Positions 1 to 64,000 of a DNA stretch of 64,000 nt are shown one piece after another; the first letter of the stretch is position 1; each line of letters opens with the position of its first letter. The position numbers and the translations under genes were made by a program. Below the pieces are notes generated by a model. That model was given only the letters and a program-made list of their open reading frames with translations, made no database searches and was not told the DNA's origin. The DNA lies in NCBI RefSeq assembly GCF_900117395.1, contig NZ_FPEG01000002.1, positions 186,001 through 250,000 on the forward strand, in the 5' to 3' direction. The DNA comes from Agrococcus sp. Marseille-P2731. Its GTDB lineage: Bacteria > Actinomycetota > Actinomycetes > Actinomycetales > Microbacteriaceae.

Positions 1-558
1 GACCCCCTCGTCATCGCCGACGCCGCGCACAACCCGCACGGCGCCGCCTCGCTGCGCGCCGCGCTCGGGGAGTACTTCGGGCTCGAGCGCGTCACGCTCG
101 TGCTCGGCGTGCTGGTCGGGAAGGACGCGACGGGTGTGCTCACGGAGCTCGAGAGCGTGATCGACGAGGTCGTCGTGACGCAGTCGACCTCCGAGCGCGC
201 GCTCGACGCCGACGAGCTCGCCGCGCAGGCGGTCGCGGTGCTCGGCGCCGAGCGCGTGCTCGTCGAGACCGACCTGGCGACCGCGGTCGAGACCGCGCGC
301 GACGCGGCGGCCGACCGCCAGGGCGCCGTGGTCGTGACCGGCTCGGTCACGCTGCTGGGCGACGTGATCGGTCACGCCCGTGAGGCGGGCTGGTTGCTGC
401 GGCCGGATGCGCGCCGGCAGGCGGCGACGGTGCAGCTGGATGCGCCGGAGCTGGAGGCCGAGGGCTTCGGTGGTGCCGGCATCGCTGCGGCCGGCCTCGA
501 CGCGGGCGACATCGACGGTGTCGGAGCTGCCGAAACCGGCGAGGAGGACGACCGATGA
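1..558 (+). CDS. folC: Folylpolyglutamate/dihydrofolate synthase, C-terminal part (5' end outside window)
   Basis: Adds glutamate to folates (and, in bifunctional enzymes, to dihydropteroate) in the cytoplasm. The frame is open from base 1, so the N-terminal Mur-ligase ATP-binding domain lies upstream of the window. What is visible is the C-terminal Mur-ligase domain, beginning with VIADAAHNPHGAASLRAAL, the conserved D-x-AHNP-HGA signature of FolC. It continues through the KDATGVLTEL segment and ends in an acidic tail. The stop TGA overlaps the next ATG (ATGA at 555-558), so translation of the DUF4233 gene is probably coupled. The folC-DUF4233-ndk order is conserved in Microbacteriaceae, which supports the call. 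Confidence 0.93.
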   Translation, partial: DPLVIADAAHNPHGAASLRAALGEYFGLERVTLVLGVLVGKDATGVLTELESVIDEVVVTQSTSERALDADELAAQAVAVLGAERVLVETDLATAVETARDAAADRQGAVVVTGSVTLLGDVIGHAREAGWLLRPDARRQAATVQLDAPELEAEGFGGAGIAAAGLDAGDIDGVGAAETGEEDDR

Positions 559-959
559 GCGACGAGACCCCGACACCCGCGCGGGCCCGCAAGCCCCGCC
601 CGCAGCGCGGCGCCATGGAGGCGCTGCTGCGCATCGTGCACACCCTCGAGGTGTGCGCGCTCGCCTTCGGCGCGCTGGCCGCCTGGGGCGTCTCGCGCGA
701 CTGGCCGCAGCCGGTGGCGTTCGGGGCCGTCGCGCTGCTGCTCATCCTCAGCATGCGCGTGCTCGGGCGGCCGTGGGGCTGGATCGTCAGCCTCGTCGCG
801 CAGATCGCGGTGGGCCTGCTGGTGCTCGTCGAGGTGGTCTGGGGCCTCGTCGCGCTCGTGTTCATCATCCTGTGGATCTTCTGCTTCGTGAAGGCGCGCG
901 GCATCGAGCACCGCCGCCTCGCTGCAGGCCTCGACCCGCGCGGAGCCCCCGGCACCTGA
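555..959 (+). CDS. DUF4233 small membrane protein
   Basis: A 134-residue integral membrane protein whose function is unknown to me. The N-terminus is short, basic and Pro/Arg rich. Three to four hydrophobic segments follow: [13 protein letters not shown], then [12 protein letters not shown], then two closely spaced ones starting [16 protein letters not shown] and ending near [11 protein letters not shown]. The C-terminus is short and cytoplasmic-looking. The start is fixed by the 4-bp ATGA overlap with folC. DUF4233 proteins occur between folC and ndk throughout actinobacteria, so family assignment rests on size, topology and position. No catalytic motif is visible. Confidence 0.85.
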
Positions 960-1130
960 CCCGCGCCTCCGCCCTTCCGGCCGGCGCCGCGCGCAGTCGC
1001 CCGGAGATTCTCCGGACCCGAGAGGCGCCGGCTGGACCATCCAGCCGGCGACCCGCTCCGGTGTGGAAGCTCCGGGCGGTCGCGCGAGACGGCACGCTCG
1101 GCCGCGGTCGGGGCGGGTCGACGTGCTCGG

Positions 1131-1136
1131 TACGCT
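1131..1136 (+). promoter_or_regulatory. -10 box of ndk, probable leaderless start
   Basis: TACGCT followed by exactly 7 bases and the ndk ATG at 1144. No Shine-Dalgarno sequence fits between them, so transcription probably begins at or next to the start codon. Confidence 0.55.
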
Positions 1137-1143
1137 GGTGAGC

Positions 1144-1554
1144 ATGCAGAGCACCCTCGTCCTCATCAAGCCCGACGGCGTCCAGCGACAGCTGACGGGC
1201 ACCATCCTCGCCCGCATCGAGGCGAAGGGCTACGTCATCGCCGACCTGCGCCTGGTGCAGCCCGACAAGGCGCTGCTCGAGGAGCACTACGCCGAGCACC
1301 AGGGCAAGCCCTTCTTCGAGCCGCTCGTCGAGTTCATGCTCTCCGGTCCCTCGGTGGCGATCCGCCTCGAGGGCGACCGGGTCATCGAGGGCTTCCGCTC
1401 GCTCGCCGGCACGACCGACCCGACCACGGCCGCGCCCGGCACGATCCGCGGCGACCTGGGCCGCGATTGGGGCCTCAAGGTGCAGCAGAACCTCGTGCAC
1501 GGCTCCGACTCCGAGGAGTCGGCGGCGCGCGAGCTCGCGCTCTGGTTCTCCTGA
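1144..1554 (+). CDS. ndk: Nucleoside diphosphate kinase
   Basis: Transfers the gamma phosphate of ATP to nucleoside diphosphates through a phosphohistidine; cytoplasmic and usually a tetramer or hexamer. The 136 residues match the family length from the first methionine of [15 protein letters not shown]. Visible marks are the N-terminal LIKPDGVQR strand and the active-site segment near NLVHGSDS, where the histidine is the phosphorylated residue. An in-frame upstream extension to 1063 exists, but it has no homology-like content and would run through the -10 box, so the ATG at 1144 is preferred. The gene ends facing the convergent VKOR gene across a hairpin. Confidence 0.96.
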
Positions 1555-1573
1555 GCTGAGACGACGGGACGAT

Positions 1574-1599
1574 GCGGGCCGGCCTGAGGGCTGGCCCGC
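1574..1599. terminator. Hairpin between convergent ndk and VKOR genes
   Basis: Ten-base arms GCGGGCCGGC and GCTGGCCCGC pair with one G-U, around a 6-base loop. The hairpin lies in the short gap between two convergent genes, so it can serve both strands. There is no clear T-run on the + strand. Confidence 0.55.
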
Positions 1600-1608
1600 A
1601 GCCGTCGC

Positions 1609-2229
1609 CTAGAAGCCCGCGAGCAGGTAGCGCGGGATGCCCGGCAGCACGACCATGATCGTCACGACCATGATCACCGCGAGCGCGAGCGAGAGCACCC
1701 AGCCCCACGACTGCACCTTCGCGAGCGAGCGGCGGATGCCGGCGGGCGCGGGCAGCGCCCCGGAGCCGAAGCCCCACACCCAGAGGGGGAACGCCATCGC
1801 GTACATCCCCATCCACACCAAGAAGCACCACGGGCATACGAAGCCCAGCACGAAGATCGACTGCTGCGCGAGCCACAGCACGAACACGAGGCCGACGAGC
1901 ACGCCGATGGAGAAGACCGTCCACACCCAGCGGGGCAGCGGCACGCGAGCGAGCGCGAGCACACCCACGAGGATCGGAGCCGGGAACGCCATGAGCCCGA
2001 TGAAGGGGTTGGGGAAGCCCAGCAGCCTGCCCTGCTCCGACTCCATCGCGCCGGAGCAGCTCAGGAACGGGTTGAGGTCGCAGCCGAGCGCCTCATCGGG
2101 GTTCAGCAGCAGCTCGATGCGCTCCACCGAGAGCGAGAACGCTCCCAGCAGCCCCACGAGCCCGGTGACGATCAGGAGCACGCCGAGCCAGGCGGGCGCC
2201 GCGATGCGGGCGGGACGAGTGTCGGTCAT
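1609..2229 (-). CDS. Vitamin K epoxide reductase (VKOR) family protein
   Basis: A 206-residue integral membrane protein of the VKOR family. In bacteria these reoxidise DsbA-like partners by passing electrons to quinone, so that disulfide bonds form outside the membrane. There are four to five hydrophobic segments. The loop cysteine pair is in GCDLNPFLSCSGAMESEQG and the active-site CxxC is in VCPWCFLVW; both pairs are intact, so it should be redox active. The ATG at 2229 follows a GGAGG site. No DsbA-like partner is adjacent, and the thioredoxin-fused form seen in some bacteria is absent. Confidence 0.92.
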   Translation of the reverse strand: MTDTRPARIAAPAWLGVLLIVTGLVGLLGAFSLSVERIELLLNPDEALGCDLNPFLSCSGAMESEQGRLLGFPNPFIGLMAFPAPILVGVLALARVPLPRWVWTVFSIGVLVGLVFVLWLAQQSIFVLGFVCPWCFLVWMGMYAMAFPLWVWGFGSGALPAPAGIRRSLAKVQSWGWVLSLALAVIMVVTIMVVLPGIPRYLLAGF

Positions 2230-2271
2230 GAGGCCTCCTGCCTCTCATCCAACCATTGCGGCGGGTGCCCG

Positions 2272-2955
2272 ATGAGCCTCGACGGCACGACTCTTGCGGC
2301 ATTCACAGCCGGCGTGCTCGTCATCGTGCTGCTGCCGGGCGCCAACAGCCTCTTCGTTGTGACGACCTCGCTGCGCGCTGGGCGTCGCGCTGGCTTCCGC
2401 GCGACGCTCGGCGTCTTCCTCGGCGACGCCATCCTCATGGTGCTCGCCGTGCTGTCGGCGCAGGCGCTCTCGGCCAACCCGGTGGTGTTCCGGATCCTCA
2501 CCTGGGCGGGCGCCGCCTACCTGTGCTGGCTGGCGCTCGGCCTCGTGCGCTCGGCCCTCGCGCGCATCCGCGCCAAGCGCCTGCACACCGCCGAGCCGGA
2601 GGCGACCGAGAACCCGACCCATCCGTCGACGACGCCCAACCCGATCATCGCGAGGCCCAGGCTCGCGCCGTTCCGCACCGCGCTCGTGACGAGCCTGCTC
2701 AACCCGAAGGCGATCCTCTTCTTCGCCTCCTTCTTCGTGCAGTTCATCGACCCGGGCTCACCGACGCCGCTCGCCGACCTGGTCGTGCTGATGCTGATCC
2801 TCGAGGTGGTGTCGGCGGCCTACCTCACGGTGCTCGTGCTGCTCGGCTCGCGCATCGGCCGTCGCGTGCAGCCCCACGGTTGGCTCGCGATCGTCGCCAC
2901 GCTGATCGCCGCAGTGGCGTTCATCGCGCTCGCCGTGCGCGTCGTGCTGCCGTAG
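2272..2955 (+). CDS. LysE/RhtB family amino-acid exporter
   Basis: A 227-residue membrane protein of the LysE translocator superfamily, which exports amino acids such as lysine, threonine or homoserine. The N-terminus carries the family pattern of a hydrophobic helix followed by LLPGANSLFVVTTSLRAGRRAG (PGPN-like motif). It has the usual six-segment pattern with a hydrophilic central loop at about residues 95-140 and the FRTALVTSLLNPKAILFF motif after the loop. It is divergent from the VKOR gene with only about 42 bases between starts, so the promoters must overlap. The substrate cannot be told from sequence. Confidence 0.88.
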   Translation: MSLDGTTLAAFTAGVLVIVLLPGANSLFVVTTSLRAGRRAGFRATLGVFLGDAILMVLAVLSAQALSANPVVFRILTWAGAAYLCWLALGLVRSALARIRAKRLHTAEPEATENPTHPSTTPNPIIARPRLAPFRTALVTSLLNPKAILFFASFFVQFIDPGSPTPLADLVVLMLILEVVSAAYLTVLVLLGSRIGRRVQPHGWLAIVATLIAAVAFIALAVRVVLP

Positions 2956-3140
2956 CGGCGGTGCTGCACAGGCGCTCGAGCTTCCCGAGCGGCGCGGCGC
3001 CGGTGGGGTAGACTTCCCCGCAGCGCGCCCGACGGGCGCACGCACAAGTTTTTCCGGGCGGTTCGACTGGCCTGGGCCGCCCCCGCGAGGGGGCGAGTGA
3101 AGAGGATTCGCGCCGGGGTGCGCCCCGGGCAGCGACAGAG
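2956..3140 (+). promoter_or_regulatory. Structured 5' leader of the RNase E/G gene
   Basis: About 190 bases upstream of rne hold at least three stable hairpins: GCGCCCGACGGGCGC near 3025, CGCCCCCGCGAGGGGGCG near 3078, and a GC-rich one near 3112-3130 just before the start region. RNase E transcripts are autoregulated through a structured 5' UTR in enterobacteria. Whether this leader does the same is inference. Confidence 0.4.
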
Positions 3141-3182
3141 ATGTCGACCGGCAGTGCCGGTCGCGACAGGAGCACGCCAGCG

Positions 3183-6173
3183 ATGGTGGAGAACACGACA
3201 GCCGGCCCCGCATCGGGCGGCGAGCAGCAGGCAGAGCACGCGACGACCGAGGCCACGAGCGCTGAGGGCACGGGCGCCGTGACGAGCAGCACCGAGGCGA
3301 GCGGCACCGAGGCGAGCAGCACCGAGGCGAGCAGCGCCGCGACCGAGAAGCCCAAGCGCAAGCGCGTGGCGTCTCGCCGGTCGAAGTCGCCGAAGGCCGC
3401 GGATGCGTCGGCCGACGACAGCGCGCCCGGCGCGTCCGAGGACGCGGCCCCGCCGGCTGCTGCCGCGAACGCCGCCGAGCAGCGCAGCGACGACAGCCAG
3501 CCCGCCGCGGAGCAGGGCCCTGACGCCCAGCCCGCTGCCGAGCAGCCCGCTGCCGAGCAGCCCACCGCCGGGCAGCCCACCGCCGAGCAGCCCGCTGCCG
3601 AGCAGCCCACCGCCGGGCAGCCCACCGCCGAGCAGCCCGCTGCCGAGCAGCCCACCGCCGAGCAGCCCACCGCCGAGCAGCGCACCCCTGCGCGCCCCTC
3701 CGGCGAGCAGGAGCCCGGCCACGAGCCCGGTCTCGTGGACCCGGCGACGTCGTCGCCGGACTCGGCCTCGGCCGCCGCATCCGCCCCCGACCCGCTCGAG
3801 GCCGCCAAGGTGCTGCCGGCGCTGCCGCAGGGCCCGTTCGGGCTGCTGTTCCACGCTCCCGACCTCGAGGCGCTGCCGACGCTGCCTGCCGCCGACGCCT
3901 ACAGCGACGACGACGATGACGAGGACGACGACGAGTACGACGACGACCGCAGCGGCGGCCGTCGCTCCTCGCGCCGCAACCGCCGCTCGCGCCGCCGCGA
4001 GCCCGAGGACGAGAAGCCGCTCATCACCGAGCCGCAGAAGGTCAAGGGCTCGACGCGACTCGAGGCGAAGCGCCAGCGCCGCCGCGAGGGCCGCGATGCC
4101 GGCCGTCGCCGCACGGTGGTGACCGAGACCGAGTTCCTCGCTCGCCGCGAGGCCGTCGAGCGCCAGATGATCGTGCGCTCGAAGCACGACCGCGTGCAGC
4201 TCGCCGTGCTCGAGGACGGCGTGCTCGTCGAGCACTACGTCGCGAAGTCGTCGGAGTCGAGCCTGATCGGCAACGTCTACCTCGGCCGCGTGCAGAACGT
4301 GCTGCCGAGCATGGAGGCCGCCTTCGTCGACATCGGGCGCGGCCGCAACGCCGTGCTCTACTCGGGCGAGGTCGACTGGGACGCAGCAGAGCTCGAGGGC
4401 CAGCCGCGCAAGATCGAGCTCGCGCTCAAGCCCGGCGACACGGTCCTCGTGCAGGTCACGAAGGATCCCGTCGGCCACAAGGGCGCCCGCCTCACCAGCC
4501 AGATCTCGCTGCCCGGCCGCTACCTCGTGTCGGTGCCCGGCGGATCGATGAACGGCATCTCGCGCAAGCTGCCCGACACGGAGCGCGCGCGCCTCAAGAA
4601 GATCCTCAAGCAGGTGCTGCCGGAGGGCGTCGGCGTCATCGTGCGCACCGCCGCCGAGGGCGCCACCGAAGAGCAGCTGACGAACGACGTCGAGCGCCTC
4701 ACGCGCCAGTGGGAGCGGATCCAGCAGCAGAAGCAGTCGGGCAGCGCCCCGCAGCGCCTGCACGCCGAGCCCGACCTGCTCGTCAAGATCGTGCGCGACG
4801 TCTTCAACGAGGACTTCCACAAGCTCGTCATCCAGGGCTCCGAGGCCCTCACGACGATCCGCGAGTACCTCGAGGCGATCGCACCCGACCTGCTCGACCG
4901 CGTCTCGGCCTACGAGGGCACCGACGATCCCTTCGACCACTTCCGCATCGCCGAGCAGATCGACAAGGCGCTCGACCGCAAGGTCTGGCTGCCCTCCGGC
5001 GGCTCGCTCGTGATCGACCGCACCGAGGCCATGACGGTCGTCGACGTGAACACCGGTCGCTTCGTCGGCGCCGGCGGCAACCTCGAGGAGACCGTCACCA
5101 AGAACAACCTCGAGGCGGCCGAGGAGATCGTGCGCCAGCTGCGCCTGCGCGACATCGGCGGCATCATCGTGATCGACTTCATCGACATGGTGCTGGAGTC
5201 GAACCGCGACCTGGTGCAGCGCCGCCTGATCGAGTGCCTCTCGCGCGACCGCACGAAGCACCAGGTGGCAGAGGTCACGAGCCTGGGCCTCATCCAGATG
5301 ACGCGCAAGAAGCTGGGCCTGGGCCTGCTCGAGTCCTACTCGGAGCCCTGCGAGGCCTGCGCGGGCCGCGGCATCATCGTGCACCACGAGCCCGTCTCGC
5401 GCTCGCAGCGCCAGAGCAGCGACCCCGGCCCCGCCGGCTCGTCGAACCGCCGCGGTCGCGGCCGGGGCGGCAAGCAGGGCGAGCCGTCGCAGCAGCCCCA
5501 GCAGCAGCACCAGCAGCAGGGCAGCAACGGCGGCACCCATGCCATCACCGACGACATGCGCAAGGGCCTCTCGCAGATCGCGCTCGCCGCGAAGGGCAAG
5601 GCGGCGGATGCGGAGCACGGCACGCAGGAGGCCGCGGCCGAGCCGCGCGTCGAGCAGGCTCCCGCGCAGGGCGCCCAGCAGACCGAGGACCGGCAGCCGG
5701 TGCGCGAGCAGCAGGACGAGTCGCAGCAGCCGCAGGAGGGCCAGCAGGAGGGCCAGCAGGAGCGCGGCCAGCAGGAGCAGGGCGGGCGCGAGCGCCAGGG
5801 CCGAGGCCGAGGCCGGGGCCGCAAGGAGCGCGGGGGTCGCGACCGCGATCAGCGCGAGCGCTCGGGCAGCGGCGATCAGCAGGCCGGCGGCGACCAGCAG
5901 TCCGCGGGCGAGCAGCCGTCGGGCATCGTGCAGCCTTCGCCCGAGGCTGTGCAGGCCGTCGGTGCCGAGCCGGTCGTGTCGATCCTCGACATCCCGCTCG
6001 AGCCCAAGCACGAGCAGCCGGCGCCGAAGGTGACGGAGAACGACCTCGACGGGCTGCTCGGCGGTGCGCTCGACGCGCTCGCCGCGCCGGCGCCCGGCAC
6101 CGGCAAGGCCGCGCGCCGCTCGCGTCGCGCATCCTCCGGCGTCATCACCGCGAAGCCCGATCAGTCGAGCTGA
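3183..6173 (+). CDS. rne: Ribonuclease E/G family endoribonuclease
   Basis: Single-strand-specific endoribonuclease that starts mRNA decay and rRNA/tRNA maturation. The central catalytic part (about residues 330-760) has the S1 domain (LIGNVYLGRVQNVLPSMEAAF), the 5'-sensor/RNase H region and the DNase I-like fold with VIDRTEAMTVVDVNTGRF and IGGIIVIDFIDM. Both aspartate positions that bind magnesium in the family are present. The zinc-link CxxC (EPCEACAGRG) follows. Long disordered arms flank the core, as in actinobacterial RNase E: an N-terminal arm with ten pentapeptide repeats and an acidic run, and a C-terminal Arg/Gln-rich arm likely to bind RNA or degradosome partners. ATG 3183 has AGGAG ten bases upstream; an in-frame ATG at 3141 would add 14 residues. 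The large antisense frame over this gene is a composition shadow. Confidence 0.95.
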   Translation: MVENTTAGPASGGEQQAEHATTEATSAEGTGAVTSSTEASGTEASSTEASSAATEKPKRKRVASRRSKSPKAADASADDSAPGASEDAAPPAAAANAAEQRSDDSQPAAEQGPDAQPAAEQPAAEQPTAGQPTAEQPAAEQPTAGQPTAEQPAAEQPTAEQPTAEQRTPARPSGEQEPGHEPGLVDPATSSPDSASAAASAPDPLEAAKVLPALPQGPFGLLFHAPDLEALPTLPAADAYSDDDDDEDDDEYDDDRSGGRRSSRRNRRSRRREPEDEKPLITEPQKVKGSTRLEAKRQRRREGRDAGRRRTVVTETEFLARREAVERQMIVRSKHDRVQLAVLEDGVLVEHYVAKSSESSLIGNVYLGRVQNVLPSMEAAFVDIGRGRNAVLYSGEVDWDAAELEGQPRKIELALKPGDTVLVQVTKDPVGHKGARLTSQISLPGRYLVSVPGGSMNGISRKLPDTERARLKKILKQVLPEGVGVIVRTAAEGATEEQLTNDVERLTRQWERIQQQKQSGSAPQRLHAEPDLLVKIVRDVFNEDFHKLVIQGSEALTTIREYLEAIAPDLLDRVSAYEGTDDPFDHFRIAEQIDKALDRKVWLPSGGSLVIDRTEAMTVVDVNTGRFVGAGGNLEETVTKNNLEAAEEIVRQLRLRDIGGIIVIDFIDMVLESNRDLVQRRLIECLSRDRTKHQVAEVTSLGLIQMTRKKLGLGLLESYSEPCEACAGRGIIVHHEPVSRSQRQSSDPGPAGSSNRRGRGRGGKQGEPSQQPQQQHQQQGSNGGTHAITDDMRKGLSQIALAAKGKAADAEHGTQEAAAEPRVEQAPAQGAQQTEDRQPVREQQDESQQPQEGQQEGQQERGQQEQGGRERQGRGRGRGRKERGGRDRDQRERSGSGDQQAGGDQQSAGEQPSGIVQPSPEAVQAVGAEPVVSILDIPLEPKHEQPAPKVTENDLDGLLGGALDALAAPAPGTGKAARRSRRASSGVITAKPDQSS
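3531..3680 (+). repeat. 15-bp x 10 tandem repeat inside rne (pentapeptide PAAEQ/PTAEQ/PTAGQ)
   Basis: Ten in-frame 15-bp units code for a Pro-Ala/Thr-Ala-Glu/Gly-Gln pentapeptide (roughly residues 117-166). Units group into a 45-bp higher-order pattern (PAAEQ-PTAGQ-PTAEQ). Near-identical DNA units suggest recent slippage and a length-variable linker. Confidence 0.9.
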
Positions 6174-6212
6174 CACGACCCGGGCAGTGCGCGAGCGCGG
6201 CCGGTCCGCACC

Positions 6213-6482
6213 TCAGTGCGACCGGTCGCGCTCCTTCACGCGCAGGCCGCTCGCGATGAGCCTGCGCACGAGCTCCTTCGGGCTCACGTGCTCGGCGCCC
6301 ATGGCGATGAGCCCTTCGATGCGCTCGGCCGGCACGTCGTAGTGGTCGTGGTCGAAGCCGCGCGCCGGCAGTCCCGCGCGCTTGGCGAAGTCGTGCAGCT
6401 CGTCGAGGCTCGAGTCGCTCACGAGGTGCGCCCACATGCGCTCGTGCGCGGGCCACAGCGGGTCGTCGACGAGGATCGCCAT
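6213..6482 (-). CDS. DUF4031 domain-containing protein
   Basis: An 89-residue cytoplasmic protein, complete for the family. It opens with AILVDDPLWPAHERMWAHLVSD, the DUF4031 hallmark, and continues with LDELHDFAKRAGLPARGFD and HDHYDVPAERI. The family is common in actinobacteria and its role is unknown. The ATG at 6482 lies 6 bases after a TAGGTT -10 box, so the mRNA is probably leaderless. It is convergent with rne and divergent from rplU. Confidence 0.88.
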   Translation of the reverse strand: MAILVDDPLWPAHERMWAHLVSDSSLDELHDFAKRAGLPARGFDHDHYDVPAERIEGLIAMGAEHVSPKELVRRLIASGLRVKERDRSH

Positions 6483-6488
6483 CTGGCC

Positions 6489-6494
6489 AACCTA
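6489..6494 (-). promoter_or_regulatory. -10 box of the DUF4031 gene, probable leaderless start
   Basis: On the minus strand TAGGTT is followed by 6 bases and then ATG at 6482. No Shine-Dalgarno site is present. Confidence 0.55.
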
Positions 6495-6553
6495 CTGCGC
6501 CGTCGCTGAGCGCTCCGAGTCGCCGCGGAAGAGCGACGCGCGATGGTGCGATG

Positions 6554-6582
6554 TTGCCCGAAGCCGCGATTGCCTGTATCGT
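6554..6582 (+). promoter_or_regulatory. Promoter of rplU-rpmA
   Basis: TTGCCC (6554-6559), a 17-base spacer and TATCGT (6577-6582) form a good sigma-70-type promoter. It leaves a leader of about 80 bases before rplU, long enough for ribosomal-protein feedback, although no known L21 leader is recognised. Confidence 0.55.
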
Positions 6583-6669
6583 TGTGCGCTGGCGCAAGTC
6601 GCATCTGTGCGCGCGCCACAAGCTTCGTCCCGGCCAAGTCGGGAGTCGTTCCAACAGTGAGGATCCAAC

Positions 6670-6978
6670 GTGGTGTACGCAATCGTGCGCGCCGGCGGCC
6701 GGCAGGAGAAGGTCGAGGTCGGGACCATTCTCGTCGTCGACCGCATCGCCGGTGACGACAACGGCAACGTCGAGCTGGCCCCCGTGCTGCTCGTCGACGG
6801 CGACAAGGTGACGTCGGACGTTGCTGCGCTCGCCCAGGTCAAGGTGACGGCAGAGGTCGTGACCGACCTGCGCGGCCCGAAGATCCGCATCCAGCACTAC
6901 CGCAACAAGACCGGCTACAAGCGCCGCATGGGTCACCGCTCGGAGCTCACGCGCCTCAAGATCACCGACATCAAGTAA
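6670..6978 (+). CDS. rplU: 50S ribosomal protein L21
   Basis: Structural protein of the large ribosomal subunit that binds 23S rRNA. It is 102 residues long, the normal length. The N-terminus [20 protein letters not shown] and the C-terminal basic signature [23 protein letters not shown] are both typical of L21. Translation starts at GTG 6670, with GAGGA upstream. It is followed 13 bases later by rpmA and then obgE, the conserved L21-L27-Obg order. Confidence 0.98.
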
Positions 6979-6991
6979 GGGGACCGCAGAG

Positions 6992-7249
6992 ATGGCACAT
7001 AAGAAGGGCGCATCGTCCACCCGCAACGGCCGTGACTCGAACGCGCAGTACCTCGGCGTCAAGCGCTTCGGTGGCCAGGTCGTGAAGGCCGGCGAGATCC
7101 TCGTCCGCCAGCGCGGCACCCACTTCCACCCCGGCGCAGGTGTCGGCCGCGGTGGCGACGACACGCTGTTCGCCCTCGAGGCAGGCGCGGTCGAGTTCGG
7201 CAAGAAGGGTGGCCGCAAGGTCGTCAACATCGTCGCGGCTGCTGAGTAG
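6992..7249 (+). CDS. rpmA: 50S ribosomal protein L27
   Basis: Large-subunit protein whose N-terminus reaches the peptidyl-transferase centre. It has 85 residues starting [22 protein letters not shown], so the N-terminal AHKKG is directly after the methionine and no Firmicute-type cleaved leader is present. The central [21 protein letters not shown] motif is intact. The RBS GGGGACCGCAGAG lies just upstream and the gene is co-transcribed with rplU. Confidence 0.98.
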
Positions 7250-7280
7250 TCAGCGCACGAGCACCACGAGCATTCCGATG

Positions 7281-7310
7281 GACGGGGCGGGCTTCGGCTC
7301 GCCCCGTTCT
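7281..7310 (+). terminator. TTCG-tetraloop hairpin between rpmA and obgE
   Basis: A stem running from ACGGGGCG to CGCCCCGT closes on a GC-TTCG-GC tetraloop, with one G-U pair. It has no long T-run, so it may be a partial terminator or an RNA processing site that lowers obgE expression relative to the ribosomal genes. Confidence 0.55.
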
Positions 7311-7331
7311 CGCATCTAGAGGAGACCTCCC

Positions 7332-8864
7332 ATGGCGACATTCGTCGATCAGGTGACGCTGCACCTGCGTGCCGGCAACGGCGGCCACGGCTGTGTCTCC
7401 GTGCACCGCGAGAAGTTCAAGCCGCTCGGCGGCCCCGACGGTGGCAACGGCGGTGACGGCGGCGACATCGTGCTCGTCGCCGACCCGCAGATCACCACGC
7501 TGCTCGGCTACCACCGCGCACCCCACCGCTCGAGCGAGAACGGCCAGCCCGGCCAGGGCGACCACAAGTCCGGCACCACGGGCTCCGACCTCGAGCTGCC
7601 CGTGCCCATCGGCACGGTCGTGAGGGATGCGTCGGGCGAGCAGGTCGCGGACCTCACGCACCCGGACATGCGCATCGTCGTCGCTGCGGGCGGGCAGGGC
7701 GGTCTCGGCAACGCCGCGCTCTCGAACACGAAGCGCAAGGCCCCGGGCTTCGCGCTGCTCGGCACGCCCGGCGCCGAGGGGGACGTCACCCTCGAGCTGA
7801 AGACGGTCGCCGACGTGGCGCTCGTCGGGTTCCCGAGCGCCGGCAAGTCGAGCCTCGTCGCAGCGATGTCGGCCGCGCGGCCGAAGATCGCCGACTACCC
7901 GTTCACGACGCTGCACCCGAACCTCGGCGTCGTCGAGTCGGGCCAGACCCGCTACACGATCGCCGACGTGCCGGGCCTCATCGAGGGTGCGAGCGAGGGC
8001 AAGGGCCTCGGCCTCGAGTTCCTGCGGCACGTCGAGCGCTGCTCTGCGCTGCTGCACGTGATCGACTGCGCGACGCTCGAGTCGGGTCGCGACCCCGTCA
8101 GCGACCTCAAGGTCATCCTGGCCGAGCTCGCCGCCTACCCGGTGCCGGAGGGCCAGCTGCCGCTGCTCGAGCGCCAGCAGCTCGTCGCGCTCAACAAGAT
8201 CGACGTGCCGGAGGCGGAGGAGCTCGCCGACTTCGTGCGCGAGGAGATCGAGGCCATGGGCTTCCGCGTCTTCGAGATCTCGACGGTCGCGCGCCGCGGC
8301 CTGCGAGAGCTGTCGTTCGCGCTCGCCGAGATCGTGGAGGCCGATCGTGCGGCGAAGGCCGTCGAGCCGGAGCCGGAGCGCATCGTGCTGCGGCCGCGCG
8401 CCGTCGACGACGCGGGCTTCACCGTGAAGGTCGAGGGCACGCACGCCGGCCCGCTGTACCGCATCCTGGGCGCGAAGCCGGAGCGCTGGGTGGCGCAGAC
8501 CGACTTCCGCAACGACGAGGCCGTCGGCTACCTCGCCGACCGGCTCGCGAAGCTCGGCACGGAGGAGGCGCTGCTCAAGGCCGGCGCCGTCGCCGGCGCG
8601 ACCGTCGTGATCGGCCCGGGCGAGGGCATCGTCTTCGACTGGGAGCCCACCATCGCATCGGCCGCAGAGCTCGTCGGCAACCGCGGCACCGACCCGCGCC
8701 TCGACCGAAACGACCGGCGCACCACGCAGGAGCGCCGCGAGCAGTACTACGCGCTGATGGACGCCAAGCAGGCTGCCCGCGACGGGCTCGTGCAGGAGCG
8801 CGACGCCGGCATGTGGAACGACGACGAGGGCTTCGAGGTGCAGCGCGGGGACGACCGGTCGTGA
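7332..8864 (+). CDS. obgE: GTPase Obg (CgtA)
   Basis: Essential GTPase that binds the 50S subunit and links ribosome assembly to stress and cell-cycle control. The 510 residues contain the three expected parts: the glycine-rich Obg fold (to about residue 160), the G domain with G1 [12 protein letters not shown]3 [20 protein letters not shown] and G4 NKID, and the C-terminal OCT domain (about residues 350-430). A further acidic tail follows. ATG 7332 is preceded by GAGGAG. The stop overlaps the GTG of proB in a GTGA quartet, so the two are translationally coupled. Confidence 0.97.
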
Positions 8865-9652
8865 CCGTGCTCGACCGGGGCGCCGGCGAGCTGATCGTCG
8901 TCAAGGTCGGCTCCTCCTCGATCTCGGGGGAGCGTCGCGCGCAGATCGAGTCGCTCGTCGACGGGCTCGCCAGCCTGCACCGCACGAGTCGCGTCATCCT
9001 CGTCTCCTCCGGCGCGATCGCGACCGGCATGCCGTTCCTGGGGCTCGACGACCGGCCCGCCGACCTGCCGATGCAGCAGGCGGCGGCGGCCGTGGGGCAG
9101 AACGTGCTCATGAACCGCTACCAGCGCAGCCTCTCGCGCCATGAGGTGACGGCCGCGCAGATCCTCCTCACCGCATCCGACATGGACATGGACTCGCACC
9201 GGGTCAACGCCCGGAACGCGCTGCGGCGGCTGCTCGAGCTGCGGATGCTGCCGATCATCAACGAGAACGACACGGTCGCGACGCACGAGATCCGCTTCGG
9301 CGACAACGACCGCCTCGCAGCGCTGGTCGCGAAGCTCATGCGCGCCGACCGGCTGATCCTGCTCTCGGACATCGCTGCGCTGCGCACCGCGCCGCCGGAC
9401 GAGCCCGGCTCCGAGCCCATCGAGCTGGTGCCCTACGGCGACCCCCTCGAGGGCGTGAAGCTCGGGGCGAGCGGCTCCCACATCGGCTCGGGCGGCGCCA
9501 TGACGAAGGTCGACGCCGCACGGCTCGCCGCCGACGCGGGCGTGCGCGTCACCGTCACGGCGACCCCGCTGCTCGAGCGGCTGATCGCGGGGGAGCGGCT
9601 CGGCACCGAGTTCGAGCCGAACCCGGCGCCGGCGCACGACGACGCCGACTGA
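8861..9652 (+). CDS. proB: Glutamate 5-kinase, short form
   Basis: First step of proline synthesis: ATP-dependent phosphorylation of glutamate, cytoplasmic. The GTG at 8861 overlaps the obgE stop by four bases and gives 263 residues. This is the short form that ends after the amino-acid-kinase domain and has no C-terminal PUA domain. Motifs seen are [14 protein letters not shown] (phosphate loop), [31 protein letters not shown] and the [15 protein letters not shown] segment. An in-frame start at 8813 inside obgE is rejected because its added residues do not resemble the family. Confidence 0.96.
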
Positions 9653-9716
9653 GGCTGCGGCCGAGGAGGCGGAGGCGCTGGGTCGCGAGACGAGGATGCG
9701 CTCGGCTGCGGGTGCG

Positions 9717-9746
9717 TTCAGTCCTCTGCTCGGCGGAGCCTAGGAT
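9717..9746 (+). promoter_or_regulatory. Promoter of proA, probable leaderless start
   Basis: TTCAGT (9717-9722), an 18-base spacer and TAGGAT (9741-9746), followed by only 6 bases before the proA ATG at 9753. So proA has its own promoter despite lying just after proB. Confidence 0.55.
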
Positions 9747-9752
9747 CGGGGC

Positions 9753-11015
9753 ATGGCAGAGACGGGCTCCGGTGACGACTTCGACGCGCTGCTGCGGACA
9801 GCGCAGCGCGCCTCGCGCAGCCTCGGCGTCGCGCCAGCCGAGCGGCGGCACGCGGCCATCGAGGCCATCGCCGGCGCCATCGAGGCCGCCGCGCCCGAGA
9901 TCCTGGCCGCCAACGCCGACGACCTCGCGCGCGGCCGCGACGCCGGCCTCGCCGAGGGCCTGCTCGACCGGCTGACGCTCGACGACGCGCGCATCCAGGG
10001 CCTCGCCGACGCCGCGCGAGCGCTGGCGGCGCTGCCCGACCCGGTCGGCGAGGTGCTGCGCGAGCGCACGCTGCCCAACGGCATCGAGCTCTCGCAGGTG
10101 CGCGTGCCCTTCGGCGTCATCGGCGTCATCTACGAGGCGCGCCCGAACGTCACCGTCGACCTCGCCTGCATCGCCCTCGGCTCCGGCAACGCGGTCGTGC
10201 TGCGCGGCGGTTCTGCTGCCGAGCGCACCAACGCCGTGCTCGTCGCGACCATGCAGGATGCGCTGGGCGCCGAGGGTCTGCCGCGCGAGTCGGTGCAGAC
10301 GATCGACACCCACGGGCGCGAGGGCGCCGGGCGCCTCATGCGCGCCCGCGGGCTCGTCGACCTGCTGGTGCCGCGCGGCAGCGCCGCGCTCATCGAACGG
10401 GTCGTGACCGAGTCGACGGTGCCGGTCATCGAGACGGGCGCGGGCGTCGTGCACGCCTTCGTCGATCGCGCGGCTGCGCTGCCGATGGCGGTCGACATCG
10501 TGCTGAACGCGAAGACGCAGCGCACGAGCGTCTGCAACTCGCTCGAGACGCTGCTCGTGCACCGCGACATCGCCGAGACCGCCGTGCCCGTGCTCGCGGA
10601 GGCGTTGCGCGCGGCGGGCGTGACCATCCACGCCGACGGCGCGCTGCCCGGCGTCGAGGACGCCGCGCCGCTCGGCGAGAGCGGCTGGGCCACCGAGCAC
10701 CTCTCGATGGATCTCGCGATCGGGCTCGTCGACGACCTGGACGCGGCGATCGAGCACATCAACCGGCACGGCACCCACCACACCGACACGATCGTCACGG
10801 CCGACGAAGAAGCGGCGGCGCGGTTCCTCGCCGAGGTGGACTCCGCGGTCGTCATGCACAACGCATCCACCCGGTTCACCGACGGCGGGGAGTTCGGGTT
10901 CGGCGCAGAGGTCGGCATCTCGACGCAGAAGGCGCACGCGCGCGGGCCGATGGGGCTGCCGGAGCTGACGAGCACGAAGTGGCTCGTGCGCGGCACGGGG
11001 CAGGTGCGTACCTGA
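9753..11015 (+). CDS. proA: Glutamate-5-semialdehyde dehydrogenase (gamma-glutamyl phosphate reductase)
   Basis: Second step of proline synthesis: NADPH-dependent reduction of gamma-glutamyl phosphate. The 420 residues are full length. The aldehyde-dehydrogenase fold is shown by VPFGVIGVIYEARPNVTVD, the nucleotide-binding LRGGSAAERTNAVLV, the catalytic cysteine in NAKTQRTSVCNSLETLLVH, and the C-terminal AEVGISTQKAHARGPMGLPELT. The start at 9753 is set by homology-like content and by the TAGGAT box 6 bases upstream. It follows proB as usual for the pathway. Confidence 0.97.
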   Translation: MAETGSGDDFDALLRTAQRASRSLGVAPAERRHAAIEAIAGAIEAAAPEILAANADDLARGRDAGLAEGLLDRLTLDDARIQGLADAARALAALPDPVGEVLRERTLPNGIELSQVRVPFGVIGVIYEARPNVTVDLACIALGSGNAVVLRGGSAAERTNAVLVATMQDALGAEGLPRESVQTIDTHGREGAGRLMRARGLVDLLVPRGSAALIERVVTESTVPVIETGAGVVHAFVDRAAALPMAVDIVLNAKTQRTSVCNSLETLLVHRDIAETAVPVLAEALRAAGVTIHADGALPGVEDAAPLGESGWATEHLSMDLAIGLVDDLDAAIEHINRHGTHHTDTIVTADEEAAARFLAEVDSAVVMHNASTRFTDGGEFGFGAEVGISTQKAHARGPMGLPELTSTKWLVRGTGQVRT

Positions 11016-11105
11016 TCGAGCCTCCCGGCCGGGAGCGCCTGGCCGGGAGCGCCTGGCCGGGAGCCGCGCCGCGCCGCGCTAGGCTTGAGCCGATCGGAGG
11101 CATCC

Positions 11106-11282
11106 ATGGACCTGCTCATGCTCGCGACTGCCGCGCACGCCGAATCGGCTGAGGCGAACATCGCTCCCTACATCGCCGGCGGCATCGCCGCCGCGGTCTT
11201 CCTCATCGCTGCGATCGTCCTGCGGTCGTTCCGCGACGTGGCGCACCGCTCTGCGCGCCACGACGTGCACGGCGACGGCTGA
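11106..11282 (+). CDS. Small single-span membrane protein
   Basis: A 58-residue protein with one strong transmembrane segment ([21 protein letters not shown]) and a basic, His/Arg-rich cytoplasmic tail. ATG 11106 follows a clear CGGAGG site, so it is preferred over an in-frame TTG 21 bases upstream. A small membrane protein of this sort is commonly found between proA and nadD in Microbacteriaceae. Its function is unknown; it may be co-transcribed with nadD, whose start lies 11 bases after its stop. Confidence 0.75.
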
Positions 11283-11293
11283 GCATCGCCGAC

Positions 11294-11890
11294 GTGCCCG
11301 GGCGCCGTCGCCGCCTCGGCATCATGGGCGGCACGTTCGACCCGATCCACCACGGGCACCTCGTCGCGGCGAGCGAGGTGGCGCAGCACTTCGAGCTCGA
11401 CGAGGTCGTGTTCGTGCCGACCGGTGAGCCCTACCAGAAGCGCGACGTCACGCCGAGCGAGGACCGCTACCTGATGACGGTGGTGGCGACGGCCTCGAAC
11501 CCTCGCTTCAAGGTCAGCCGCGTCGACGTCGACCGCGACGGCCCCACCTACACGATCGACACGCTGCGCGATCTGCGCGCGCAGCATCCTGATGCAGACC
11601 TCTTCTTCATCACGGGCGCGGATGCGTTCGCGTCGATCGTGGAGTGGAAGGACGCGGACGAGCTCTGGCGGCTCGCGCACTTCGTCGCCGTCACCCGCCC
11701 GGGTCACCAGCTCGAGGTCGCGGATTATCCGAAAGAGCGCGTCTCGCTCCTGGAGATCCCCGCACTTGCGATATCGTCGACCGATTGCCGTGCGCGAGTC
11801 CGCGCCGGCTACCCCGTCTGGTATCTCGTGCCCGACGGAGTGGTTCAATACATCACCAAGCACGACTTGTACCGGAGACTGACTGCATGA
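11294..11890 (+). CDS. nadD: Nicotinate-nucleotide adenylyltransferase
   Basis: Joins nicotinate mononucleotide and ATP to make deamido-NAD in NAD synthesis. It is a 198-residue nucleotidyltransferase with the class signature [15 protein letters not shown] near the N-terminus, the middle [15 protein letters not shown] segment and the C-terminal [14 protein letters not shown] (ISSTxxR) motif that binds ATP. GTG 11294 is the start. The stop overlaps the next ATG (ATGA at 11887-11890). Confidence 0.95.
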
Positions 11891-13275
11891 CTGACGCGAA
11901 CGAAGAGCGGCCGCTGACGCGGCGCGAGCTTCGCGCGCGCGAGCGCGCGGCAGAGCTCGCGGCGACCGGGGGCATGCCCGCGGTGCCCACGGACGTGCCC
12001 GCCAGCGACGCGCAGAGCACGGACGAGCAGAGCGCTGCCGAGCCGGGCGACGACCGGTCGGCTCGCGCCGGGCGTCACTCGTCGCCGAGCGCGCCGTCGG
12101 CTCCCGCCGATGTCGACCTGCTCGAGGCCGAGCTCGCGGAGGGCGACGACGCCCTGCAGCCCGAGGCCCTCCCGGTCGAGACCGACCAGGCAGACGTCGA
12201 GGTGCCGGAGCACCCGCAGTCGGAGTCCGAGCTGGCCACCCCCGAGCAGTCCGCGGCTGCCGCGGCCCCCGCGGTCGCGACGCCCGCGTCGAAGCCCCTC
12301 GGCCGCTTCTTCGGCCGCAAGAAGGGCAAGCCGAGCCAGGCCGAGCAGCAGGCGCGGGCCGACGAGGCGTCGCACGTCGAGGCCGACGCCAGTGCCAGCA
12401 CGTCGCAGGAGCCCGCCGAGACCGTCGCGATCCAGCAGGTCGAGGTCGAGAAGGTCGACGCGACCTCGCCCGAGGCCGCCGACGCCATCGAGGCAGAGCT
12501 CGCAGAGCCCGCCCCCGAGCCGATCGCCCCCAGCACTCCCGGGCCTGTCGACGCATCCGTGCCCGCGCCCTCCTCGGCGCGCCGCTCGAGCGCGCAGTTC
12601 GACGACGTGCAGGGCCTCGACACGGTCGATGACGCCGCCGTCGACGACGTCGAGATCGACGAGGTCGTCGTCGAGCAGCCTCGCGTCTCCTCGCGCCGCG
12701 TGGCAGAGGTCACCCCCGCGGAGCTCGAGGATCGCCGCAAGGCGCAGGAGACCCCTGACGAGCTGATCGTCACCGGTCCGAGCCGCGGTCAGTCGCAGCG
12801 TCTGCCCGTGATCGTCAACGTCGTCTCCGACACCTCCGAGCACCACATCGCCGACCTGCGCGAGCAGGGCGTCGCCGGCAGCGGCGGCACCTCGACGTCG
12901 TCGATCACCGCGAACGCGCTCGTGCTGCCCGCCGGCAGCGAGAGCCCCGAGTTCGCTCTCGAGGGCGACGACGGCCTGCTCGTGACCGGCTCGATCGACG
13001 TGCCAGAGGGCTTCGCCTCGTCGGGCCGCGGCCGCGCGGCCATCGATGGCAACGACGTCGACGCCGACGTGGCCGAGGGCGAGGTGACGAGCCCGGAGAC
13101 GGCGCCCGTCCGCGCCTCGAAGGCCGTCTCCTCCTATGCGAATGCCCGCGTGCAGATCGCACCGCAGAAGCAGCGCGCGAACGTGCTGCCCATCGCCGTC
13201 GGCGTCGGCGCCGGTGGCGTCGCCCTGGCGATCGCGGGCTTCGTGGCCTTCGCATTCTCGCAGGGCTGGTTCTGA
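11887..13275 (+). CDS. Ala/Glu-rich disordered protein with C-terminal membrane anchor
   Basis: A 462-residue protein of unknown function. The start is fixed by the ATGA overlap with nadD. The N-terminus ([14 protein letters not shown]) is a short basic helix. About residues 30-430 are acidic, low-complexity and probably disordered, with no recognised domain. A single hydrophobic segment near the C-terminus ([21 protein letters not shown]) can anchor it in the membrane with nearly all of the protein on one side. Similar low-complexity proteins lie between nadD and rsfS in related genomes. The overlapping antisense frame is a composition shadow. Confidence 0.8.
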
Positions 13276-13291
13276 TCTCGAAAGGTGCGCG

Positions 13292-13681
13292 ATGAGCGCG
13301 GATGACAAGGCGATCGCGCTCGCGCGCGCTGCAGCACGTGCGGCTGACAAGGTGCTCGGCACCGATCAGGTGTGCCTCGACGTGTCGGGGCAGCTGCCGC
13401 TGACCGACGTCTTCCTGATCGTGACGGGCCGCAACGAGCGGCAGGTCAGCGCGATCGCGCGCGAGGTCGAGGATGCGCTGCTGCAGGAGGGCGCGAAGCC
13501 CGTGCGGCGCGAGGGGCGCGCCGACGGCCGCTGGGTGCTGCTCGACTTCTCCGACATCGTGGTGCACGTCTTCCACGAGGAGGAGCGCACGTACTACCAG
13601 CTGGAGCGGCTGTGGCGCGACGCCGCGGTCGTCGACCTGCAGCTGCCCGAGCAGCCGGCCAGCGAGGCCGACGCGTCCTGA
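13292..13681 (+). CDS. rsfS: Ribosome silencing factor RsfS
   Basis: Binds L14 on the 50S subunit and blocks subunit joining when nutrients run low. It has 129 residues, starting MSADDKAIALARAAARAADK, with the core DVFLIVTGRNERQVSAIAREV and the C-terminal WVLLDFSDIVVHVFHEEER, all typical of the DUF143/RsfS family. The ATG at 13292 has GAAAGG upstream, which excludes the longer frame from 13136. The nadD-(hypothetical)-rsfS order is conserved in actinobacteria. Confidence 0.96.
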   Translation: MSADDKAIALARAAARAADKVLGTDQVCLDVSGQLPLTDVFLIVTGRNERQVSAIAREVEDALLQEGAKPVRREGRADGRWVLLDFSDIVVHVFHEEERTYYQLERLWRDAAVVDLQLPEQPASEADAS

Positions 13682-13763
13682 CCCGGTCTCCCCGCGTGCT
13701 CGCCATCTACGGCCAACAGTTCGACTGCCGTGGCGCCGGCTGCTTCTTTGAGTGAGGAGACGA

Positions 13764-14204
13764 GTGACGACCCCTCTGACTACGTGGTCGTGGAGCGACT
13801 TCAGCCCGCAGGGCATCGGCTCATCAGACTCAATACGGCTCCCGCGACATGGCTGGTTCGCGCTCGTCGCCTTTCTCGCCGGGCCGGCGTCAGTGCACAG
13901 CGCCAGAGAAGAGCGGGAGCCTCTCAGGTGGTCCAGCGACGCCGGAACCTGCGGCAGGCGGCCTCTGCTCCCGGAAGAAGTCGAAGAGATTGAGCGGGAG
14001 CTGAGCGCGTATCTCGCTATCGCAGACGTCGCCCCGCCGCCGCGGGATGTCGAGTGGCGACTCTCGCTGCCGCACGATCTCACCGAGGAGCGATTCTGGA
14101 ATCGCGTCTACGCAACATTCGACCCCGTCGAGTTCGATCGTCCGGGCCGCGGCCCGCATGTCGCCGCACGCTTGCGCGCGGAGTTGTCACAACTCCTGAA
14201 CTAG
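13764..14204 (+). CDS. Hypothetical protein next to an IS481 remnant
   Basis: A 146-residue ORF I do not recognise. GTG 13764 follows TGAGGAGA by five bases. The C-terminal half (LPEEVEEIERELSAYLAIA and onward to HVAARLRAELSQLL) reads like a real amphipathic helical protein. The N-terminal half is less convincing. It ends at a TAG, and the IS481 fragment continues in the same frame immediately after it, so an insertion or deletion event may have cut an older gene here. The antisense frame over it seems poorer. Confidence is low. Confidence 0.45.
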   Translation: MTTPLTTWSWSDFSPQGIGSSDSIRLPRHGWFALVAFLAGPASVHSAREEREPLRWSSDAGTCGRRPLLPEEVEEIERELSAYLAIADVAPPPRDVEWRLSLPHDLTEERFWNRVYATFDPVEFDRPGRGPHVAARLRAELSQLLN

Positions 14205-14525
14205 ACGATCGGCCTCGCGGTGACGGCGGTGATGACCGACAACGGCGCCTGCTACCGATCTCACGCCTTCCGCGACGCGCTCGGCGAAGGCGTCGAGCAC
14301 TGCCGGACGCGGCCCTACCGGTCGCAGGCCAACGGCAAGGTGGAGCGCTTCAACCGCATCCTCGAAGAGGAATGGACCGACGCCCACACCTACCGCTCAG
14401 ACGCGGAACGCGCGGCCGCCTACCCGGCCTGGCTGCATCACGACGACGACCATCGACCCCACACCGGCATCGGCGGCCTCACACCCATGCAACGGCTGCA
14501 CAACGTCACGGGGAAGAACGGCTAG
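14205..14525 (+). pseudogene. IS481-family transposase, C-terminal fragment
   Basis: About the last 105 residues of an IS481 DDE integrase. Present are VMTDNGACYRSHAF, with the second catalytic Asp, and QANGKVERFNRILEEEW, with the catalytic Glu. The conserved end PHTGIGGLTPMQRLHNVTGKNG follows. The first two thirds, including the HTH and the first Asp, are missing, and no start codon or inverted repeat is visible upstream. The stop codon shares four bases with the stop of the convergent VOC gene, so the insertion abuts host DNA exactly at a gene end. Confidence 0.85.
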
Positions 14526-15412
14526 GCGGCGGATGGGGTCAGCGTGATGGCGTTCGCCCACGGGTCCTCGAAGCGCAGGCTGCGGCCGTCGTCGGCGACC
14601 GCGACGCCGCGGGCTGTGAGCCGCTCGCGCGCCGCGCCCAGCGCATCCGCCCCGTGGTCGTCGAGCGCGGGGATCGCGATCTCGACGCGGCCGAGCCCGA
14701 GGGTGTCGGCTCGCCGGCCGGCGCCGCGCGAGTTCCAGACATTCATCGCCATGTGGTGGTGGTAGCCGCCGGCGCTGACGAACAGCGCCGAGTCGCCGAA
14801 GGACGCCGTCTCGGCGAAGCCGAGCGCGTCGACGTAGAAGGCGCGCGCGGTCGCCACGTCACCGACCTGCAGGTGCACGTGGCCGACCTTGGCGCCGACG
14901 GGCGCGCCGCTCGAGACGCCGAGCGCGTCGCGGTCGAGGTGCTGCTGCACGAAGCGGTTCGGGTCGATGAACTCGGTGGTCATGTGCACGCTGCCGCCCT
15001 GCCACAGCCACTGGTCGCGGGGGCGGTCGACGTAGAGCTCGACGCCGTTGCCGTCGGGGTCGGCGAAGTAGAACGCCTCAGAGACGTGGTGGTCGCCGGT
15101 GCCGGCGAAGCGGATGCCCGGCTGCTGCGACATGCGCACGACGGCCGCCGCCAGGGCGGCGTGCGTCGGGTAGAGGATCGCGGTGTGGAACAGGCCCGCA
15201 TCCGCCGGGTTCGGCCCGCGCAGCTCCGGGGCCTCCTCGAGCACGAGGATGGTGCGGCCGCCGGCGCCGAGCTCGATCGTGCCCGGGCGCTCGGCGACGA
15301 CCTCGAGGCCGGCGCCCACGCGGTACCAGCGCTCGAGCTGCGACAGCGATGCCGTGCGCAGCATCACCGGGCCCATGTCGGTCGCGTCGGGCAGCAGGTC
15401 GATCGGGTCCAC
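14522..15412 (-). CDS. Two-domain VOC protein, catechol 2,3-dioxygenase-like
   Basis: A 296-residue protein with two vicinal-oxygen-chelate repeats. The first contains FHTAILYPTHAAL and EAFYFADPDGNGVELYVDRP; the second contains VGHVHLQVGDVATARAFYVDALGFAE and SAGGYHHHMAMNVW. The metal ligands of extradiol dioxygenases (two His and a Glu, here in GHVHL, GYHHHMAMN and the C-terminal FEDPW region) seem present. It is similar in layout to CatE/YfiE-type proteins. Substrate is unknown. GTG 15412 is chosen because a GGAGG site lies five bases upstream; the open frame runs further but without similarity. No ring-cleavage pathway genes are adjacent. Confidence 0.85.
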   Translation of the reverse strand: MDPIDLLPDATDMGPVMLRTASLSQLERWYRVGAGLEVVAERPGTIELGAGGRTILVLEEAPELRGPNPADAGLFHTAILYPTHAALAAAVVRMSQQPGIRFAGTGDHHVSEAFYFADPDGNGVELYVDRPRDQWLWQGGSVHMTTEFIDPNRFVQQHLDRDALGVSSGAPVGAKVGHVHLQVGDVATARAFYVDALGFAETASFGDSALFVSAGGYHHHMAMNVWNSRGAGRRADTLGLGRVEIAIPALDDHGADALGAARERLTARGVAVADDGRSLRFEDPWANAITLTPSAA

Positions 15413-15489
15413 GGTGTCCTCCAGGGTGCTCACTCGGTGCAACGCCGATGCGTCGGCGGCATTCCGGGGCCGGGCGCGCGTGCGCGTCC

Positions 15490-15495
15490 TAGGCT
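15490..15495 (+). promoter_or_regulatory. -10 box of the cyclodeaminase-like gene, probable leaderless start
   Basis: TAGGCT, 6 bases, then ATG 15502; no Shine-Dalgarno site. Confidence 0.5.
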
Positions 15496-15501
15496 CGAGG
15501 C

Positions 15502-16092
15502 ATGAGCGAGCGCGAGCACGAGAGCCTCTGGACGCTGCGCGCCGACGCGCTGCTGGAGCGCACCGCATCCGATGCGCCGACTCCCGGCAACGGCTCGATC
15601 GCGGCGGTGTGCGGGGCCTTCGGCATCGGCCTGGTGCTCATGGGGCTCGCCGTCACTGGTGACGCCCCGGCGCGACTGCGCGAGCGCGGCGAGGCACTGC
15701 TCGCGCGCGCGACGGCGGCGGCGGATCGCGACGTGGCGGCGTTCTCGGCGCTGCTCGAGGCGCGCGGGCTGCGCGCGGAGGAGGAGGGGGAGCGCCGAGC
15801 GCGCGACGCCGCGGTCGCCGACGCGACGCGCTCGGCCATCGAGGGGCCGCTCGAGCTGGCCTCGGTGCTGCGCGAGGCGCTCGAGCTGGCTGCTGAGGCG
15901 CAGCCGCACGTGGGGCGCGAGCTCGTGAGCGACGTGCTCGCGGGCGCCGACCTGATCGCCGGTGCGGGGCGCGCCGCCCTGCGCGCGGCAGCGCTGAACC
16001 TCGATGCGCTCGATGCGCTCGGGCGAGACGCCGATGCCGCAGCGCTGCGCGGTCGCTTCGACGCGCTCCGGGCTGCGCTGCCCGAGCGCTGA
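15502..16092 (+). CDS. Cyclodeaminase/cyclohydrolase family protein (FTCD_C-like)
   Basis: A 196-residue helical protein of the formiminotransferase-cyclodeaminase C-terminal family, which handles formimino- or methenyl-tetrahydrofolate. The signature is the N-terminal PTPGNGSIAAVCGAFGIGLVLM, matching the PxPGGGS-AA motif. It is followed by the long helix with DRDVAAFSALLEA and a late Asp/Gly-containing DVLAGADLIAGAGRAALRAA. The length fits stand-alone family members. In stand-alone form the enzymatic role is not established. The start lies 6 bases after a TAGGCT box. Confidence 0.82.
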   Translation: MSEREHESLWTLRADALLERTASDAPTPGNGSIAAVCGAFGIGLVLMGLAVTGDAPARLRERGEALLARATAAADRDVAAFSALLEARGLRAEEEGERRARDAAVADATRSAIEGPLELASVLREALELAAEAQPHVGRELVSDVLAGADLIAGAGRAALRAAALNLDALDALGRDADAAALRGRFDALRAALPER

Positions 16093-16114
16093 GCGGCTCG
16101 CCCGAGCCGGCTCC

Positions 16115-16588
16115 TCAGCGACGACCGAGGTCGCGCTCGAGCACCGGCGCCAGCCGGAAGGGGATGAGCTCGCCCATCGAGAGCCACGTCTCCGTGCGCT
16201 CGACGCCGTCGCACGCGAGCACGAGCTTGTTGACGCGATAGAGGTCCTCGGCGTCGCGGCACACCACGCGCACGAGCACGTCGGCCTGGCCCGAGAGCCC
16301 GAACGCCTGCACGACCTCCGGGATCTCGCGCAGCTGCTCGACGACCGAGTCGATGCGCGGCTGGTCGACGTGCGTGGCCATGAACACCGTGAGCGGGTAG
16401 CCGAGCGCCGCGGCGTGGAACCTGCGGTCGAAGCCCTGCAGCGCATCCGACGCCTCGAGCGCCGCGACGCGGCTCTGCACCGTGTTGCGCGCGAGTCCCA
16501 GCTGCTCGGCGATCGCGGCGTTCGTGATCCGCGGATGCTTCGTCAGCTCGAGCAGGATCTTGCGGTCTGTGTCATCGACGGTGCGCAT
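16115..16588 (-). CDS. Lrp/AsnC-family transcriptional regulator
   Basis: A 157-residue regulator. Residues 1-60 form the AsnC-type HTH (VDDTDRKILLELTKHPRITNAAIAEQLGLARNTVQSRV) and residues 65-150 the RAM/ligand-binding domain. It is divergent from the branched-chain amino acid degradation operon, the classic arrangement for a local BkdR-like regulator sensing leucine or a related acid. ATG 16588 lies 7 bases after TAGATT, so its mRNA is probably leaderless. The frame stays open far upstream, antisense to the E1alpha gene, but that extension is not coding. Confidence 0.93.
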   Translation of the reverse strand: MRTVDDTDRKILLELTKHPRITNAAIAEQLGLARNTVQSRVAALEASDALQGFDRRFHAAALGYPLTVFMATHVDQPRIDSVVEQLREIPEVVQAFGLSGQADVLVRVVCRDAEDLYRVNKLVLACDGVERTETWLSMGELIPFRLAPVLERDLGRR

Positions 16589-16639
16589 GCTGCGCAATCT
16601 AGCGCAGGTCGCGCATCGGCTGGATGCGCGTGCTGCGCA
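16582..16639. promoter_or_regulatory. TGCGCA repeats, candidate Lrp/AsnC operator region
   Basis: The palindrome TGCGCA occurs at 16582-16587, 16591-16596 and 16634-16639, with a TTGCGC in the -35 box of the divergent operon. These cover the start of the regulator gene and its -10 box. That they are operators is inference. Confidence 0.4.
16596..16601 (-). promoter_or_regulatory. -10 box of the Lrp/AsnC gene, probable leaderless start
   Basis: On the minus strand, TAGATT, 7 bases, then ATG 16588. Confidence 0.5.
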
Positions 16640-16655
16640 GCGACCGTGTCGCTGA

Positions 16656-16684
16656 TTGCGCGAGGTGCATTCCGGCACTAGCGT
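16656..16684 (+). promoter_or_regulatory. Promoter of the branched-chain degradation operon
   Basis: TTGCGC (16656-16661), a 17-base spacer and TAGCGT (16679-16684), about 75 bases before the first gene. The -35 box sits next to the TGCGCA repeats. Confidence 0.5.
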
Positions 16685-16762
16685 GAGACGACGATCGCGA
16701 GGCGACCAGCCGCGTCGATCCGACAGGTGCCCACGAGGTGCTTCGAACAAGGAGGTTCGATC

Positions 16763-17881
16763 GTGTCGATCACTGTTCCCGCCCCCGACCCCGCGCTCGC
16801 AGTCGGCCTGGACCACCCGCTGACCGTGCTCGACCTCGACGGCACCCGGGTGCCGAACGAGCTGCTCGATGCGCACCTGACCGACATCGACGAGTCGGCC
16901 CTCACGAACCTCTACGTCGACATGGTGCGCGTGCGCCGCCTCGACACCGAGGCCTTCGCCCTCACCCGCCAGGGCCAGCTGGTCCTGTGGCCGCCGCTCC
17001 TCGGCCAGGAGGCCGCGCAGGTCGGCCCCGCCCGCGCGCTCGGCGCGCAGGACTGGGTATTCGGCTCCTACCGCGAGCACGGCTTCGCGCTGCTGCGCGG
17101 TGCCGACATGGCCGAGTTCGCCCGCATCTGGAAGGCCTACGCGCACAGCGGCTGGGATCCCCACGAGATCCGGATGGCACCCTCGCAGATCATCATCGGC
17201 GCGCAGTCGCTGCACGGCGTCGGCTACGCGATGGCCGCCAAGATGGATGGCGCCGACGAGGTCGCGCTCACCGCCTTCGGCGACGGCGCCACGAGCGAGG
17301 GCGACGTCAACGAGGCCCTCGTCTGGGCCTCGACCTTCCAGGCGCCGGTCGTCTTCCTCTGCCAGAACAACCAGTACGCGATCTCGGAGCCCGTCGCCCT
17401 GCAGTCGGGCGTGCCGCTCGCGCTTCGCCCGACCGGCTTCGGCATCCCCTCGATGCGCGTCGACGGCAACGACGTGCTCGCGATGCACGCCGCTGCACGC
17501 CTCGCCTTCGACCGCGCCCGCAGCGGCGGCGGCCCCACCTTCATCGAGGCCGTCACCTATCGTCGCGGCCCGCACACCACGACCGACGACCCGAAGCGCT
17601 ACCGCGACGAGGCCGAGGTCGAGGAGTGGATCGCGAAGGACCCGATCGACCGCGTCGAGCGGGCACTGGAGCGCATGGGCGCCAACATGGAGGCCGTGCG
17701 CGCCGAGGCGAAGATCCGCGCCGACCAGCTCGCCAAGGAGTTCCGCGCCGCCGCCGAGCACGCGGTGCCGCCGCGCGCCGAGGAGATCTTCGACAACGTC
17801 TACGCGCAGCCGTCGCAGCGCCTCGAGCGCCAGCGCCTCGAGCACCGCGCGTTCGCGAGCAGCATCGAGGGGCAGGCATGA
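16763..17881 (+). CDS. bkdA: Branched-chain 2-oxoacid dehydrogenase E1 alpha subunit
   Basis: Thiamine-diphosphate-dependent decarboxylase subunit of the branched-chain 2-oxoacid (or pyruvate-like) dehydrogenase complex. It has 372 residues. The ThDP/Mg motif is FGDGATSEGDVNEALVWAS followed by VFLCQNNQYAIS, and the phosphorylation-loop-like region YRRGPHTTTDDPKRYRD is present. Lipoamide E1 from this cluster in mycobacteria uses branched-chain substrates, and the downstream carboxylase genes favour the same here; sequence alone does not exclude pyruvate. GTG 16763 is chosen because GGAGG lies 7 bases upstream. The stop overlaps the E1beta ATG. Confidence 0.93.
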   Translation: MSITVPAPDPALAVGLDHPLTVLDLDGTRVPNELLDAHLTDIDESALTNLYVDMVRVRRLDTEAFALTRQGQLVLWPPLLGQEAAQVGPARALGAQDWVFGSYREHGFALLRGADMAEFARIWKAYAHSGWDPHEIRMAPSQIIIGAQSLHGVGYAMAAKMDGADEVALTAFGDGATSEGDVNEALVWASTFQAPVVFLCQNNQYAISEPVALQSGVPLALRPTGFGIPSMRVDGNDVLAMHAAARLAFDRARSGGGPTFIEAVTYRRGPHTTTDDPKRYRDEAEVEEWIAKDPIDRVERALERMGANMEAVRAEAKIRADQLAKEFRAAAEHAVPPRAEEIFDNVYAQPSQRLERQRLEHRAFASSIEGQA

Positions 17882-18960
17882 GCTCGACCATCACCGACCA
17901 GGCACCGCAGGGCACGACGACCGAGACGCTGACGCTCGCGAAGGCCGTCAACGGCGCCCTCGCCGACGCGCTCGAGCGCGACGACCGCGTCCTCCTCATG
18001 GGTGAGGACATCGGCAAGCTGGGCGGCGTCTTCCGCGTCACCGACGGCCTGCAGGATCGCTTCGGCCCGCAGCGCGTGATCGACGCGCCGCTCGCCGAGT
18101 CGGCCATCATCGGCACGGCGATCGGCATGAGCTATCGCGGGTTCCGCGTGGTCGCCGAGATCCAGTTCGACGGCTTCATCTACCCCGCCTTCGACCAGAT
18201 CGTCGCGCAGGTCGCCAAGCTGCGCTACCGCTCCGGTGGCCGCGTGCCGATGCCCCTGACGATCCGCGTGCCCTTCGGCGGCGCGATCGGCTCGGTCGAG
18301 CACCACTCCGAGTCGCCCGAGTCCTACTTCGCGCACACCGCCGGCCTGCGCGTCGTGACCGCGTCGACGCCGCAGGAGGCGTACTCGACGCTCAGCGCCG
18401 CGATCCAGAGCGACGACCCCGTGCTCTTCTTCGAGCCGAAGGGCAAGTACTACACGAAGGGCGAGGTCGACCGCTCGATCGTGCGCGACCTCGAGACGGC
18501 GAACATCGTGGCGAGCGGCCGCGACGTGACGATCGCCGCGTACGGCCCGACCGTCGACACGGCCCTCCGCGCGGCCATCGCCGCCGCCGACGAGGGCATC
18601 GAGATCGAGGTCATCGACCTCCGCTCGATCTCGCCGCTCGACGTCGACACGGTCGTCGAGTCGGTGCGCCGCACGGGCCGCCTGATCGTCACGCACGAGG
18701 CGCCCGCGGAGTCATCGGTCTCGAGCGAGCTCGTCGCCTCCGTCGCGGAGCGCGCGTTCCAGCACCTGGAGGCGGCGCCCGAGCGCGTCACCGGCTACGA
18801 CACCCCCTACCCGCCGTCTGCCGTCGAGCACGACTACCTGCCGAGCATCGACCGCCTGCTCGACGCGGTCGACCGCACCCTCGGGCGCCGCAACTCGCGC
18901 ACCGACCTCGACTACTCGAGCCTCGCATCCGCCACCGACGCCGTGGGAGGCGCACGATGA
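17878..18960 (+). CDS. bkdB: Branched-chain 2-oxoacid dehydrogenase E1 beta subunit
   Basis: A 360-residue transketolase-like subunit that pairs with E1alpha to form the alpha2beta2 ThDP enzyme. Visible are VLLMGEDIGKLGGVFRVTDGL, the DAPLAESAIIGTAIGMS segment with the glutamate that activates ThDP, and the C-terminal transketolase domain with VIDLRSISPLDVDTVVESV. ATG 17878 overlaps the E1alpha stop by four bases (ATGA), and its own stop overlaps the E2 ATG in the same way. The three complex genes are therefore translationally coupled in stoichiometric order. Confidence 0.95.
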   Translation: MSSTITDQAPQGTTTETLTLAKAVNGALADALERDDRVLLMGEDIGKLGGVFRVTDGLQDRFGPQRVIDAPLAESAIIGTAIGMSYRGFRVVAEIQFDGFIYPAFDQIVAQVAKLRYRSGGRVPMPLTIRVPFGGAIGSVEHHSESPESYFAHTAGLRVVTASTPQEAYSTLSAAIQSDDPVLFFEPKGKYYTKGEVDRSIVRDLETANIVASGRDVTIAAYGPTVDTALRAAIAAADEGIEIEVIDLRSISPLDVDTVVESVRRTGRLIVTHEAPAESSVSSELVASVAERAFQHLEAAPERVTGYDTPYPPSAVEHDYLPSIDRLLDAVDRTLGRRNSRTDLDYSSLASATDAVGGAR

Positions 18961-20309
18961 AGACCTTCCTGCTGCCAGACCTCGGCGAGGGCCTCGAGGA
19001 CAGCGAGATCGTCGCCTGGCGCGTCGCCGAGGGCGACGTCGTCGAGCTCAACCAGCCGCTCGCCGACATCGAGACGGCGAAGGCCGTGGTCGAGCTGCCG
19101 AGCCCCTACGAGGGCCGCATCGCCAAGCTGCACGCCGGCGAGGGCCAGACGGTCGACGTGGGCGCGCCGCTGATCGACTTCGACCTGGGCGACGGCGGTC
19201 CAGACGCGACCCCGGATGCGTCCGCACCGGCCGAGCAGGTGCCGGATGCGCCGGGCCCGGTCGGTGACGAGCCCGACGTGGTGAGCGCCCCGGCCTCCGC
19301 ACCCGCCACGAACGTCGCCGCAGCGGCTGAGGCCGCGAACGGCCAGGCGGAGGCAGCGGCCGCCGACGCCAAGCCCGAGAAGGTCTCGGTGCTCGTGGGG
19401 CACATCACCGTGCACGGCGGCAAGCCCACCCGCACGCGCCGCACGTGGGATGTCGAGCCGTTCCAGCGCGCCGAGCAGCGCGGCCCGAACCGCGCGATGC
19501 CGCCGGTGCGCAAGCTCGCGAAGGAGCGCGGCATCGACCTGCAGTCGGTGCGACCGAGCGGCGCCGGTGGCCTCGTCACGCGCGCCGACGTCGAGGCCGC
19601 TGGCACCGCATCCGCTGCCCCGGCCGCCGCGGCCGCACCCGCCTCGACGCGCGAGAAGGTGACGGGGCTGCGCAAGCACACCGCCGCGGCCATGACGCAG
19701 TCGGCGCTGACCGTGCCGCACGCGGCGACCTTCCACCAGGTCGACGTGACCGAGACGCTCGCGCTCGCCAGGAGCGGCGAGGCCTCGTTCCTCGCGCTCG
19801 CCAGCCGCGCGATCCTGCTCGCGGCGAAGCGCTGGCCCGACGTCACCTCGGCCTTCCACGCCGACACGAACGAGCTCGAGCGCTTCGCGCACGTCAACCT
19901 CGGCATCGCCGTGTCGACCGAGCGCGGCCTCGTCGTCGCCTCGGTCGATCAGGCAGAGTCGATGGATGCCTTGGAGCTCACCGCGCAGATCAAGGACCGC
20001 GCCGTGCGTGCCCGGGAGGGCAAGCTCTCGATGGCGGAGCTCACCTCGTCGAACATCACGATCTCGAACGTGGGCGTCTTCGGCGTCGACGGCGGCATCC
20101 CCATCCTGAACCCGGGGGAGTCTGCGATCATCGCGCTCGGCGCGATCAGGAAGCTGCCGTGGAACCACGGCGGCGAGATCGCCCTGCGCGACGTCTGCAC
20201 CGTGACCGTGTCGTTCGACCACCGCGTGCTCGACGGCCGGGAGGCGGCGGGCTTCCTCGCCGACATCGCCGCCGTGCTCGAGCGCCCGAGCCTCGCGCTC
20301 GCGCGCTGA
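18957..20309 (+). CDS. bkdC: Dihydrolipoamide acyltransferase (E2) of the branched-chain complex
   Basis: The core acyltransferase of the complex. The 450 residues contain one lipoyl domain (residues 1-78) with the lipoylated lysine at position 42 in ETAKAVVELPSPYEG. A long Ala/Pro linker follows, then a peripheral-subunit-binding domain with VRKLAKERGIDLQSVRPSG near residue 185, and then the catalytic domain to the end. The active-site histidine is in FDHRVLDGREAAGFLADI. It has a single lipoyl domain, as usual for branched-chain E2. No E3 lipoamide dehydrogenase gene is in the window, so E3 must be shared from elsewhere. Confidence 0.95.
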   Translation: MKTFLLPDLGEGLEDSEIVAWRVAEGDVVELNQPLADIETAKAVVELPSPYEGRIAKLHAGEGQTVDVGAPLIDFDLGDGGPDATPDASAPAEQVPDAPGPVGDEPDVVSAPASAPATNVAAAAEAANGQAEAAAADAKPEKVSVLVGHITVHGGKPTRTRRTWDVEPFQRAEQRGPNRAMPPVRKLAKERGIDLQSVRPSGAGGLVTRADVEAAGTASAAPAAAAAPASTREKVTGLRKHTAAAMTQSALTVPHAATFHQVDVTETLALARSGEASFLALASRAILLAAKRWPDVTSAFHADTNELERFAHVNLGIAVSTERGLVVASVDQAESMDALELTAQIKDRAVRAREGKLSMAELTSSNITISNVGVFGVDGGIPILNPGESAIIALGAIRKLPWNHGGEIALRDVCTVTVSFDHRVLDGREAAGFLADIAAVLERPSLALAR

Positions 20310-20344
20310 GCGCTCGACGACCATGAACGTGGCACGGTAGGGGC

Positions 20345-22053
20345 ATGCAGCAGCTGACGACCAGCGTCGATCCGTCCTCCGAGGCGGCACGGGGCAACCG
20401 CGCCGCGATGGAGGCGCTCGTGGGCGAGCTGCGGGAGCGGCTCGGCGTCGTGGCGCTCGGCGGCCCCCGGCAGAGCCGCGAGCGGCACGTCGCGCGCGGC
20501 AAGCTGCTCGCGCGCGACCGCATCGACGCGCTGCTCGATGCGGGCAGCCCGTTCCTCGAGGTGGCGCCGCTCGCGGCGTGGGGCGTCTATGGCGCACCGG
20601 CCGAGGGTGAGGCGGGCGACGCGCCCTCCGCCGGCGTCGTCGCGGGCATCGGCCTCGTGCACGGCAAGCTCGTGATGGTGATCGCGAACGACGCGACCGT
20701 CAAGGGCGGCACCTACTTCCCGCTGACGGTGAAGAAGCACCTGCGGGCGCAGCAGATCGCGCGCGAGAACCGGCTGCCCTGCATCGCGCTGGTCGACTCG
20801 GGCGGCGCCTTCCTGCCGATGCAGGACGAGGTCTTCCCCGACCGCGAGCACTTCGGCCGCATCTTCTACAACCAGGCGCAGCTCTCGGCGCTCGGCATCC
20901 CGCAGCTCGCGGCCGTGATGGGCTCGTCGACCGCCGGCGGCGCCTACGTGCCGGCGATGAGCGACGAGACGGTCATCGTGCGCGACCAGGGCACGATCTT
21001 CCTCGGGGGCCCGCCGCTCGTGAAGGCCGCGACCGGCGAGGTCATCGACGCCGAGTCGCTCGGCGGCGGCGTGCTGCACGCCGAGGTCTCCGGGGTCGTC
21101 GACCACCTCGCCGACGACGACGCGCACGCGCTCGAGATCGTGCGCGACATGGTGGCATCGCTGCCGCACGAGGATCGCGCGCTGCCGGGAGCGCGCCCGG
21201 GAGGCGCGCGCTCGACAGGCTGGGCTGACCAAGCGCGCAGCTTCGGCTGGACCGCTTACGTTCCGCTGCCGCAGGACGACCAGCGTGCGCCCGCGGTCGA
21301 CCCCTCGACCCTCTACGACGCCATCCCGCCCGACCTGCAGACGCCCTACGACGCGCACGAGATCATCGCCCGCATCGTCGACCGCAGCGAGTTCCACGAG
21401 TTCAAGGCCGGCTACGGCGACACGCTCGTGACGGGCTTCGCCGAGCTGCACGGCCACACCGTCGGCATCATCGCCAACAACGGCGTGCTGTTCTCCGAGT
21501 CGGCCATGAAGGGCGCGCACTTCATCGAGCTGTGCGACCAGCGCGGCGTGCCGCTCGTCTTCCTCCAGAACATCACCGGCTTCATGGTGGGCTCGGAGGC
21601 CGAGCACGGCGGCATCGCCAAGCACGGCGCGAAGATGGTCACCGCCGTCGCCACGACGCGCGTGCCGAAGCTCACGGTGGTCGTCGGCGGCTCGTTCGGC
21701 GCCGGCACCTACTCGATGTGCGGCCGCGCCTACGACCCCCGGTTCCTGTGGCTCTGGCCCAACGCACGCGTCTCCGTCATGGGCGGGCCCCAGGCCGCAT
21801 CCGTGCTCTCGACCGTGAAGCGCGAGCAGATCGAGGGCGCCGGCGGCGAGTGGTCGGCGGATGCGCAGGACGAGTTCGAGCGCCCGGTGCGCGAGCAGTA
21901 CGAGCGCCAGGGCAACCCCTACTACGCCTCAGCCAGGCTGTGGGACGACGGCGTCATCGACCCCGCCGACACCCGCCGCGTGCTCGGCATGGCGCTCGAC
22001 GTCGTGACCGCCGTGCCGCTGCCAGAGCCGCGCTTCGGCGTCTTCAGGATGTG

Positions 22054-22054
<1 letters not shown>
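20345..22054 (+). CDS. accD1: Acyl-CoA carboxylase beta (carboxyltransferase) subunit, methylcrotonyl-CoA carboxylase-like
   Basis: The carboxyltransferase half of a biotin-dependent acyl-CoA carboxylase. Its 569 residues span both crotonase-fold halves, with [18 protein letters not shown] in the first and the oxyanion-forming [20 protein letters not shown] in the second. FFTSG-type propionyl-CoA features are not obvious. The order after bkd and before the biotin carboxylase matches mycobacterial accD1-accA1, which carboxylate 3-methylcrotonyl-CoA in leucine breakdown. Substrate is therefore inferred from context. The ATG at 20345 is about 35 bases after the E2 stop, and the stop shares one base with the next ATG. 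Confidence 0.92.
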
Positions 22055-24002
<1,948 letters not shown>

Positions 24003-24006
<4 letters not shown>

Positions 24007-24536
24007 GCGACAGCACCACCGACCGCACGTCAGCGTCGGGCGCCACCGAGCGCCGCATCACGCAGCGCGGCCGCTACTTCGACGAGCTCGAGGAGGGCGT
24101 GGTCTACGAGCACCGCCCAGGCCGCACCATGACCGAGACCGACAACGTGCTGTTCACGACGCTGACGATGAACCCGCAGCCGCTGCACCTCGACCGGGCC
24201 TACGCCGAGTCGACCGAGTTCGGCGAGCCGCTCATGAACTCGATGCACACGCTCGCGACCATGGTCGGGCTGTCGGTCGGGCAGCTGACGCTGAACACGA
24301 TCGTCGCGAACCTCGGCTTCAGCGAGGTGAGCTTCCCCGCTCCGGTGCGGCACGGCGACACGATCTACTGCGAGACGCGCGTGACCGGCAAGCGCGCCTC
24401 GAGGTCGCGCCCCGGGCAGGGCATCGCGACCTTCGAGCACCTGGCGCGCAACCAGCACGGCGAGGTCGTCGCGAAGGCGGTGCGCTCGGTGCTCATGCAG
24501 GTCTCGCCCGAGGCCGGCGGCGAGGCGAGCGCATGA
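24003..24536 (+). CDS. MaoC-family acyl-CoA hydratase
   Basis: A 177-residue single hot-dog-fold (R)-hydratase/dehydratase. The hydratase motif is seen in [20 protein letters not shown], with the Asp-His style dyad of MaoC/PhaJ proteins. A second conserved strand is [20 protein letters not shown]. It overlaps accA1 and the CitE-like gene by four bases each (ATGA), so it is firmly part of the operon. The mycobacterial counterpart (Rv2499c-like) sits in the same place. It probably hydrates an unsaturated CoA ester such as a mesaconyl- or methylglutaconyl-type intermediate, but the substrate is inferred. Confidence 0.9.
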
Positions 24537-25390
24537 GCGCCGGCATGGAGGCCCTCGGCATGGGCCCCGCACTGCTGTTCTGCCCGGGAGACAGGCCTGA
24601 CCGGTTCCAGAAGGCGGCAGAGCGGGCGGATGCGGTGATCCTCGACCTCGAGGACGCCGTCGGTGAGAGCACCAAGGGCGCCGCCCGCGTGGCGGTGCGC
24701 ACCGCCGACCTCGACCCGGAGCGCACGATCGTGCGCGTGCAGGACGCATCCGCTGCCGGCTTCGAGGACGACCTGGCGGCCGTCGCCGAGTCGCCGTTCC
24801 GCACCGTGATGCTCGCGAAGGCCGAGTCGACCGAGCAGATCGACCGCGTCGTCGCGGGCGTGCCCGGCGCGCGAGTCGTCGCGCTCGTCGAGACGGCGCG
24901 TGGCGTGCTCGCCGTCGAGTCGCTCGTGGCGCACGAGGCGGTCGTGGGCGTCATGTGGGGCGCGGAGGATCTCGTCGCCTCGCTCGGCGGCACCTCGAGC
25001 CGCGACGACGCAGGCGCCTACCGCGATGTCGCCGTGCACGCGCGCAGCCGCGTGCTGCTCGCAGCCGGTGCGCACGGCGTGACGGCGATCGACGCGATCC
25101 GCACCGACATCGCCGACCTCGACGGCGCCCACGCCGAGGCGCTCGACGCCGCCGCGAGCGGCTTCGGCGCCAAGGCCGCGATCCACCCGAGCCACGTCGA
25201 GCCCTACCGCCGCGCCTTCGCGCCGACGGCCGCGCAGCTCGACGAGGCGCAGCGCATCCTCGCCGCCGCGGCTGCGACGCCGGGCGTCTTCTCGTTCGAG
25301 GGGCGGATGGTCGACGAGCCGATCCTGCGGCACGCGCGCAGCGTCGTGGCGCGGGCCGGCGGCGTCGGCGGCGGCGCGACCGACCGCTGA
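24533..25390 (+). CDS. citE: CitE-like acyl-CoA lyase (HpcH/HpaI aldolase family)
   Basis: A 285-residue TIM-barrel lyase of the stand-alone CitE/CLYBL type. Motifs are [33 protein letters not shown] (Mg-binding Asp and Glu), [16 protein letters not shown] and [14 protein letters not shown], with [16 protein letters not shown] near the end. Without citrate-lyase partners it is not citrate lyase. Mycobacterial Rv2498c in the same gene order is described as a beta-methylmalyl-CoA-type lyase linked to leucine breakdown, and that role is inferred here. It is the last gene of the operon, translationally coupled to the MaoC gene. Confidence 0.9.
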
Positions 25391-25452
25391 GCCTGCCCAG
25401 CGCGCCTTCGCCCGGTTGATAGCCTGGCGCTGACGAGCCTGGGAGAGGTGCA

Positions 25453-26793
25453 GTGGGACGACACCGGTCTGGCCCTGATCCGGCGCAGCACCTCCGGCGA
25501 GCCAGCGGCGGTGCGTCGCGCTGGTCGCCGAACGCGGACGACGAGCTCGGCTCGGGAGTGATCGCGCGGCCCGCGGTGCGCGAGCGCCAGGAGTCGCGCC
25601 GCCTCGGCGGTGGCGGTGGGCATGCGCACGCGCACGGCGGCTCGCACGGGGGCGACTCGCTCGTGCTCGGCGTGCGCCCGCGCCTCATGCTGTGGCTCGC
25701 GCTCGTGCCGCTGCTGCTCACCACGCTCGTCGGCCTCTTCATGCTCTGGCCGAGCGCCGATGCGCTGCCCGACCGCGTGCCCTACTTCGGTGAGGGCGTC
25801 AGCTCGACGCACGCCACGGCATCCGCCGTGCCCGACCCCGAGACCTCGCTCGTGGAGGCCCGGCTCGACGACGGCACGGCGATCCAGGTCGTGGTGCCGC
25901 CGGAGGCGCTGGCCGAGGTGGGGGAGGGCGACCGGCTGCGCGTCTTCGACGTGCCGGAGGCCGCGGGCTACGGCAGCAGCTTCATCTTCATCGACTTCGC
26001 GCGCGAGATCCCGCTGGCGCTGCTGGCGCTCGTCTTCGTCGCGGTCGTCGTGCTCGTGGCGCGCTGGCGGGGCCTCGCCGCGATCGCCGGGCTCGCGGGC
26101 GCCTTCGTCGCGATCGTCGGCTTCACGCTGCCCGCGCTGCTCGCGGGGCAGCCGGCCCTGCCGGTCGCGCTCGTGACCGCATCCGTCGTGATGTGCATCG
26201 TGCTCTACGTCGCGCACGGCTTCAGCACCCGCACCACGACCGCGCTGCTCGGCACGCTCATCGGGCTGCTGCTCACCGGGGCGATCGCCTGGGCGGCGAC
26301 CGCGAGCACGCGCATCCTCGGCACGAGCTCCGAGGAGTCGATGGTCCTCTTCCAGCAGGTGGGGCTCGACCTGTCGGATGTCTTCATCTGCGGGCTCGTG
26401 CTGGCCGGCATGGGCGTGCTCAACGACGTCACGATCACGCAGGCCTCTGCGGTGTGGGAGCTGCGCGCCGCAGCGCCGGGCGCCAGCCGCCGCGACCTCT
26501 TCGGCCGGGCCATGCGCATCGGCCGCGACCACATCGCCTCCACGGTCTACACGATCGCCTTCGCCTACGTCGGCGCCGCCCTGCCCATGCTGCTGGTGCT
26601 GACGATGATGGAGGCGCCCTTCGACGTGCTGGCGACGACGGGCGAGGTCGTGGAGGAGATCGTGCGCACGCTGGTCGGCTCGATCGGCCTCGTGCTCGCG
26701 ATCCCGGTGACGACCGCGATCGCCGCGCTCATCGTGCCGGGGCCGAGCGACGAGCGGGTCGCAGCCACCGAGACGGCGGCTGCGACCGCCTGA
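25453..26793 (+). CDS. YibE/F family membrane protein
   Basis: A 446-residue multi-spanning membrane protein. The N-terminus is cytoplasmic and basic, with a His/Gly cluster (GHAHAHGGSHGG). A first membrane helix at about residues 76-98 is followed by an extracytoplasmic domain (about 100-185), which contains a short OB-like stretch, GDRLRVFDVPEAAGYG. Seven or so helices then run to the end, with the family signature LGTLIGLLLTGAIAW and VFICGLVLAGMGVLNDVTITQASAVWEL. YibE/F proteins are uncharacterised permease-like proteins. GTG 25453 follows GGGAGAGG. Confidence 0.88.
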   Translation: MGRHRSGPDPAQHLRRASGGASRWSPNADDELGSGVIARPAVRERQESRRLGGGGGHAHAHGGSHGGDSLVLGVRPRLMLWLALVPLLLTTLVGLFMLWPSADALPDRVPYFGEGVSSTHATASAVPDPETSLVEARLDDGTAIQVVVPPEALAEVGEGDRLRVFDVPEAAGYGSSFIFIDFAREIPLALLALVFVAVVVLVARWRGLAAIAGLAGAFVAIVGFTLPALLAGQPALPVALVTASVVMCIVLYVAHGFSTRTTTALLGTLIGLLLTGAIAWAATASTRILGTSSEESMVLFQQVGLDLSDVFICGLVLAGMGVLNDVTITQASAVWELRAAAPGASRRDLFGRAMRIGRDHIASTVYTIAFAYVGAALPMLLVLTMMEAPFDVLATTGEVVEEIVRTLVGSIGLVLAIPVTTAIAALIVPGPSDERVAATETAAATA

Positions 26794-26809
26794 GCGCGCC
26801 GCCGCGTGC

Positions 26810-27520
26810 TCAGCGCGCCGCGCGCTGCTTCGCCATCGCAGCCGCGAAGGCCTCGACCTTGCCGGTCGGGCCGTGCACGAGCACGGTGTCGCCCGGCTCG
26901 AAGCGCGTCTCGGGGTTCGCGAGCACCCAGGTGCCGTCTCGCTTGACGGCGCCGATGCCGACGCCATGCTGCAGCTGCAGCCGCAGCTCGCGCAGCGGCA
27001 CCGCCTCGAGGCTCGCTGGCATCTGCAGGCGCGCGGTGACGTAGCCCGGTTCGATCTCGGTGAAGTCCTCGAGCGCGCCCCGCACCATGTGGGCGACGCG
27101 GCGGCCCATGTCGGCTTCCGGCCGCACCACGTGCGTCACGCCCAGCTGCTCGAGGATCAGCGCGTGCCGCTCGTCGCCCGCCTTCGCCCACACCTGCGCG
27201 ACGCCCACGCGCAGCAGCTGGCTCGTGACCAGGATGCTCGCGGTCACGTCGCTCGAGATCGCGACGACGACGCGATCGAAGTCGGCGAGCCCCAGCTGCC
27301 CGATGAGCTCTGGCCGCGTCGCGTCGCCCGCCACGACGGCCGTGAGCCGCCCGTTCAGGTCGTGCACGACATCCGCGTCGCTGTCGATGCCGAGCACCTC
27401 GGTGCCGTGCTCGGCGAGCTCGAGCGCGAGCGCGGTGCCGAAGCGACCGAGGCCGATCACGGCGATGGATGCGGGCGAGCCGACCGCGGTCGGATCGAAG
27501 AGCGAGCGGAGCCTAGCCAA
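26810..27520 (-). CDS. TrkA/KtrA-type potassium channel regulatory subunit
   Basis: A 236-residue cytoplasmic gating subunit. The N-terminal RCK/Rossmann domain has AVIGLGRFGTALALELAEHGTEVLGIDSD (GxGxxG with a terminal Asp for NAD(H)/ATP). The C-terminal RCK_C domain (about 150-225) ends in RFEPGDTVLVHGPTGKVEAF. One N domain is present, as in KtrA, not the duplicated TrkA of enterobacteria. Translation starts at TTG 27520, which overlaps the end of the channel gene by eight bases, so it is coupled to it. Confidence 0.93.
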   Translation of the reverse strand: MARLRSLFDPTAVGSPASIAVIGLGRFGTALALELAEHGTEVLGIDSDADVVHDLNGRLTAVVAGDATRPELIGQLGLADFDRVVVAISSDVTASILVTSQLLRVGVAQVWAKAGDERHALILEQLGVTHVVRPEADMGRRVAHMVRGALEDFTEIEPGYVTARLQMPASLEAVPLRELRLQLQHGVGIGAVKRDGTWVLANPETRFEPGDTVLVHGPTGKVEAFAAAMAKQRAAR

Positions 27521-28877
27521 TGACGGGCCTTTCCTTGGGCAGCTCGTACGCGAGCCTGCGGGGACGGAGGGCGAGGGCGGTGGCCACCGTGATGGGGCCG
27601 ACCCTGCCGAGGAACATGAGGAGCACGAGGATCAGCTGGCTCGGGGTGCCGACGGATGCGGTGATGCCGGTCGAGAGGCCGACGGTGGCGAACGCCGACA
27701 CGGATTCGAACAGCACGCGGTCGAGGTCGAGGCCGCTGAGCGCTGTGATCGCGATCGTCGCGAGGAAGACGAGGCCGACGGAGAGCAGCACGACGGTGAT
27801 CGCCTCGCGGTGCACGGCTCGCGAGAGTCGCTTGCCGAAGAGCGTGACGGCCTGGTCGCCGCGCACCTCCGCGATCACGATGGCCGCGAGCACGCCGAAG
27901 GTCGTGATCTTGATGCCGCCCGCCGTGCCTGCCGGGCCTCCGCCGATCAGCATCAGCACATCCATCACCAGCAGCGTCTCGGGCTGGAACTGCCCGATGT
28001 CGAGCGCGTTGAAGCCGGCGGTGCGGGTCTGGACGGAGTGGAAGAAGGCCTCGAGGATGCGCGTGCCGGGGGAGAGGGGGCCGAGGGTGCCGGGCTCCTC
28101 CCACTCGAACAGCGCGATGGCGAGCGTGCCGACGAGCAGCAGGGTCGCCGTGCCGGTGAGCACGATCCAGGTGTGCATCGAGAAGCGGCGGGGCGTGCGC
28201 CCGTGCCGCAGGATCTGGATGATGACGGGGAAGCCGAGCCCGCCGACGATCGTCGCGGCCGCGAGCGGCAGCAGGATGAGCGGGTCGTCGACGAAGCCCA
28301 TGAGGTTGTCGCTGAAGAGCGCGAAGCCGGCGTTGTTGTAGCTGGAGACGGCGTGGAAGACGCCGAGCCACAGCGCGTGCAGGGGATCCTCGCCGCGGCC
28401 GAGCCAGAAGCGCAGCCAGAGCACGAGCGCCACGGTGCCCTCGACGACGAGCGCGATGGTGAGGATGCTGACCACGACGCGGCGCACGCTGCCGGGCCCG
28501 TCCGTGTGGGCCTCCTGCGCGGCCGCAATGCGGGAGCCGAGCGAGAGGCGTCGCACGACGAAGATGCCGACGAGGCTCGCGAACACCATGACGCCGAGCC
28601 CGCCGAGCTGGATGAGCAGCAGGATGACAACCTGGCCGAAGGGCGTCCAGTAGAGCGCGGTGTCGACCACGGTGAGGCCTGTCACGCACGCGGCGGAGAC
28701 GGCGGTGAACAGCGCCTCGATCCAGGTCGCCGCGCCGTCGCCGGTGCGCGAGATCGGCAGCATCAGCAGGCCCCAGCCGATGAGGTTCAGCGCGACGAAC
28801 CCGGCGAAGATGCGCCGAGCGGGATGCTGTCGTTGCCAGAGATGGATGAGCCCCCGAGGGGAGCGGCGCGTGTGCAC
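27513..28877 (-). CDS. TrkH/KtrB-type potassium transporter membrane subunit
   Basis: A potassium-translocating membrane subunit of about 454 residues with four M1-P-M2 repeats. Selectivity-filter-like segments are seen as TAVSAACVTGLTVVDT, HAVSSYNNAGFAL, HSVQTRTAGFNALD and ESVSAFATVGLSTGI, each with the conserved glycine after the pore helix. GTG 28877 (VHTRRSPRG) is chosen as start. The open frame continues into the divergent tRNA gene, which cannot be coding. It forms an operon with the TrkA-type gene. Confidence 0.93.
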   Translation of the reverse strand: MHTRRSPRGLIHLWQRQHPARRIFAGFVALNLIGWGLLMLPISRTGDGAATWIEALFTAVSAACVTGLTVVDTALYWTPFGQVVILLLIQLGGLGVMVFASLVGIFVVRRLSLGSRIAAAQEAHTDGPGSVRRVVVSILTIALVVEGTVALVLWLRFWLGRGEDPLHALWLGVFHAVSSYNNAGFALFSDNLMGFVDDPLILLPLAAATIVGGLGFPVIIQILRHGRTPRRFSMHTWIVLTGTATLLLVGTLAIALFEWEEPGTLGPLSPGTRILEAFFHSVQTRTAGFNALDIGQFQPETLLVMDVLMLIGGGPAGTAGGIKITTFGVLAAIVIAEVRGDQAVTLFGKRLSRAVHREAITVVLLSVGLVFLATIAITALSGLDLDRVLFESVSAFATVGLSTGITASVGTPSQLILVLLMFLGRVGPITVATALALRPRRLAYELPKERPVIG

Positions 28878-28925
28878 GAGCGCTGAGCATACGCCTGTCG
28901 AGAGCGGGTGGTGCACAGCCTCGAT

Positions 28926-28955
28926 GTGACAGACAGCGCGTGGATCATGTACTGT
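28926..28955 (+). promoter_or_regulatory. Promoter of tRNA-Ala
   Basis: GTGACA (28926-28931), an 18-base spacer and TACTGT (28950-28955). The mature tRNA begins 37 bases downstream. Confidence 0.55.
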
Positions 28956-28991
28956 GGTGGGGTTGCCCGGGGAAGCCCGGAAGTAGCGATT

Positions 28992-29067
28992 GGGTCTGTG
29001 GCGCAGCTGGTAGCGCACCTGCATGGCATGCAGGGGGTCGGGAGTTCGAGTCTCCCCAGATCCACCA
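28992..29067 (+). tRNA. tRNA-Ala (anticodon GGC), integration target of the island
   Basis: A full cloverleaf can be folded. The acceptor GGGTCTG pairs with CAGATCC (one G-U), the anticodon stem CCTGC/GCAGG encloses the loop ATGGCAT with anticodon GGC, and the T arm is GGGAG-TTCGAGT-CTCCC. Discriminator A is followed by an encoded CCA (29065-29067). The 3' half from 29030 onward is repeated at 56464, so this tRNA was the attachment site of a mobile island. The present 3' end may have been supplied by the island. Confidence 0.97.
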
Positions 29068-29089
29068 ACAACCCCCGTCTGACCGGGGG
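29030..29089 (+). repeat. Left attachment site (attL) of the genomic island
   Basis: A 60-bp direct repeat covering the anticodon-stem 3' side, T arm, acceptor 3' side, CCA and the terminator stem. It matches 56464-56523 at 56 of 60 positions. The two T-stem differences are paired (A-T here, G-C at the right copy), so the tRNA structure is conserved in both. The integrase gene lies inside, 400 bases to the right. Confidence 0.92.
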
Positions 29090-29094
29090 TTTTT
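29071..29094 (+). terminator. Intrinsic terminator of tRNA-Ala
   Basis: Seven-bp stem ACCCCCG/CGGGGGT with loop TCTGAC, followed by a five-T run. The stem is inside the attachment repeat; the right-hand copy lacks the T-run. Confidence 0.85.
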
Positions 29095-29120
29095 CCCTGA
29101 GAGCACCTGCTCGGGTGCCG

Positions 29121-29199
29121 TCCTGAAGTCAGGATTCACGGCAGGTTTGGTGTGGTTCCGCGCTGATGTCCCGGTACGTCCCGGCCACGCCCTTCCAGT
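29121..29199. promoter_or_regulatory. Candidate Xis/integrase arm sites at the left end
   Basis: A perfect palindrome TCCTGA-AG-TCAGGA (29121-29134) and, further right, a direct repeat GTCCCGGTAC / GTCCCGGCCAC. They lie between attL and xis, where arm-type and Xis sites are expected. The function is inferred. Confidence 0.35.
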
Positions 29200-29257
29200 A
29201 CCGGTAGCTCCTCGACTTCGCCGGAGTGGCCCGCCGAGCGCCGTCTATGCGGTTAGC

Positions 29258-29494
29258 GTGACCAGCGCCCCATCCGTTCCCACCGGAGTCCTCCTCGTGC
29301 CGATCGACCTGCTCCAGCTCTCGCCGGGCGTCCTCCTACGCGAACGCGACGTGGCCGCTGCCCTCCACATCAGCGTCAAGACGCTGCAACACCACCGGCA
29401 GCGCGGCACCGGCCCCCGCTTCGTCCGGTTGGGCAGGCACGTGCGGTACTACGCCGGCGACGTGGTCACGTGGATCGAGGCGAACCGTGCCTAG
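29258..29494 (+). CDS. xis: Excisionase-like HTH protein (first of four in the island)
   Basis: A small MerR/Xis-type winged-helix protein. The core is LRERDVAAALHISVKTLQHHRQRGTGPRFVRLGRHVRYYAGDVVTWIEANRA: a helix-turn-helix (EVAxxL-xVSxxTL) followed by the wing (GPRFxRLGRxVRY) and the terminal DVxxWI helix. Such proteins control integrase direction. GTG 29258 gives 78 residues and aligns with the start of the second copy at 31383; GTG 29297 is an alternative. The stop overlaps the integrase GTG by eight bases, a standard xis-int coupling. Confidence 0.82.
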   Translation: MTSAPSVPTGVLLVPIDLLQLSPGVLLRERDVAAALHISVKTLQHHRQRGTGPRFVRLGRHVRYYAGDVVTWIEANRA

Positions 29495-30740
29495 GCCACG
29501 ACTCGAGCCGGGCACCTGGGGCGTCATCAGCATCACAACGCTGCCGGGCGGTCGCTACCAAGCGCGCGGGCACTTTCGTGAGCTTGACGGCCGCGACCGC
29601 CGGCCGAGCGCGATCGGGGATACGCCGGAAGCTGCAGAGGCGGCGTTGCGCGCTCGGACGGCGTTCCTCACGCGGGAGGACGCCTATGTCTCCGACCACT
29701 CCACCGTCGACGAGCTGGCGCTCTGGTGGCTCGACCGCAAGCGCTCACTCGGCCCCCTGGCTGCCGGCACGCTCGAGAACTACACCACCGACGCTAAGCA
29801 CGTCGTCGAGCACTTCGGCCAGCTGCGGCTGAGCGAATTGACAAGTGCCCGGTGCGAGACCATCATCCGGACGCTCGCGAAGCGCGACGCGCCGCTGGCC
29901 CGACGAGTGCACAAAACCCTGAAGGCGATGCTCGCCGATGCCGTCCGGATCGACGCGCGCAAGACGAATCCGCTAGCAGCGTTCGCGGCTCCTAGGCTCC
30001 CGAAGCCGGAGATTTACACGCTGGCCCCGGAACAAGCAGCGATCCTGAGCGGGGCGTACCGCGAATGGCTCAGCAAGCGCGACAAGCCCGGTCCCATACC
30101 CGACCCACGAGTCGCGGACATGCTCGACGCGCTGCTCGCCGTGGGGCTCCGGATCGGAGAGCTGCTCGCAGTGCGCCACTGCGACCTGCGCCTCGACGAC
30201 GCCACGCCAACGCTCCGCCTCACGGCGACGCTGACGGACGGCAAGAAGGGCGAGCCGGTCTGGCAGCCGCACCCGAAAGCCGCTCGCCAGCAGCGCACCA
30301 TCGTGCTGCCGGCGCTCGCCGTGACAGCCCTGCGACCGTACGTCGACGGCAGTGCGAGTCGCTCTCCCGTCTTCCCGAACCGACGCGGCGGGTGGACTCG
30401 GCCGGGCAACGTGCGTCGTATCCTCCGCAACTTCCGTGATGAGTGGAGCGAGCCCCTAGAGCGAGCCGGCATCCGGCATGGTCAGGTGACTGCGCACCTG
30501 CTCCGGCGCACGCTGGCCACCCTCATCGCGAACGAGGCGGGGATCTACCGGGCGACGGAACAGCTGGGTCACGCTTCCGTTCTCACGACCGAGCGGCACT
30601 ACGTCACGCCCGCGCCTGTGGTTGGGGAAGCGTCTGCGGCGCTCATCGACTCGCTATTCGCCGTCGACCCGGCTCTGACCTCAGGCGACGGCGACCAAGA
30701 GGTCAAGGATGAAGATGGCGCGGCGCTTGAGCACGGTTGA
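29487..30740 (+). CDS. int: Tyrosine site-specific integrase of the island
   Basis: A 417-residue tyrosine recombinase that integrates the island into tRNA-Ala. An N-terminal arm-binding and SAM-like core-binding region (about residues 1-165) precedes the catalytic domain. Catalytic residues seen are the first Arg in VGLRIGELLAVRHCDL (near 221), the H-x-x-R box in TAHLLRRTLATLI (near 337-340), the second His in LGHASVLTTERHYV (near 361) and the nucleophilic Tyr in RHYV (near 372). It appears complete, so the island may still be mobile if excision sites are functional. A fragment of a close relative lies at 52430. Confidence 0.94.
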   Translation: MPRPRLEPGTWGVISITTLPGGRYQARGHFRELDGRDRRPSAIGDTPEAAEAALRARTAFLTREDAYVSDHSTVDELALWWLDRKRSLGPLAAGTLENYTTDAKHVVEHFGQLRLSELTSARCETIIRTLAKRDAPLARRVHKTLKAMLADAVRIDARKTNPLAAFAAPRLPKPEIYTLAPEQAAILSGAYREWLSKRDKPGPIPDPRVADMLDALLAVGLRIGELLAVRHCDLRLDDATPTLRLTATLTDGKKGEPVWQPHPKAARQQRTIVLPALAVTALRPYVDGSASRSPVFPNRRGGWTRPGNVRRILRNFRDEWSEPLERAGIRHGQVTAHLLRRTLATLIANEAGIYRATEQLGHASVLTTERHYVTPAPVVGEASAALIDSLFAVDPALTSGDGDQEVKDEDGAALEHG

Positions 30741-31062
30741 GCCGACGATCGACGAGATCGTGCGCTTCCTCAGCGACGGACTCGGGCGGCCGCTGCTGGC
30801 GCTCACCGTTGGCGTGCGTCGTCGCACGCTAGCGAGCTGGCTCAGGAAGAGTTTCAGTCCCTCGCCTCGCTCGCAGGTGCGGCTCATCGGCGCCTTCACC
30901 GTCTGGAACATCGTGGCTGAGGTAGAAGCGCCAGAAACCGTTCGCGCGTGGTTCATGGGCATGAAGGACGCGCTTGACGACTACTCGCCGGCCGAAGTCA
31001 TCGCGGAAGGGCGGATCGAAGAAGTTGCAGCGGTGGCGCGCGCCTACGTGCAGCGAAGCTGA
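30709..31062 (+). CDS. Orphan MbcA/ParS/Xre-like antitoxin-type HTH protein
   Basis: A 117-residue protein overlapping the end of int by 32 bases. The N-terminal half has an Xre-like helical region (LALTVGVRRRTLASWLRK). The C-terminal half (NIVAEVEAPETVRAWFMGMKD ... YSPAEVIAEGRIEEVAAVARAYV) resembles the toxin-binding domain of MbcA/ParS/Xre antitoxins, which pair with RES-domain toxins. No RES toxin is encoded beside it; the next gene is another Xis-like protein. It may be a stranded antitoxin or a regulator of the island. The family call is from pattern only. Confidence 0.6.
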   Translation: MKMARRLSTVEPTIDEIVRFLSDGLGRPLLALTVGVRRRTLASWLRKSFSPSPRSQVRLIGAFTVWNIVAEVEAPETVRAWFMGMKDALDDYSPAEVIAEGRIEEVAAVARAYVQRS

Positions 31063-31382
31063 CAGGCGTCCTCGATAAGACGCTCCCTCCTGCGCCATGT
31101 GCTCGGGTATCGCCTGCAACAGCCGCCGGTGGCGCCGGTGTGCTGCACCGCGGCGGGAACGCGTCTCGCGGCTCCCTGTTCATCACCCGTCGGCGACCGT
31201 GGTCGTCCCACCGCCTGTCGGCTGCCATAGATCGGGCCGTACGGACTTCGAAATGGCGGCACACCGATGAGCCGCCGCTACGCTCGCTCAGGGTTGGGCG
31301 AGACCGGGCGTTGGAGTCAGAGCAGTTGCGGCCGGACTGCTCTCGTATGTCTTGTCCGCTCGCTCCCGCAGATGTACTTCGC
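31063..31382. other. Intergenic stretch before the second xis-like gene
   Basis: About 320 bases with no convincing gene. Its end contains the 12-base motif CTCCCGCAGATG (31363-31374), which is repeated exactly upstream of the fourth xis-like gene at 52033-52044. Confidence 0.5.
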
Positions 31383-31616
31383 ATGGCAACCACATCCACC
31401 AAAGTCCATGTTCCCGCCGTGGACCTCTTCGCGATCTCTCCTGGCACCCTGGTTGATCCAGAGTTCCTCAGCGCGGTGCTCGGTATCTCCTTGAAGACGC
31501 TCCGCAACTGGCGCGACGCCGAACGGGGCCCGCGGGCGATGCGCTACGCCCGTGTGGTCAAGTACAAGGTTGGCGACGTCACACGCTGGCTGGAGAACCA
31601 GGAAAACGAGGACTGA
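31383..31616 (+). CDS. Excisionase-like HTH protein (second copy)
   Basis: A 77-residue Xis/MerR-type DNA-binding protein related to the one at 29258. The segment SPGTLVDPEFLSAVLGISLKTLRNWRDAE is the HTH. The wing is RYARVVKYKVGDVTRWLENQ. It is not followed by an integrase but by the SIR2 module in the opposite direction, so it has either lost its partner or serves as a transcription factor. A degenerate copy of this particular version, sharing VDPEF and RYARxVKYK, lies at 46006-46186. Confidence 0.78.
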   Translation: MATTSTKVHVPAVDLFAISPGTLVDPEFLSAVLGISLKTLRNWRDAERGPRAMRYARVVKYKVGDVTRWLENQENED

Positions 31617-31721
31617 CGCGCTGTCAGCCTCGGGAGGCTCGACAGGGGATGCCCTAGCGCCCCGTACAGTCGAAGCAACGATCGCCATTCAACTCGCGCG
31701 AGCCAACGGTTTGAGCTGCGG

Positions 31722-33308
31722 CTACGGGAGTTTGTTCACGACGTAGTCATAGAAACACACGCACTTGATCCAGCCGGTCATGTCGGTCAGCCTTCCCGCG
31801 TCGAGAAGCCCGACGTGCTCGAGCAAGAAAACCCTTAGCGATTGCGGATCGATCTCTCCGGGCTCGAGGAACGGAATGACAAGCAATGCGTCGCTCAGGG
31901 AGGCGCCGGCAATCAAGGCGTCGAGGTCTGGGTACTGAGCGAGTAGGCGTTGCGCACGCTTGTGGAAGTACCCGGTCTCGGAGCCTCGCAGCGGGGTGAG
32001 TCCCACTCGAACTCGCGCCCGGATGCCCTTGCTGACTCGCGCACCCTCCACCAAGGCACCTTCCTCGTCGAGCAAGCCAGCCCCTCGGAGGTACAGGTGG
32101 ATCGGGGCGTGGGTGCGGGCGTTCACAAAAGTGGGCAGTACCTCCTCCACGATCGTCGCGTACTGCTCGGGATCGAGCTGCGGCTCGAGCACGTCGAGGA
32201 GCAGGTCGCGACGTGCGAGCCCCGTGAGCCCCTTTTCTTTTAGGCGGCTTGAGATGCCCACACCAATGACGACATCCACCTGGCTGAGCTCGGTATCCGA
32301 CTCGATATCTGACACCACCACCGTGCCGGACGGTTCGCTGGTGCGCACCAGCTCATAGATCTGATCCACGAGGTGTCGAAGAATCCGCGCGGGGAAGCGA
32401 CGCTTTAGTAGGCCGAGAACCTCGAAGACCTCGAGGAAGTCCGGTGCGGTCACAAGATGTATCGGGATACTCACGCGATCGAGCGCGAAGGTGGAGGGTG
32501 CGATCCGTGGCTTGTCTACCGATGGGTCCCAACTGACAAAGATCAACCGATCCTCGAGCTGGTGGAGGTTCTCGTTGGTCAGGATCGCCGCGATGCTCGT
32601 GACGATGTCGCGCACGTTGTCGTCTGTCAAGGAGTAGCCGATGAAGATGACGGGGTGCTCGACGAAGATAGTGAGCAACTTGGCGGCAAGGTATGGGTTG
32701 CGCTCCCGGAAGAGAGTGAAGTCCTGCGCAGTAATGACAAGCGATTCCGGGTCTGCCACGCTGCCGTGGATCTTGTAGATCTCGGCGACACCACGAGGGT
32801 CCTTGAAGAGCAATCCGTCTTGCCCCACGTACGGGACGAAATCGGGAAACACGTACTCAAGGATCGTGTCGAAGTTGGTGGTGATGATGCCCTCGACGAC
32901 GGCTGAGCGTAACGCTTCCAGTTCGTCGTTGAGGGTGCCCTCCTCCGGCAGAGCATCCACCGCCGACGAAAGTGACTGAGCTACTTCGATCTTGAGAGGC
33001 GATGCGCGTGTACGGGGCGACGGGTACCGCTGGCGACTCTCGGCGAACTCCTCGGCGCTCCACCACAAGTCGTGCAGTTCCTCCGCGATCATCGTCGCCA
33101 CCGTGGGGAGGTCACCGTCGGCGCTGGAGAAGAACTGAGCGTACGGTTTCGATGTCTTCTGCGCGAGCACCGTGAGGAGCTCGGTCCAAGTCGGCGTTCC
33201 CGCGTAGCGCTTCGAGAAGCCGCTTCCGACGAACAGGAAGGGAGCGGTGGGGAAGCGGTTCAGGTGTGCGAATAGCTCGGCTGAGAACTCGGAACGGGGA
33301 GTGGTCAC
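31722..33308 (-). CDS. SIR2-like domain protein, putative NADase defence effector
   Basis: A protein of about 528 residues. The N-terminal SIR2-like NAD-binding fold shows FLFVGSGFSKRYAG (residues 25-38), the TNFD motif in GIITTNFDTILEYVFPDF (near 143), YKIHGSVADP and IFIGYSLTDDNVRDIV (near 223). The C-terminal half (about 290-528) is an unrecognised helical/sensor-like region. SIR2-like NADases deplete NAD+ in several phage-defence systems, so an abortive-infection role is likely but inferred. GTG 33308 overlaps the DUF3223 stop in a GTGA quartet; an in-frame GTG at 33317 would add three residues. A/T-ending codons are more frequent than in host genes. Confidence 0.82.
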   Translation of the reverse strand: MTTPRSEFSAELFAHLNRFPTAPFLFVGSGFSKRYAGTPTWTELLTVLAQKTSKPYAQFFSSADGDLPTVATMIAEELHDLWWSAEEFAESRQRYPSPRTRASPLKIEVAQSLSSAVDALPEEGTLNDELEALRSAVVEGIITTNFDTILEYVFPDFVPYVGQDGLLFKDPRGVAEIYKIHGSVADPESLVITAQDFTLFRERNPYLAAKLLTIFVEHPVIFIGYSLTDDNVRDIVTSIAAILTNENLHQLEDRLIFVSWDPSVDKPRIAPSTFALDRVSIPIHLVTAPDFLEVFEVLGLLKRRFPARILRHLVDQIYELVRTSEPSGTVVVSDIESDTELSQVDVVIGVGISSRLKEKGLTGLARRDLLLDVLEPQLDPEQYATIVEEVLPTFVNARTHAPIHLYLRGAGLLDEEGALVEGARVSKGIRARVRVGLTPLRGSETGYFHKRAQRLLAQYPDLDALIAGASLSDALLVIPFLEPGEIDPQSLRVFLLEHVGLLDAGRLTDMTGWIKCVCFYDYVVNKLP

Positions 33309-34015
33309 GGGGCCCACCCCGAAGCGACGCTTCTGGAGCGGCGGGCTGCCTCAGACGTGCTCGCGATACCGAGGCTCGCATGGCGGTCATGGAAGTCTAG
33401 CCATCTCGCCTCGAGAGCAGGATCGGTGAGGCCACTGCCGATCTGCACTCCTCCGCCGCCGGAGTCGACGTCGATCGCTCGCCAGCCGCCTTCTGTGACG
33501 GCGAAGGCGCTGCTTAACTCCGACCAGCTCGGTCGGAGGTAGATGACTTGCGCGTCGGCTCGCGAAAGCGGCACACCGGTCAAGTCGCTCACGGACGTAG
33601 ATCTAGCCGCGAAGCGCGCGTCGCGGAAGGCCATCCGGCGGCTCTCCGCCGCTAGACGCAGCGCTTCCTTGACCCGCGACTCCTGCGACTCCTGGCGGAT
33701 GGCCGTCCGGTAGCTGAAGTCGACCGTGGTTCCGTCGAGTCGGCGTATCCAGATCCCGACCGCGTCGCTCCTGACAGCCTGCCGGTCGCCGTCGCCTGTT
33801 CGGCCGACGAAGAAGCTGTCTACGCCGGCCCCCCGCTTCTCGGCAGCCTCGGGATGGCGATCGAGCACTTCCATGAGCATCCGATCATGCACAGGATCGG
33901 TGATGTCCTGGTACAAGGCGTACCCCGAGTCGTTCAGGATCGCCCTGAATGCAGCTTCGGCGGCCTTCTTCGACGGCCACGAGAAACTGTCGAGCACTAC
34001 GGGCTGCGAAGCCAT
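33305..34015 (-). CDS. DUF3223 (DCL-like) protein paired with the SIR2 gene
   Basis: A 236-residue protein. Residues 8-105 match the DUF3223/DCL pattern: SFSWPSKKAAEAAFRAIL, then LMEVLDRHPEAAEKRGAG and IWIRRLDGTTVDFSYRTAI. In plants DCL proteins take part in plastid rRNA maturation; bacterial DUF3223 has no established role. The C-terminal 120 residues are unrecognised. ATG 34015 follows GAGGAG by five bases. The stop overlaps the SIR2 start, so both proteins are made together and probably act together, for example as sensor and NADase effector (inference). Confidence 0.75.
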   Translation of the reverse strand: MASQPVVLDSFSWPSKKAAEAAFRAILNDSGYALYQDITDPVHDRMLMEVLDRHPEAAEKRGAGVDSFFVGRTGDGDRQAVRSDAVGIWIRRLDGTTVDFSYRTAIRQESQESRVKEALRLAAESRRMAFRDARFAARSTSVSDLTGVPLSRADAQVIYLRPSWSELSSAFAVTEGGWRAIDVDSGGGGVQIGSGLTDPALEARWLDFHDRHASLGIASTSEAARRSRSVASGWAP

Positions 34016-34202
34016 GGAACTCCTCGTCGATCGTCACGGAGATACTTCGCCGCAATCTACCGCGTGTCGTGCCGGCCCCTACGCCCTGCGGTTACACGAA
34101 CGATCGTTTGTGATGCGGGAGTGGATGCCGGGCCCGCAAGCGTGTGGAAGTGGATTCTGGCGTCTCGATACCCTGCATCACAATCAACGTCTCAGAACGC
34201 GG

Positions 34203-34520
34203 CTAGGTCAACGGGTTCTGAGAGGGCGTGGTCTCGCTCGCGATCAGGGCGGCGCCGGCGGACCCGCGGCTGAGCGGCACTCCCGCCCGTCTTCTGTGCG
34301 GGACAACTTCCTCTCGACATGTCGCCTCGAGGACTGGCCGCATGCTGTCAAGCTCTGCCACCAGCGTCGTCAGCAGCGCGTCGCGGTCCTGAGCCAGCGA
34401 ACGCTGCTCGATGCGCCGTGCGCGGACCACGAACGCTGACAGGTTCGCGTTGTGTCGAGTTCCGGCTTCTTGCAGAGTCTTCTCACCCATCGGTGGCATC
34501 TTCCCAAGTCCGACGGCCAC
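34203..34520 (-). CDS. Hypothetical protein upstream of the DUF3223-SIR2 pair
   Basis: A 105-residue ORF of unknown function on the same strand as the DUF3223-SIR2 operon, 187 bases upstream of it. The middle part (FVVRARRIEQRSLAQDRDALLTTLVAELDSMRPVLEA) looks like a genuine amphipathic helical protein. The first 25 residues and the end are less convincing. GTG 34520 is the longest start; ATG starts lie a few codons downstream. It may belong to the module or be non-coding. Confidence 0.4.
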   Translation of the reverse strand: MAVGLGKMPPMGEKTLQEAGTRHNANLSAFVVRARRIEQRSLAQDRDALLTTLVAELDSMRPVLEATCREEVVPHRRRAGVPLSRGSAGAALIASETTPSQNPLT

Positions 34521-34584
34521 ACCGCTGGCGACGACACGGTCGCAGTCGCGGCCGCGGCGGTGCCCGGCGCACGTTCCCCCGATT

Positions 34585-34624
34585 AGAGTGCTGTGAGTGT
34601 CGGATTACATGAAGTAGGCACTCT
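34585..34624. promoter_or_regulatory. Inverted repeat upstream of the SNF2-DUF1156-DUF499 operon
   Basis: AGAGTGC (34585-34591) and GCACTCT (34618-34624) form a 7-bp inverted repeat about 70 bases before the helicase start, in the gap between two divergent modules. It may be a regulator site. Confidence 0.3.
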
Positions 34625-34693
34625 CCGCCCCGAATTCGCTGCGGCGGCGACCAGTAGCGGGACGGTACCGCCGGTGACAACGGAGAGGATGTC

Positions 34694-37600
34694 GTGACGA
34701 GCACGCCCATCCCGCTGCCCGATCCAGGTGCGCAGGTGACCATCGACGGTCAGTTGGTCACCGTGATCTCGGCGACACCGACGCTGACCGGCGCCGAGCT
34801 GATTTTCAGCCGCAGCGACGGTTCGCTCGACCGGGCGTCGCTGGATGCCGCCGACCTTGCCCGCGCGCACGTGCCGGTCAACGACGCTGGTGGCCACCCG
34901 GAACGCGCGCTGACCGGGCTGTGGGGCCGGTGGATGCAGTACGCCGTGCCGCGTATCCGCTCGGCGGTGCTGGCAACACGCCCGCTGAAGCCCTTCGCCC
35001 ACCAGGACGAGGCCGTCTTCACCCACATGCTGGCGCAGCCGCGGCTGCGGTTCCTTCTCGCCGATGAGCCCGGTACCGGCAAGACGATCATGACCGGGAT
35101 GTATGTCGCCGAGGGCACTCGGCGCGGCCTGATCCCCGGACAGACTGTCATCGTCGTTCCCGCCCACCTGGTCGAGAAGTGGCGCCGCGACCTGCACCGC
35201 TACTTCGCGATCGAGGCCGACCGGCTCACCCCCGAGCTCGCCCGCGACCCGAAGGAGCTCGACCCGCGGGTCAGCGTATGGGTCGTCTCGGTGGACCTGT
35301 TCACGTACAACAACGACGTGCGCCGCAAGGTCGCCGGCGCCCGCGCCTCCTGGTCGCTGGCCGTCTTCGACGAGGCGCACCGCCTCACCCCGACGTCGCA
35401 GTACCTCACCGCCGCTCGTGAACTGTCGGTGCGCACCCATCACCTGCTGCTGCTCACCGCCACGCCGCACCGCGGCAAGGAGCACTTCTTCCGCGGCTTG
35501 CTGAACCTGCTCGACCCGACGCTCTACCCCTGGGATCCGCGGCAGACCGAGTACGACAACGCGCTGCGCCCAAGCACCCTGTCCTTCCTGCGCCGCATGA
35601 AGGAGGAGCTCAAGGACCTCGAGGGGCGCCCGCTGTTCCCGCCGCGGTACGCCGAAACCGTTCAGGTCGACCTCACCGGTCCGGAGGAGGCCGCCTACAC
35701 CGCGGTCATGGACTACGTCGACGCCTTCTACGGTGAGAACGCCACCCTGGCCCGGTCGATCTACGGCAAGCGCGCCGCCTCCTCGATCGTCGCGGCCGCC
35801 GCCACTATCCGCCGCCGTGAGGAGGCGCTGCGCGGCCCGGCCAGCGGCCGCACCGACGCGCCCGTCCCCGAGGAGTTCGTCGGCGTCGGCGCCGACCTGG
35901 AGTTCGAGGTCGCGGACGACGACGCCTGGCAGCGCGCCGAGGAAACGGTCGTCGGCGCCCGCAGCCGGAACAAGGGTGAGGAGCTCGACCGGATCGGCGC
36001 GGTGCTGGACACCCTGAAGCAGGCGGCCGCCGAGCAGCCGACGAAGTGGCGGCTGGCCTGCGAGCTGATGGGCAAGCACGGCATCCGTCCCGGTGAGGGC
36101 CAGCTGCTGGTGTTCACCGAGTTCGCCGACACCGCCCGTTGGCTGGCCGGCGAGTTCGCCGCCGCCGGGTTCACCGTCGACACCCTCGAGGGCGCCGTCG
36201 GCCATCGTGAGCGCGACCAGCTGCAGCAGCGCTTCCTCGACGGCCAGTTCCAGGTGCTCGTCAGCACCGATGCCGGCGGCGAGGGCATCGACCTGCAGTC
36301 CGCGCACGTGATGCTCGACTGGGACATCCCATGGTCGCTGGTCCGCCTGGAGCAGCGGATGGGCCGGCTGCACCGCATCGGTCAGAAGAACGCCGTGCAC
36401 ATCTACCACCTGGTCGCCCCCGCTACCCGCGAAGGCCGCGTCCAGGAGGTCATGCTGCAGAACCTGGAGACCGCCGGGCAGTCCCTCGGCGGCCGGATCT
36501 TCGACCTGCTCGACGCCACCGCTGCCCGCGCCGGGTTCGACTACGGCCGTGCCCTCGTCGAGGCCCAGCGCGGTACCGCGGTGCAGGTGTCAGTGCCTGA
36601 CGCGCAGGAGCTCCTCGACGTCGCCCGCGAGCTGGTCGCCGACGAGGACCGGTTGCACACCCCGGCCAACACCGCCGAGGCGGTGGCCCGTTTCCGCGCT
36701 GACCGGCTCGAGGCGATCAACCCGGTCATCGTCGACGCGTTCGTCGACCAGCTGGCCCGCGCCCGGACCTGGGCGCTGGGTCCAGGCCCGGCGAAGGGCA
36801 TCCGCGAGGTCAGCGCCCGGGTTCCGCTCCCGCCCGCACTCGGCGGCGGACTCGAGCGGCTCATCGCCGCCGACGGCGCCTCGGTGCGTCAGGCGATCAA
36901 CGACGGCGCCCAGGGCCTCGACGACGTCGTGGTCCTCGGCCCGACCGAGGAGCCGTTCGCGGAGCTGGTCGACCTGGCCTTGACCGCGGGAGAGACCGAG
37001 CTCATCCGCGGCACGGAGCTGATCGACACGGCCGCGCTGACCGGCTACACGCTGCTCATCTACGACGGTGAGGTCGAGGCCCACGACGGCGTCCGCCGGC
37101 ACCGCCGCAAGGCGCCGCTGCTCATCCGGTTCTCCGGGGCCGGTGCGTTCGAGATCGGCTGGGAATCGCTGATGACCCTGCGCCCGGACACCACCGGCAC
37201 CCCTGCGGCGGCGTCCTTGCCGCCCGCGGTGCGCACCGAGGGCATGACCCAGGCGCAGACCGCACTCACCCGTGAGGTCGAGCGTGTCCGCACCGAACGG
37301 AGCGCCTGGGTGGTGAAGGCCCGTGAGCAGCTTGACCAGGTCGAGTACCGCTACCTCGACGAGCTCGACGAGCTGCCGGCCGGCATCCGCCGCGAGCGGC
37401 GCGAGGCCTTCGCCGCGCTCAAGGCCGAGCGCCTGCGGCAGCTGGAGGACATCGGCAAGGTCACCGGCACCGCCCCGCGGCTCATAGGCTGGGCGCAGGT
37501 GGCCGCCGGCGCTCGCAGCGCGGAACTCGGCTACGACCCCGACAGCGAGAAGGCTGCCATCACCACCGTGCTCGAGGAGCTGGAGCGGCTGGGCTACGTC

Positions 37601-37918
37601 GTCGACGACCGGCAGACCGCCGGTGTCGGCTACGACCTGTTCGCCCGTCACAAGCACACCGGTGAGCAGCGGCTGGTCGAGGTCAAGGGCTTCCAGGACG
37701 GGCTCATGCCGGTGTGGCTGGAGCAGCACGAGTGGGCGCAGGCCCAGCAGCGTGGCGAGGACTACTGGCTGTACGTGGTCACCAACTGCGGGACCGCGCC
37801 TACGGTCGCTCTCCGCGCACAGGACCCGGCCGGCCAGCTGGCCGCCGGTCCCCGGCGCATCGAACGGTTCCAGATCAAGGTCACCGACCTGAAGCGACTG
37901 ATGAAGGACGACGAGTGA
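34694..37918 (+). CDS. SNF2-type helicase with C-terminal DUF3883 nuclease-like domain
   Basis: A 1074-residue DNA translocase, first gene of a three-gene operon. Two RecA-like lobes carry Walker A ADEPGTGKT (K130), the DEAH box FDEAHRLTP (226-229), the motif III-like LLLLTATPHRGKEHF, and motif VI LEQRMGRLHRIGQ (554-564). The C-terminus is DUF3883, with a PD-(D/E)xK-style arrangement: D981 in GYDLFA, then E996-V-K998 in VEVKGF. It is DrmD/BrxHII-like in layout. GTG 34694 follows GGAGAGGA. Codon use is more GC-extreme than in the flanking SIR2 genes, so the operon probably has a different origin. A role in restricting phage DNA is inferred. Confidence 0.9.
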   Translation: MTSTPIPLPDPGAQVTIDGQLVTVISATPTLTGAELIFSRSDGSLDRASLDAADLARAHVPVNDAGGHPERALTGLWGRWMQYAVPRIRSAVLATRPLKPFAHQDEAVFTHMLAQPRLRFLLADEPGTGKTIMTGMYVAEGTRRGLIPGQTVIVVPAHLVEKWRRDLHRYFAIEADRLTPELARDPKELDPRVSVWVVSVDLFTYNNDVRRKVAGARASWSLAVFDEAHRLTPTSQYLTAARELSVRTHHLLLLTATPHRGKEHFFRGLLNLLDPTLYPWDPRQTEYDNALRPSTLSFLRRMKEELKDLEGRPLFPPRYAETVQVDLTGPEEAAYTAVMDYVDAFYGENATLARSIYGKRAASSIVAAAATIRRREEALRGPASGRTDAPVPEEFVGVGADLEFEVADDDAWQRAEETVVGARSRNKGEELDRIGAVLDTLKQAAAEQPTKWRLACELMGKHGIRPGEGQLLVFTEFADTARWLAGEFAAAGFTVDTLEGAVGHRERDQLQQRFLDGQFQVLVSTDAGGEGIDLQSAHVMLDWDIPWSLVRLEQRMGRLHRIGQKNAVHIYHLVAPATREGRVQEVMLQNLETAGQSLGGRIFDLLDATAARAGFDYGRALVEAQRGTAVQVSVPDAQELLDVARELVADEDRLHTPANTAEAVARFRADRLEAINPVIVDAFVDQLARARTWALGPGPAKGIREVSARVPLPPALGGGLERLIAADGASVRQAINDGAQGLDDVVVLGPTEEPFAELVDLALTAGETELIRGTELIDTAALTGYTLLIYDGEVEAHDGVRRHRRKAPLLIRFSGAGAFEIGWESLMTLRPDTTGTPAAASLPPAVRTEGMTQAQTALTREVERVRTERSAWVVKAREQLDQVEYRYLDELDELPAGIRRERREAFAALKAERLRQLEDIGKVTGTAPRLIGWAQVAAGARSAELGYDPDSEKAAITTVLEELERLGYVVDDRQTAGVGYDLFARHKHTGEQRLVEVKGFQDGLMPVWLEQHEWAQAQQRGEDYWLYVVTNCGTAPTVALRAQDPAGQLAAGPRRIERFQIKVTDLKRLMKDDE

Positions 37919-40695
37919 CCAACAACGAGGCCGCACAGGCGACTGCCGCAACGGGCAGTACCGGCACGGTGGGGGACATGCGTGAGCGGCTGATCGACCA
38001 CTGGTTCCCCTGTGCCGACGTCGATGCCGCCGTCGGCACGACCGCCGGTTCCGGCCGCAGCGAGAAGGCGCTGTTCACCTGGTTCGCCTCCCGTCCGATC
38101 GCGCAAGCTCGAGCGGCCGTGCTGGCCACACTGGCCCCGGCTGAAGACGGCGCGAAGGACCTGGTCCGGGCTGCGGTGCGCCACGGTGACCGCGCGGCCC
38201 TGGAGGATCTCAGCGCGCGCATCCGCAACGCCTATCCGGCTGGGCGTCCCGTCGTGCTCGACATCTTCTCCGGCCGGGGGATCATCCCGCTTGAGGCCGC
38301 CCGGCTCGGCGTGACCTCCGTCGGTACGGACCTGAGCCCGGTCGCCACCCTGGGCGGCCGACTGCTGGCCGACTATCCGATGCGCGACTGGAGCGACGAG
38401 CTGCCACTGCCCTTCAAGCCCGCCGGCGACACGGCCCGCGAAGGGCTGTTCGGCGAGGACGAGCCCCGCCTCGTCGCCGACGTCCGCACGGTCCTCGCCG
38501 AGGTGGAGCAACGCGTCGCCGATGCCGTGGCCGACTTTTACCCGAAGGCCGCCAACGGCCGCTTCCCCTGGGCCTACCTGTGGGCGGTCACCATCCCCTG
38601 CGACAACTGCCGCCGGCGTTTCCCGCTGGTGGGCAGCATGCGTCTGCAGTTCCCCTCCGGCCGCGACGGCGACCTCGGGCAGTCGCTGCTGCTGATCGCC
38701 GACGGCGACCGGTGGCGCAGCGAGGTCATCGACGGCGCGCCGACGCAGGAACCCACCTTCTCCGCCGCCGCCGGCCGCAAGGGCAAGAGCGCCCGGTGCC
38801 TGTTCTGCGGACACGTGCACAGCCTGGACTCCGTCAAGGGGAAGGGCTTCGCCGGTCAGTACGAGGACGCACTGCTCGTGGTCGGCGAGGAGAACGAGGG
38901 GCTCGGCAAGACCTTCCGCGTGCCGCGTCGGGACGAGATCGACGCCGCGGCCCGCGTCGACCTCGTCACCCTCCCGCCGGTCGGCAACATGCCCGCCGTC
39001 CCCGACGAGCCCATTCCGGCTGGCAACCAGGACACCATCCGGGCCAGCGGCTACGGCTACCGCACCTACGGGGACCTGATGAACCCCCGCCAAACGTTGC
39101 TGTTCGCCGAGACCACACGCGCGATCCGTGCCGTGCACGCGGACTTGCTGGCCGCGGGAGCGTCCACCGACTACGCCGCGGCGCTGGCCGGGTACGCGAC
39201 CGCCAACCTGCAGCGCCGGCTTCGCAGGTCTACGCGGGGAGCGAAGCTGGCCGCCTTTGGCGGCAATGCCACTCGCAAGGGCACCTGGGTGCAGGTGCAC
39301 GACATCTTCGCCGACGAGAGCAAGGTCTCCTTCCAGTTCGACTACCTCGAGTCCGGCCCGGGGACCGGTCCTGGCACCTGGGACAGCGTGACCGGCAGCG
39401 GCCTGCAGGCCCTGAAGAAGGTCATCGCCGAGTCGCCCAACGCGGCACCCGGCCGCTTCCGCCGCGCGTCAGCGGTCGCCCTGCCCTTCCGCGACGGCAC
39501 CGTCGACGCGGTGGTGTGCGATCCCCCGTACTACAACATGATCGACTACGGAGACGCCTCCGACCTGTTCTACGTCTGGCTCAAGCGCTGCCTGGCCGAC
39601 GTGATGCCCGACCTGTTCGGCGGTGTCGGCGTGCAGGACAAGACCGACGAGATCATCGTCAAGCGCGGAAACGCCCCCGGTGAGCACCGCACCCGCGAGT
39701 TCTATGAGCAGATGCTCGGTCGCGCCTTCGCCGAGGCAAAGCGTGTCCTGCGGGCGGATGGCCGCCTTGTCGTCGTCTTCGGCCACTCCGACCCCGACGC
39801 TTGGCTTCGGCTGCTCGGCGCGCTGCGCGACGCCGGGTTCGTCGTCACCAGCTCCTGGCCCTCGCGCACCGAGACGTCCAACACCGGCGTCGCCAGCATC
39901 AAGGTCACCGTCACCATCGGCTGCAGGGTTGCCGCACCGCAGCGGCCGATCGCCACCGTCGCCCAGGTCGACCGCGAGGTCACATCCGCAGTCAAGGCCG
40001 CGGTGCGCCAGTGGGACGCCGACGGACTGGCACTCACCGACCAGCTCATGGCCGCCTACGGACCGGCGATGGAGGTCTACGGCCGCTACAGCAAGGTGCT
40101 GTCCCCCGGAGGCGAAGAGGCCGGCCTGGACCGCTACCTCACGCTGGCCCGCGCCGCGGTCCGGGACGCGACCGCCCTCAAGCTCGACCAGCTGCCGCTC
40201 GAAACCTTCGACGCGCCCACCCGCTTCGCAGTGTTCTGGCAGCGTCTCTACGGCCGCACGGACGTCCCGAAGGGCGAGGCCCGATTCCTCGCGCAAGCCG
40301 ACAACCTGCGGCTGGAAGAGCTGCGCGGGGCGCTGCTGACCGAGAGCAAGGGTGGCTTCAAGTTGCGGCTGGACGCCCCCGATGCAGTCAGCGACCGGTC
40401 CTCGCACTTCGAGGTCGCGCGGGCGATGGCCAAGGCCTGGGACAACGGCGGCACCGAGGCCGTCGCAGGCGTCATGGCCACCGCCGACCGGCAGCCCAAC
40501 GACGCCCACCTGTGGGCCATCGTCGCCGAGGTCGTCCGGCAGCTGCCGACCAGCGACCCGGTTGCGAAGGCCCTTACGGCGGTCCAGCGCAACGCCGGAA
40601 CCATTGGAACCATGATCGAGTACGTGGCCGCAGCGGCCGCGGCAGATTCGGACGCGCGGGCACAGCTCACGCTGTTCGGGGAGGACCTGGCGTGA
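37915..40695 (+). CDS. DUF1156 adenine-specific DNA methyltransferase
   Basis: A 926-residue N6-adenine methylase of the DUF1156/PglXI-like class. The N-terminal DUF1156 region is RLIDHWFPCADVDAAV ... EKALFTWFASRPIAQARAAV. SAM-binding motif I is VLDIFSGRGIIPLEAARLG (D116). Two CxxC zinc-ribbon pairs (C229/C232 and C295/C298) are inserted in the core. Catalytic motif IV is DPPYYN (D536-Y539). The C-terminal 250 residues are a helical extension. GTG 37915 overlaps the helicase stop (GTGA), so they are coupled. It probably marks host DNA to protect it from the partner helicase-nuclease; target sequence unknown. Confidence 0.9.
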   Translation: MTNNEAAQATAATGSTGTVGDMRERLIDHWFPCADVDAAVGTTAGSGRSEKALFTWFASRPIAQARAAVLATLAPAEDGAKDLVRAAVRHGDRAALEDLSARIRNAYPAGRPVVLDIFSGRGIIPLEAARLGVTSVGTDLSPVATLGGRLLADYPMRDWSDELPLPFKPAGDTAREGLFGEDEPRLVADVRTVLAEVEQRVADAVADFYPKAANGRFPWAYLWAVTIPCDNCRRRFPLVGSMRLQFPSGRDGDLGQSLLLIADGDRWRSEVIDGAPTQEPTFSAAAGRKGKSARCLFCGHVHSLDSVKGKGFAGQYEDALLVVGEENEGLGKTFRVPRRDEIDAAARVDLVTLPPVGNMPAVPDEPIPAGNQDTIRASGYGYRTYGDLMNPRQTLLFAETTRAIRAVHADLLAAGASTDYAAALAGYATANLQRRLRRSTRGAKLAAFGGNATRKGTWVQVHDIFADESKVSFQFDYLESGPGTGPGTWDSVTGSGLQALKKVIAESPNAAPGRFRRASAVALPFRDGTVDAVVCDPPYYNMIDYGDASDLFYVWLKRCLADVMPDLFGGVGVQDKTDEIIVKRGNAPGEHRTREFYEQMLGRAFAEAKRVLRADGRLVVVFGHSDPDAWLRLLGALRDAGFVVTSSWPSRTETSNTGVASIKVTVTIGCRVAAPQRPIATVAQVDREVTSAVKAAVRQWDADGLALTDQLMAAYGPAMEVYGRYSKVLSPGGEEAGLDRYLTLARAAVRDATALKLDQLPLETFDAPTRFAVFWQRLYGRTDVPKGEARFLAQADNLRLEELRGALLTESKGGFKLRLDAPDAVSDRSSHFEVARAMAKAWDNGGTEAVAGVMATADRQPNDAHLWAIVAEVVRQLPTSDPVAKALTAVQRNAGTIGTMIEYVAAAAAADSDARAQLTLFGEDLA

Positions 40696-43652
40696 CCACC
40701 AACAACTCCGCCCAGCACTGGGCGGACATCCTCGAGCTGCGGCCCGAGGTCCGTGCCTCCGACGGGTCAGTCGGCGAGCTGCAGATGAGCCTGCACAAGG
40801 CCGTCTACCAGACCGTTGACGTGCTCTACCGCAAGGTCGAGTACTACGGCGACATCACCGAACCCACCCCCAACCTGGTCGGCTTCTTCGCCCGGGTCGC
40901 CCGCCGGCTGGGCACCACCGCCGACGCGCCGGCGCTGTTCCACCTCGACCAGGGCATGGGTGGCGGTAAGAGCCACGCGCTGGTCGGGCTGTTCCACATG
41001 GCCAACAGCCCCGAGGGCTTCTTCGCCACCGATCTGGGCCAGCAGGTGTACGCCGAGGCCGCCCGCGGAACCGGCGAGGTCGACCTCACCGACGCGGTCA
41101 CCGTCACCCTCACCGCGGACTACTTCAGCCCCGGCGCCACCAACGAGGTGTTCGGCCCGGCCACCAACCTGTTCGAGCGGTTCATCTGGGCGCTAGTCGG
41201 CGGCAACATGGACCGCTACCAGCGCTACGTCGCCGCCGGACCGAACAAGGGCACCCTGCAGCAGGCGCTGAGCGAGACCAACCGGCCGGTCCTCATCCTG
41301 CTCGACGAGCTCATGGACTACGTCATGGCGCTCGCCGACGCGGCCCACATCGCCACGATGCCGAGCGAGAAGGCGTTCCTCAACGCGCTGATGGACGCCT
41401 GCGACGACGTGCCGCGGGTGGCGTTCGTCGTCGTGATGATCCGCTCCGAACTCGACGAGCGCGGCTACTCGCCGGCGGCGGTGGACTTCCGCGACTACGT
41501 CGCCGCCCGCCTGGTCCGCAACGGCCAGACCGTCGCCGTCACCGAGGCGCAGGACTTCTCCGCCATCATCCGCCGGCGGCTGTTCGAGCTCTCCGACGCT
41601 GAGCTGCCCCTCCGGGACCTGACCCGCCGGGTCACCGCCGCCGCCGACGATGCCTGGAAGCACCAGGTGCTCGACAAGCTGGGCGCCAACCGTGGTCTGC
41701 CCGGGTTCGAGGAGCGGGTGACGGCCAGCTACCCGTTCCACCCGGAGTTGATGCGCCTGGTCCGCGAGGAATGGTCGCAGGTCTCCGGCTTCCAGCGGGT
41801 CCGCTCGACCGTCGCCATCTTTGCTCGCACCGCGCTGCACTGGGTCACCGAGCACAAGGCCGGCCGCTGGGCGCCGCCGCTGATCGGCGTCGGTGACATC
41901 CCGCTCACCGTCGCCCTGGAGCAGCTGCTGTCCTCCGGCCTGCTGCTGGGCAACGACCGCGCCATCCAGGGCTACCGGGCCGTGGCCAACACCGACGTCA
42001 CCAGCACCGACGGACAGAGCGGTCGTGCGGTGAACGTCGACGCGGTGCTGCGGCGAGACGGCGTCACCGTTGGCCAGCCGGCACCCGCAGTCCGGATGGC
42101 TACCGCCCTGCTGTGCTACTCGATCGTGAGCCGGGGACAGGGACGCCGCGGCGCCACGAAGGCCGAGCTCATGCTCGCCATCTTCGAGCCAGCTGGTGCC
42201 CTGGCGCCGTACCCGGCGGCCGAAGAGGTCTTCAACAAGCTCACCGGCGACGAGGGCCTCGGTGCCCTCGAGGTCACCACCCCCACCAACGCACCGGCCC
42301 GCTACCACCTGTCGATCAAGCAGACGCTGCGCATGTACTTCACCGCGGCGGCAGCCGTCGTCCCGCCGGAGGCCCGCGGCGAGCTGGTGTGGGAGCAGGC
42401 GCAGAAGCTCGCGTCGAAGGGCGTCTTCGACAACCTCGTGACGGTCGACATGCCCACCGGCGAGGAGCCGCTGGAGACGACCTTCGACGGCGTCGACAGC
42501 AACGAGACCCGGCTGGTGCTGCTGGACCCACGGCGCTGGACGCTGCTCAACGGCAAGGACTCCGCGAGCCGGGAGGACATCACCGCCCTGCTCGGGCTCG
42601 GTGACCACCCGCTGCGGGTGGACAACGCCGCCAGCTGCGTCATCGCCTGCGTCAACACCCAGCGCCGGGACATGGCGTTCAAGCGCGCCGCGGAGGTGCT
42701 CGCCTGGCGTGAGGTCATCAAGCAGCTCTCCGCCGACACCGAGGACGACCTGAAGGAGGCGAACGCCAAGCACGACGAGGCGCTGAAGAAGCTGCGCCGC
42801 GACATCGAGCGGGCCTACCAGCACTACGCCTACCTGGTCCGCGCCGGCGAGCTGCACGTGGAGTACAAGCGGTTCGACGAGGACAGCCGCACCGCGCTCA
42901 ACGGCGGCCACGTCTGGACCGCGCTCGTCGACGCCGGCCGCGCGACCCAGCCTGCCGGGCTGGGCGCCGGCTACCTGGCCGCGCTGCTCGGCGAGTTCGA
43001 CCGGGCACTCACCCCGCGGGAGATCGTGCAGGCCTTCTACAAGAACCCGGCCTTCCCGCTGGTGCCCTCCACTGACGAGATCCGCCGCGTGCTCTACGAG
43101 CTGATCACCGGCGACTGGGAGCTCGTTGACACCGACGGCAACCGCCTCGCCGTGGCGGGCCCCGCACAGATTTCGATCAACTCCATCAACCAGACGCTGC
43201 GCCGCCGGCAGCCCGACCTTGTGCCGCCCGCCCCGACTCCCGGCAGTGGCGACCAGCACGGGGACGGCCACCAGCCTGGCGGTGATGGTCAGCCCACCGG
43301 AGGCGACGACGACCAGCTTCCGTTGCCCGGTGGGAGCCAGTTGCCCGGTGGTGGCGGCGGCGGCCAGCAGCCGGGACGCACACCCCCGGCGCCGCCCGCC
43401 CCCGGGCCGACGGTCTACAAGCGGTACCGGATGCAGCTGAGCAACAAGAGCATCACCGGTGCGGACGCCCGTGAGCAGGCCTGGCAGCTGCTCCAGGAGC
43501 TGCGGAAGGTCATTGACCCGGCGAACCCGGCCGATCACCAACTGCTCACCCTGGACCTGACCCTGGTCACCGCCGACGGGCAGCAGGGCGCCATCGAGGC
43601 GAAGGCGCAGGCGTTCGGCGCGCAGGTCATCGTCGAGGACGACGACTTCTGA
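40692..43652 (+). CDS. DUF499 AAA+ ATPase (BrxC/PglY-like)
   Basis: A 986-residue ATPase, third gene of the operon, coupled by GTGA to the methylase. Walker A is QGMGGGKSHAL (K93) and Walker B is VLILLDELMDY (D205, E206). Conserved DUF499 features include AVTVTLTADYFSP, the arginine-rich VVMIRSELDERGYSP and SYPFHPELMRLVREEW. A Gly/Pro/Gln-rich linker (about residues 840-905) separates a small C-terminal domain beginning YKRYRMQLSNKS. DUF499 proteins accompany DUF1156 methylases in type 3 BREX-like and other defence loci. PglZ, BrxA and DrmABC partners are absent here. Confidence 0.9.
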   Translation: MTTNNSAQHWADILELRPEVRASDGSVGELQMSLHKAVYQTVDVLYRKVEYYGDITEPTPNLVGFFARVARRLGTTADAPALFHLDQGMGGGKSHALVGLFHMANSPEGFFATDLGQQVYAEAARGTGEVDLTDAVTVTLTADYFSPGATNEVFGPATNLFERFIWALVGGNMDRYQRYVAAGPNKGTLQQALSETNRPVLILLDELMDYVMALADAAHIATMPSEKAFLNALMDACDDVPRVAFVVVMIRSELDERGYSPAAVDFRDYVAARLVRNGQTVAVTEAQDFSAIIRRRLFELSDAELPLRDLTRRVTAAADDAWKHQVLDKLGANRGLPGFEERVTASYPFHPELMRLVREEWSQVSGFQRVRSTVAIFARTALHWVTEHKAGRWAPPLIGVGDIPLTVALEQLLSSGLLLGNDRAIQGYRAVANTDVTSTDGQSGRAVNVDAVLRRDGVTVGQPAPAVRMATALLCYSIVSRGQGRRGATKAELMLAIFEPAGALAPYPAAEEVFNKLTGDEGLGALEVTTPTNAPARYHLSIKQTLRMYFTAAAAVVPPEARGELVWEQAQKLASKGVFDNLVTVDMPTGEEPLETTFDGVDSNETRLVLLDPRRWTLLNGKDSASREDITALLGLGDHPLRVDNAASCVIACVNTQRRDMAFKRAAEVLAWREVIKQLSADTEDDLKEANAKHDEALKKLRRDIERAYQHYAYLVRAGELHVEYKRFDEDSRTALNGGHVWTALVDAGRATQPAGLGAGYLAALLGEFDRALTPREIVQAFYKNPAFPLVPSTDEIRRVLYELITGDWELVDTDGNRLAVAGPAQISINSINQTLRRRQPDLVPPAPTPGSGDQHGDGHQPGGDGQPTGGDDDQLPLPGGSQLPGGGGGGQQPGRTPPAPPAPGPTVYKRYRMQLSNKSITGADAREQAWQLLQELRKVIDPANPADHQLLTLDLTLVTADGQQGAIEAKAQAFGAQVIVEDDDF

Positions 43653-43666
43653 CCGACGGCTCCTTG

Positions 43667-43710
43667 CGACTGTGGCCGGCCTCCCAACGGGGACGCCGGC
43701 CGCAGTCGTT
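43667..43710 (+). terminator. Terminator of the SNF2-DUF1156-DUF499 operon
   Basis: A 14-bp stem (CGACTGTGGCCGGC with GCCGGCCGCAGTCG, one T-G pair) and a 14-base loop begin 15 bases after the DUF499 stop. It marks the end of the three-gene unit. Confidence 0.75.
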
Positions 43711-43790
43711 CCTCGGCGCTGACGCGGGAGCGGCCTCGGTCAGAAGAGCCCGAGCTGTCCGATGGAATCGTCGGGCCGCAGGCTGCGTCG

Positions 43791-44138
43791 ATGACGGCAC
43801 GTGAGCGCGCGCGAGTCATCGCCCGCGAGCGTGCGTTGCTGGTCGTGGGCTACTCAATGCGCGATGAGCACATCAACGTCGCCATCACTCGCTGGCTTAA
43901 CGAGAGGGAGGAGCGCGAGATCACGATTGTCGATCCCGGATTCTCTGACGGCGAAAAGGGCTCGTTCCCCTACCGACTGAAGAACGCGGCAGTCAAGTGG
44001 ATCTACGAAGACCAGCGCGAGGACCGACTCATTGCCCTTCGCGTTCGGCGCGAGTACGCACGAGACGCGCTCTTGAAGAGAGGCTTCTGGGAGGGAGACC
44101 TGTACCCGCAGTCGCCGCAGTATGGGCGTCCGCGTTAG
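43791..44138 (+). pseudogene. SIR2-like protein, C-terminal fragment
   Basis: A 115-residue ORF starting MTARERARVIARERALLVVGYSMRDEHINVAITRWL. The GYSMRDEHIN motif is the last conserved block of the SIR2-like fold in defence proteins, so the N-terminal NAD-binding part is missing. No upstream remnant is found between the preceding terminator and this start. It is probably a decayed defence gene, but a functional short protein cannot be excluded. It is not a duplicate of the SIR2 gene at 31722, whose corresponding block reads GYSLTDDNVRD. Confidence 0.65.
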
Positions 44139-44236
44139 TCCTCGGAGCGGAAGATCCACCAGTGAACGTTGTCGAGAGCCCCCTTGACGGTCGACTCGGG
44201 GTTGCCCTGCGATCGACCGTTGTCGTTAATGCCCCG

Positions 44237-44419
44237 CTATTGCTCTGGCACGTCAGGCGAGTAAGCCGCTGCCCAGTAGCGCAGCGAGCCGGCGCCCTCA
44301 CCGGTGTCGTGCAGCTCCACTCGTACTGGACGTCCGGTGATCCAAACGTCGAAGTTTCGCACCTCTGACGCCGCTTCGGCATCCTTCATAGCATTCAATA
44401 AGTCAAGTGCCTGATCCAT
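44237..44419 (-). CDS. Small hypothetical protein
   Basis: A 60-residue ORF (MDQALDLLNAMKDAEAASEV...), acidic, with amino-acid composition that looks coding. It has no recognised domain and no clear Shine-Dalgarno site. It lies alone between the SIR2 fragment and a membrane protein gene. Confidence 0.4.
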   Translation of the reverse strand: MDQALDLLNAMKDAEAASEVRNFDVWITGRPVRVELHDTGEGAGSLRYWAAAYSPDVPEQ

Positions 44420-44602
44420 GCGGTCACACTAGCGCCACGAGGAGATGACGCTAGAGCAGCACCATCCCGCACTCTGGACAGCGGCACGCGCCGTGCTGTG
44501 GCTTGCCGAGCGGCTCACACAGCACCAGACACTTCGGGCAGCGCGGGTGCCCGATGCTGTCGAAGGCATCCCGCTCTCGTTTCACCGTTCCAGTCTGACC
44601 GA

Positions 44603-45166
44603 ATGCGCCCGTTCTTGCTCCTCGCCACTGCGACGCCCGCTCCGACCGCGCCCGCCCCGACCGGGGACGCAGGCACTGACGCCTGGGTCACACCGGTCGT
44701 GGCGCTGCTGTCGGTGCTGCTCGGCAGTGCCGTCGCCCCCTTCTTCATAGAACTCTGGAAGCGCGTCCTGGACGATTGGAGGATGGTGCGAGCCGAGCGA
44801 AGGGCCGGTGTCGAGCGGATCCTGGCTGCGGCTCTCGACCTGATGGACGCGGACCGCGAGGATCACGAGGCGTTCAGCAGAGCGAAGAAGCGTCTCATCA
44901 CCGCGATCCACACTCTCGACCTCGGCGACGAGGAGTGGGGGAAGACTTCGGGTGTCCAGGGCCGTCTGCTCGCGTGCGTCAGCCTGGCGGATGGGGCCGA
45001 CCCTGCTATCGATCCCTATGTGAATCTCTATGGCGACCTCATGCGACTCCGGCGCATCATCGCGAAGCCTGACAGGTCTGTCAAAATCACCGATGAGATC
45101 CATGCCTCGCTGAGGAAGTCGCTGGAAGAGGACACGGCGAAGATCACCAGCGACAGCAAGGCCTAG
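44603..45166 (+). CDS. Hypothetical membrane-anchored protein
   Basis: A 187-residue protein. ATG 44603 begins MRPFLLLATATPAPTAPAP. One transmembrane segment (WVTPVVALLSVLLGSAVAPFFIELW, about residues 28-52) is followed by a 135-residue charged helical cytoplasmic part without known motifs. The 3' end overlaps the 3' end of the IS481 pseudogene frame. It may be a membrane-bound defence accessory, but nothing in the sequence shows this. Confidence 0.6.
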   Translation: MRPFLLLATATPAPTAPAPTGDAGTDAWVTPVVALLSVLLGSAVAPFFIELWKRVLDDWRMVRAERRAGVERILAAALDLMDADREDHEAFSRAKKRLITAIHTLDLGDEEWGKTSGVQGRLLACVSLADGADPAIDPYVNLYGDLMRLRRIIAKPDRSVKITDEIHASLRKSLEEDTAKITSDSKA

Positions 45167-45207
45167 TGACAGGTGGCGCACGATGCCCGCGCTCCAGATG
45201 TACCGAG

Positions 45208-46000
45208 TCACAGGGTTGGAGACAGTACGGCTGCGGGCGGGAGCCCGTAGCTGGAGTAGATCCGTTCAGTGTGTAGTGCTCTAGCCCGGGTGCAAGCGCG
45301 TCGTGTCGGTCCTGGTTGCCGGTGAACAGCTGCCTGTAGGCCCATTCGGTAGCGAGCGTGCGGTTGAAGCGCTTCGCCTTGCCGTTCTGCCATGGGCAGT
45401 GGGGCTTGATGAACAGCTGGGCGGCGCCGAGCGAGGCGACCGCGTCGATGAACGCCCGGGAGTGGCGGTAGGCGAACGCGTTGTCTGAGATGACCTGCTC
45501 GATGCGTTCGATCCCGCGGCTGGCGAAGTAGGCGGCGGCGCGGCTGAGGAAGGCGGCAGCGGTGGCGCCCTTCTCGTCGGGGAGGACTTCGGCGTAGGCG
45601 AGGCGGCTGTGGTCGTCGACGGCGGCGTGCACGTCGCAGTAGCCGATGCCGTGGCCGCGGACCTCTTCGGACCGGCCGTGGACTCGCCAGCCGCCGCCGT
45701 CGGGGATACGACCGAGCCTCTTCACGTCGACATGGACCAGCTCGCCCGGGCGGGACCGTTCGTATCGGATCCCGCTCGCCCGGCTCGCGCGGATCGGCTG
45801 GCCCGGGATCTGGTCGCAGGCCGACAGCGGCGGGACGCCGTGCCGCTCCAGGATCCGAGAGATCGTGCGGGGAGGGACTCCGGTCGCCGCCGCCAGCCGC
45901 AACGGCCGCCCCTGCCGCAGCGCGCGCGCCTCGAGCGCGGCGACCTCACGATCATGAGTCGTGCGGTGCGGAGACCATTTAGGGCGCCTCGTCCGGTCGA
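45208..46000 (-). pseudogene. IS481-family transposase, truncated, frameshifted and catalytically altered
   Basis: Clear IS481 DDE integrase similarity: RPGELVHVDVKRLGRIPDGGG, AAVDDHSRLAYAEVLPDEKG and VISDNAFAYRHSRAF. The N-terminal HTH is missing. The catalytic Glu in the usual NGKVERFN block is replaced by Lys (NGKAKRFN, codon at 45372-45374). A frameshift near 45265 moves the conserved ending (TERIYSSYGLPPAAVLSP) into another frame. The element is therefore dead three times over. At about 46000 it abuts a truncated xis-like gene, which looks like a deletion junction. No terminal inverted repeats are recognised. Confidence 0.88.
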
Positions 46001-46005
46001 AGCGC

Positions 46006-46186
46006 ACCTCGGCGCCGCCGGCGCGGAATCGCCGGGCACGATGGTGGATCCCGAGTTCCACAGCGCACTGCTCGGCGTCTCCGTCAAGCCCCTCCGCACT
46101 TGGCGCGATGACCGAAGCCGATGCGCTACGCGCGCATGGTCAAGTACAAGGACGGTGAGGTCACGGAGCAGGACGACGAGGACTGA
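46006..46186 (+). pseudogene. Excisionase-like gene remnant (third copy)
   Basis: Similar to the xis-like gene at 31383 but missing the first 10-15 codons, with a small deletion/frameshift. SPGTMVDPEFHSALLGVSVKPLRTWRDD is read in one frame and MRYARMVKYKDGEVTEQDDED in another, ending at TGA 46186. No start codon remains. It joins the decayed IS481 at its 5' side. Confidence 0.82.
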
Positions 46187-46344
46187 GGCATGCCCGGCCT
46201 TCAGGTGCGCCGTGGTTATGGTTCCCCCGTGAGCTACTCCGCCGCATGCGATGCGGGCGGCAACCGAGGCCCTTGCGGGCGGCGCGCGGCAGATAGACGG
46301 GTGGCTCGATACGCTAACTGAGCGCGACGAGGAGGGCCAGCAAC

Positions 46345-47406
46345 GTGACGGACGGAACGGTCATCACGATCGCGTGTGACGAGTCGGGTTCAGAGGGAGA
46401 GAACCTGATGAGCGCGGCACACCCCGTATTCGTGCACGCGAGTGTGAACGTCTCGCGCGAGGAGGCGTTCGACATCGTGGACAGGCTGCGGGCCGCATCG
46501 GGTAGCAGGGCCTCAGAGCTCAAGTCCAAGGCTGTTCTCCAGCCGAGCAATCGGTACGCGCTATTGACAGAACTGCACCGACTCGGGATCCAAGGGAACA
46601 TCGCGATCGTCGACAAGGCCTTCTACGTGACCGCGAAGATGGTCGACCTGCTCCTTGAGGAGGATGCTCATGCTAAGGGATTGCCCTCGATGGCATTCGT
46701 CGGCTTGGGGCGTGAACTGGCTTCGTCCCTGCACGCCGAAGCCCCGGCCGCAGTCGGGCATGAACGGTGGAGCACTGTCCTCACGGAGTTCAACAAACTG
46801 ATCCGTTCCTATGCTCGTGCGAACTCGATGCCCCCAACAGTGCATCCGTTTTTTGATGCGCTTGACCGTGCGACCGAGAATTGCAGCAACGAGGCACTCC
46901 AAGGGGTATTGGCCACTCTGGCAGACGTCCGACACCACGCGTACGGTCACGAAGGTCCAAGTCTCGACACCTTCAAAGAGATGGATCCGATGCTGCCTAC
47001 GCTCGCCGCGGTTGCGCGCACCTGGCGCTGGAGGATCGGCGATGTGCCGTTCGAGTTCGTCTGTGACAATTATCCGGCGCTGGATGAACGGATGCGCGAG
47101 TGGATCGTCCTGGCGGCCAGTGTCGATCTTCCGATACCGGGGAGTCCGTGGAGGCCAGCTCAATTGCGCGCGATCAGGATGGCGGACTCGAGGTTCGATG
47201 CTCGAATCCAAGTCGCTGACATCCTTGCCGGGGTGGGTCGCGAGATCAGCCGATTGGCCTTCGAGAATGAGTTCGATGATGCACTGCAGGTGGCGGCGCA
47301 CGAGCTGCTCGACGTCAACGTAATGTCATCGGACGGCTCCCCGCTCGACACGCTCGTCCGGCGGCGACCGCACAAGTACATCGACCAATGGAACGACAGC
47401 GCGTGA
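46345..47406 (+). CDS. DUF3800-like protein
   Basis: A 353-residue cytoplasmic protein. The N-terminal TIACDESGSEGENLM (Asp-Glu-Ser-Gly) and the late IQVADILAGVGREISRL (Q-x-ADxxAG) match the DUF3800 pattern, an RNase H-like fold often found in mobile and defence islands. The middle contains AIVDKAFYVTAKMVDLL, also usual for the family. GTG 46345 has AGGAGG nine bases upstream. It is a single gene with lower GC than the host. Nuclease activity is suspected from fold class only, and the remaining catalytic residues were not assigned. Confidence 0.65.
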   Translation: MTDGTVITIACDESGSEGENLMSAAHPVFVHASVNVSREEAFDIVDRLRAASGSRASELKSKAVLQPSNRYALLTELHRLGIQGNIAIVDKAFYVTAKMVDLLLEEDAHAKGLPSMAFVGLGRELASSLHAEAPAAVGHERWSTVLTEFNKLIRSYARANSMPPTVHPFFDALDRATENCSNEALQGVLATLADVRHHAYGHEGPSLDTFKEMDPMLPTLAAVARTWRWRIGDVPFEFVCDNYPALDERMREWIVLAASVDLPIPGSPWRPAQLRAIRMADSRFDARIQVADILAGVGREISRLAFENEFDDALQVAAHELLDVNVMSSDGSPLDTLVRRRPHKYIDQWNDSA

Positions 47407-48220
47407 GTTCCTAGTTAGTGGAGCTGCCCTGCCGTTGCGGTGGCGGCGTCCGCGGCGCAAGCCTCCGGGGCACCGTTCCGCCCGTCTGTAAAGCTCGAGA
47501 CATGACGGCGGAGTTCGATTCGGAAGAGATCGTCGCGCGGGTCGTGGCCAAGCCGACCGTCAGCCATCCAAGTACGGCCGTGGCGAGGTTGAGCGGGTCA
47601 CGCGGCTCGAGATCGCGAAGCTCGTGGATCGCCCCGTGCAGAACTTCTTGCTAGACGGCACGGGCTCATCGTGACTGCGGCAGCGCTCGAGCGGCGCGTC
47701 ACTACAGGCGCCGGAGAGACGTGGGTCAGCGGGTCCCCTTATGGTGCTGCCCGCGCTGCGCGCGGGCCCTTTGTTGCTCTCAACGGTTTCAAAGCGCTGC
47801 TCCCAGACCTGTGTCGAGCGCGCCGCACGCTTCCGCAGATGTCCCTGACGCGGCCCTGCTGGTCGACGCGGTCGTAGCGGAGCCGGAAGTGGCCGAGCCA
47901 GCGGCAGACGGCGAGACCATGTCGTTGTCGGTCTAGGTGGCGACAAGGTCACCGTGCTGCAGGGGCACGTGGGCGACGCTGGGCTGCCGCAGCGAAAGTG
48001 CGCGGCGCGTGCGCCACCGCGCGGCGCCTGCCGGGCTTCCTCGCCGTAGGTGAGCGGATCGCACAATGTCGGCATCTCGTCTCCTGTCGAGTGAAAAAGA
48101 GGTCCGCATCCCGTCTCCGCGGCAGCCTGGGTGCTCGAGCTCCGTCAAGATGTGGGAGCCGGTGGGGCGAAGCGAACTCGTCTCATGAGAGGCAGCCGGG
48201 TTCTACAGCGAGGAGAAGCA
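47407..48220. other. Gene-poor stretch with decayed fragments
   Basis: About 810 bases with no intact gene I can support. A broken reading starts at ATG 47502 (MTAEFDSEEIVARVVAKPTV). After a +1/-1 shift near 47575 it continues as KYGRGEVERVTRLEIAKLVD to a TGA at 47674, which looks like a frameshifted small gene. On the minus strand a second frameshifted reading starts near 48075 (MPTLCDPLTYGEEARQAP). Both suggest decay. Confidence 0.4.
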
Positions 48221-48637
48221 GTGGCGCAGTACTGGGTTGACGACGTGAGTGGCTGCCCTATCGGAGGGCCGTTCGATCCCTGGCGGCCGAACTACTTCCG
48301 GGCCAACGGCGAGCCGCCTGAGGACACCTCGAAGATGTATCCCGGACTCAGCGCGTCGACCGTCAGCGAGGTAGCGATCGCGACCGTGAACGACGAAGAC
48401 ACACTTGACGACGTGCTGAGTGACTTCGGCAAGCGCGGGCCGGTGGAGCAACTGGTGATGGCCCATGCCTACTTCAGCGAATGGCGCAAGCGCGCGCCGT
48501 TCATGCCCGACTCGATGCAGGGCATCCCGCTGAGGCCGGCGAGGACGTCGGCCGAGCCGCTCGAGGAGTCCGTGGGCGACTGGAACGTGGGCCTGGCTCC
48601 GGCGCTGAAAAAGTTCGCGAAGCTATTCAAGAGGTGA
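48221..48637 (+). CDS. Hypothetical protein
   Basis: A 138-residue protein I do not recognise. GTG 48221 follows AGGAG five bases upstream, which excludes the longer in-frame extension. It begins AQYWVDDVSGCPIGGPFDPW and ends with a basic helix LAPALKKFAKLFKR that could contact nucleic acid or membrane. It is soluble, single and lies in the mixed cargo of the island. Confidence 0.6.
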   Translation: MAQYWVDDVSGCPIGGPFDPWRPNYFRANGEPPEDTSKMYPGLSASTVSEVAIATVNDEDTLDDVLSDFGKRGPVEQLVMAHAYFSEWRKRAPFMPDSMQGIPLRPARTSAEPLEESVGDWNVGLAPALKKFAKLFKR

Positions 48638-49135
48638 GTTCGCCGTCGGGCCCAGATGACGTCGGTTCGCGCTTTGCGGGTCATCGACCGGTCCGGCGTC
48701 ACGGCGGTCATCCCGGCGTCCGATGTCAGGTGCTCGATCGTTCCGCCGAGCTGTGCGTCCTAGAACCGGATCCAGAAGGGCCAGGACCGCTAGCGCGGCT
48801 GGCGCGTGAAGTCGGCGTCGCGCAGGAGGAAGCGGGATGTCGAGGTGGGCGGCGCGGCGACTCGGCGCCCGAGGTCTCCGCAGCTCGTGACCCACTCGGC
48901 GTCGCTGCCCGCCCCTAGCGACTCGCGCGCGAGGCGATCCGCTCGCGCGTCCCCGGTGCCGCGCACTGCCTGCTGCTGCGGAAGGCATACTTTGGCTCGA
49001 AGAAGTGACTTCGATTTGGATCGATGAGCCAAGCGAGAACGAGGTCTTCGTCCTCGGATCGGCTAAGGACAGGTACGCATTGCCGCTACTACGACAATAG
49101 GGGCGCCCGGGATTGTCGGACGCCGCCTGTACCGT
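48638..49135. other. Non-coding stretch before the membrane-protein pair
   Basis: About 500 bases with no supported gene. The open frames here are composition shadows. The end contains TACCGT (49130-49135), a possible -10 box for the following operon. Confidence 0.45.
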
Positions 49136-49151
49136 TGTCTGAGTTCAGACA
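49136..49151. promoter_or_regulatory. Perfect palindrome upstream of the glycine-rich membrane operon
   Basis: TGTCTGA-GT-TCAGACA, a 7-bp perfect inverted repeat with 2-bp spacer, directly after TACCGT and 7 bases before ATG 49159. The position between promoter and start suggests a repressor operator. Confidence 0.5.
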
Positions 49152-49158
49152 CCCGGCC

Positions 49159-50037
49159 ATGGAGCGCACTGTGTTCAACTCGAAGTTGCGGAAGCGCGCC
49201 GTTGAGGGCTTCAACGAAGCCGTCGAGCGGTATGCCGCTTCGACCGGCAAGTTCGAGACCGCAGTAGAGGGTCTCTACGACTTGCGCGTGGAGGCGGCGC
49301 AGCAGGTGCGGGTTGTCACTGATCATATCAACGCCCTCGCGAACGCTCCCCGCGCGTTTGCGGTGTCGCTCGAGAGGACCGCGACGGAGATCCGCTCGTT
49401 CGAGGGCAAGCGGAACGAGATCAAGAGGGCCGAGACTCAGGCAAAGCGCAACGCCAATGGCTCGGCGGCGGGGGCGTCGCTGAGCGCGTTGGGTGTAGCA
49501 GTGGCAACGATGGGGCCCACCGCGGCAATGGGCGTCGCGACGACCTTCGGGGTGGCGTCAACAGGCACAGCGGTTGCAAGCCTCTCCGGTGCAGCGGCGA
49601 CGAACGCGGCCCTCGCTTGGCTCGGCGGCGGCGCGCTCGCCGCTGGCGGCGGCGGTATGGCGGCAGGCAGCGTGTTGCTTGCCGCGGCTGGGCCTGTCGG
49701 CTGGACCATCGCGGGAGCAGCTGCGCTGATCTCGGTCGGCGTCGGGACGGCCGCCGCGGTGAAGAACAAGAAGGCGGCCGAGGATGCGAATGAGGAGCGA
49801 CTTGACGTTGAGGCCGCAATTCGGCGCTTCGATCGCACTGGTGCCGAAATCGACGCGCTGCGGCGAGTGACCGCAACCCAAATCGCGCAAGTATCCGGGT
49901 TGAGCCGTCGAGTCCCCATTTCGGACTACGGGTCCTTCACCGACGGAGAGAAGCAGCTAGCGGCGGCGCTGGTCAACGCGAACCTGACCCTCGCGCAATT
50001 GATCAATAAGGAGATCGCTGTTGACGCCGAAGGATAG
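49159..50037 (+). CDS. Glycine-rich membrane protein, first of a two-gene operon
   Basis: A 292-residue protein of unrecognised family. Residues 1-100 are charged and helical (probable coiled coil: LRKRAVEGFNEAVERYAAS, LYDLRVEAAQQVRVVTD). Residues about 105-205 are a long Gly/Ala-rich hydrophobic region with repeated small-residue patterns (AALAWLGGGALAAGGGGMAAG), enough for three to four membrane passes of glycine-zipper type. The end is again charged and helical. The layout of coiled coil, glycine-zipper membrane block and coiled coil suggests an oligomer that inserts in the membrane. ATG 49159 follows the palindrome; a longer in-frame start at 49024 would read through it. Confidence 0.7.
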   Translation: MERTVFNSKLRKRAVEGFNEAVERYAASTGKFETAVEGLYDLRVEAAQQVRVVTDHINALANAPRAFAVSLERTATEIRSFEGKRNEIKRAETQAKRNANGSAAGASLSALGVAVATMGPTAAMGVATTFGVASTGTAVASLSGAAATNAALAWLGGGALAAGGGGMAAGSVLLAAAGPVGWTIAGAAALISVGVGTAAAVKNKKAAEDANEERLDVEAAIRRFDRTGAEIDALRRVTATQIAQVSGLSRRVPISDYGSFTDGEKQLAAALVNANLTLAQLINKEIAVDAEG

Positions 50038-51571
50038 CGCTACTGGGAACGCGGTCGCGCAGGGCATCGCCGGGCAGGTCAACTACCTGGAAGCAACGCG
50101 GCTCGCGGAGTTCGTGTCCAACTTGGAGCGGATACTCGTTAGCGAGACTGAGGGGCTGGCTACAGCCGCCTCGCGAGAGGCCCGGGCGCTCCTCGACCTC
50201 GACCTCGCACGGATAAGCGTCCAGGGCATCATCGAGGCTAACCGCGGTGGCACGACAGGTCTCCATGGTTTCATTGCGGAATATGCGGAAGCAGGAGTCG
50301 CAAACGCTGAACGCGCGATAGAAGGTATCCGCCCACTGACCCGCGTGCTCGCCGACAATGGGCGCGCCGATTTAATTTCCTGGGGCATCCCGGTCCAGAT
50401 GAAGTTCTACGCGAACCCGCAGAACGAAGTCCTGCAGTCCGTGCACTACCGGGACATGAAAATGATGTTCCCGAAGGACCACTTCGAGGTCTTCGACCGA
50501 ATCATGCGCGGACAGACCCTCGTCGAGTTTGATGGCTCGGCGTTGTCCGCGAAGAAGGTCGATGCAATCCGCGAGTTCATTGAACAGGAAAGCGCCGCAC
50601 GCGGGGAGCCGTACTCCAGCTGGATGAGGCCCTCGAAGCTGGCCTACGCCGAAGTCCAACGGGGTGCGATCAGCGAAACGCTGGACGAGAAGTCCGCCGA
50701 CCTGCGGCAGAGGGCGGAGGATCAGCGCCAGCAGATCAAGGATGACTCTGCATCGAAGCGGGCAAGCGCAGCCCAGCAGGCCGCGCCGTCCTGGGGCGAA
50801 GCGGCAAAGGTCGCCGGCACGGCGGTAGCAGTACAAGGCACGCTCTCGTTCTGTGCGTACGTCTATCGCCGACACCGCGAGGGGACCAGGATCTGGGAGT
50901 TCGACAGCAACGACTGGCGTGAGGGAGGCATCCAGACCGCCAAGGGCAGCCTCAGGGGCGGGGTCACCGGCCTCGCAATCTACGGGCTCACGCAGGTCTG
51001 CCGGATGGGCGCGCCTGCGGCGGCCGCCGTTGCTTCGGGAACGATCGGTCTCGCGACTGCTGCGGCAAACCATCGTGCAGGGAAGCTCGATGACGATGAG
51101 TTCACCGACGTGGTGTTCTTCAACGCAATCGAGGCGACCGGCGCTGCGCTAGGCGCAGGCCTCGGCCAGATCATCATCCCGATCCCAATCATCGGTGCTG
51201 TCGTCGGTTCCATCGCTGCGAGCGTGGTCCTCGTTCAGGGCAAGAAGTTCCTAAGCGAAGCCGAGAACGCAGCGATCGAGGCGCGCTCCGCGGAGATCAA
51301 CGAGTACGTGGATGGCCTCGATGCCGAACTTCAGGCCGAGTACGTCCGCATCATCGCAGCGCACGACTACTATCGCGATCTTCAAAGCCGTGCCTTTGAT
51401 GTCACCGCGAATGTCGAACTCCAGCTCCTCGGCACGGTCGAATTTGCCCGTTCGGTCGGCGTGGCTGAGGAGCAGATTCTCCACACCATCGAGGAAGCGG
51501 ATGCTTACTTCCTCACTGCCCCGGGGTCTGACACAGTGCGTTCCACGCCGGAGGTCGAACTTTCGGAGTAG
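50021..51571 (+). CDS. Large glycine-zipper membrane protein, second of the two-gene operon
   Basis: A 516-residue protein, unrecognised family. TTG 50021 lies 7 bases after a strong AAGGAG and overlaps the first gene by 17 bases. Residues 1-270 are helical and soluble. Hydrophobic Gly/Ala-rich blocks occur near 265-285, 310-345 (LAIYGLTQVCRMGAPAAAAV) and 370-405 (GAGLGQIIIPIPIIGAVVGS). The C-terminal 100 residues are acidic and helical. It shares architecture with its partner, so the pair may form one membrane complex, such as a regulated pore used as a defence effector. That role is inferred from island context only. Confidence 0.72.
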   Translation: MTPKDSATGNAVAQGIAGQVNYLEATRLAEFVSNLERILVSETEGLATAASREARALLDLDLARISVQGIIEANRGGTTGLHGFIAEYAEAGVANAERAIEGIRPLTRVLADNGRADLISWGIPVQMKFYANPQNEVLQSVHYRDMKMMFPKDHFEVFDRIMRGQTLVEFDGSALSAKKVDAIREFIEQESAARGEPYSSWMRPSKLAYAEVQRGAISETLDEKSADLRQRAEDQRQQIKDDSASKRASAAQQAAPSWGEAAKVAGTAVAVQGTLSFCAYVYRRHREGTRIWEFDSNDWREGGIQTAKGSLRGGVTGLAIYGLTQVCRMGAPAAAAVASGTIGLATAAANHRAGKLDDDEFTDVVFFNAIEATGAALGAGLGQIIIPIPIIGAVVGSIAASVVLVQGKKFLSEAENAAIEARSAEINEYVDGLDAELQAEYVRIIAAHDYYRDLQSRAFDVTANVELQLLGTVEFARSVGVAEEQILHTIEEADAYFLTAPGSDTVRSTPEVELSE

Positions 51572-51626
51572 GGCAAGCCCGCGAGTCTGGAGGTCGGCCC
51601 GAGTGTCACACCACCCAGCATGATCT
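51572..51626. other. Short gap between convergent genes
   Basis: No feature recognised; it separates the membrane operon from convergent small ORFs. Confidence 0.4.
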
Positions 51627-51794
51627 TCACACCCTGCGTGCGCGCCCGCCTTGCCGTCCCCGACAGAGGCCCGGCTGCGGCGCGAGCGGCAGTCCGTAGA
51701 GCCCGACGGCGACCACCGCAGCGAGGATCGCCCCGCCGATAGCGAGGGTGAAGATGACTCGGCGGGGCCGTTGTGGGATGGTCGGCAGGGACAT
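51627..51794 (-). CDS. Small single-span membrane protein
   Basis: A 55-residue ORF: MSLPTIPQRPRRVIFTLAIG, then a transmembrane helix (IGGAILAAVVAVGLYGLPL) and a basic Arg-rich tail. ATG 51794 shares one base with the stop of an even smaller upstream ORF. Small coupled membrane proteins of this kind are frequent beside xis-int modules in actinobacterial integrative elements, where some assist plasmid spread; the role here is unknown. Confidence 0.5.
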   Translation of the reverse strand: MSLPTIPQRPRRVIFTLAIGGAILAAVVAVGLYGLPLAPQPGLCRGRQGGRARRV

Positions 51795-51871
51795 CAGGCG
51801 ATCTCCCGCTTCGCGTCGGGCTGCTCACCGCACCGCAAGCACGCAGTTCGCCGATAGGACGTGTCGGGCAC
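51794..51871 (-). CDS. Tiny CxxC-containing ORF coupled to the small membrane protein
   Basis: A 25-codon ORF with GTG start and stop TGA at 51794-51796 overlapping the next ATG (TGATG). It reads VPDTSYRRTACLRCGEQPDA and onward. The CLRCG pair resembles half of a zinc ribbon. It may be the end of a decayed larger gene. Confidence 0.3.
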   Translation of the reverse strand: MPDTSYRRTACLRCGEQPDAKREIA

Positions 51872-52041
51872 TCACGGAACGACCGTCGTCGCTACGGCAT
51901 CCCGCCACGACTGTGCCGCCGATCCAGACGCCGAGCAGTTGCTGCCCGATGTTCGAGGGCATCCGTCGGCGCGGACCTCACGCGCGGTCACGGTTCCTCA
52001 CCTTTCCTACGTCGCGTCGTCAACGCCGCATTCTCCCGCAG

Positions 52042-52311
52042 ATGCTGATTACTGTGACCCCAACAGACGTCCGTACCAACGAGAGCACACGAGTGCGCAC
52101 CGACATCTTCGAGAAGACTCCCGGCATCCTGCTCAACAACCGGGAGGTGGCAGCGATGCTTGACCTCAGCGTCAAGACCGTCCAGCGGCGGCGCCAGCGA
52201 GGCACCGGGCCGCGCGCGATCCAACGCGAGGGGACCGTCCGCTACCTAGTGCGGGACGTCCCAGACTGGGTGAAGCAGGGCCCTGGGTATGCTGGCCCAA
52301 TCGCTCGCTAG
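52042..52311 (+). CDS. Excisionase-like HTH protein (fourth copy)
   Basis: An 89-residue Xis/MerR-type protein: GILLNNREVAAMLDLSVKTVQRRRQRGTGPRAIQREGTVRYLVRDVPDWV. It is closest to the copy at 29258, sharing the RRQRGTGPR block. ATG 52042 is inside the motif CTCCCGCAGATG that also precedes the second copy, so GTG 52054 may be the real start (85 residues). A fragment of an integrase follows about 120 bases downstream, so this was once a complete xis-int module of a second, related element. Confidence 0.78.
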   Translation: MLITVTPTDVRTNESTRVRTDIFEKTPGILLNNREVAAMLDLSVKTVQRRRQRGTGPRAIQREGTVRYLVRDVPDWVKQGPGYAGPIAR

Positions 52312-52419
52312 GCAGCTGGTGCGCAATCCGGTTCGAACCGACGCCTGAAGGGCGCGTTCGCGGGCGCGGGATCTTCCGCGACTTCAATGGTCGTCATGAG
52401 GCAAGCGCGACAGCTGAGG

Positions 52420-52565
52420 GGCGCGCTGCCGCCGCAGGATCACCCATACGCCCTCACCGCCGACCAGGCGGACGCGTTCCGTATGGGCCTCCCAAGATGG
52501 CTCGCCTCGCGCGACAAGCCGGGGCCCAGTCCCGACCGCCGCGTGGCCGACATGATTGACCTCAC
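52420..52565 (+). pseudogene. Integrase fragment of a second related element
   Basis: About 45 codons read PYALTADQADAFRMGLPRWL followed by ASRDKPGPSPDRRVADMIDL. They align closely with the intact integrase (IYTLAPEQAAILSGAYREWL, SKRDKPGPIPDPRVADMLDA, around residues 172-215). Neither the N-terminus nor the catalytic Arg/His/Tyr region remains. Together with the xis-like gene just upstream it marks the former end of another integrated element. Confidence 0.85.
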
Positions 52566-52790
52566 GGTGGTCTGCACCTCCGGCAGTCACCACTGGTACG
52601 ACGGGCTCGATGAGCTCTGGCAGGTGACGTCTCCCGCGCCCCGCAGCCCCGCGGTTCGGCCGGGCATGCTTCCTGCTCAGAGGGTTTCGATGAGTTCCGC
52701 GTGCCGGCGCATGATCTCCCTCGGGGGCGCTGCCGGGGAATCGCGGCTCGATTTTCCTCGAGCAGCGAATCGATTGTCAATTCGCTCGCA

Positions 52791-54128
52791 CTAGACTCCT
52801 AATGGCTTCGTGGGCGGTATGTGCACCGTGGCAATCAGGAGGCGAAGTTCCTTGCCGTCGCGTCTGTATCGATTGATCTTCCAACCTTGGACGGCCGAAG
52901 CTTCCTCCGCCTCGAAGCCCGGGACTGCCTTCAGCACCGGTAAGTGACGACTATAGGCGGCAACGCGATTCTGCTGTCGGAACAGCAGGAGAAGAACAGC
53001 CGCAGTATCAGCGGAGTTGAGGTAGCTGAAAAGCTGAGGGTCCAGGGCCTCGCGAACCACTCTCGACCCAGTGGCCCACTTAGTTTCGGCGATGAAGACG
53101 CGCGCTTCGCTAGAGCCATCATCCAGGGCCTTTGCCCTCACTTGAATATCGGTCTTGCCGCGCCTCGAGAAGACCTCGCGGTCTGCTCCCGGGAGTGATG
53201 CATGAAGGGTCGCGGCCAGGAGATCGCTCACACGCTCTTCGTCAAGAGCGCTGAACGCCGCGGGATAGCGCTCGACTGCGTTGGCCCAAACACGTATAGC
53301 CCGTTGAAGCTCCTCGAAGCTCGCTTCGGCCAGTCGGTCCCGAAACAACGGAGTCGTGACACTGCGTGTCGATTCTGGGTCGATCGATTCAGTCGTCGGT
53401 GTCACTTCCGGCGTCTTGAGCCTCCACTCGTTGGGGAACGCGACGCCGGTGGTCACGCTGGAGAATGCGGCCAGTTTCAGCCGTCTCGATTCGAGTGCCT
53501 CTTGGGCCAGCTTCGGTAACTTCACGTCGAAGTAGTCAGCGGTCTCTGCTCGAATTGCATCGACTATGGGAATAATGAGCGCTTCGCGATCGTCGTAGAT
53601 CTTCTGTACTGAAAGCTGGCCGGCATGCACCTGCTCGAGTTCTTCATGCGTTAGGTCGATAGGCGTATAGAGCGCCCAATCATCGTCTCCATCAATCGGA
53701 CGGACGATCCAGACTGCCTCACCCGCCGCCAAGTAAGGGTGCTCGGAGTCGCGGTCGATGACAGGTACGGAGCACTCGGACGGCCACCTGATCAGCAGAC
53801 CGGCGGCTCCGAGGATCTGGCGCCTAAACCAAAATCGGGTAAGCGCGGGCCTCGAGCCGTCGTCGTGTGCTGGGCCCCAAAACTCGCCCTCTTGCACACT
53901 CCCGTGCCCACCGCCCGCCAGTTCCGGAGACTGTGGCCGGACTGACGCCAAGAGAACGTGCAGCGAACTTTCGATGCGCTCCAGGTCGACGAGCGTCTTG
54001 GTGGCGTGGATCGACGAGATAGCTAGTTGCCCGAACTGCGCCAACGTCGGGCCTAGCGGGCGGTGGTCTGCGATGAACTGGGTGAACGGCGGATTCGCCA
54101 GCGCATCCCCTAGTAGGTCTGAGATCAT
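52791..54128 (-). CDS. Putative PD-(D/E)xK nuclease-like defence protein
   Basis: A 445-residue soluble protein. The C-terminal third has a restriction-endonuclease-like core: VSDLLAATLHASLPGADREV (helix with Glu/Asp), then RRGKTDIQVRA with D327, then VFIAETKWATG with E348-x-K350, giving D-x20-ExK. The N-terminal 300 residues are unrecognised and may sense or bind a target. It is a single gene without a methylase partner. ATG 54128 is chosen; an in-frame GTG a few codons upstream is possible, and neither has a strong Shine-Dalgarno site. Defence function is inferred from fold and context. Confidence 0.65.
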   Translation of the reverse strand: MISDLLGDALANPPFTQFIADHRPLGPTLAQFGQLAISSIHATKTLVDLERIESSLHVLLASVRPQSPELAGGGHGSVQEGEFWGPAHDDGSRPALTRFWFRRQILGAAGLLIRWPSECSVPVIDRDSEHPYLAAGEAVWIVRPIDGDDDWALYTPIDLTHEELEQVHAGQLSVQKIYDDREALIIPIVDAIRAETADYFDVKLPKLAQEALESRRLKLAAFSSVTTGVAFPNEWRLKTPEVTPTTESIDPESTRSVTTPLFRDRLAEASFEELQRAIRVWANAVERYPAAFSALDEERVSDLLAATLHASLPGADREVFSRRGKTDIQVRAKALDDGSSEARVFIAETKWATGSRVVREALDPQLFSYLNSADTAAVLLLLFRQQNRVAAYSRHLPVLKAVPGFEAEEASAVQGWKINRYRRDGKELRLLIATVHIPPTKPLGV

Positions 54129-54287
54129 GGAGTCAGGAGTCCGCACAGGAACAGTGTGCCCGAAGCCCTTGGGAACCGAACCCACTCGTCAGGAACTCGA
54201 CGCGTTCGGCGCTCGAAGTCGTTCGTGCGCTTGGCGGCATCAATGCGCAGGAGAAGTCAAGCCCTCGCAGCGCCGCGCGAGGTGTCC

Positions 54288-54548
54288 ATGCTGGAACGGA
54301 CGCTGAAGCAGTGTGCCGCTGACGTGCTCGCCCCCTTCGACCGGCCCGGCACCTCGAAGGGGCCGACGAAGGCGATCGATGGCGGCCTCGAGCATCTCTG
54401 CGGCTCCGTCCTGGGCTGCCGCAACCAGGCCAACTACATCGCCCAATCCCTGCTCGAAGCTGGCGGCTTCGGACCGCCGCTAACCCTGACTTGCGATGAG
54501 CCCCTGGTCATCATCTCCGAGATAGCACAACCCGCACTTACTGCATAG
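54288..54548 (+). CDS. Small hypothetical protein
   Basis: An 86-residue ORF, MLERTLKQCAADVLAPFDRP onward, divergent from the nuclease-like gene. Composition looks coding (helical middle with DGGLEHLCGSVLGCRNQANY) but there is no strong Shine-Dalgarno site and no known family. Low confidence. Confidence 0.4.
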   Translation: MLERTLKQCAADVLAPFDRPGTSKGPTKAIDGGLEHLCGSVLGCRNQANYIAQSLLEAGGFGPPLTLTCDEPLVIISEIAQPALTA

Positions 54549-54568
54549 AGCAATCTGAAGGTCAACGT

Positions 54569-55366
54569 TCAGAGGCGATCGCGCCTGGGGGGAAGTCTTG
54601 CCACTCTCCGCTGTGATTCGACGTCTCCCGCATCAGCGGCCTGACGGAACCAGTCCCAGGAGGCGAGAGTCTGGCCGTTCATCTCTAAGAGATGGCCAAG
54701 GTTCACCATGGAATCGACCTCGCCGCTCTTGGCGGCGCTAATCAAGCAGTCGAGCGCCACCGCGAAGTTCCCGGACCTAGCCTCCAAGATCCCAAGCGCG
54801 TCCATGGCCTCCCTGTTTCCTGCATTCGACGCGCGCCGCAGCCAGACCCGGGCCTCATCCCGCCGCCCCAAGGTTGCCGCCACTCGGCCTGCATTGAAAG
54901 TGGCGATCGTGTCGTGTTCCTCTGCCGCCTTGATATACCAATGCAGTGCGACCTCCAGCTGGCCATCCTGCTCTGCCATCGCTGCTCGGTTGACCATGGC
55001 TGGCAGATACCCCATCGCCGCCGATCGCTCGAGCCACATGATCGCGTCGGAGGCGTTGCTCCTAGCTCGCGCAATAGTTCCTAGGCTGAACATGGCGCCC
55101 GAGTGTCCAGCGGAGGCTGCTCGGCGGAACCAATCTTCAGCTGTCGTGGTGTCGGACTGAGTCTGCGCTCGATGAGCCAGCTCGTGCATCGCGCCTGAAT
55201 GCCCGCGCTCCGCTGCCTTCGAAAGGTGGTGCGCCGCTCCGGGCGCTTGCTGTCGCAACGCAGCGTCGACGCCGCGAGCATAAAGGCCAACTGCTTCTGC
55301 ATCGTTGGATGGAATGCTAGGCATAATCAAGTTCACATGATCAACGTCGCGAAACTGCGCAGACAT
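54569..55366 (-). CDS. Sel1-like/TPR repeat protein
   Basis: A 265-residue protein made of about six Sel1-like helical repeats with the consensus A-xx-WF-xx-AA-xxGHxxAM: AEDWFRRAASAGHSGAMFSL, AIMWLERSAAMGYLPAMVNR, ALHWYIKAAEEHDTIATFNA, ARVWLRRASNAGNREAMDAL and so on. Sel1 repeats bind proteins; no enzymatic domain or signal peptide is visible, so it is a cytoplasmic scaffold or adaptor. ATG 55366 is preferred because GAGGGG lies just upstream. It may accompany the nuclease-like gene, which lies on the same strand about 440 bases downstream. Confidence 0.82.
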   Translation of the reverse strand: MSAQFRDVDHVNLIMPSIPSNDAEAVGLYARGVDAALRQQAPGAAHHLSKAAERGHSGAMHELAHRAQTQSDTTTAEDWFRRAASAGHSGAMFSLGTIARARSNASDAIMWLERSAAMGYLPAMVNRAAMAEQDGQLEVALHWYIKAAEEHDTIATFNAGRVAATLGRRDEARVWLRRASNAGNREAMDALGILEARSGNFAVALDCLISAAKSGEVDSMVNLGHLLEMNGQTLASWDWFRQAADAGDVESQRRVARLPPRRDRL

Positions 55367-56463
55367 CCATTTCCCCTCAATCAGCCGGTCGGCCCATTCG
55401 GGTGGGCGCGCTTCCCACGGACACTAGCGCGAATATCTGCCTCGCTTGACCTTCGACTTCGTCTTACCCGATGTGCGTTGCTCGATGAGTCCTTGCGCAG
55501 CGCGTCATGGCCGTGGTGGTCAGTCTTCGTGTCCACGCCGTCAGTCTGGTGCTTGTCATACGGCAGCGCAGGGGCGTCGCGATCAGGCTGAGGCAGGTCG
55601 AGAACGCCTGGAGCTTACGCTTGCCATCGTCAGTGATTGACAGCATGTCGTGCCCTATCGCTAGACCGGCTCGTCGGTCGTTATCGACCGGCATCCACAT
55701 GACCCCGTGCTTCTCGTAAGCACAGCGATCGGGTCACACTGCTTGTCGTCGTGGTGGCCGAGCCGCTCTAGACCGCAGAGTCTGCCATGCCGTAGCGAAT
55801 GTCCTCGCCAGCCCGACAACGGGCATAGAGCCTTGTCAACGTCCCTTCGCAGCTCGCAAGGGCGGGCGAAACGCGGTGGGCAGACCCGCGTTGACCAGGG
55901 GGGCAAGCGAAACGCGGTTGCAGTTTGTCGCGTCGTGGGATCCGCAAGCTCCGCCCGGTCGGTTTGTGCTGAGCGGCGACCGAGGTGGCCACAAGCCGAT
56001 AGATCGCCGCGATCTTCAGCGACGAGGGATCGTGCTGCCCAAATACTGCACTCGCTTCGCGGGAAGTCGCGGGCTGAGGGGCCCAGCGTGCGGCTGCACG
56101 GCTTTGTCAGCCAGATCGGGCGCTCGCCGGCCATGCCGGTCGCGAGCGCTTGGTCAATCGAGCTTGCGAGCGTGTTCTAGCGCGGCCAGCCGTTCGGTCA
56201 CCGATTGCGGACCGACCATCCGTCGAGCCGGTGCAACGCGGAGACAGGGCTGTATTCGGCGCTGCCCTGCAGGCGAGGAGGGCGGTCGCTGTCGATTCCG
56301 AAGAGAGGCCCTCGTGCTGCGCATCGGCCGAAATAACGAGCGGAGAAGGTGTCCAAGAATGTGTCCACTTTGAGCGGGATCGGGCGGGATCGTGTAGGCA
56401 TGGGTGGGGGAGAACGGGCCCGAAACCGGCGGAAAGTAGCGGAATATGACAGTCGAACAGCAG
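55367..56463. other. Right end of the island, no supported genes
   Basis: About 1.1 kb with only short or implausible frames. A 12-base direct repeat (GCGAAACGCGGT) occurs near 55866 and 55909. A short minus-strand reading from 55700 (MWMPVDNDRRAGLAIGHDML) has coding-like composition for about 35 codons and may be a gene remnant. The stretch ends at attR. Confidence 0.45.
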
Positions 56464-56523
56464 GCAGGGGGTCGGGGGTTCGAGTCCCCCCAGATCCACC
56501 AAGAACTCCCGTCTGACCGGGGG
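56464..56523 (+). repeat. Right attachment site (attR) of the genomic island, partial tRNA-Ala
   Basis: A 60-bp copy of the tRNA-Ala 3' half, CCA and terminator stem, with four differences from attL (29030-29089). The T stem reads GGGGG/CCCCC here versus GGGAG/CTCCC at attL, a compensatory pair change. No 5' half of a tRNA precedes it, so it is not a gene. Downstream sequence is host chromosome. Confidence 0.92.
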
Positions 56524-56803
56524 ATTGGCATCTCCACCGAAGCGAACGCAGCGCGGATCGACACCTACGCGCGTTCGCATGGCATGCTGCCCGCGACATG
56601 GTCTCGCTCGGCATCCACCTCAGACATCGGCGCGGTTGGCTGGAACGGGTTGCCCGTGCCCGGTAGGGGCTGTTGTCGATCTGCTTCCACCAGCGACGAC
56701 GAGCCCCCTGCCCCTCTGCCGAGGTGGCGGGGAACTGCTCGTGCTCACGGAGACGCCGAGGCGCGCACGCGCACCGGGCGGGCTCCAGCGCCAGGCGCGC
56801 GCC

Positions 56804-56809
56804 TAGGAT
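56804..56809 (+). promoter_or_regulatory. -10 box of ohrR, probable leaderless start
   Basis: TAGGAT, 6 bases, then GTG 56816. Confidence 0.5.
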
Positions 56810-56815
56810 GGAAGC

Positions 56816-57280
56816 GTGGTGCGCGATGACATGCCCGAGGCGACGGCGGATGTCTTGGCGCTCGAGAGTCAGGTCTGCTTCGCGCTGTCCGTAGCGTCGC
56901 GCAGCGTCGTGGCCGCGTACCGGCCGGTGCTCGAGCCTCTCGGCCTGTCCCACCCGCAGTACCTCGTGATGCTGGCGCTCTGGGGTTCGCGCTCGCTCTC
57001 GCTGCGCGAGCTGAGCGAGCAGCTGCGTCTCGAGCCGGCAACGCTGTCACCGCTCGTCAAGCGGCTGGAAGCCGCCGGTCTCGTCGCGCGGACCCGGCGA
57101 ACAGACGACGAGCGCGTGCTGGACATCACCCTCACGACGCAAGGCTCGCGTCTCCGAGAGCAAGCGCTTGCGGTGCCTGCCGAGATGATGGACCGCCTCG
57201 GGCTCGACCGATCGGAGCTCGAGCAGTTGCATCGACTGATGACGCGACTGATCGCGACGGTCGACCGAGCGGCCGAGTAG
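56816..57280 (+). CDS. ohrR: MarR-family regulator, OhrR type
   Basis: A 154-residue winged-helix regulator. The N-terminal helix contains a conserved cysteine (C21 in LESQVCFALSVASR), which in OhrR is the residue oxidised by organic hydroperoxides. The wHTH is LSLRELSEQLRLEPATLSPLVKRLEAAGLV and the wing is RTRRTDDERVLDITLT. No organic hydroperoxide resistance (ohr) gene is beside it, so its target must be elsewhere or is the small membrane gene downstream. GTG 56816 lies 6 bases after TAGGAT; ATG 56828 is an alternative start. Confidence 0.88.
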   Translation: MVRDDMPEATADVLALESQVCFALSVASRSVVAAYRPVLEPLGLSHPQYLVMLALWGSRSLSLRELSEQLRLEPATLSPLVKRLEAAGLVARTRRTDDERVLDITLTTQGSRLREQALAVPAEMMDRLGLDRSELEQLHRLMTRLIATVDRAAE

Positions 57281-57297
57281 CTCCGCGAGACCCCTCG

Positions 57298-57468
57298 TCA
57301 GCCGTTGGCCGCGACTGCGAAGCCGATGATGGCGGCGGTCGTCCCAAGGACGGTGAAGCCGGCGGCGCAGTACGCGACGACTCTCCATGCGAGCTTGTCG
57401 GCAGACGTGAAGTTCTGAGGGTCGCGGTCGTGCGGCCATCGCGGGGCGTCTGCGCTCGGGTGCTCCAT
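57298..57468 (-). CDS. Small membrane protein
   Basis: A 56-residue ORF: MEHPSADAPRWPHDRDPQNF, then a charged TSADKLAWR and one hydrophobic helix (VVAYCAAGFTVLGTTAAIIG) ending AVAANG. AAGGAGA lies about 11 bases upstream. The arrangement recalls the last helix of SdpI-like proteins. It is convergent with ohrR. Confidence 0.6.
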   Translation of the reverse strand: MEHPSADAPRWPHDRDPQNFTSADKLAWRVVAYCAAGFTVLGTTAAIIGFAVAANG

Positions 57469-57756
57469 GAGCGACTCGTCTCCTTGGTTGCCGTCGAAAT
57501 GCTTCGTGCCCTAAGCATATCAGGCGCGGTGCGCACTCTCCTTCGATGGCCACGGCCTCGCCCGGTGCGAGCGGGGTGAGGACCTCGGAGATCGTGGTCA
57601 GCACCTCGTCCAGGAGGTCGAAGCGGGCGCGGGCGAGCGCACCATCGACGGTCTCGGGCCCGGGGTGCTCCGCGGTCTCGCCACTGCTCGTCGGTGGGAC
57701 GGTGGCCGACGCTGCCGGCCTAGCCGGGTTCCTGGCGGAAGGGCACCGCCATCCGC
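57469..57756. other. Gap with a minus-strand coding-like remnant
   Basis: Between 57535 and 57700 the minus strand reads ETVDGALARARFDLLDEVLT and onward with coding-like composition, but no start codon or family is recognised. Possibly a gene remnant. Confidence 0.3.
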
Positions 57757-58590
57757 TCAGTGCTGCGAGCGAGAGGCCGGGTACCGCGGATCCCGGGCGT
57801 AGTCCTGCTCGCGGAGGTCCAGCGCGGCGGCCACCTGCGATGGAGCATCGTCGCCGACGAGGAGGCGGAGGCGCGGATCGTCGACGGCGACGGCGTGCGC
57901 GAGGATCGCCGAGGCGGCGTCGGCTGCGCCCGTCCCGCCGCTGAGATCGCTCGCGGGCCACGGCACCTCGGTCGTCCCGAACAGGCTCTGCCGGAGATCG
58001 TCGTAGGCACGGGAGGAGTCGCTGAATCGCATGCTGCTGCCAGCCCAATCGGTGTCGAGCGCGCCGGGCTCGACGAGGGTGAGGCGGATGCCGAACCCGC
58101 GCACCTCTGCTGCCATGGCCTCGCTGAACGCTTCGAGGCCCCACTTCGTGGCGTTGTAGAGCCCGAGCATCGGCATGGTGCCGACGGCGCCCACGGTCGA
58201 GATCTGCACGATGTGCCCGCTGCCCTGGGTGCGCATGATCGGGACGGCCGCTTGGCTGAGCCACAGCGGGCCGAGCAGGTTGGTGTCGAGGATCGCCCGG
58301 GCCTCGGCCTCTGTCGCTTCCTCGATGGCGCCGATCAGGCCGAAGCCGGCGTTGTTGACGAGGACGTCGAGGCGTCCCGACGCTGCGGCAGCCAGCTGCA
58401 CGGCCTCGTGCGCGGCATCCCGGTCGCGGACGTCGAGCCTCTGCACCGCGAGTCGCTCGTGGTCGGGGAGCGAGTGGTCGCCGCGCACGGTGGCGACGAC
58501 GGAGTGGCCGGCGTCGAGCGCGCCGAGGGTGAGCGCACGACCGAGGCCTCGGTTGGCGCCGGTGATCATCCAGGTCTGCGAATCGGTCAT
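57757..58590 (-). CDS. Short-chain dehydrogenase/reductase (SDR)
   Basis: A 277-residue classical SDR. The NAD(P)-binding motif is ITGANRGLGRAL (TGxxxGxG), then LDVRDRDA, NNAGFGLIG (NNAG), the catalytic Ser in VQISTVGAVG and the YxxxK pair in LYNATKWGLEAFSEAM. The basic residue after the second strand suggests NADP(H). Substrate unknown. ATG 58590 is 6 bases after TACGGT on the minus strand. It is divergent from a TetR gene, which probably regulates it. Confidence 0.92.
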   Translation of the reverse strand: MTDSQTWMITGANRGLGRALTLGALDAGHSVVATVRGDHSLPDHERLAVQRLDVRDRDAAHEAVQLAAAASGRLDVLVNNAGFGLIGAIEEATEAEARAILDTNLLGPLWLSQAAVPIMRTQGSGHIVQISTVGAVGTMPMLGLYNATKWGLEAFSEAMAAEVRGFGIRLTLVEPGALDTDWAGSSMRFSDSSRAYDDLRQSLFGTTEVPWPASDLSGGTGAADAASAILAHAVAVDDPRLRLLVGDDAPSQVAAALDLREQDYARDPRYPASRSQH

Positions 58591-58596
58591 GGGACC

Positions 58597-58602
58597 ACCG
58601 TA
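58597..58602 (-). promoter_or_regulatory. -10 box of the SDR gene, probable leaderless start
   Basis: On the minus strand, TACGGT, 6 bases, then ATG 58590. It lies in the 58-bp gap shared with the divergent TetR gene. Confidence 0.5.
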
Positions 58603-58636
58603 GCCAATACTGGACGGCGCGTCTCGTTTGAGTCGG

Positions 58637-58642
58637 TACGAT
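58637..58642 (+). promoter_or_regulatory. -10 box of the TetR gene, probable leaderless start
   Basis: TACGAT, 6 bases, then ATG 58649. The two divergent -10 boxes are only 34 bases apart, so one bound repressor could cover both. Confidence 0.5.
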
Positions 58643-58648
58643 CGTCGC

Positions 58649-59242
58649 ATGGCCCGAGCCCGGACGCGAAGCAAGGTGCACGAGGCTGTGCTGGCGCTCG
58701 CTCGCGAGTCTCGCGTGGCGACGATCACGATGGAGGGCATCGCGGCTCGCGCGGGCGTCAGCAAGCAGACGCTGTATCGCTCCTGGCGGAGCACGGGAGC
58801 GATCCTGTTCGATGCGCTCCTGGCGCGCAGCCTCGACGACTCGGGCGCGGTGGCGGTGCCCGACTCCGGCGACCTCGCCGCCGACCTGCAGCTGCTCGTG
58901 TCGTCGATGGTCGAGGAGCTCACCGAACCGACGCAGGAAGCGCTGCTTCGAGCTGTCACGGCCGAGATCCAGATGGACGAGTCGCTCGGGGAGCTGTTCC
59001 GCGAGTCGCTCCTGGCTCCTCAGCTGCGGGGCGTCGCTGCTCGCTTCCGGGTCGCCGGCGTCGAGGATGCGGATGCGGCCGCCGAGCTGCTCGTGGGCGC
59101 GGTCTTCCACCGATGGTTGCTGCGCACGCGCGAGTTCGATGGGGCATGGGTGGCGGCGCACGTCGCGCGGGTGATCCGGGCGGTCACGCCCGGCGCTCAC
59201 AGGCCCGGAGCATCGATCACCGGCGTGTCCCCGGAGTCGTAG
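58649..59242 (+). CDS. TetR-family transcriptional regulator
   Basis: A 197-residue regulator. The N-terminal TetR HTH is VHEAVLALARESRVATITMEGIAARAGVSKQTLYRSWRS. The C-terminal ligand-binding domain (about 70-190) resembles the TetR_C group with ELTEPTQEALLRAVTAEIQ. It is divergent from the SDR gene with 58 bases between starts. The 3' end overlaps the convergent membrane protein gene by 46 bases, an unusually deep tail-to-tail overlap. The ligand is unknown. Confidence 0.92.
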   Translation: MARARTRSKVHEAVLALARESRVATITMEGIAARAGVSKQTLYRSWRSTGAILFDALLARSLDDSGAVAVPDSGDLAADLQLLVSSMVEELTEPTQEALLRAVTAEIQMDESLGELFRESLLAPQLRGVAARFRVAGVEDADAAAELLVGAVFHRWLLRTREFDGAWVAAHVARVIRAVTPGAHRPGASITGVSPES

Positions 59243-60243
59243 ACGGGCAGCACGTGCTGCTCGAGCTCCCCGTCCGTCATCGGTCGAAGGCTGCCCGCGA
59301 GCGTCGCGATGTCCTCAGCGGTCGCGGGCGACGTGCCTCCGGCTTGCTCTGCATCGAGCTGGCTGGCGGCGTTGATCGCGATGAGCCGTCCGTCGTCGTA
59401 GGAGACCGTGGCGGTGCCGTCTGCACGCGCCCATCCCGCGTCGGTCGCCACGCACCACGGCGGCAGCGCATCCGTCGTCGTTCCGTCGGATTCGCCCGGC
59501 CGCATGATGGCGTAGCACCAGTCGTCGCTCGCGGGCTCGTCGACGCTCGCCTGCACCAGGATCGTCGCGACAGCACCGGCATCGCTTCGCACCCACGTCA
59601 TCGCAGACGCGCCGGTCGGGTGGATCCGTGGATTGCTCCAGCCTTCGTGGTCGGTGACGACGGGATGCGCGCCGTCCTCGAGGAAGGAATCGATGGCCTC
59701 CTGTCGGTGCTGCGCCGCCATCTCGGCGCGCTGAGCCTCCGCGGCTTCCGCTGATGTCGGCGCGAGCGCGATGACCGCGAGCACGGAGAGCACGGCCGCA
59801 GCGCCCACCGCGCGCAGCGGCCACGGTCCGGTGAAGACACCGAGGGCGAGCGCGCACAGCGCGCAGACGAGCAGGTGCGGCGGCAGCCCTGGCAGCCAGG
59901 TGAGCGGCGTGAGGGCACCGCTCACGATCCCGTAGGCGCCCACGCCTGCGAGCAGCAGGGTCACTGCGACGCTGCCGAGGACGTTGCGGCGACCGGTCAT
60001 GGCTGCGGACAGCGCAACCAGGGCCGCGGCCAGCAGCACCGCAGTGACGGGGACCCCGATGAGCATGATGGGCAGCGCGTACAAGCCCAGCATCACCAGA
60101 GACGACATCGCGTAGTCCGCGACGAGCATCACCACCGCCGCCGCGGCGATGAGGCCGAGGTTGCGACGCGCAGGCACGCGCTCGCCGCTCGGAGAGGGAA
60201 CCGCGGCCGCGAGGCGGACCGCTCCTGACTCCTCGCCAGTCAT
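59197..60243 (-). CDS. Hypothetical membrane protein with extracytoplasmic domain
   Basis: A 348-residue protein. Four to five membrane helices fill residues 28-165 (LGLIAAAAVVMLVADYAMSS, ALPIMLIGVPVTAVLLAAAL, VLGSVAVTLLLAGVGAYGIV, HLLVCALCALALGVF, AVGAAAVLSVLAVIAL). A C-terminal domain of about 175 residues is probably outside. It contains two cysteines (DDWCYAIMRP and LPPWCVATDAG) that could form a disulfide. No family recognised. It is separate from RNase J, which lies upstream on the same strand. Confidence 0.7.
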   Translation of the reverse strand: MTGEESGAVRLAAAVPSPSGERVPARRNLGLIAAAAVVMLVADYAMSSLVMLGLYALPIMLIGVPVTAVLLAAALVALSAAMTGRRNVLGSVAVTLLLAGVGAYGIVSGALTPLTWLPGLPPHLLVCALCALALGVFTGPWPLRAVGAAAVLSVLAVIALAPTSAEAAEAQRAEMAAQHRQEAIDSFLEDGAHPVVTDHEGWSNPRIHPTGASAMTWVRSDAGAVATILVQASVDEPASDDWCYAIMRPGESDGTTTDALPPWCVATDAGWARADGTATVSYDDGRLIAINAASQLDAEQAGGTSPATAEDIATLAGSLRPMTDGELEQHVLPVYDSGDTPVIDAPGL

Positions 60244-60328
60244 AGGACGGTGCGGCGGATGCGAGGCATGACTGATGCTCCCATCGAGGCCGTCGAGAAG
60301 CGAGCGAAGACGCCTCGGTCGCGGCGCG

Positions 60329-62038
60329 CTACTCCTCGACGGCGATGGTGGTGATCACCGGGTTGCGTCGATGGCGCCGGGTGAGCCATCGAGCCAGGGT
60401 CCGCGTGATGACCTCTTCGACGTCGTCGCGGTCCTTGGCGGGCTTGCTGGCCACCACGGCGAGCGCTTCCTCGATCGGCTTGCTCGCGGCCTGCTCCCAT
60501 CCGGGCTCCGCGACGAATCCGCGACTGAAGAACTCGAGGGGCTCGGTCAGCTTGCCGGTGTCGGGCTGGATGATCGCGAGGACGGTGATCGAGCCCTCCT
60601 CGGCGAGCACGCGGCGCTCCGTCAGCGCGTCCTCGGTCGCGACGCCCGTGGTGCCGCCGTCGACGAGCACGAGGTCTGCGGCGACCCGTCCGCTCACCCG
60701 TGCCTTGCCGGCGACGAGATCGATCGAGACGCCATCCTCGACGACGAAGACCTGCTCCTCGTCGATGCCGGTCCGCACCGCGATCGCGGCGTTGGCCGTC
60801 AGGTGGCGCCACTCGCCGTGCACGGGCAGCACGGCGGTCGGCCGGAGGATGTTGTAGCAGTAGGCGAGCTCGCCGGCGCTCGCGTGCCCGGAGACGTGGA
60901 CCTTCGCGTTGCCCTTGTGCACGACGTTGGCGCCCCAGCGAGTGAAGGCGTTGATGATGCGGTAGATCGCGTTCTCGTTGCCCGGGATGAGCGAGCTGGC
61001 GAGCAGGATGGTGTCGCCCGGGCCGATGTCGATGACGTGCTCCTTGTTGGCCATGCGCGACAGCGCGGCCATCGGCTCGCCCTGCGAACCGGTGCAGATC
61101 AGCACGATGTCGGTCGCCGGCAGCTTCTCGAGCACCTTCATGTCGACGACGAGGCCGTCGGGGATGCGGAGGTAGCCGAGGTCGGCGGCGATCCCCATGT
61201 TGCGGACCATGGACCTGCCGACGAAGGCGACCTTGCGGCCGTGACGCTCCGCGGCATCGAGGATCTGCTGGATGCGGTGCACGTGGCTCGCGAAGCTGGA
61301 GACGACGATGCGGCGCGGCGCGGTGCGGAACACCTGATCGATCGCCGGCGCGAGGTCATCCTCGGGGATCGTGAAGCCGGGCACGTCGGCGTTCGTCGAG
61401 TCGACGAGGAACAGGTCGACGCCCTCGTCGCCCAGCCGCGCGAATCCTGGCAGGTCGGTCTTGCGCCCATCGAGCGGGAACTGGTCCATCTTGAAGTCGC
61501 CGGTGTGCAGCACGAGCCCAGCGGCCGTGCGGATGGCGACGGCGAGCCCGTCGGGGATCGAGTGGTTGACGGCGAGGAACTCGAGGTCGAAGGGGCCGGC
61601 ATCGATGCGATCGCCCTCCTTCACCTGCCGCGTCCGCGGCTTGATGCGGTGCTCCTCGAGCTTCGCGGTGATGAGCGCGAGCGTCAGCTTCGAGGCGATG
61701 ACGGGGATGTCGGCGCGCTCCTTCAACAGGTAGGGGACACCGCCGATGTGGTCCTCGTGGCCGTGCGTGAGGACGATCCCCACGACGTCGGCCAGCCGCG
61801 AGCGGATCGCCGAGAAGTCGGGCAGGATCACGTCGATGCCGGGCTGGTTCTCCTCGGGGAAGAGGACACCGCAATCGACGATGAGCAGCTTGCCGTTGTG
61901 CTCGAAGACGGTCATGTTGCGGCCGATCTCGCCGAGCCCGCCCAGTGGCGTGATCCGCATGCCGCCCTTCTTCAGGGGCTGGGGCGCGGGGATCTCCAGG
62001 TGGTGTCGTGCGGGCTTCGAGGTCTTCGGGTGTCTCAT
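60329..62038 (-). CDS. rnj: Ribonuclease J
   Basis: A 569-residue metallo-beta-lactamase/beta-CASP RNase with 5'-3' exo- and endonuclease activity in mRNA decay and rRNA maturation. It has the zinc motif LTHGHEDHIGGVPYLL (HxHxDH), the later AVNHSIPDG and LHTGDFKMDQ, the beta-CASP signatures STNADVPG, SSFASHVHRIQQI and TGSQGEP, and the HVSGHASAGEL motif near residue 390. The C-terminal domain is complete. The usual actinobacterial upstream neighbour dapA is not present. The window thus carries both RNase E/G and RNase J. Confidence 0.96.
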   Translation of the reverse strand: MRHPKTSKPARHHLEIPAPQPLKKGGMRITPLGGLGEIGRNMTVFEHNGKLLIVDCGVLFPEENQPGIDVILPDFSAIRSRLADVVGIVLTHGHEDHIGGVPYLLKERADIPVIASKLTLALITAKLEEHRIKPRTRQVKEGDRIDAGPFDLEFLAVNHSIPDGLAVAIRTAAGLVLHTGDFKMDQFPLDGRKTDLPGFARLGDEGVDLFLVDSTNADVPGFTIPEDDLAPAIDQVFRTAPRRIVVSSFASHVHRIQQILDAAERHGRKVAFVGRSMVRNMGIAADLGYLRIPDGLVVDMKVLEKLPATDIVLICTGSQGEPMAALSRMANKEHVIDIGPGDTILLASSLIPGNENAIYRIINAFTRWGANVVHKGNAKVHVSGHASAGELAYCYNILRPTAVLPVHGEWRHLTANAAIAVRTGIDEEQVFVVEDGVSIDLVAGKARVSGRVAADLVLVDGGTTGVATEDALTERRVLAEEGSITVLAIIQPDTGKLTEPLEFFSRGFVAEPGWEQAASKPIEEALAVVASKPAKDRDDVEEVITRTLARWLTRRHRRNPVITTIAVEE

Positions 62039-62379
62039 GTCTGCTCTCGATCGGGGGCGCGGTGCGAGCCGCGGGGAAGTCGTTGTCGCTCGGTCGAGCG
62101 GAAGGCTCGTGCGTCGCGGGTTCGGGCGGCGGGCGCTCGTGGCACGCTCGGCCGAAGCGCCGATGATCCGCGCGCCTCATCGCCCGACCCTACCCGGGAT
62201 GACCCAGGTGCTGGCGTTCCGGTCTCATCCGATGGTGTTGTGGCACGCTCTTGCCGAGGGCGACGAGCAGCAGCGCGGCCGCCGTCCACGCCGCACGAGA
62301 GGCCGCCCATGCTCCGCTTCCTCATCTCCGTCACGAACGCCGCAGCGGCCGTGACCACCCTCACCGCAGACGGCACATC
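62039..62379. other. Intergenic region upstream of RNase J
   Basis: About 340 bases. A 24-codon ORF (ATG 62309 to TGA 62383, MLRFLISVTNAAAAVTTLTA...) ends in a GTGA overlap with the next gene and could be a leader peptide; it is otherwise unsupported. Confidence 0.35.
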
Positions 62380-62745
62380 GTGACCGTCGCTCAGGCATTC
62401 GCGGCACGCCTGCACGATGAGCTCGGCTTCCCCGGCGTCGAGCAGGAGACCGGGTTCCGCCTCCTCGAGATGCGACCCATCGGTGACCACGTCGTCGTCA
62501 TCGGTCGAACGCTCGGCGCTGGCATCACCGTCGGCTTCGCCGTCCACGCGCCGAGCTTCGTCGCGCTCTTCAGCGGCTACGTCGAAGTCGCGGCCAGCGC
62601 CTTCGCCTCCGAGCTGCGAGAGCCCGGAGGCTGCGGCGAGCCGCCGCCCCCGCACGTCGCGGCGGAGCTCCAGGCGCGATATCCGGGATGCCAATGGATC
62701 ACGCCGGTGCAGTCCCTGCACTCCGTGCTGACTGAGGGGCGCTGA
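62380..62745 (+). CDS. Hypothetical protein
   Basis: A 121-residue ORF, VTVAQAFAARLHDELGFPGV onward, soluble, ending HSVLTEGR. The sequence has coding-like composition but no family recognised. GTG 62380 is favoured because it overlaps the end of a 24-codon ORF in a GTGA quartet; the longer in-frame start adds Arg/His-rich residues that look non-coding. Confidence 0.55.
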   Translation: MTVAQAFAARLHDELGFPGVEQETGFRLLEMRPIGDHVVVIGRTLGAGITVGFAVHAPSFVALFSGYVEVAASAFASELREPGGCGEPPPPHVAAELQARYPGCQWITPVQSLHSVLTEGR

Positions 62746-62822
62746 CGAACCCACGAGCACCTCGCTGCGGGCGCCGTGGCGCGGGCCGCCGCAACCCGCA
62801 CCACGACAGGCAACACCGTCGC

Positions 62823-63278
62823 TCAGGCGGCGGTGACGCTCACGCTCCAGGTGACGCCGAAGCGGTCGGTGAGCATGCCGAAGCCCGCGCCCCACGCCGA
62901 CGCGGCGAGCGGCTCGACGACGACGGCGTCGACCGACAGCGCATCCCAGTAGCCCTGGAGCTCCTCGAGGGTGGCGGCACCGATCGAGACGAACAGCGCC
63001 TGATCGGTCACCGTGGTGCCGTGTTCTCGGTGCGTCGCGCCGCCGCCGGCGATCGACCCTCCGGTCTGGCCGGGAATGTCGTAGCCCATCACGCGGAAGC
63101 CGCTCTCGGCAGCGACGAGGCCGAACACGACCTTGTCGGCACCGGGCAGCTCCGCAGGCATGCCGAAGTCTGCGTAGGTGTTGATGACGGTCTGGCCGCC
63201 GAACACGGACTGGTAGAACTCGAGTGCCTGCCGCGCGTCCCCGCGGAAGTTGAGGTGGGTGGTCGTCTGGATGGTCAT
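62823..63278 (-). CDS. PhnB-like VOC family protein
   Basis: A 151-residue single-domain vicinal-oxygen-chelate protein of the PhnB/3-demethylubiquinone-methyltransferase-like type. It has THLNFRGDARQALEFYQSVFGG at the start, VFGLVAAESGFRVMGYDIPG, and the end WGAGFGMLTDRFGVTWSVSV. ATG 63278 follows GAGGAG. It is divergent from a WYL regulator, a very common pairing in actinobacteria, in which the regulator probably controls it. Its substrate is not known. Confidence 0.9.
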   Translation of the reverse strand: MTIQTTTHLNFRGDARQALEFYQSVFGGQTVINTYADFGMPAELPGADKVVFGLVAAESGFRVMGYDIPGQTGGSIAGGGATHREHGTTVTDQALFVSIGAATLEELQGYWDALSVDAVVVEPLAASAWGAGFGMLTDRFGVTWSVSVTAA

Positions 63279-63364
63279 CGCTGCTCCTCGGTGTGATCGG
63301 CCTGCCTGGCTCGATGCGTCCAGCGTCGCAGTCGTGTAGGTCGACTCCTGTCCTAGACCGCCCC

Positions 63365-63370
63365 TAGGGT
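63365..63370 (+). promoter_or_regulatory. -10 box of the WYL regulator gene, probable leaderless start
   Basis: TAGGGT, 6 bases, then ATG 63377. Confidence 0.5.
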
Positions 63371-63376
63371 CAGAGC

Positions 63377-64000
63377 ATGACGACGACCTCGCGGTTGCTG
63401 CAGGTGCTCTCCCTGCTGCAGGCTCGGCGCGACTGGCCAGGGTCGCTCCTGGCATCCAGGCTGGCCGTCAGCGACCGCACGGTGCGACGCGACATCGACC
63501 GCCTCCGCGAGATGGGGTATCGCATCCAGGCCACCATGGGCCCGGACGGCGGCTATCGGCTCGATGCGGGCAGCGAGCTGCCGCCGCTCCTCTTCGACGA
63601 CGACCAGACCGTCGCGATCGCCATCGCGCTGCAGTCGGCACCCACGCTCGGCGCGGGGATCGAGGAGGCCGCGATCCGCGCCCTCGGCACCATCCGCCAG
63701 GTCATGCCCTCGCGGCTCCGCCACCGCCTCGACGTGCTCGAGGTCACGGCGATCGGCCGGCCGGGGGATGCCGCGCCCATGACCGTCTCACTGGACGTCT
63801 TGGTCGCGCTCGCGAACGGCATCCGCGACCGGGAGGTCTTGCGCTTCGACTATGCGGCCCGCGACGGAGCCGCCGGCGATGCACGGCAGCCCGTGCAGCC
63901 CCGCCGCGCGGAGCCGCACCACCTCGTCGCCTCGCACGGGCGCTGGTACCTCGTCGGCTGGGATCTGGAGCGCGAGGACTGGCGCCTCTACAGCGTGGAT
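63377..64000 (+). CDS. WYL-domain transcriptional regulator (3' end outside window)
   Basis: The first 208 residues of a DeoR/YafY-type regulator. The N-terminal wHTH is MTTTSRLLQVLSLLQARRDW, continuing SRLAVSDRTVRRDIDRLREMGY. The WYL domain begins near residue 135 with LANGIRDREVLRFDYAARDG and the WYLVGWDLEREDWRLYSVD block is at the window edge. It is divergent from the PhnB-like gene. WYL domains bind ligands, often nucleotides, and the C-terminal WCX part should lie beyond 64000. Confidence 0.93.
   Translation, partial: MTTTSRLLQVLSLLQARRDWPGSLLASRLAVSDRTVRRDIDRLREMGYRIQATMGPDGGYRLDAGSELPPLLFDDDQTVAIAIALQSAPTLGAGIEEAAIRALGTIRQVMPSRLRHRLDVLEVTAIGRPGDAAPMTVSLDVLVALANGIRDREVLRFDYAARDGAAGDARQPVQPRRAEPHHLVASHGRWYLVGWDLEREDWRLYSVD

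Follow-up and report, generated by a model that had tools for sequence, protein, structure and literature searches.

A locus read as a complete Hma (Type-1 BREX-related) system on a probable tRNA-Ala island of Agrococcus sp. Marseille-P2731, with a candidate target-recognising block in its methylase

We analysed a stretch of 64,000 nucleotides from the genome of Agrococcus sp. Marseille-P2731 (contig NZ_FPEG01000002.1, positions 186,001 to 250,000; hereafter the window) and conclude, with a probability of about 0.9, that three of its genes constitute a complete Hma (Type-1 BREX-related) system lying on a probable island in a tRNA-Ala gene, for which we propose a mechanism of marking and cutting DNA. 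The locus is thereby settled as an ordinary, complete system rather than a BREX or DISARM locus stripped of parts. This kind of system is already known, since the literature on Hma, Type-1 BR and SNF2-DUF3883-DUF499 systems describes the same architecture; a modest addition to the known family is that the recognition part, in the methylase, seems to be swapped between some relatives, the rest staying the same.

The three-gene operon and its products

The genes hmaA, hmaB and hmaC (Table 1) are open frames on one strand, joined at both junctions by 4-base GTGA overlaps, and in all three frames the third-position G+C far exceeds that of the second position. A scan of a genome collection recovered five close relatives (loci L005-L009, from Curtobacterium, Pseudonocardia, two Micromonospora and a Frankiales MAG), each carrying the trio in unchanged order, likewise with 4-base overlaps. 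Identity to the Agrococcus proteins is 82-95% for HmaA, 64-97% for HmaB and 79-93% for HmaC, the first HmaA residues of L006, L007 and L009 being taken in these alignments from the match and not from a usual start codon. Given the codon-position contrast and the frames kept in all five relatives, we regard the trio as real genes. An earlier note, made from the letters of this DNA, had described three large GTGA-coupled genes over 34694-43652 and had placed motif residues at K130, D981, E996-x-K998, DPPY and K93; the frame coordinates and overlaps confirm the former, and every residue lies where it had been placed. It had further closed the operon with a terminator stem. The hairpin itself is strong, with 15 stem pairs and a 78-base stretch folding at -49.9 kcal/mol (z -4.2; 0/200 shuffles as good); its role as a terminator is likely rather than proven, because no T-run stands behind the stem and the hairpin is absent from the list of the intrinsic-terminator scan.

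Table 1. Features of the hma locus, its island and the flanks shared by two relatives (window coordinates unless a locus is named)
Feature	Position	Strand	Description
Probable integrative island	29026-56526		27.4 kb; tRNA-Ala site, integrase, att repeats, several defence-like genes
tRNA-Ala	28992-29067		
Probable attL	29026..29092	+	3' part of tRNA-Ala and 25 bases beyond
Tyrosine-type integrase (Phage_integrase)	29487..30740	+	PF00589 4.2e-11; just inside the island
SIR2 protein PDC-S25	31722-33317	-	PADLOC, 3.9e-147
DUF3223 HamC2-like	33305-34015	-	PADLOC HamC2, 4.7e-89
hmaA	34694..37918	+	GTG start, 1074 aa; SNF2-family helicase with C-terminal DUF3883/NOV_C PD-(D/E)xK nuclease domain
hmaB	37915..40695	+	926 aa; DUF1156-type adenine-class DNA methylase
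hmaC	40692..43652	+	986 aa; DUF499 AAA+ ATPase without HEPN domain
Hairpin after hmaC	43666-43680/43695-43709	+	15-pair stem; probable terminator without T-run
115-aa ORF	43791-44138	+	C-terminal half of SIR2_2 only (positions 76-140 of 141), just below cut-off
rve-type (integrase core) transposase gene	45144-46061	-	between the hma operon and other defence genes
PDC-M09B candidate	50021-51571	+	PADLOC, 4.3e-153
PDC-S54-like	52791-54185	-	PADLOC, partial match, 5.9e-26
Probable attR	56460..56526	+	direct repeat of attL
Micromonospora flanking genes in common, L007	762-3557, 13054-17922		
Micromonospora flanking genes in common, L009	767-3562, 13007-17967		

HmaA couples a motor with Walker A (K130 in GTGKT) and DEAH (226-229) motifs to a C-terminal NOV_C (DUF3883) domain at 952-1038 (Pfam, 6.9e-18, alongside SNF2-rel_dom and Helicase_C), in which D981 lies in GYDLF and is followed by E996-V-K998. 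Its best helicase match in PADLOC is HmaA (9.4e-89; model positions 100-656 of 1176); it also matches the BrxHI/BrxHII and DrmD models (9.7e-67, 1.4e-62), the DrmD score of 242.5 bits being under the cut-off of 610. When its profile was compared with solved structures, SNF2 enzymes, RapA and other helicases were recovered, and in the best 60 of the 144 matches only the motor part was involved. The nuclease triad (D, E-x-K) is kept in all 21 helicases that we examined, namely those of the window, the five close relatives, ten distant loci and five plasmid loci, and NOV_C is present in the helicases of all ten distant loci with a full trio.

HmaB contains an AdoMet motif (FSGRG at 118), a 4-Cys ribbon (C229/C232/C295/C298) and DPPY at 536, a motif typical of N6-adenine and N4-cytosine enzymes; the ribbon cysteines and DPPY are invariant in all six proteins of the window and its close relatives. 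The insert with the four-cysteine Zn finger thus sits between the AdoMet motif and DPPY, behind an N-terminal DUF1156 region whose Pfam match is weak (2e-4, 21.8 bits against a cut-off of 24). Pfam returned further methylase signals, among them N6_N4_Mtase just below its cut-off. HmaB matches the PADLOC HmaB model at 5.5e-54 (model positions 139-869 of 973) and the PglXI model far more poorly (1.3e-6), and its profile gave one weak match to a solved structure, MitM (0.0046). HmaC has Walker A (K93 in GGGKSH) and Walker B (LLDEL at 203) motifs and a tail that is variable from about 740. It matches DUF499 in Pfam (6e-12) and PADLOC HmaC at 1.5e-32 (model positions 57-669 of 941), and in the PADLOC search at E 0.001 it matches only HmaC and DUF499 models; comparison of its profile with solved structures gave no match at E 0.01.

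Relation to Hma, BREX and DISARM systems

The best PADLOC matches of the three proteins are the three parts of a single system, Hma (HmaA/HmaB/HmaC), and since these profiles are matched only in part, the Agrococcus system is a divergent member. The profile search against BREX, DISARM and NCBIfam models that the earlier note had suggested gave the same answer: PADLOC Hma came out best, with the NCBIfam anti-phage models far below their cut-offs. Hma was named by Payne et al. (2021; PMC8565338) for 1,638 three-gene operons from 26 phyla, with the same helicase-methylase-ATPase organization as here, covered in part by the profiles. There HmaB is termed an m5C methylase, whereas the Agrococcus HmaB has DPPY; PADLOC's own table labels HmaB a DNA-adenine methylase. 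Rakesh and Krishnan (2026; PMC12839542) gave the group a new name, DUF499-centred BREX-related (BR) systems; their Type-1, found in 2446 taxa, is made up of this trio alone and has no PglZ. They report a C-terminal PD-(D/E)xK domain on the Type-1 helicase in 79% of taxa, an N-terminal HEPN domain on the ATPase in 1370 of the 2446 taxa and none in the rest, helicases with a Tudor domain and an inactive REase, and an RRM at the ATPase C-terminus. They also cite a later experimental study, in Halomonas (Liu et al., 2024), which by their account confirmed a phage-defence role of the helicase. The Agrococcus locus shares with this type the DUF499 ATPase, the DUF1156-type methylase with insert and 4-Cys ribbon, the SNF2 helicase with a fused C-terminal PD-(D/E)xK domain (assigned here by the motif within NOV_C) and the lack of PglZ (PMC12839542), and differs in that its ATPase is without the N-terminal HEPN. 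As in this type, the locus is tripartite, in the window and in all five close relatives.

Earlier descriptions of such operons also exist. Anantharaman et al. (2013; PMC3710099) noted that in HEPN-DUF499 operons the SNF2 helicase carries a fused DUF3883, "a novel REase domain"; these restriction-modification operons have the same helicase fusion and DUF499 partner as ours, which lacks the HEPN. Bell et al. (2020; PMC7641849) described a COG1743-DUF499-SNF2-nuclease operon in archaea. Type 3 BREX, as treated in PMC12839542, has in common with the Agrococcus system a BrxHII-like helicase, a PglXI-like methylase and a BrxC-like ATPase; here, by contrast, no PglZ, BrxA or BrxF stands alongside, and the helicase has its own nuclease motif. 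As regards class 1 DISARM, its SNF2 helicase DrmD is a relative of HmaA, and no DrmA, DrmB or DrmC was found among the flanking ORFs scanned. Type-2 BR was examined by its DUF3780 gene, its HKD nuclease on the helicase and the NCBIfam DUF1156, DUF499 and phospholipase-D-helicase models: NF042962, NF042963 and NF042964 reached 57.6, 92.8 and 113.7 bits against cut-offs of 1200, 1000 and 1100, the locus has no fourth gene, and DUF3780 was matched in 0 of 13 genomes, in a search whose control was likewise silent.

The lack of PglZ or DISARM partners had been presented in the earlier note as an oddity, a view that does not stand, because the stand-alone trio is the defining form of Hma/Type-1 BR (PMC8565338; PMC12839542). 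The lack as such is borne out, none of 13 flanking ORFs of the window scanned being a BREX or DISARM part by PADLOC. It could alternatively be explained if a type 3 BREX or class 1 DISARM locus had degenerated here by loss of PglZ/BrxA/BrxF or DrmA/B/C, and the matches of the helicase to BrxHI/BrxHII and DrmD would agree with this. Yet HmaA is the better helicase match, and HmaB and HmaC favour Hma and DUF499 models. The survey of gene neighbourhoods likewise revealed a conserved unit of just three genes: beyond the trio, the window has no flanking gene in common with any of the five relatives (the comparison covered about 4 kb upstream and 6-10 kb downstream of the operon, the relatives' ORFs being pre-filtered by codon-position G+C), so that nothing common to them has been lost here, such as the extra core genes whose loss the earlier note had considered. 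The MZB family (PF09369), which we take to be the marker of DISARM DrmB, was not found in the genome, in a search with its control positive in 8 of 14 genomes. PglZ, expected in a Type-3 BR or type 3 BREX locus, is absent from the locus in the window. The only PglZ-like stretch of the genome lies about 330 kb from the operon and is marginal (23.9 bits alone and 25.3 with neighbours, against a cut-off of 25; 65 of 179 positions); across 13 genomes, PglZ is matched at E 0.001 in 10 and over cut-off in 5, with this marginal one counted, and in no case within the fetched loci. On the evidence of the relatives' flanks and the genome searches for PglZ and MZB, we reject the degenerate origin as extremely unlikely.

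Divergence of the HmaB N-terminal half and a proposed mechanism

Comparison of the close relatives pointed to an uneven distribution of differences along HmaB. In residues 1-515, stretches of 40 columns are only 19-78% identical between the Agrococcus protein and that of L006, L007 or L008, with the exception of 121-160 around the AdoMet motif (85-92%); in 516-908 the identity is 72-100%, save for one such stretch at 40% against L007. Between L007 and L009, the two Micromonospora loci, dS is 1.43 in HmaB 1-515 against 0.33 in 516-926, 0.19 in hmaA and 0.20 in hmaC. Similarly, in the four pairs that compare the window and L005 with L006 and L008, the fraction of same-amino-acid codons that differ is 0.47-0.48 in the block, 0.28-0.31 in the second half of hmaB and 0.24-0.34 in hmaA. 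As silent sites diverge as well, the block is not merely a product of fast protein change. One version of the block is common to the window and L005, and likewise one to L006 and L008; in these two block-sharing pairs the most diverged stretch is instead the tail of hmaC, at about 738-966, which includes a Gly/Pro-rich linker that aligns badly.

We scanned synonymous codons for the most divergent segment in all 15 pairs, which are not independent of one another (an earlier third-position scan had covered 4 of the 15). In 13 pairs the best segment lies at least partly within the first 590 codons of hmaB, starting in five of these within the last 56 codons of hmaA; in the other two it falls in the hmaC tail. 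Eight pairs reach 0/200 shuffles and seven do not; of the eight pairs in which L007 or L009 is compared with a different group, seven give weaker results (6 to 53 of 200 shuffles), as expected near saturation. The block pattern is faint or missing in some of the pairs.

Taken together, HmaB about 1-515, which contains the AdoMet motif as well as the Zn-ribbon insert and stops close to DPPY, looks to have been exchanged as a unit between some relatives, and is probably the target-recognising block. As the block appears swapped between some relatives, with only small differences in HmaA and HmaC, target choice would most likely reside in HmaB alone, for marking and restriction alike. This fits a restriction-modification machine with target choice in one swappable module. 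More tentatively, we put forward a fuller scheme, which is less likely than not to hold: one recombining HmaB cassette (about 1-515) would set the target of both marking and restriction, the ATPase and helicase-nuclease being target-blind, and a second cassette in the HmaC tail (about 740-966) would set some other property, for example trigger sensing or escape from phage inhibitors. That specificity in BREX lies in the PglX methylase has already been published (PMC11341690), and the word "recombination" occurs nowhere in the main text of PMC12839542; we made no wider literature search and claim no priority for block exchange in Hma. The block pattern offers a cheap test of where Hma systems hold their sequence specificity, and L007 and L009, with nearly the same helicase and ATPase and a different N-terminal half of HmaB, are a natural pair for locating it.

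We propose that HmaB methylates adenine in a target read by its N-terminal half and so would mark host DNA, as its DPPY, AdoMet motif and Zn-ribbon insert suggest. By analogy to BrxC, HmaC, an ORC/Cdc6-like AAA+ ATPase, may assemble a DNA-scanning complex with HmaB. Should this complex encounter incoming phage or plasmid DNA with unmarked target sites, the SNF2 motor of HmaA would move along the DNA, and its DUF3883 PD-(D/E)xK domain, the motif of which is present, would then cut it. A compact methylation-plus-helicase-nuclease defence with DUF3883 as the predicted cutter, as first put forward in the earlier note, is the best reading of the sequences and agrees with the literature.

Two other arrangements of the same parts were weighed against marking and cutting. 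In one, the methylase would serve maintenance or regulation, and HmaA and HmaC would remodel DNA or abort infection without cutting, for example by blocking replication initiation. DUF499 is indeed related to the ORC/Cdc6 replication-initiation ATPases, and interference with the replication of foreign DNA has been suggested (PMC7641849); however, retention of the nuclease triad in 21/21 helicases is unexpected if cutting were dispensable, and we consider this arrangement quite unlikely. In the other, of type IV-like modification-dependent character, marked phage DNA would be attacked and the methylase would not act in self-protection. The Tudor domain on published Type-1 BR helicases is a possible reader of such marks (PMC12839542), and EVE readers accompany some archaeal relatives (PMC7641849), but none of the close relatives lacks the methylase, and the part that looks exchanged is its N-terminal half with the Zn-ribbon insert. 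These observations make the type IV-like arrangement very unlikely, and marking of host DNA with cutting of unmarked DNA remains our preferred reading.

The island, distribution and HEPN status

The operon is carried on a probable integrative island in the tRNA-Ala gene (Table 1). Its putative attL and attR form a 67-base imperfect direct repeat (61/67 equal), on which the att claim rests; an exact 16-base repeat is weak evidence alone, as repeats at least that long occur in 7 of 186 control windows of equal length. G+C drops to 0.62-0.69 over much of the island, except at the hma genes. Upstream of the operon, the DUF3223 and SIR2 (PDC-S25) genes overlap by 13 bases on the same strand, and this pair (31722-34015) is possibly a two-gene defence operon; no HamA or HamB is among the matches listed for the ORFs scanned, and in the five examined of 71 SIR2-matching plasmid records no DUF3223 product is annotated beside SIR2, with unnamed genes near. 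The 115-aa ORF directly after the hma operon is a probable remnant of another SIR2 gene. The PDC-S25, DUF3223 and SIR2-remnant neighbours were considered as parts of the system and rejected, none of them matching the flanking ORFs of L005-L009. Among the whole set, the two Micromonospora loci are the sole pair with flanking genes in common on both sides of hma, 87-97% identical.

hmaC is matched in 3 of 60 genomes near the window's and in 11 of 148 genomes of the class (its own counted in both), and in 0 of 23 other genomes of the genus. This patchy presence and the neighbouring defence-like genes were counted in favour of the Hma defence reading. In 10 of 13 distant loci the full trio lies within the fetched stretch; the incomplete ones have methylase and ATPase (L035), the ATPase only (L033) or a decayed ATPase tail (L034). 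hmaB occupies two separate frames in L026, and the helicase of L027 is encoded on the opposite strand. The five top-ranking of 103 matching plasmid records all show the helicase-methylase-ATPase order.

The domain scan revealed an N-terminal Swt1-like HEPN on 11 of 12 distant ATPases (9 of the 10 from full trios, together with L033 and L035) and none on the window's HmaC, the L028 ATPase or the five plasmid ATPases; the ATPases of L005-L009 align end to end with the HEPN-less HmaC of the window. In a tree of 23 rows, namely the window, L005-L009, five plasmid rows, 11 HEPN-bearing rows and L028, the window, L005-L009 and the plasmid rows group together as a single clade without HEPN (100/100), separate from the 11 HEPN-bearing ATPases. 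L028, with unsure placement, joins close to these by a very long branch, and long branches make deeper placement in this tree unsafe in general.

Two loci show decay of hma genes. In genome G188, L034 (8549-9036, minus strand) retains only a decayed HmaC tail close to that of the window, 74% identical over 43 residues with one internal stop. In L037 (254-8953), on a plasmid of Rhodococcus rhodochrous, two IS256 genes that share a protein accession break up the helicase, whose DUF3883 part has a gene annotation of its own, and apparently the methylase too, the methylase remnant being annotated as hypothetical and assigned by its place.
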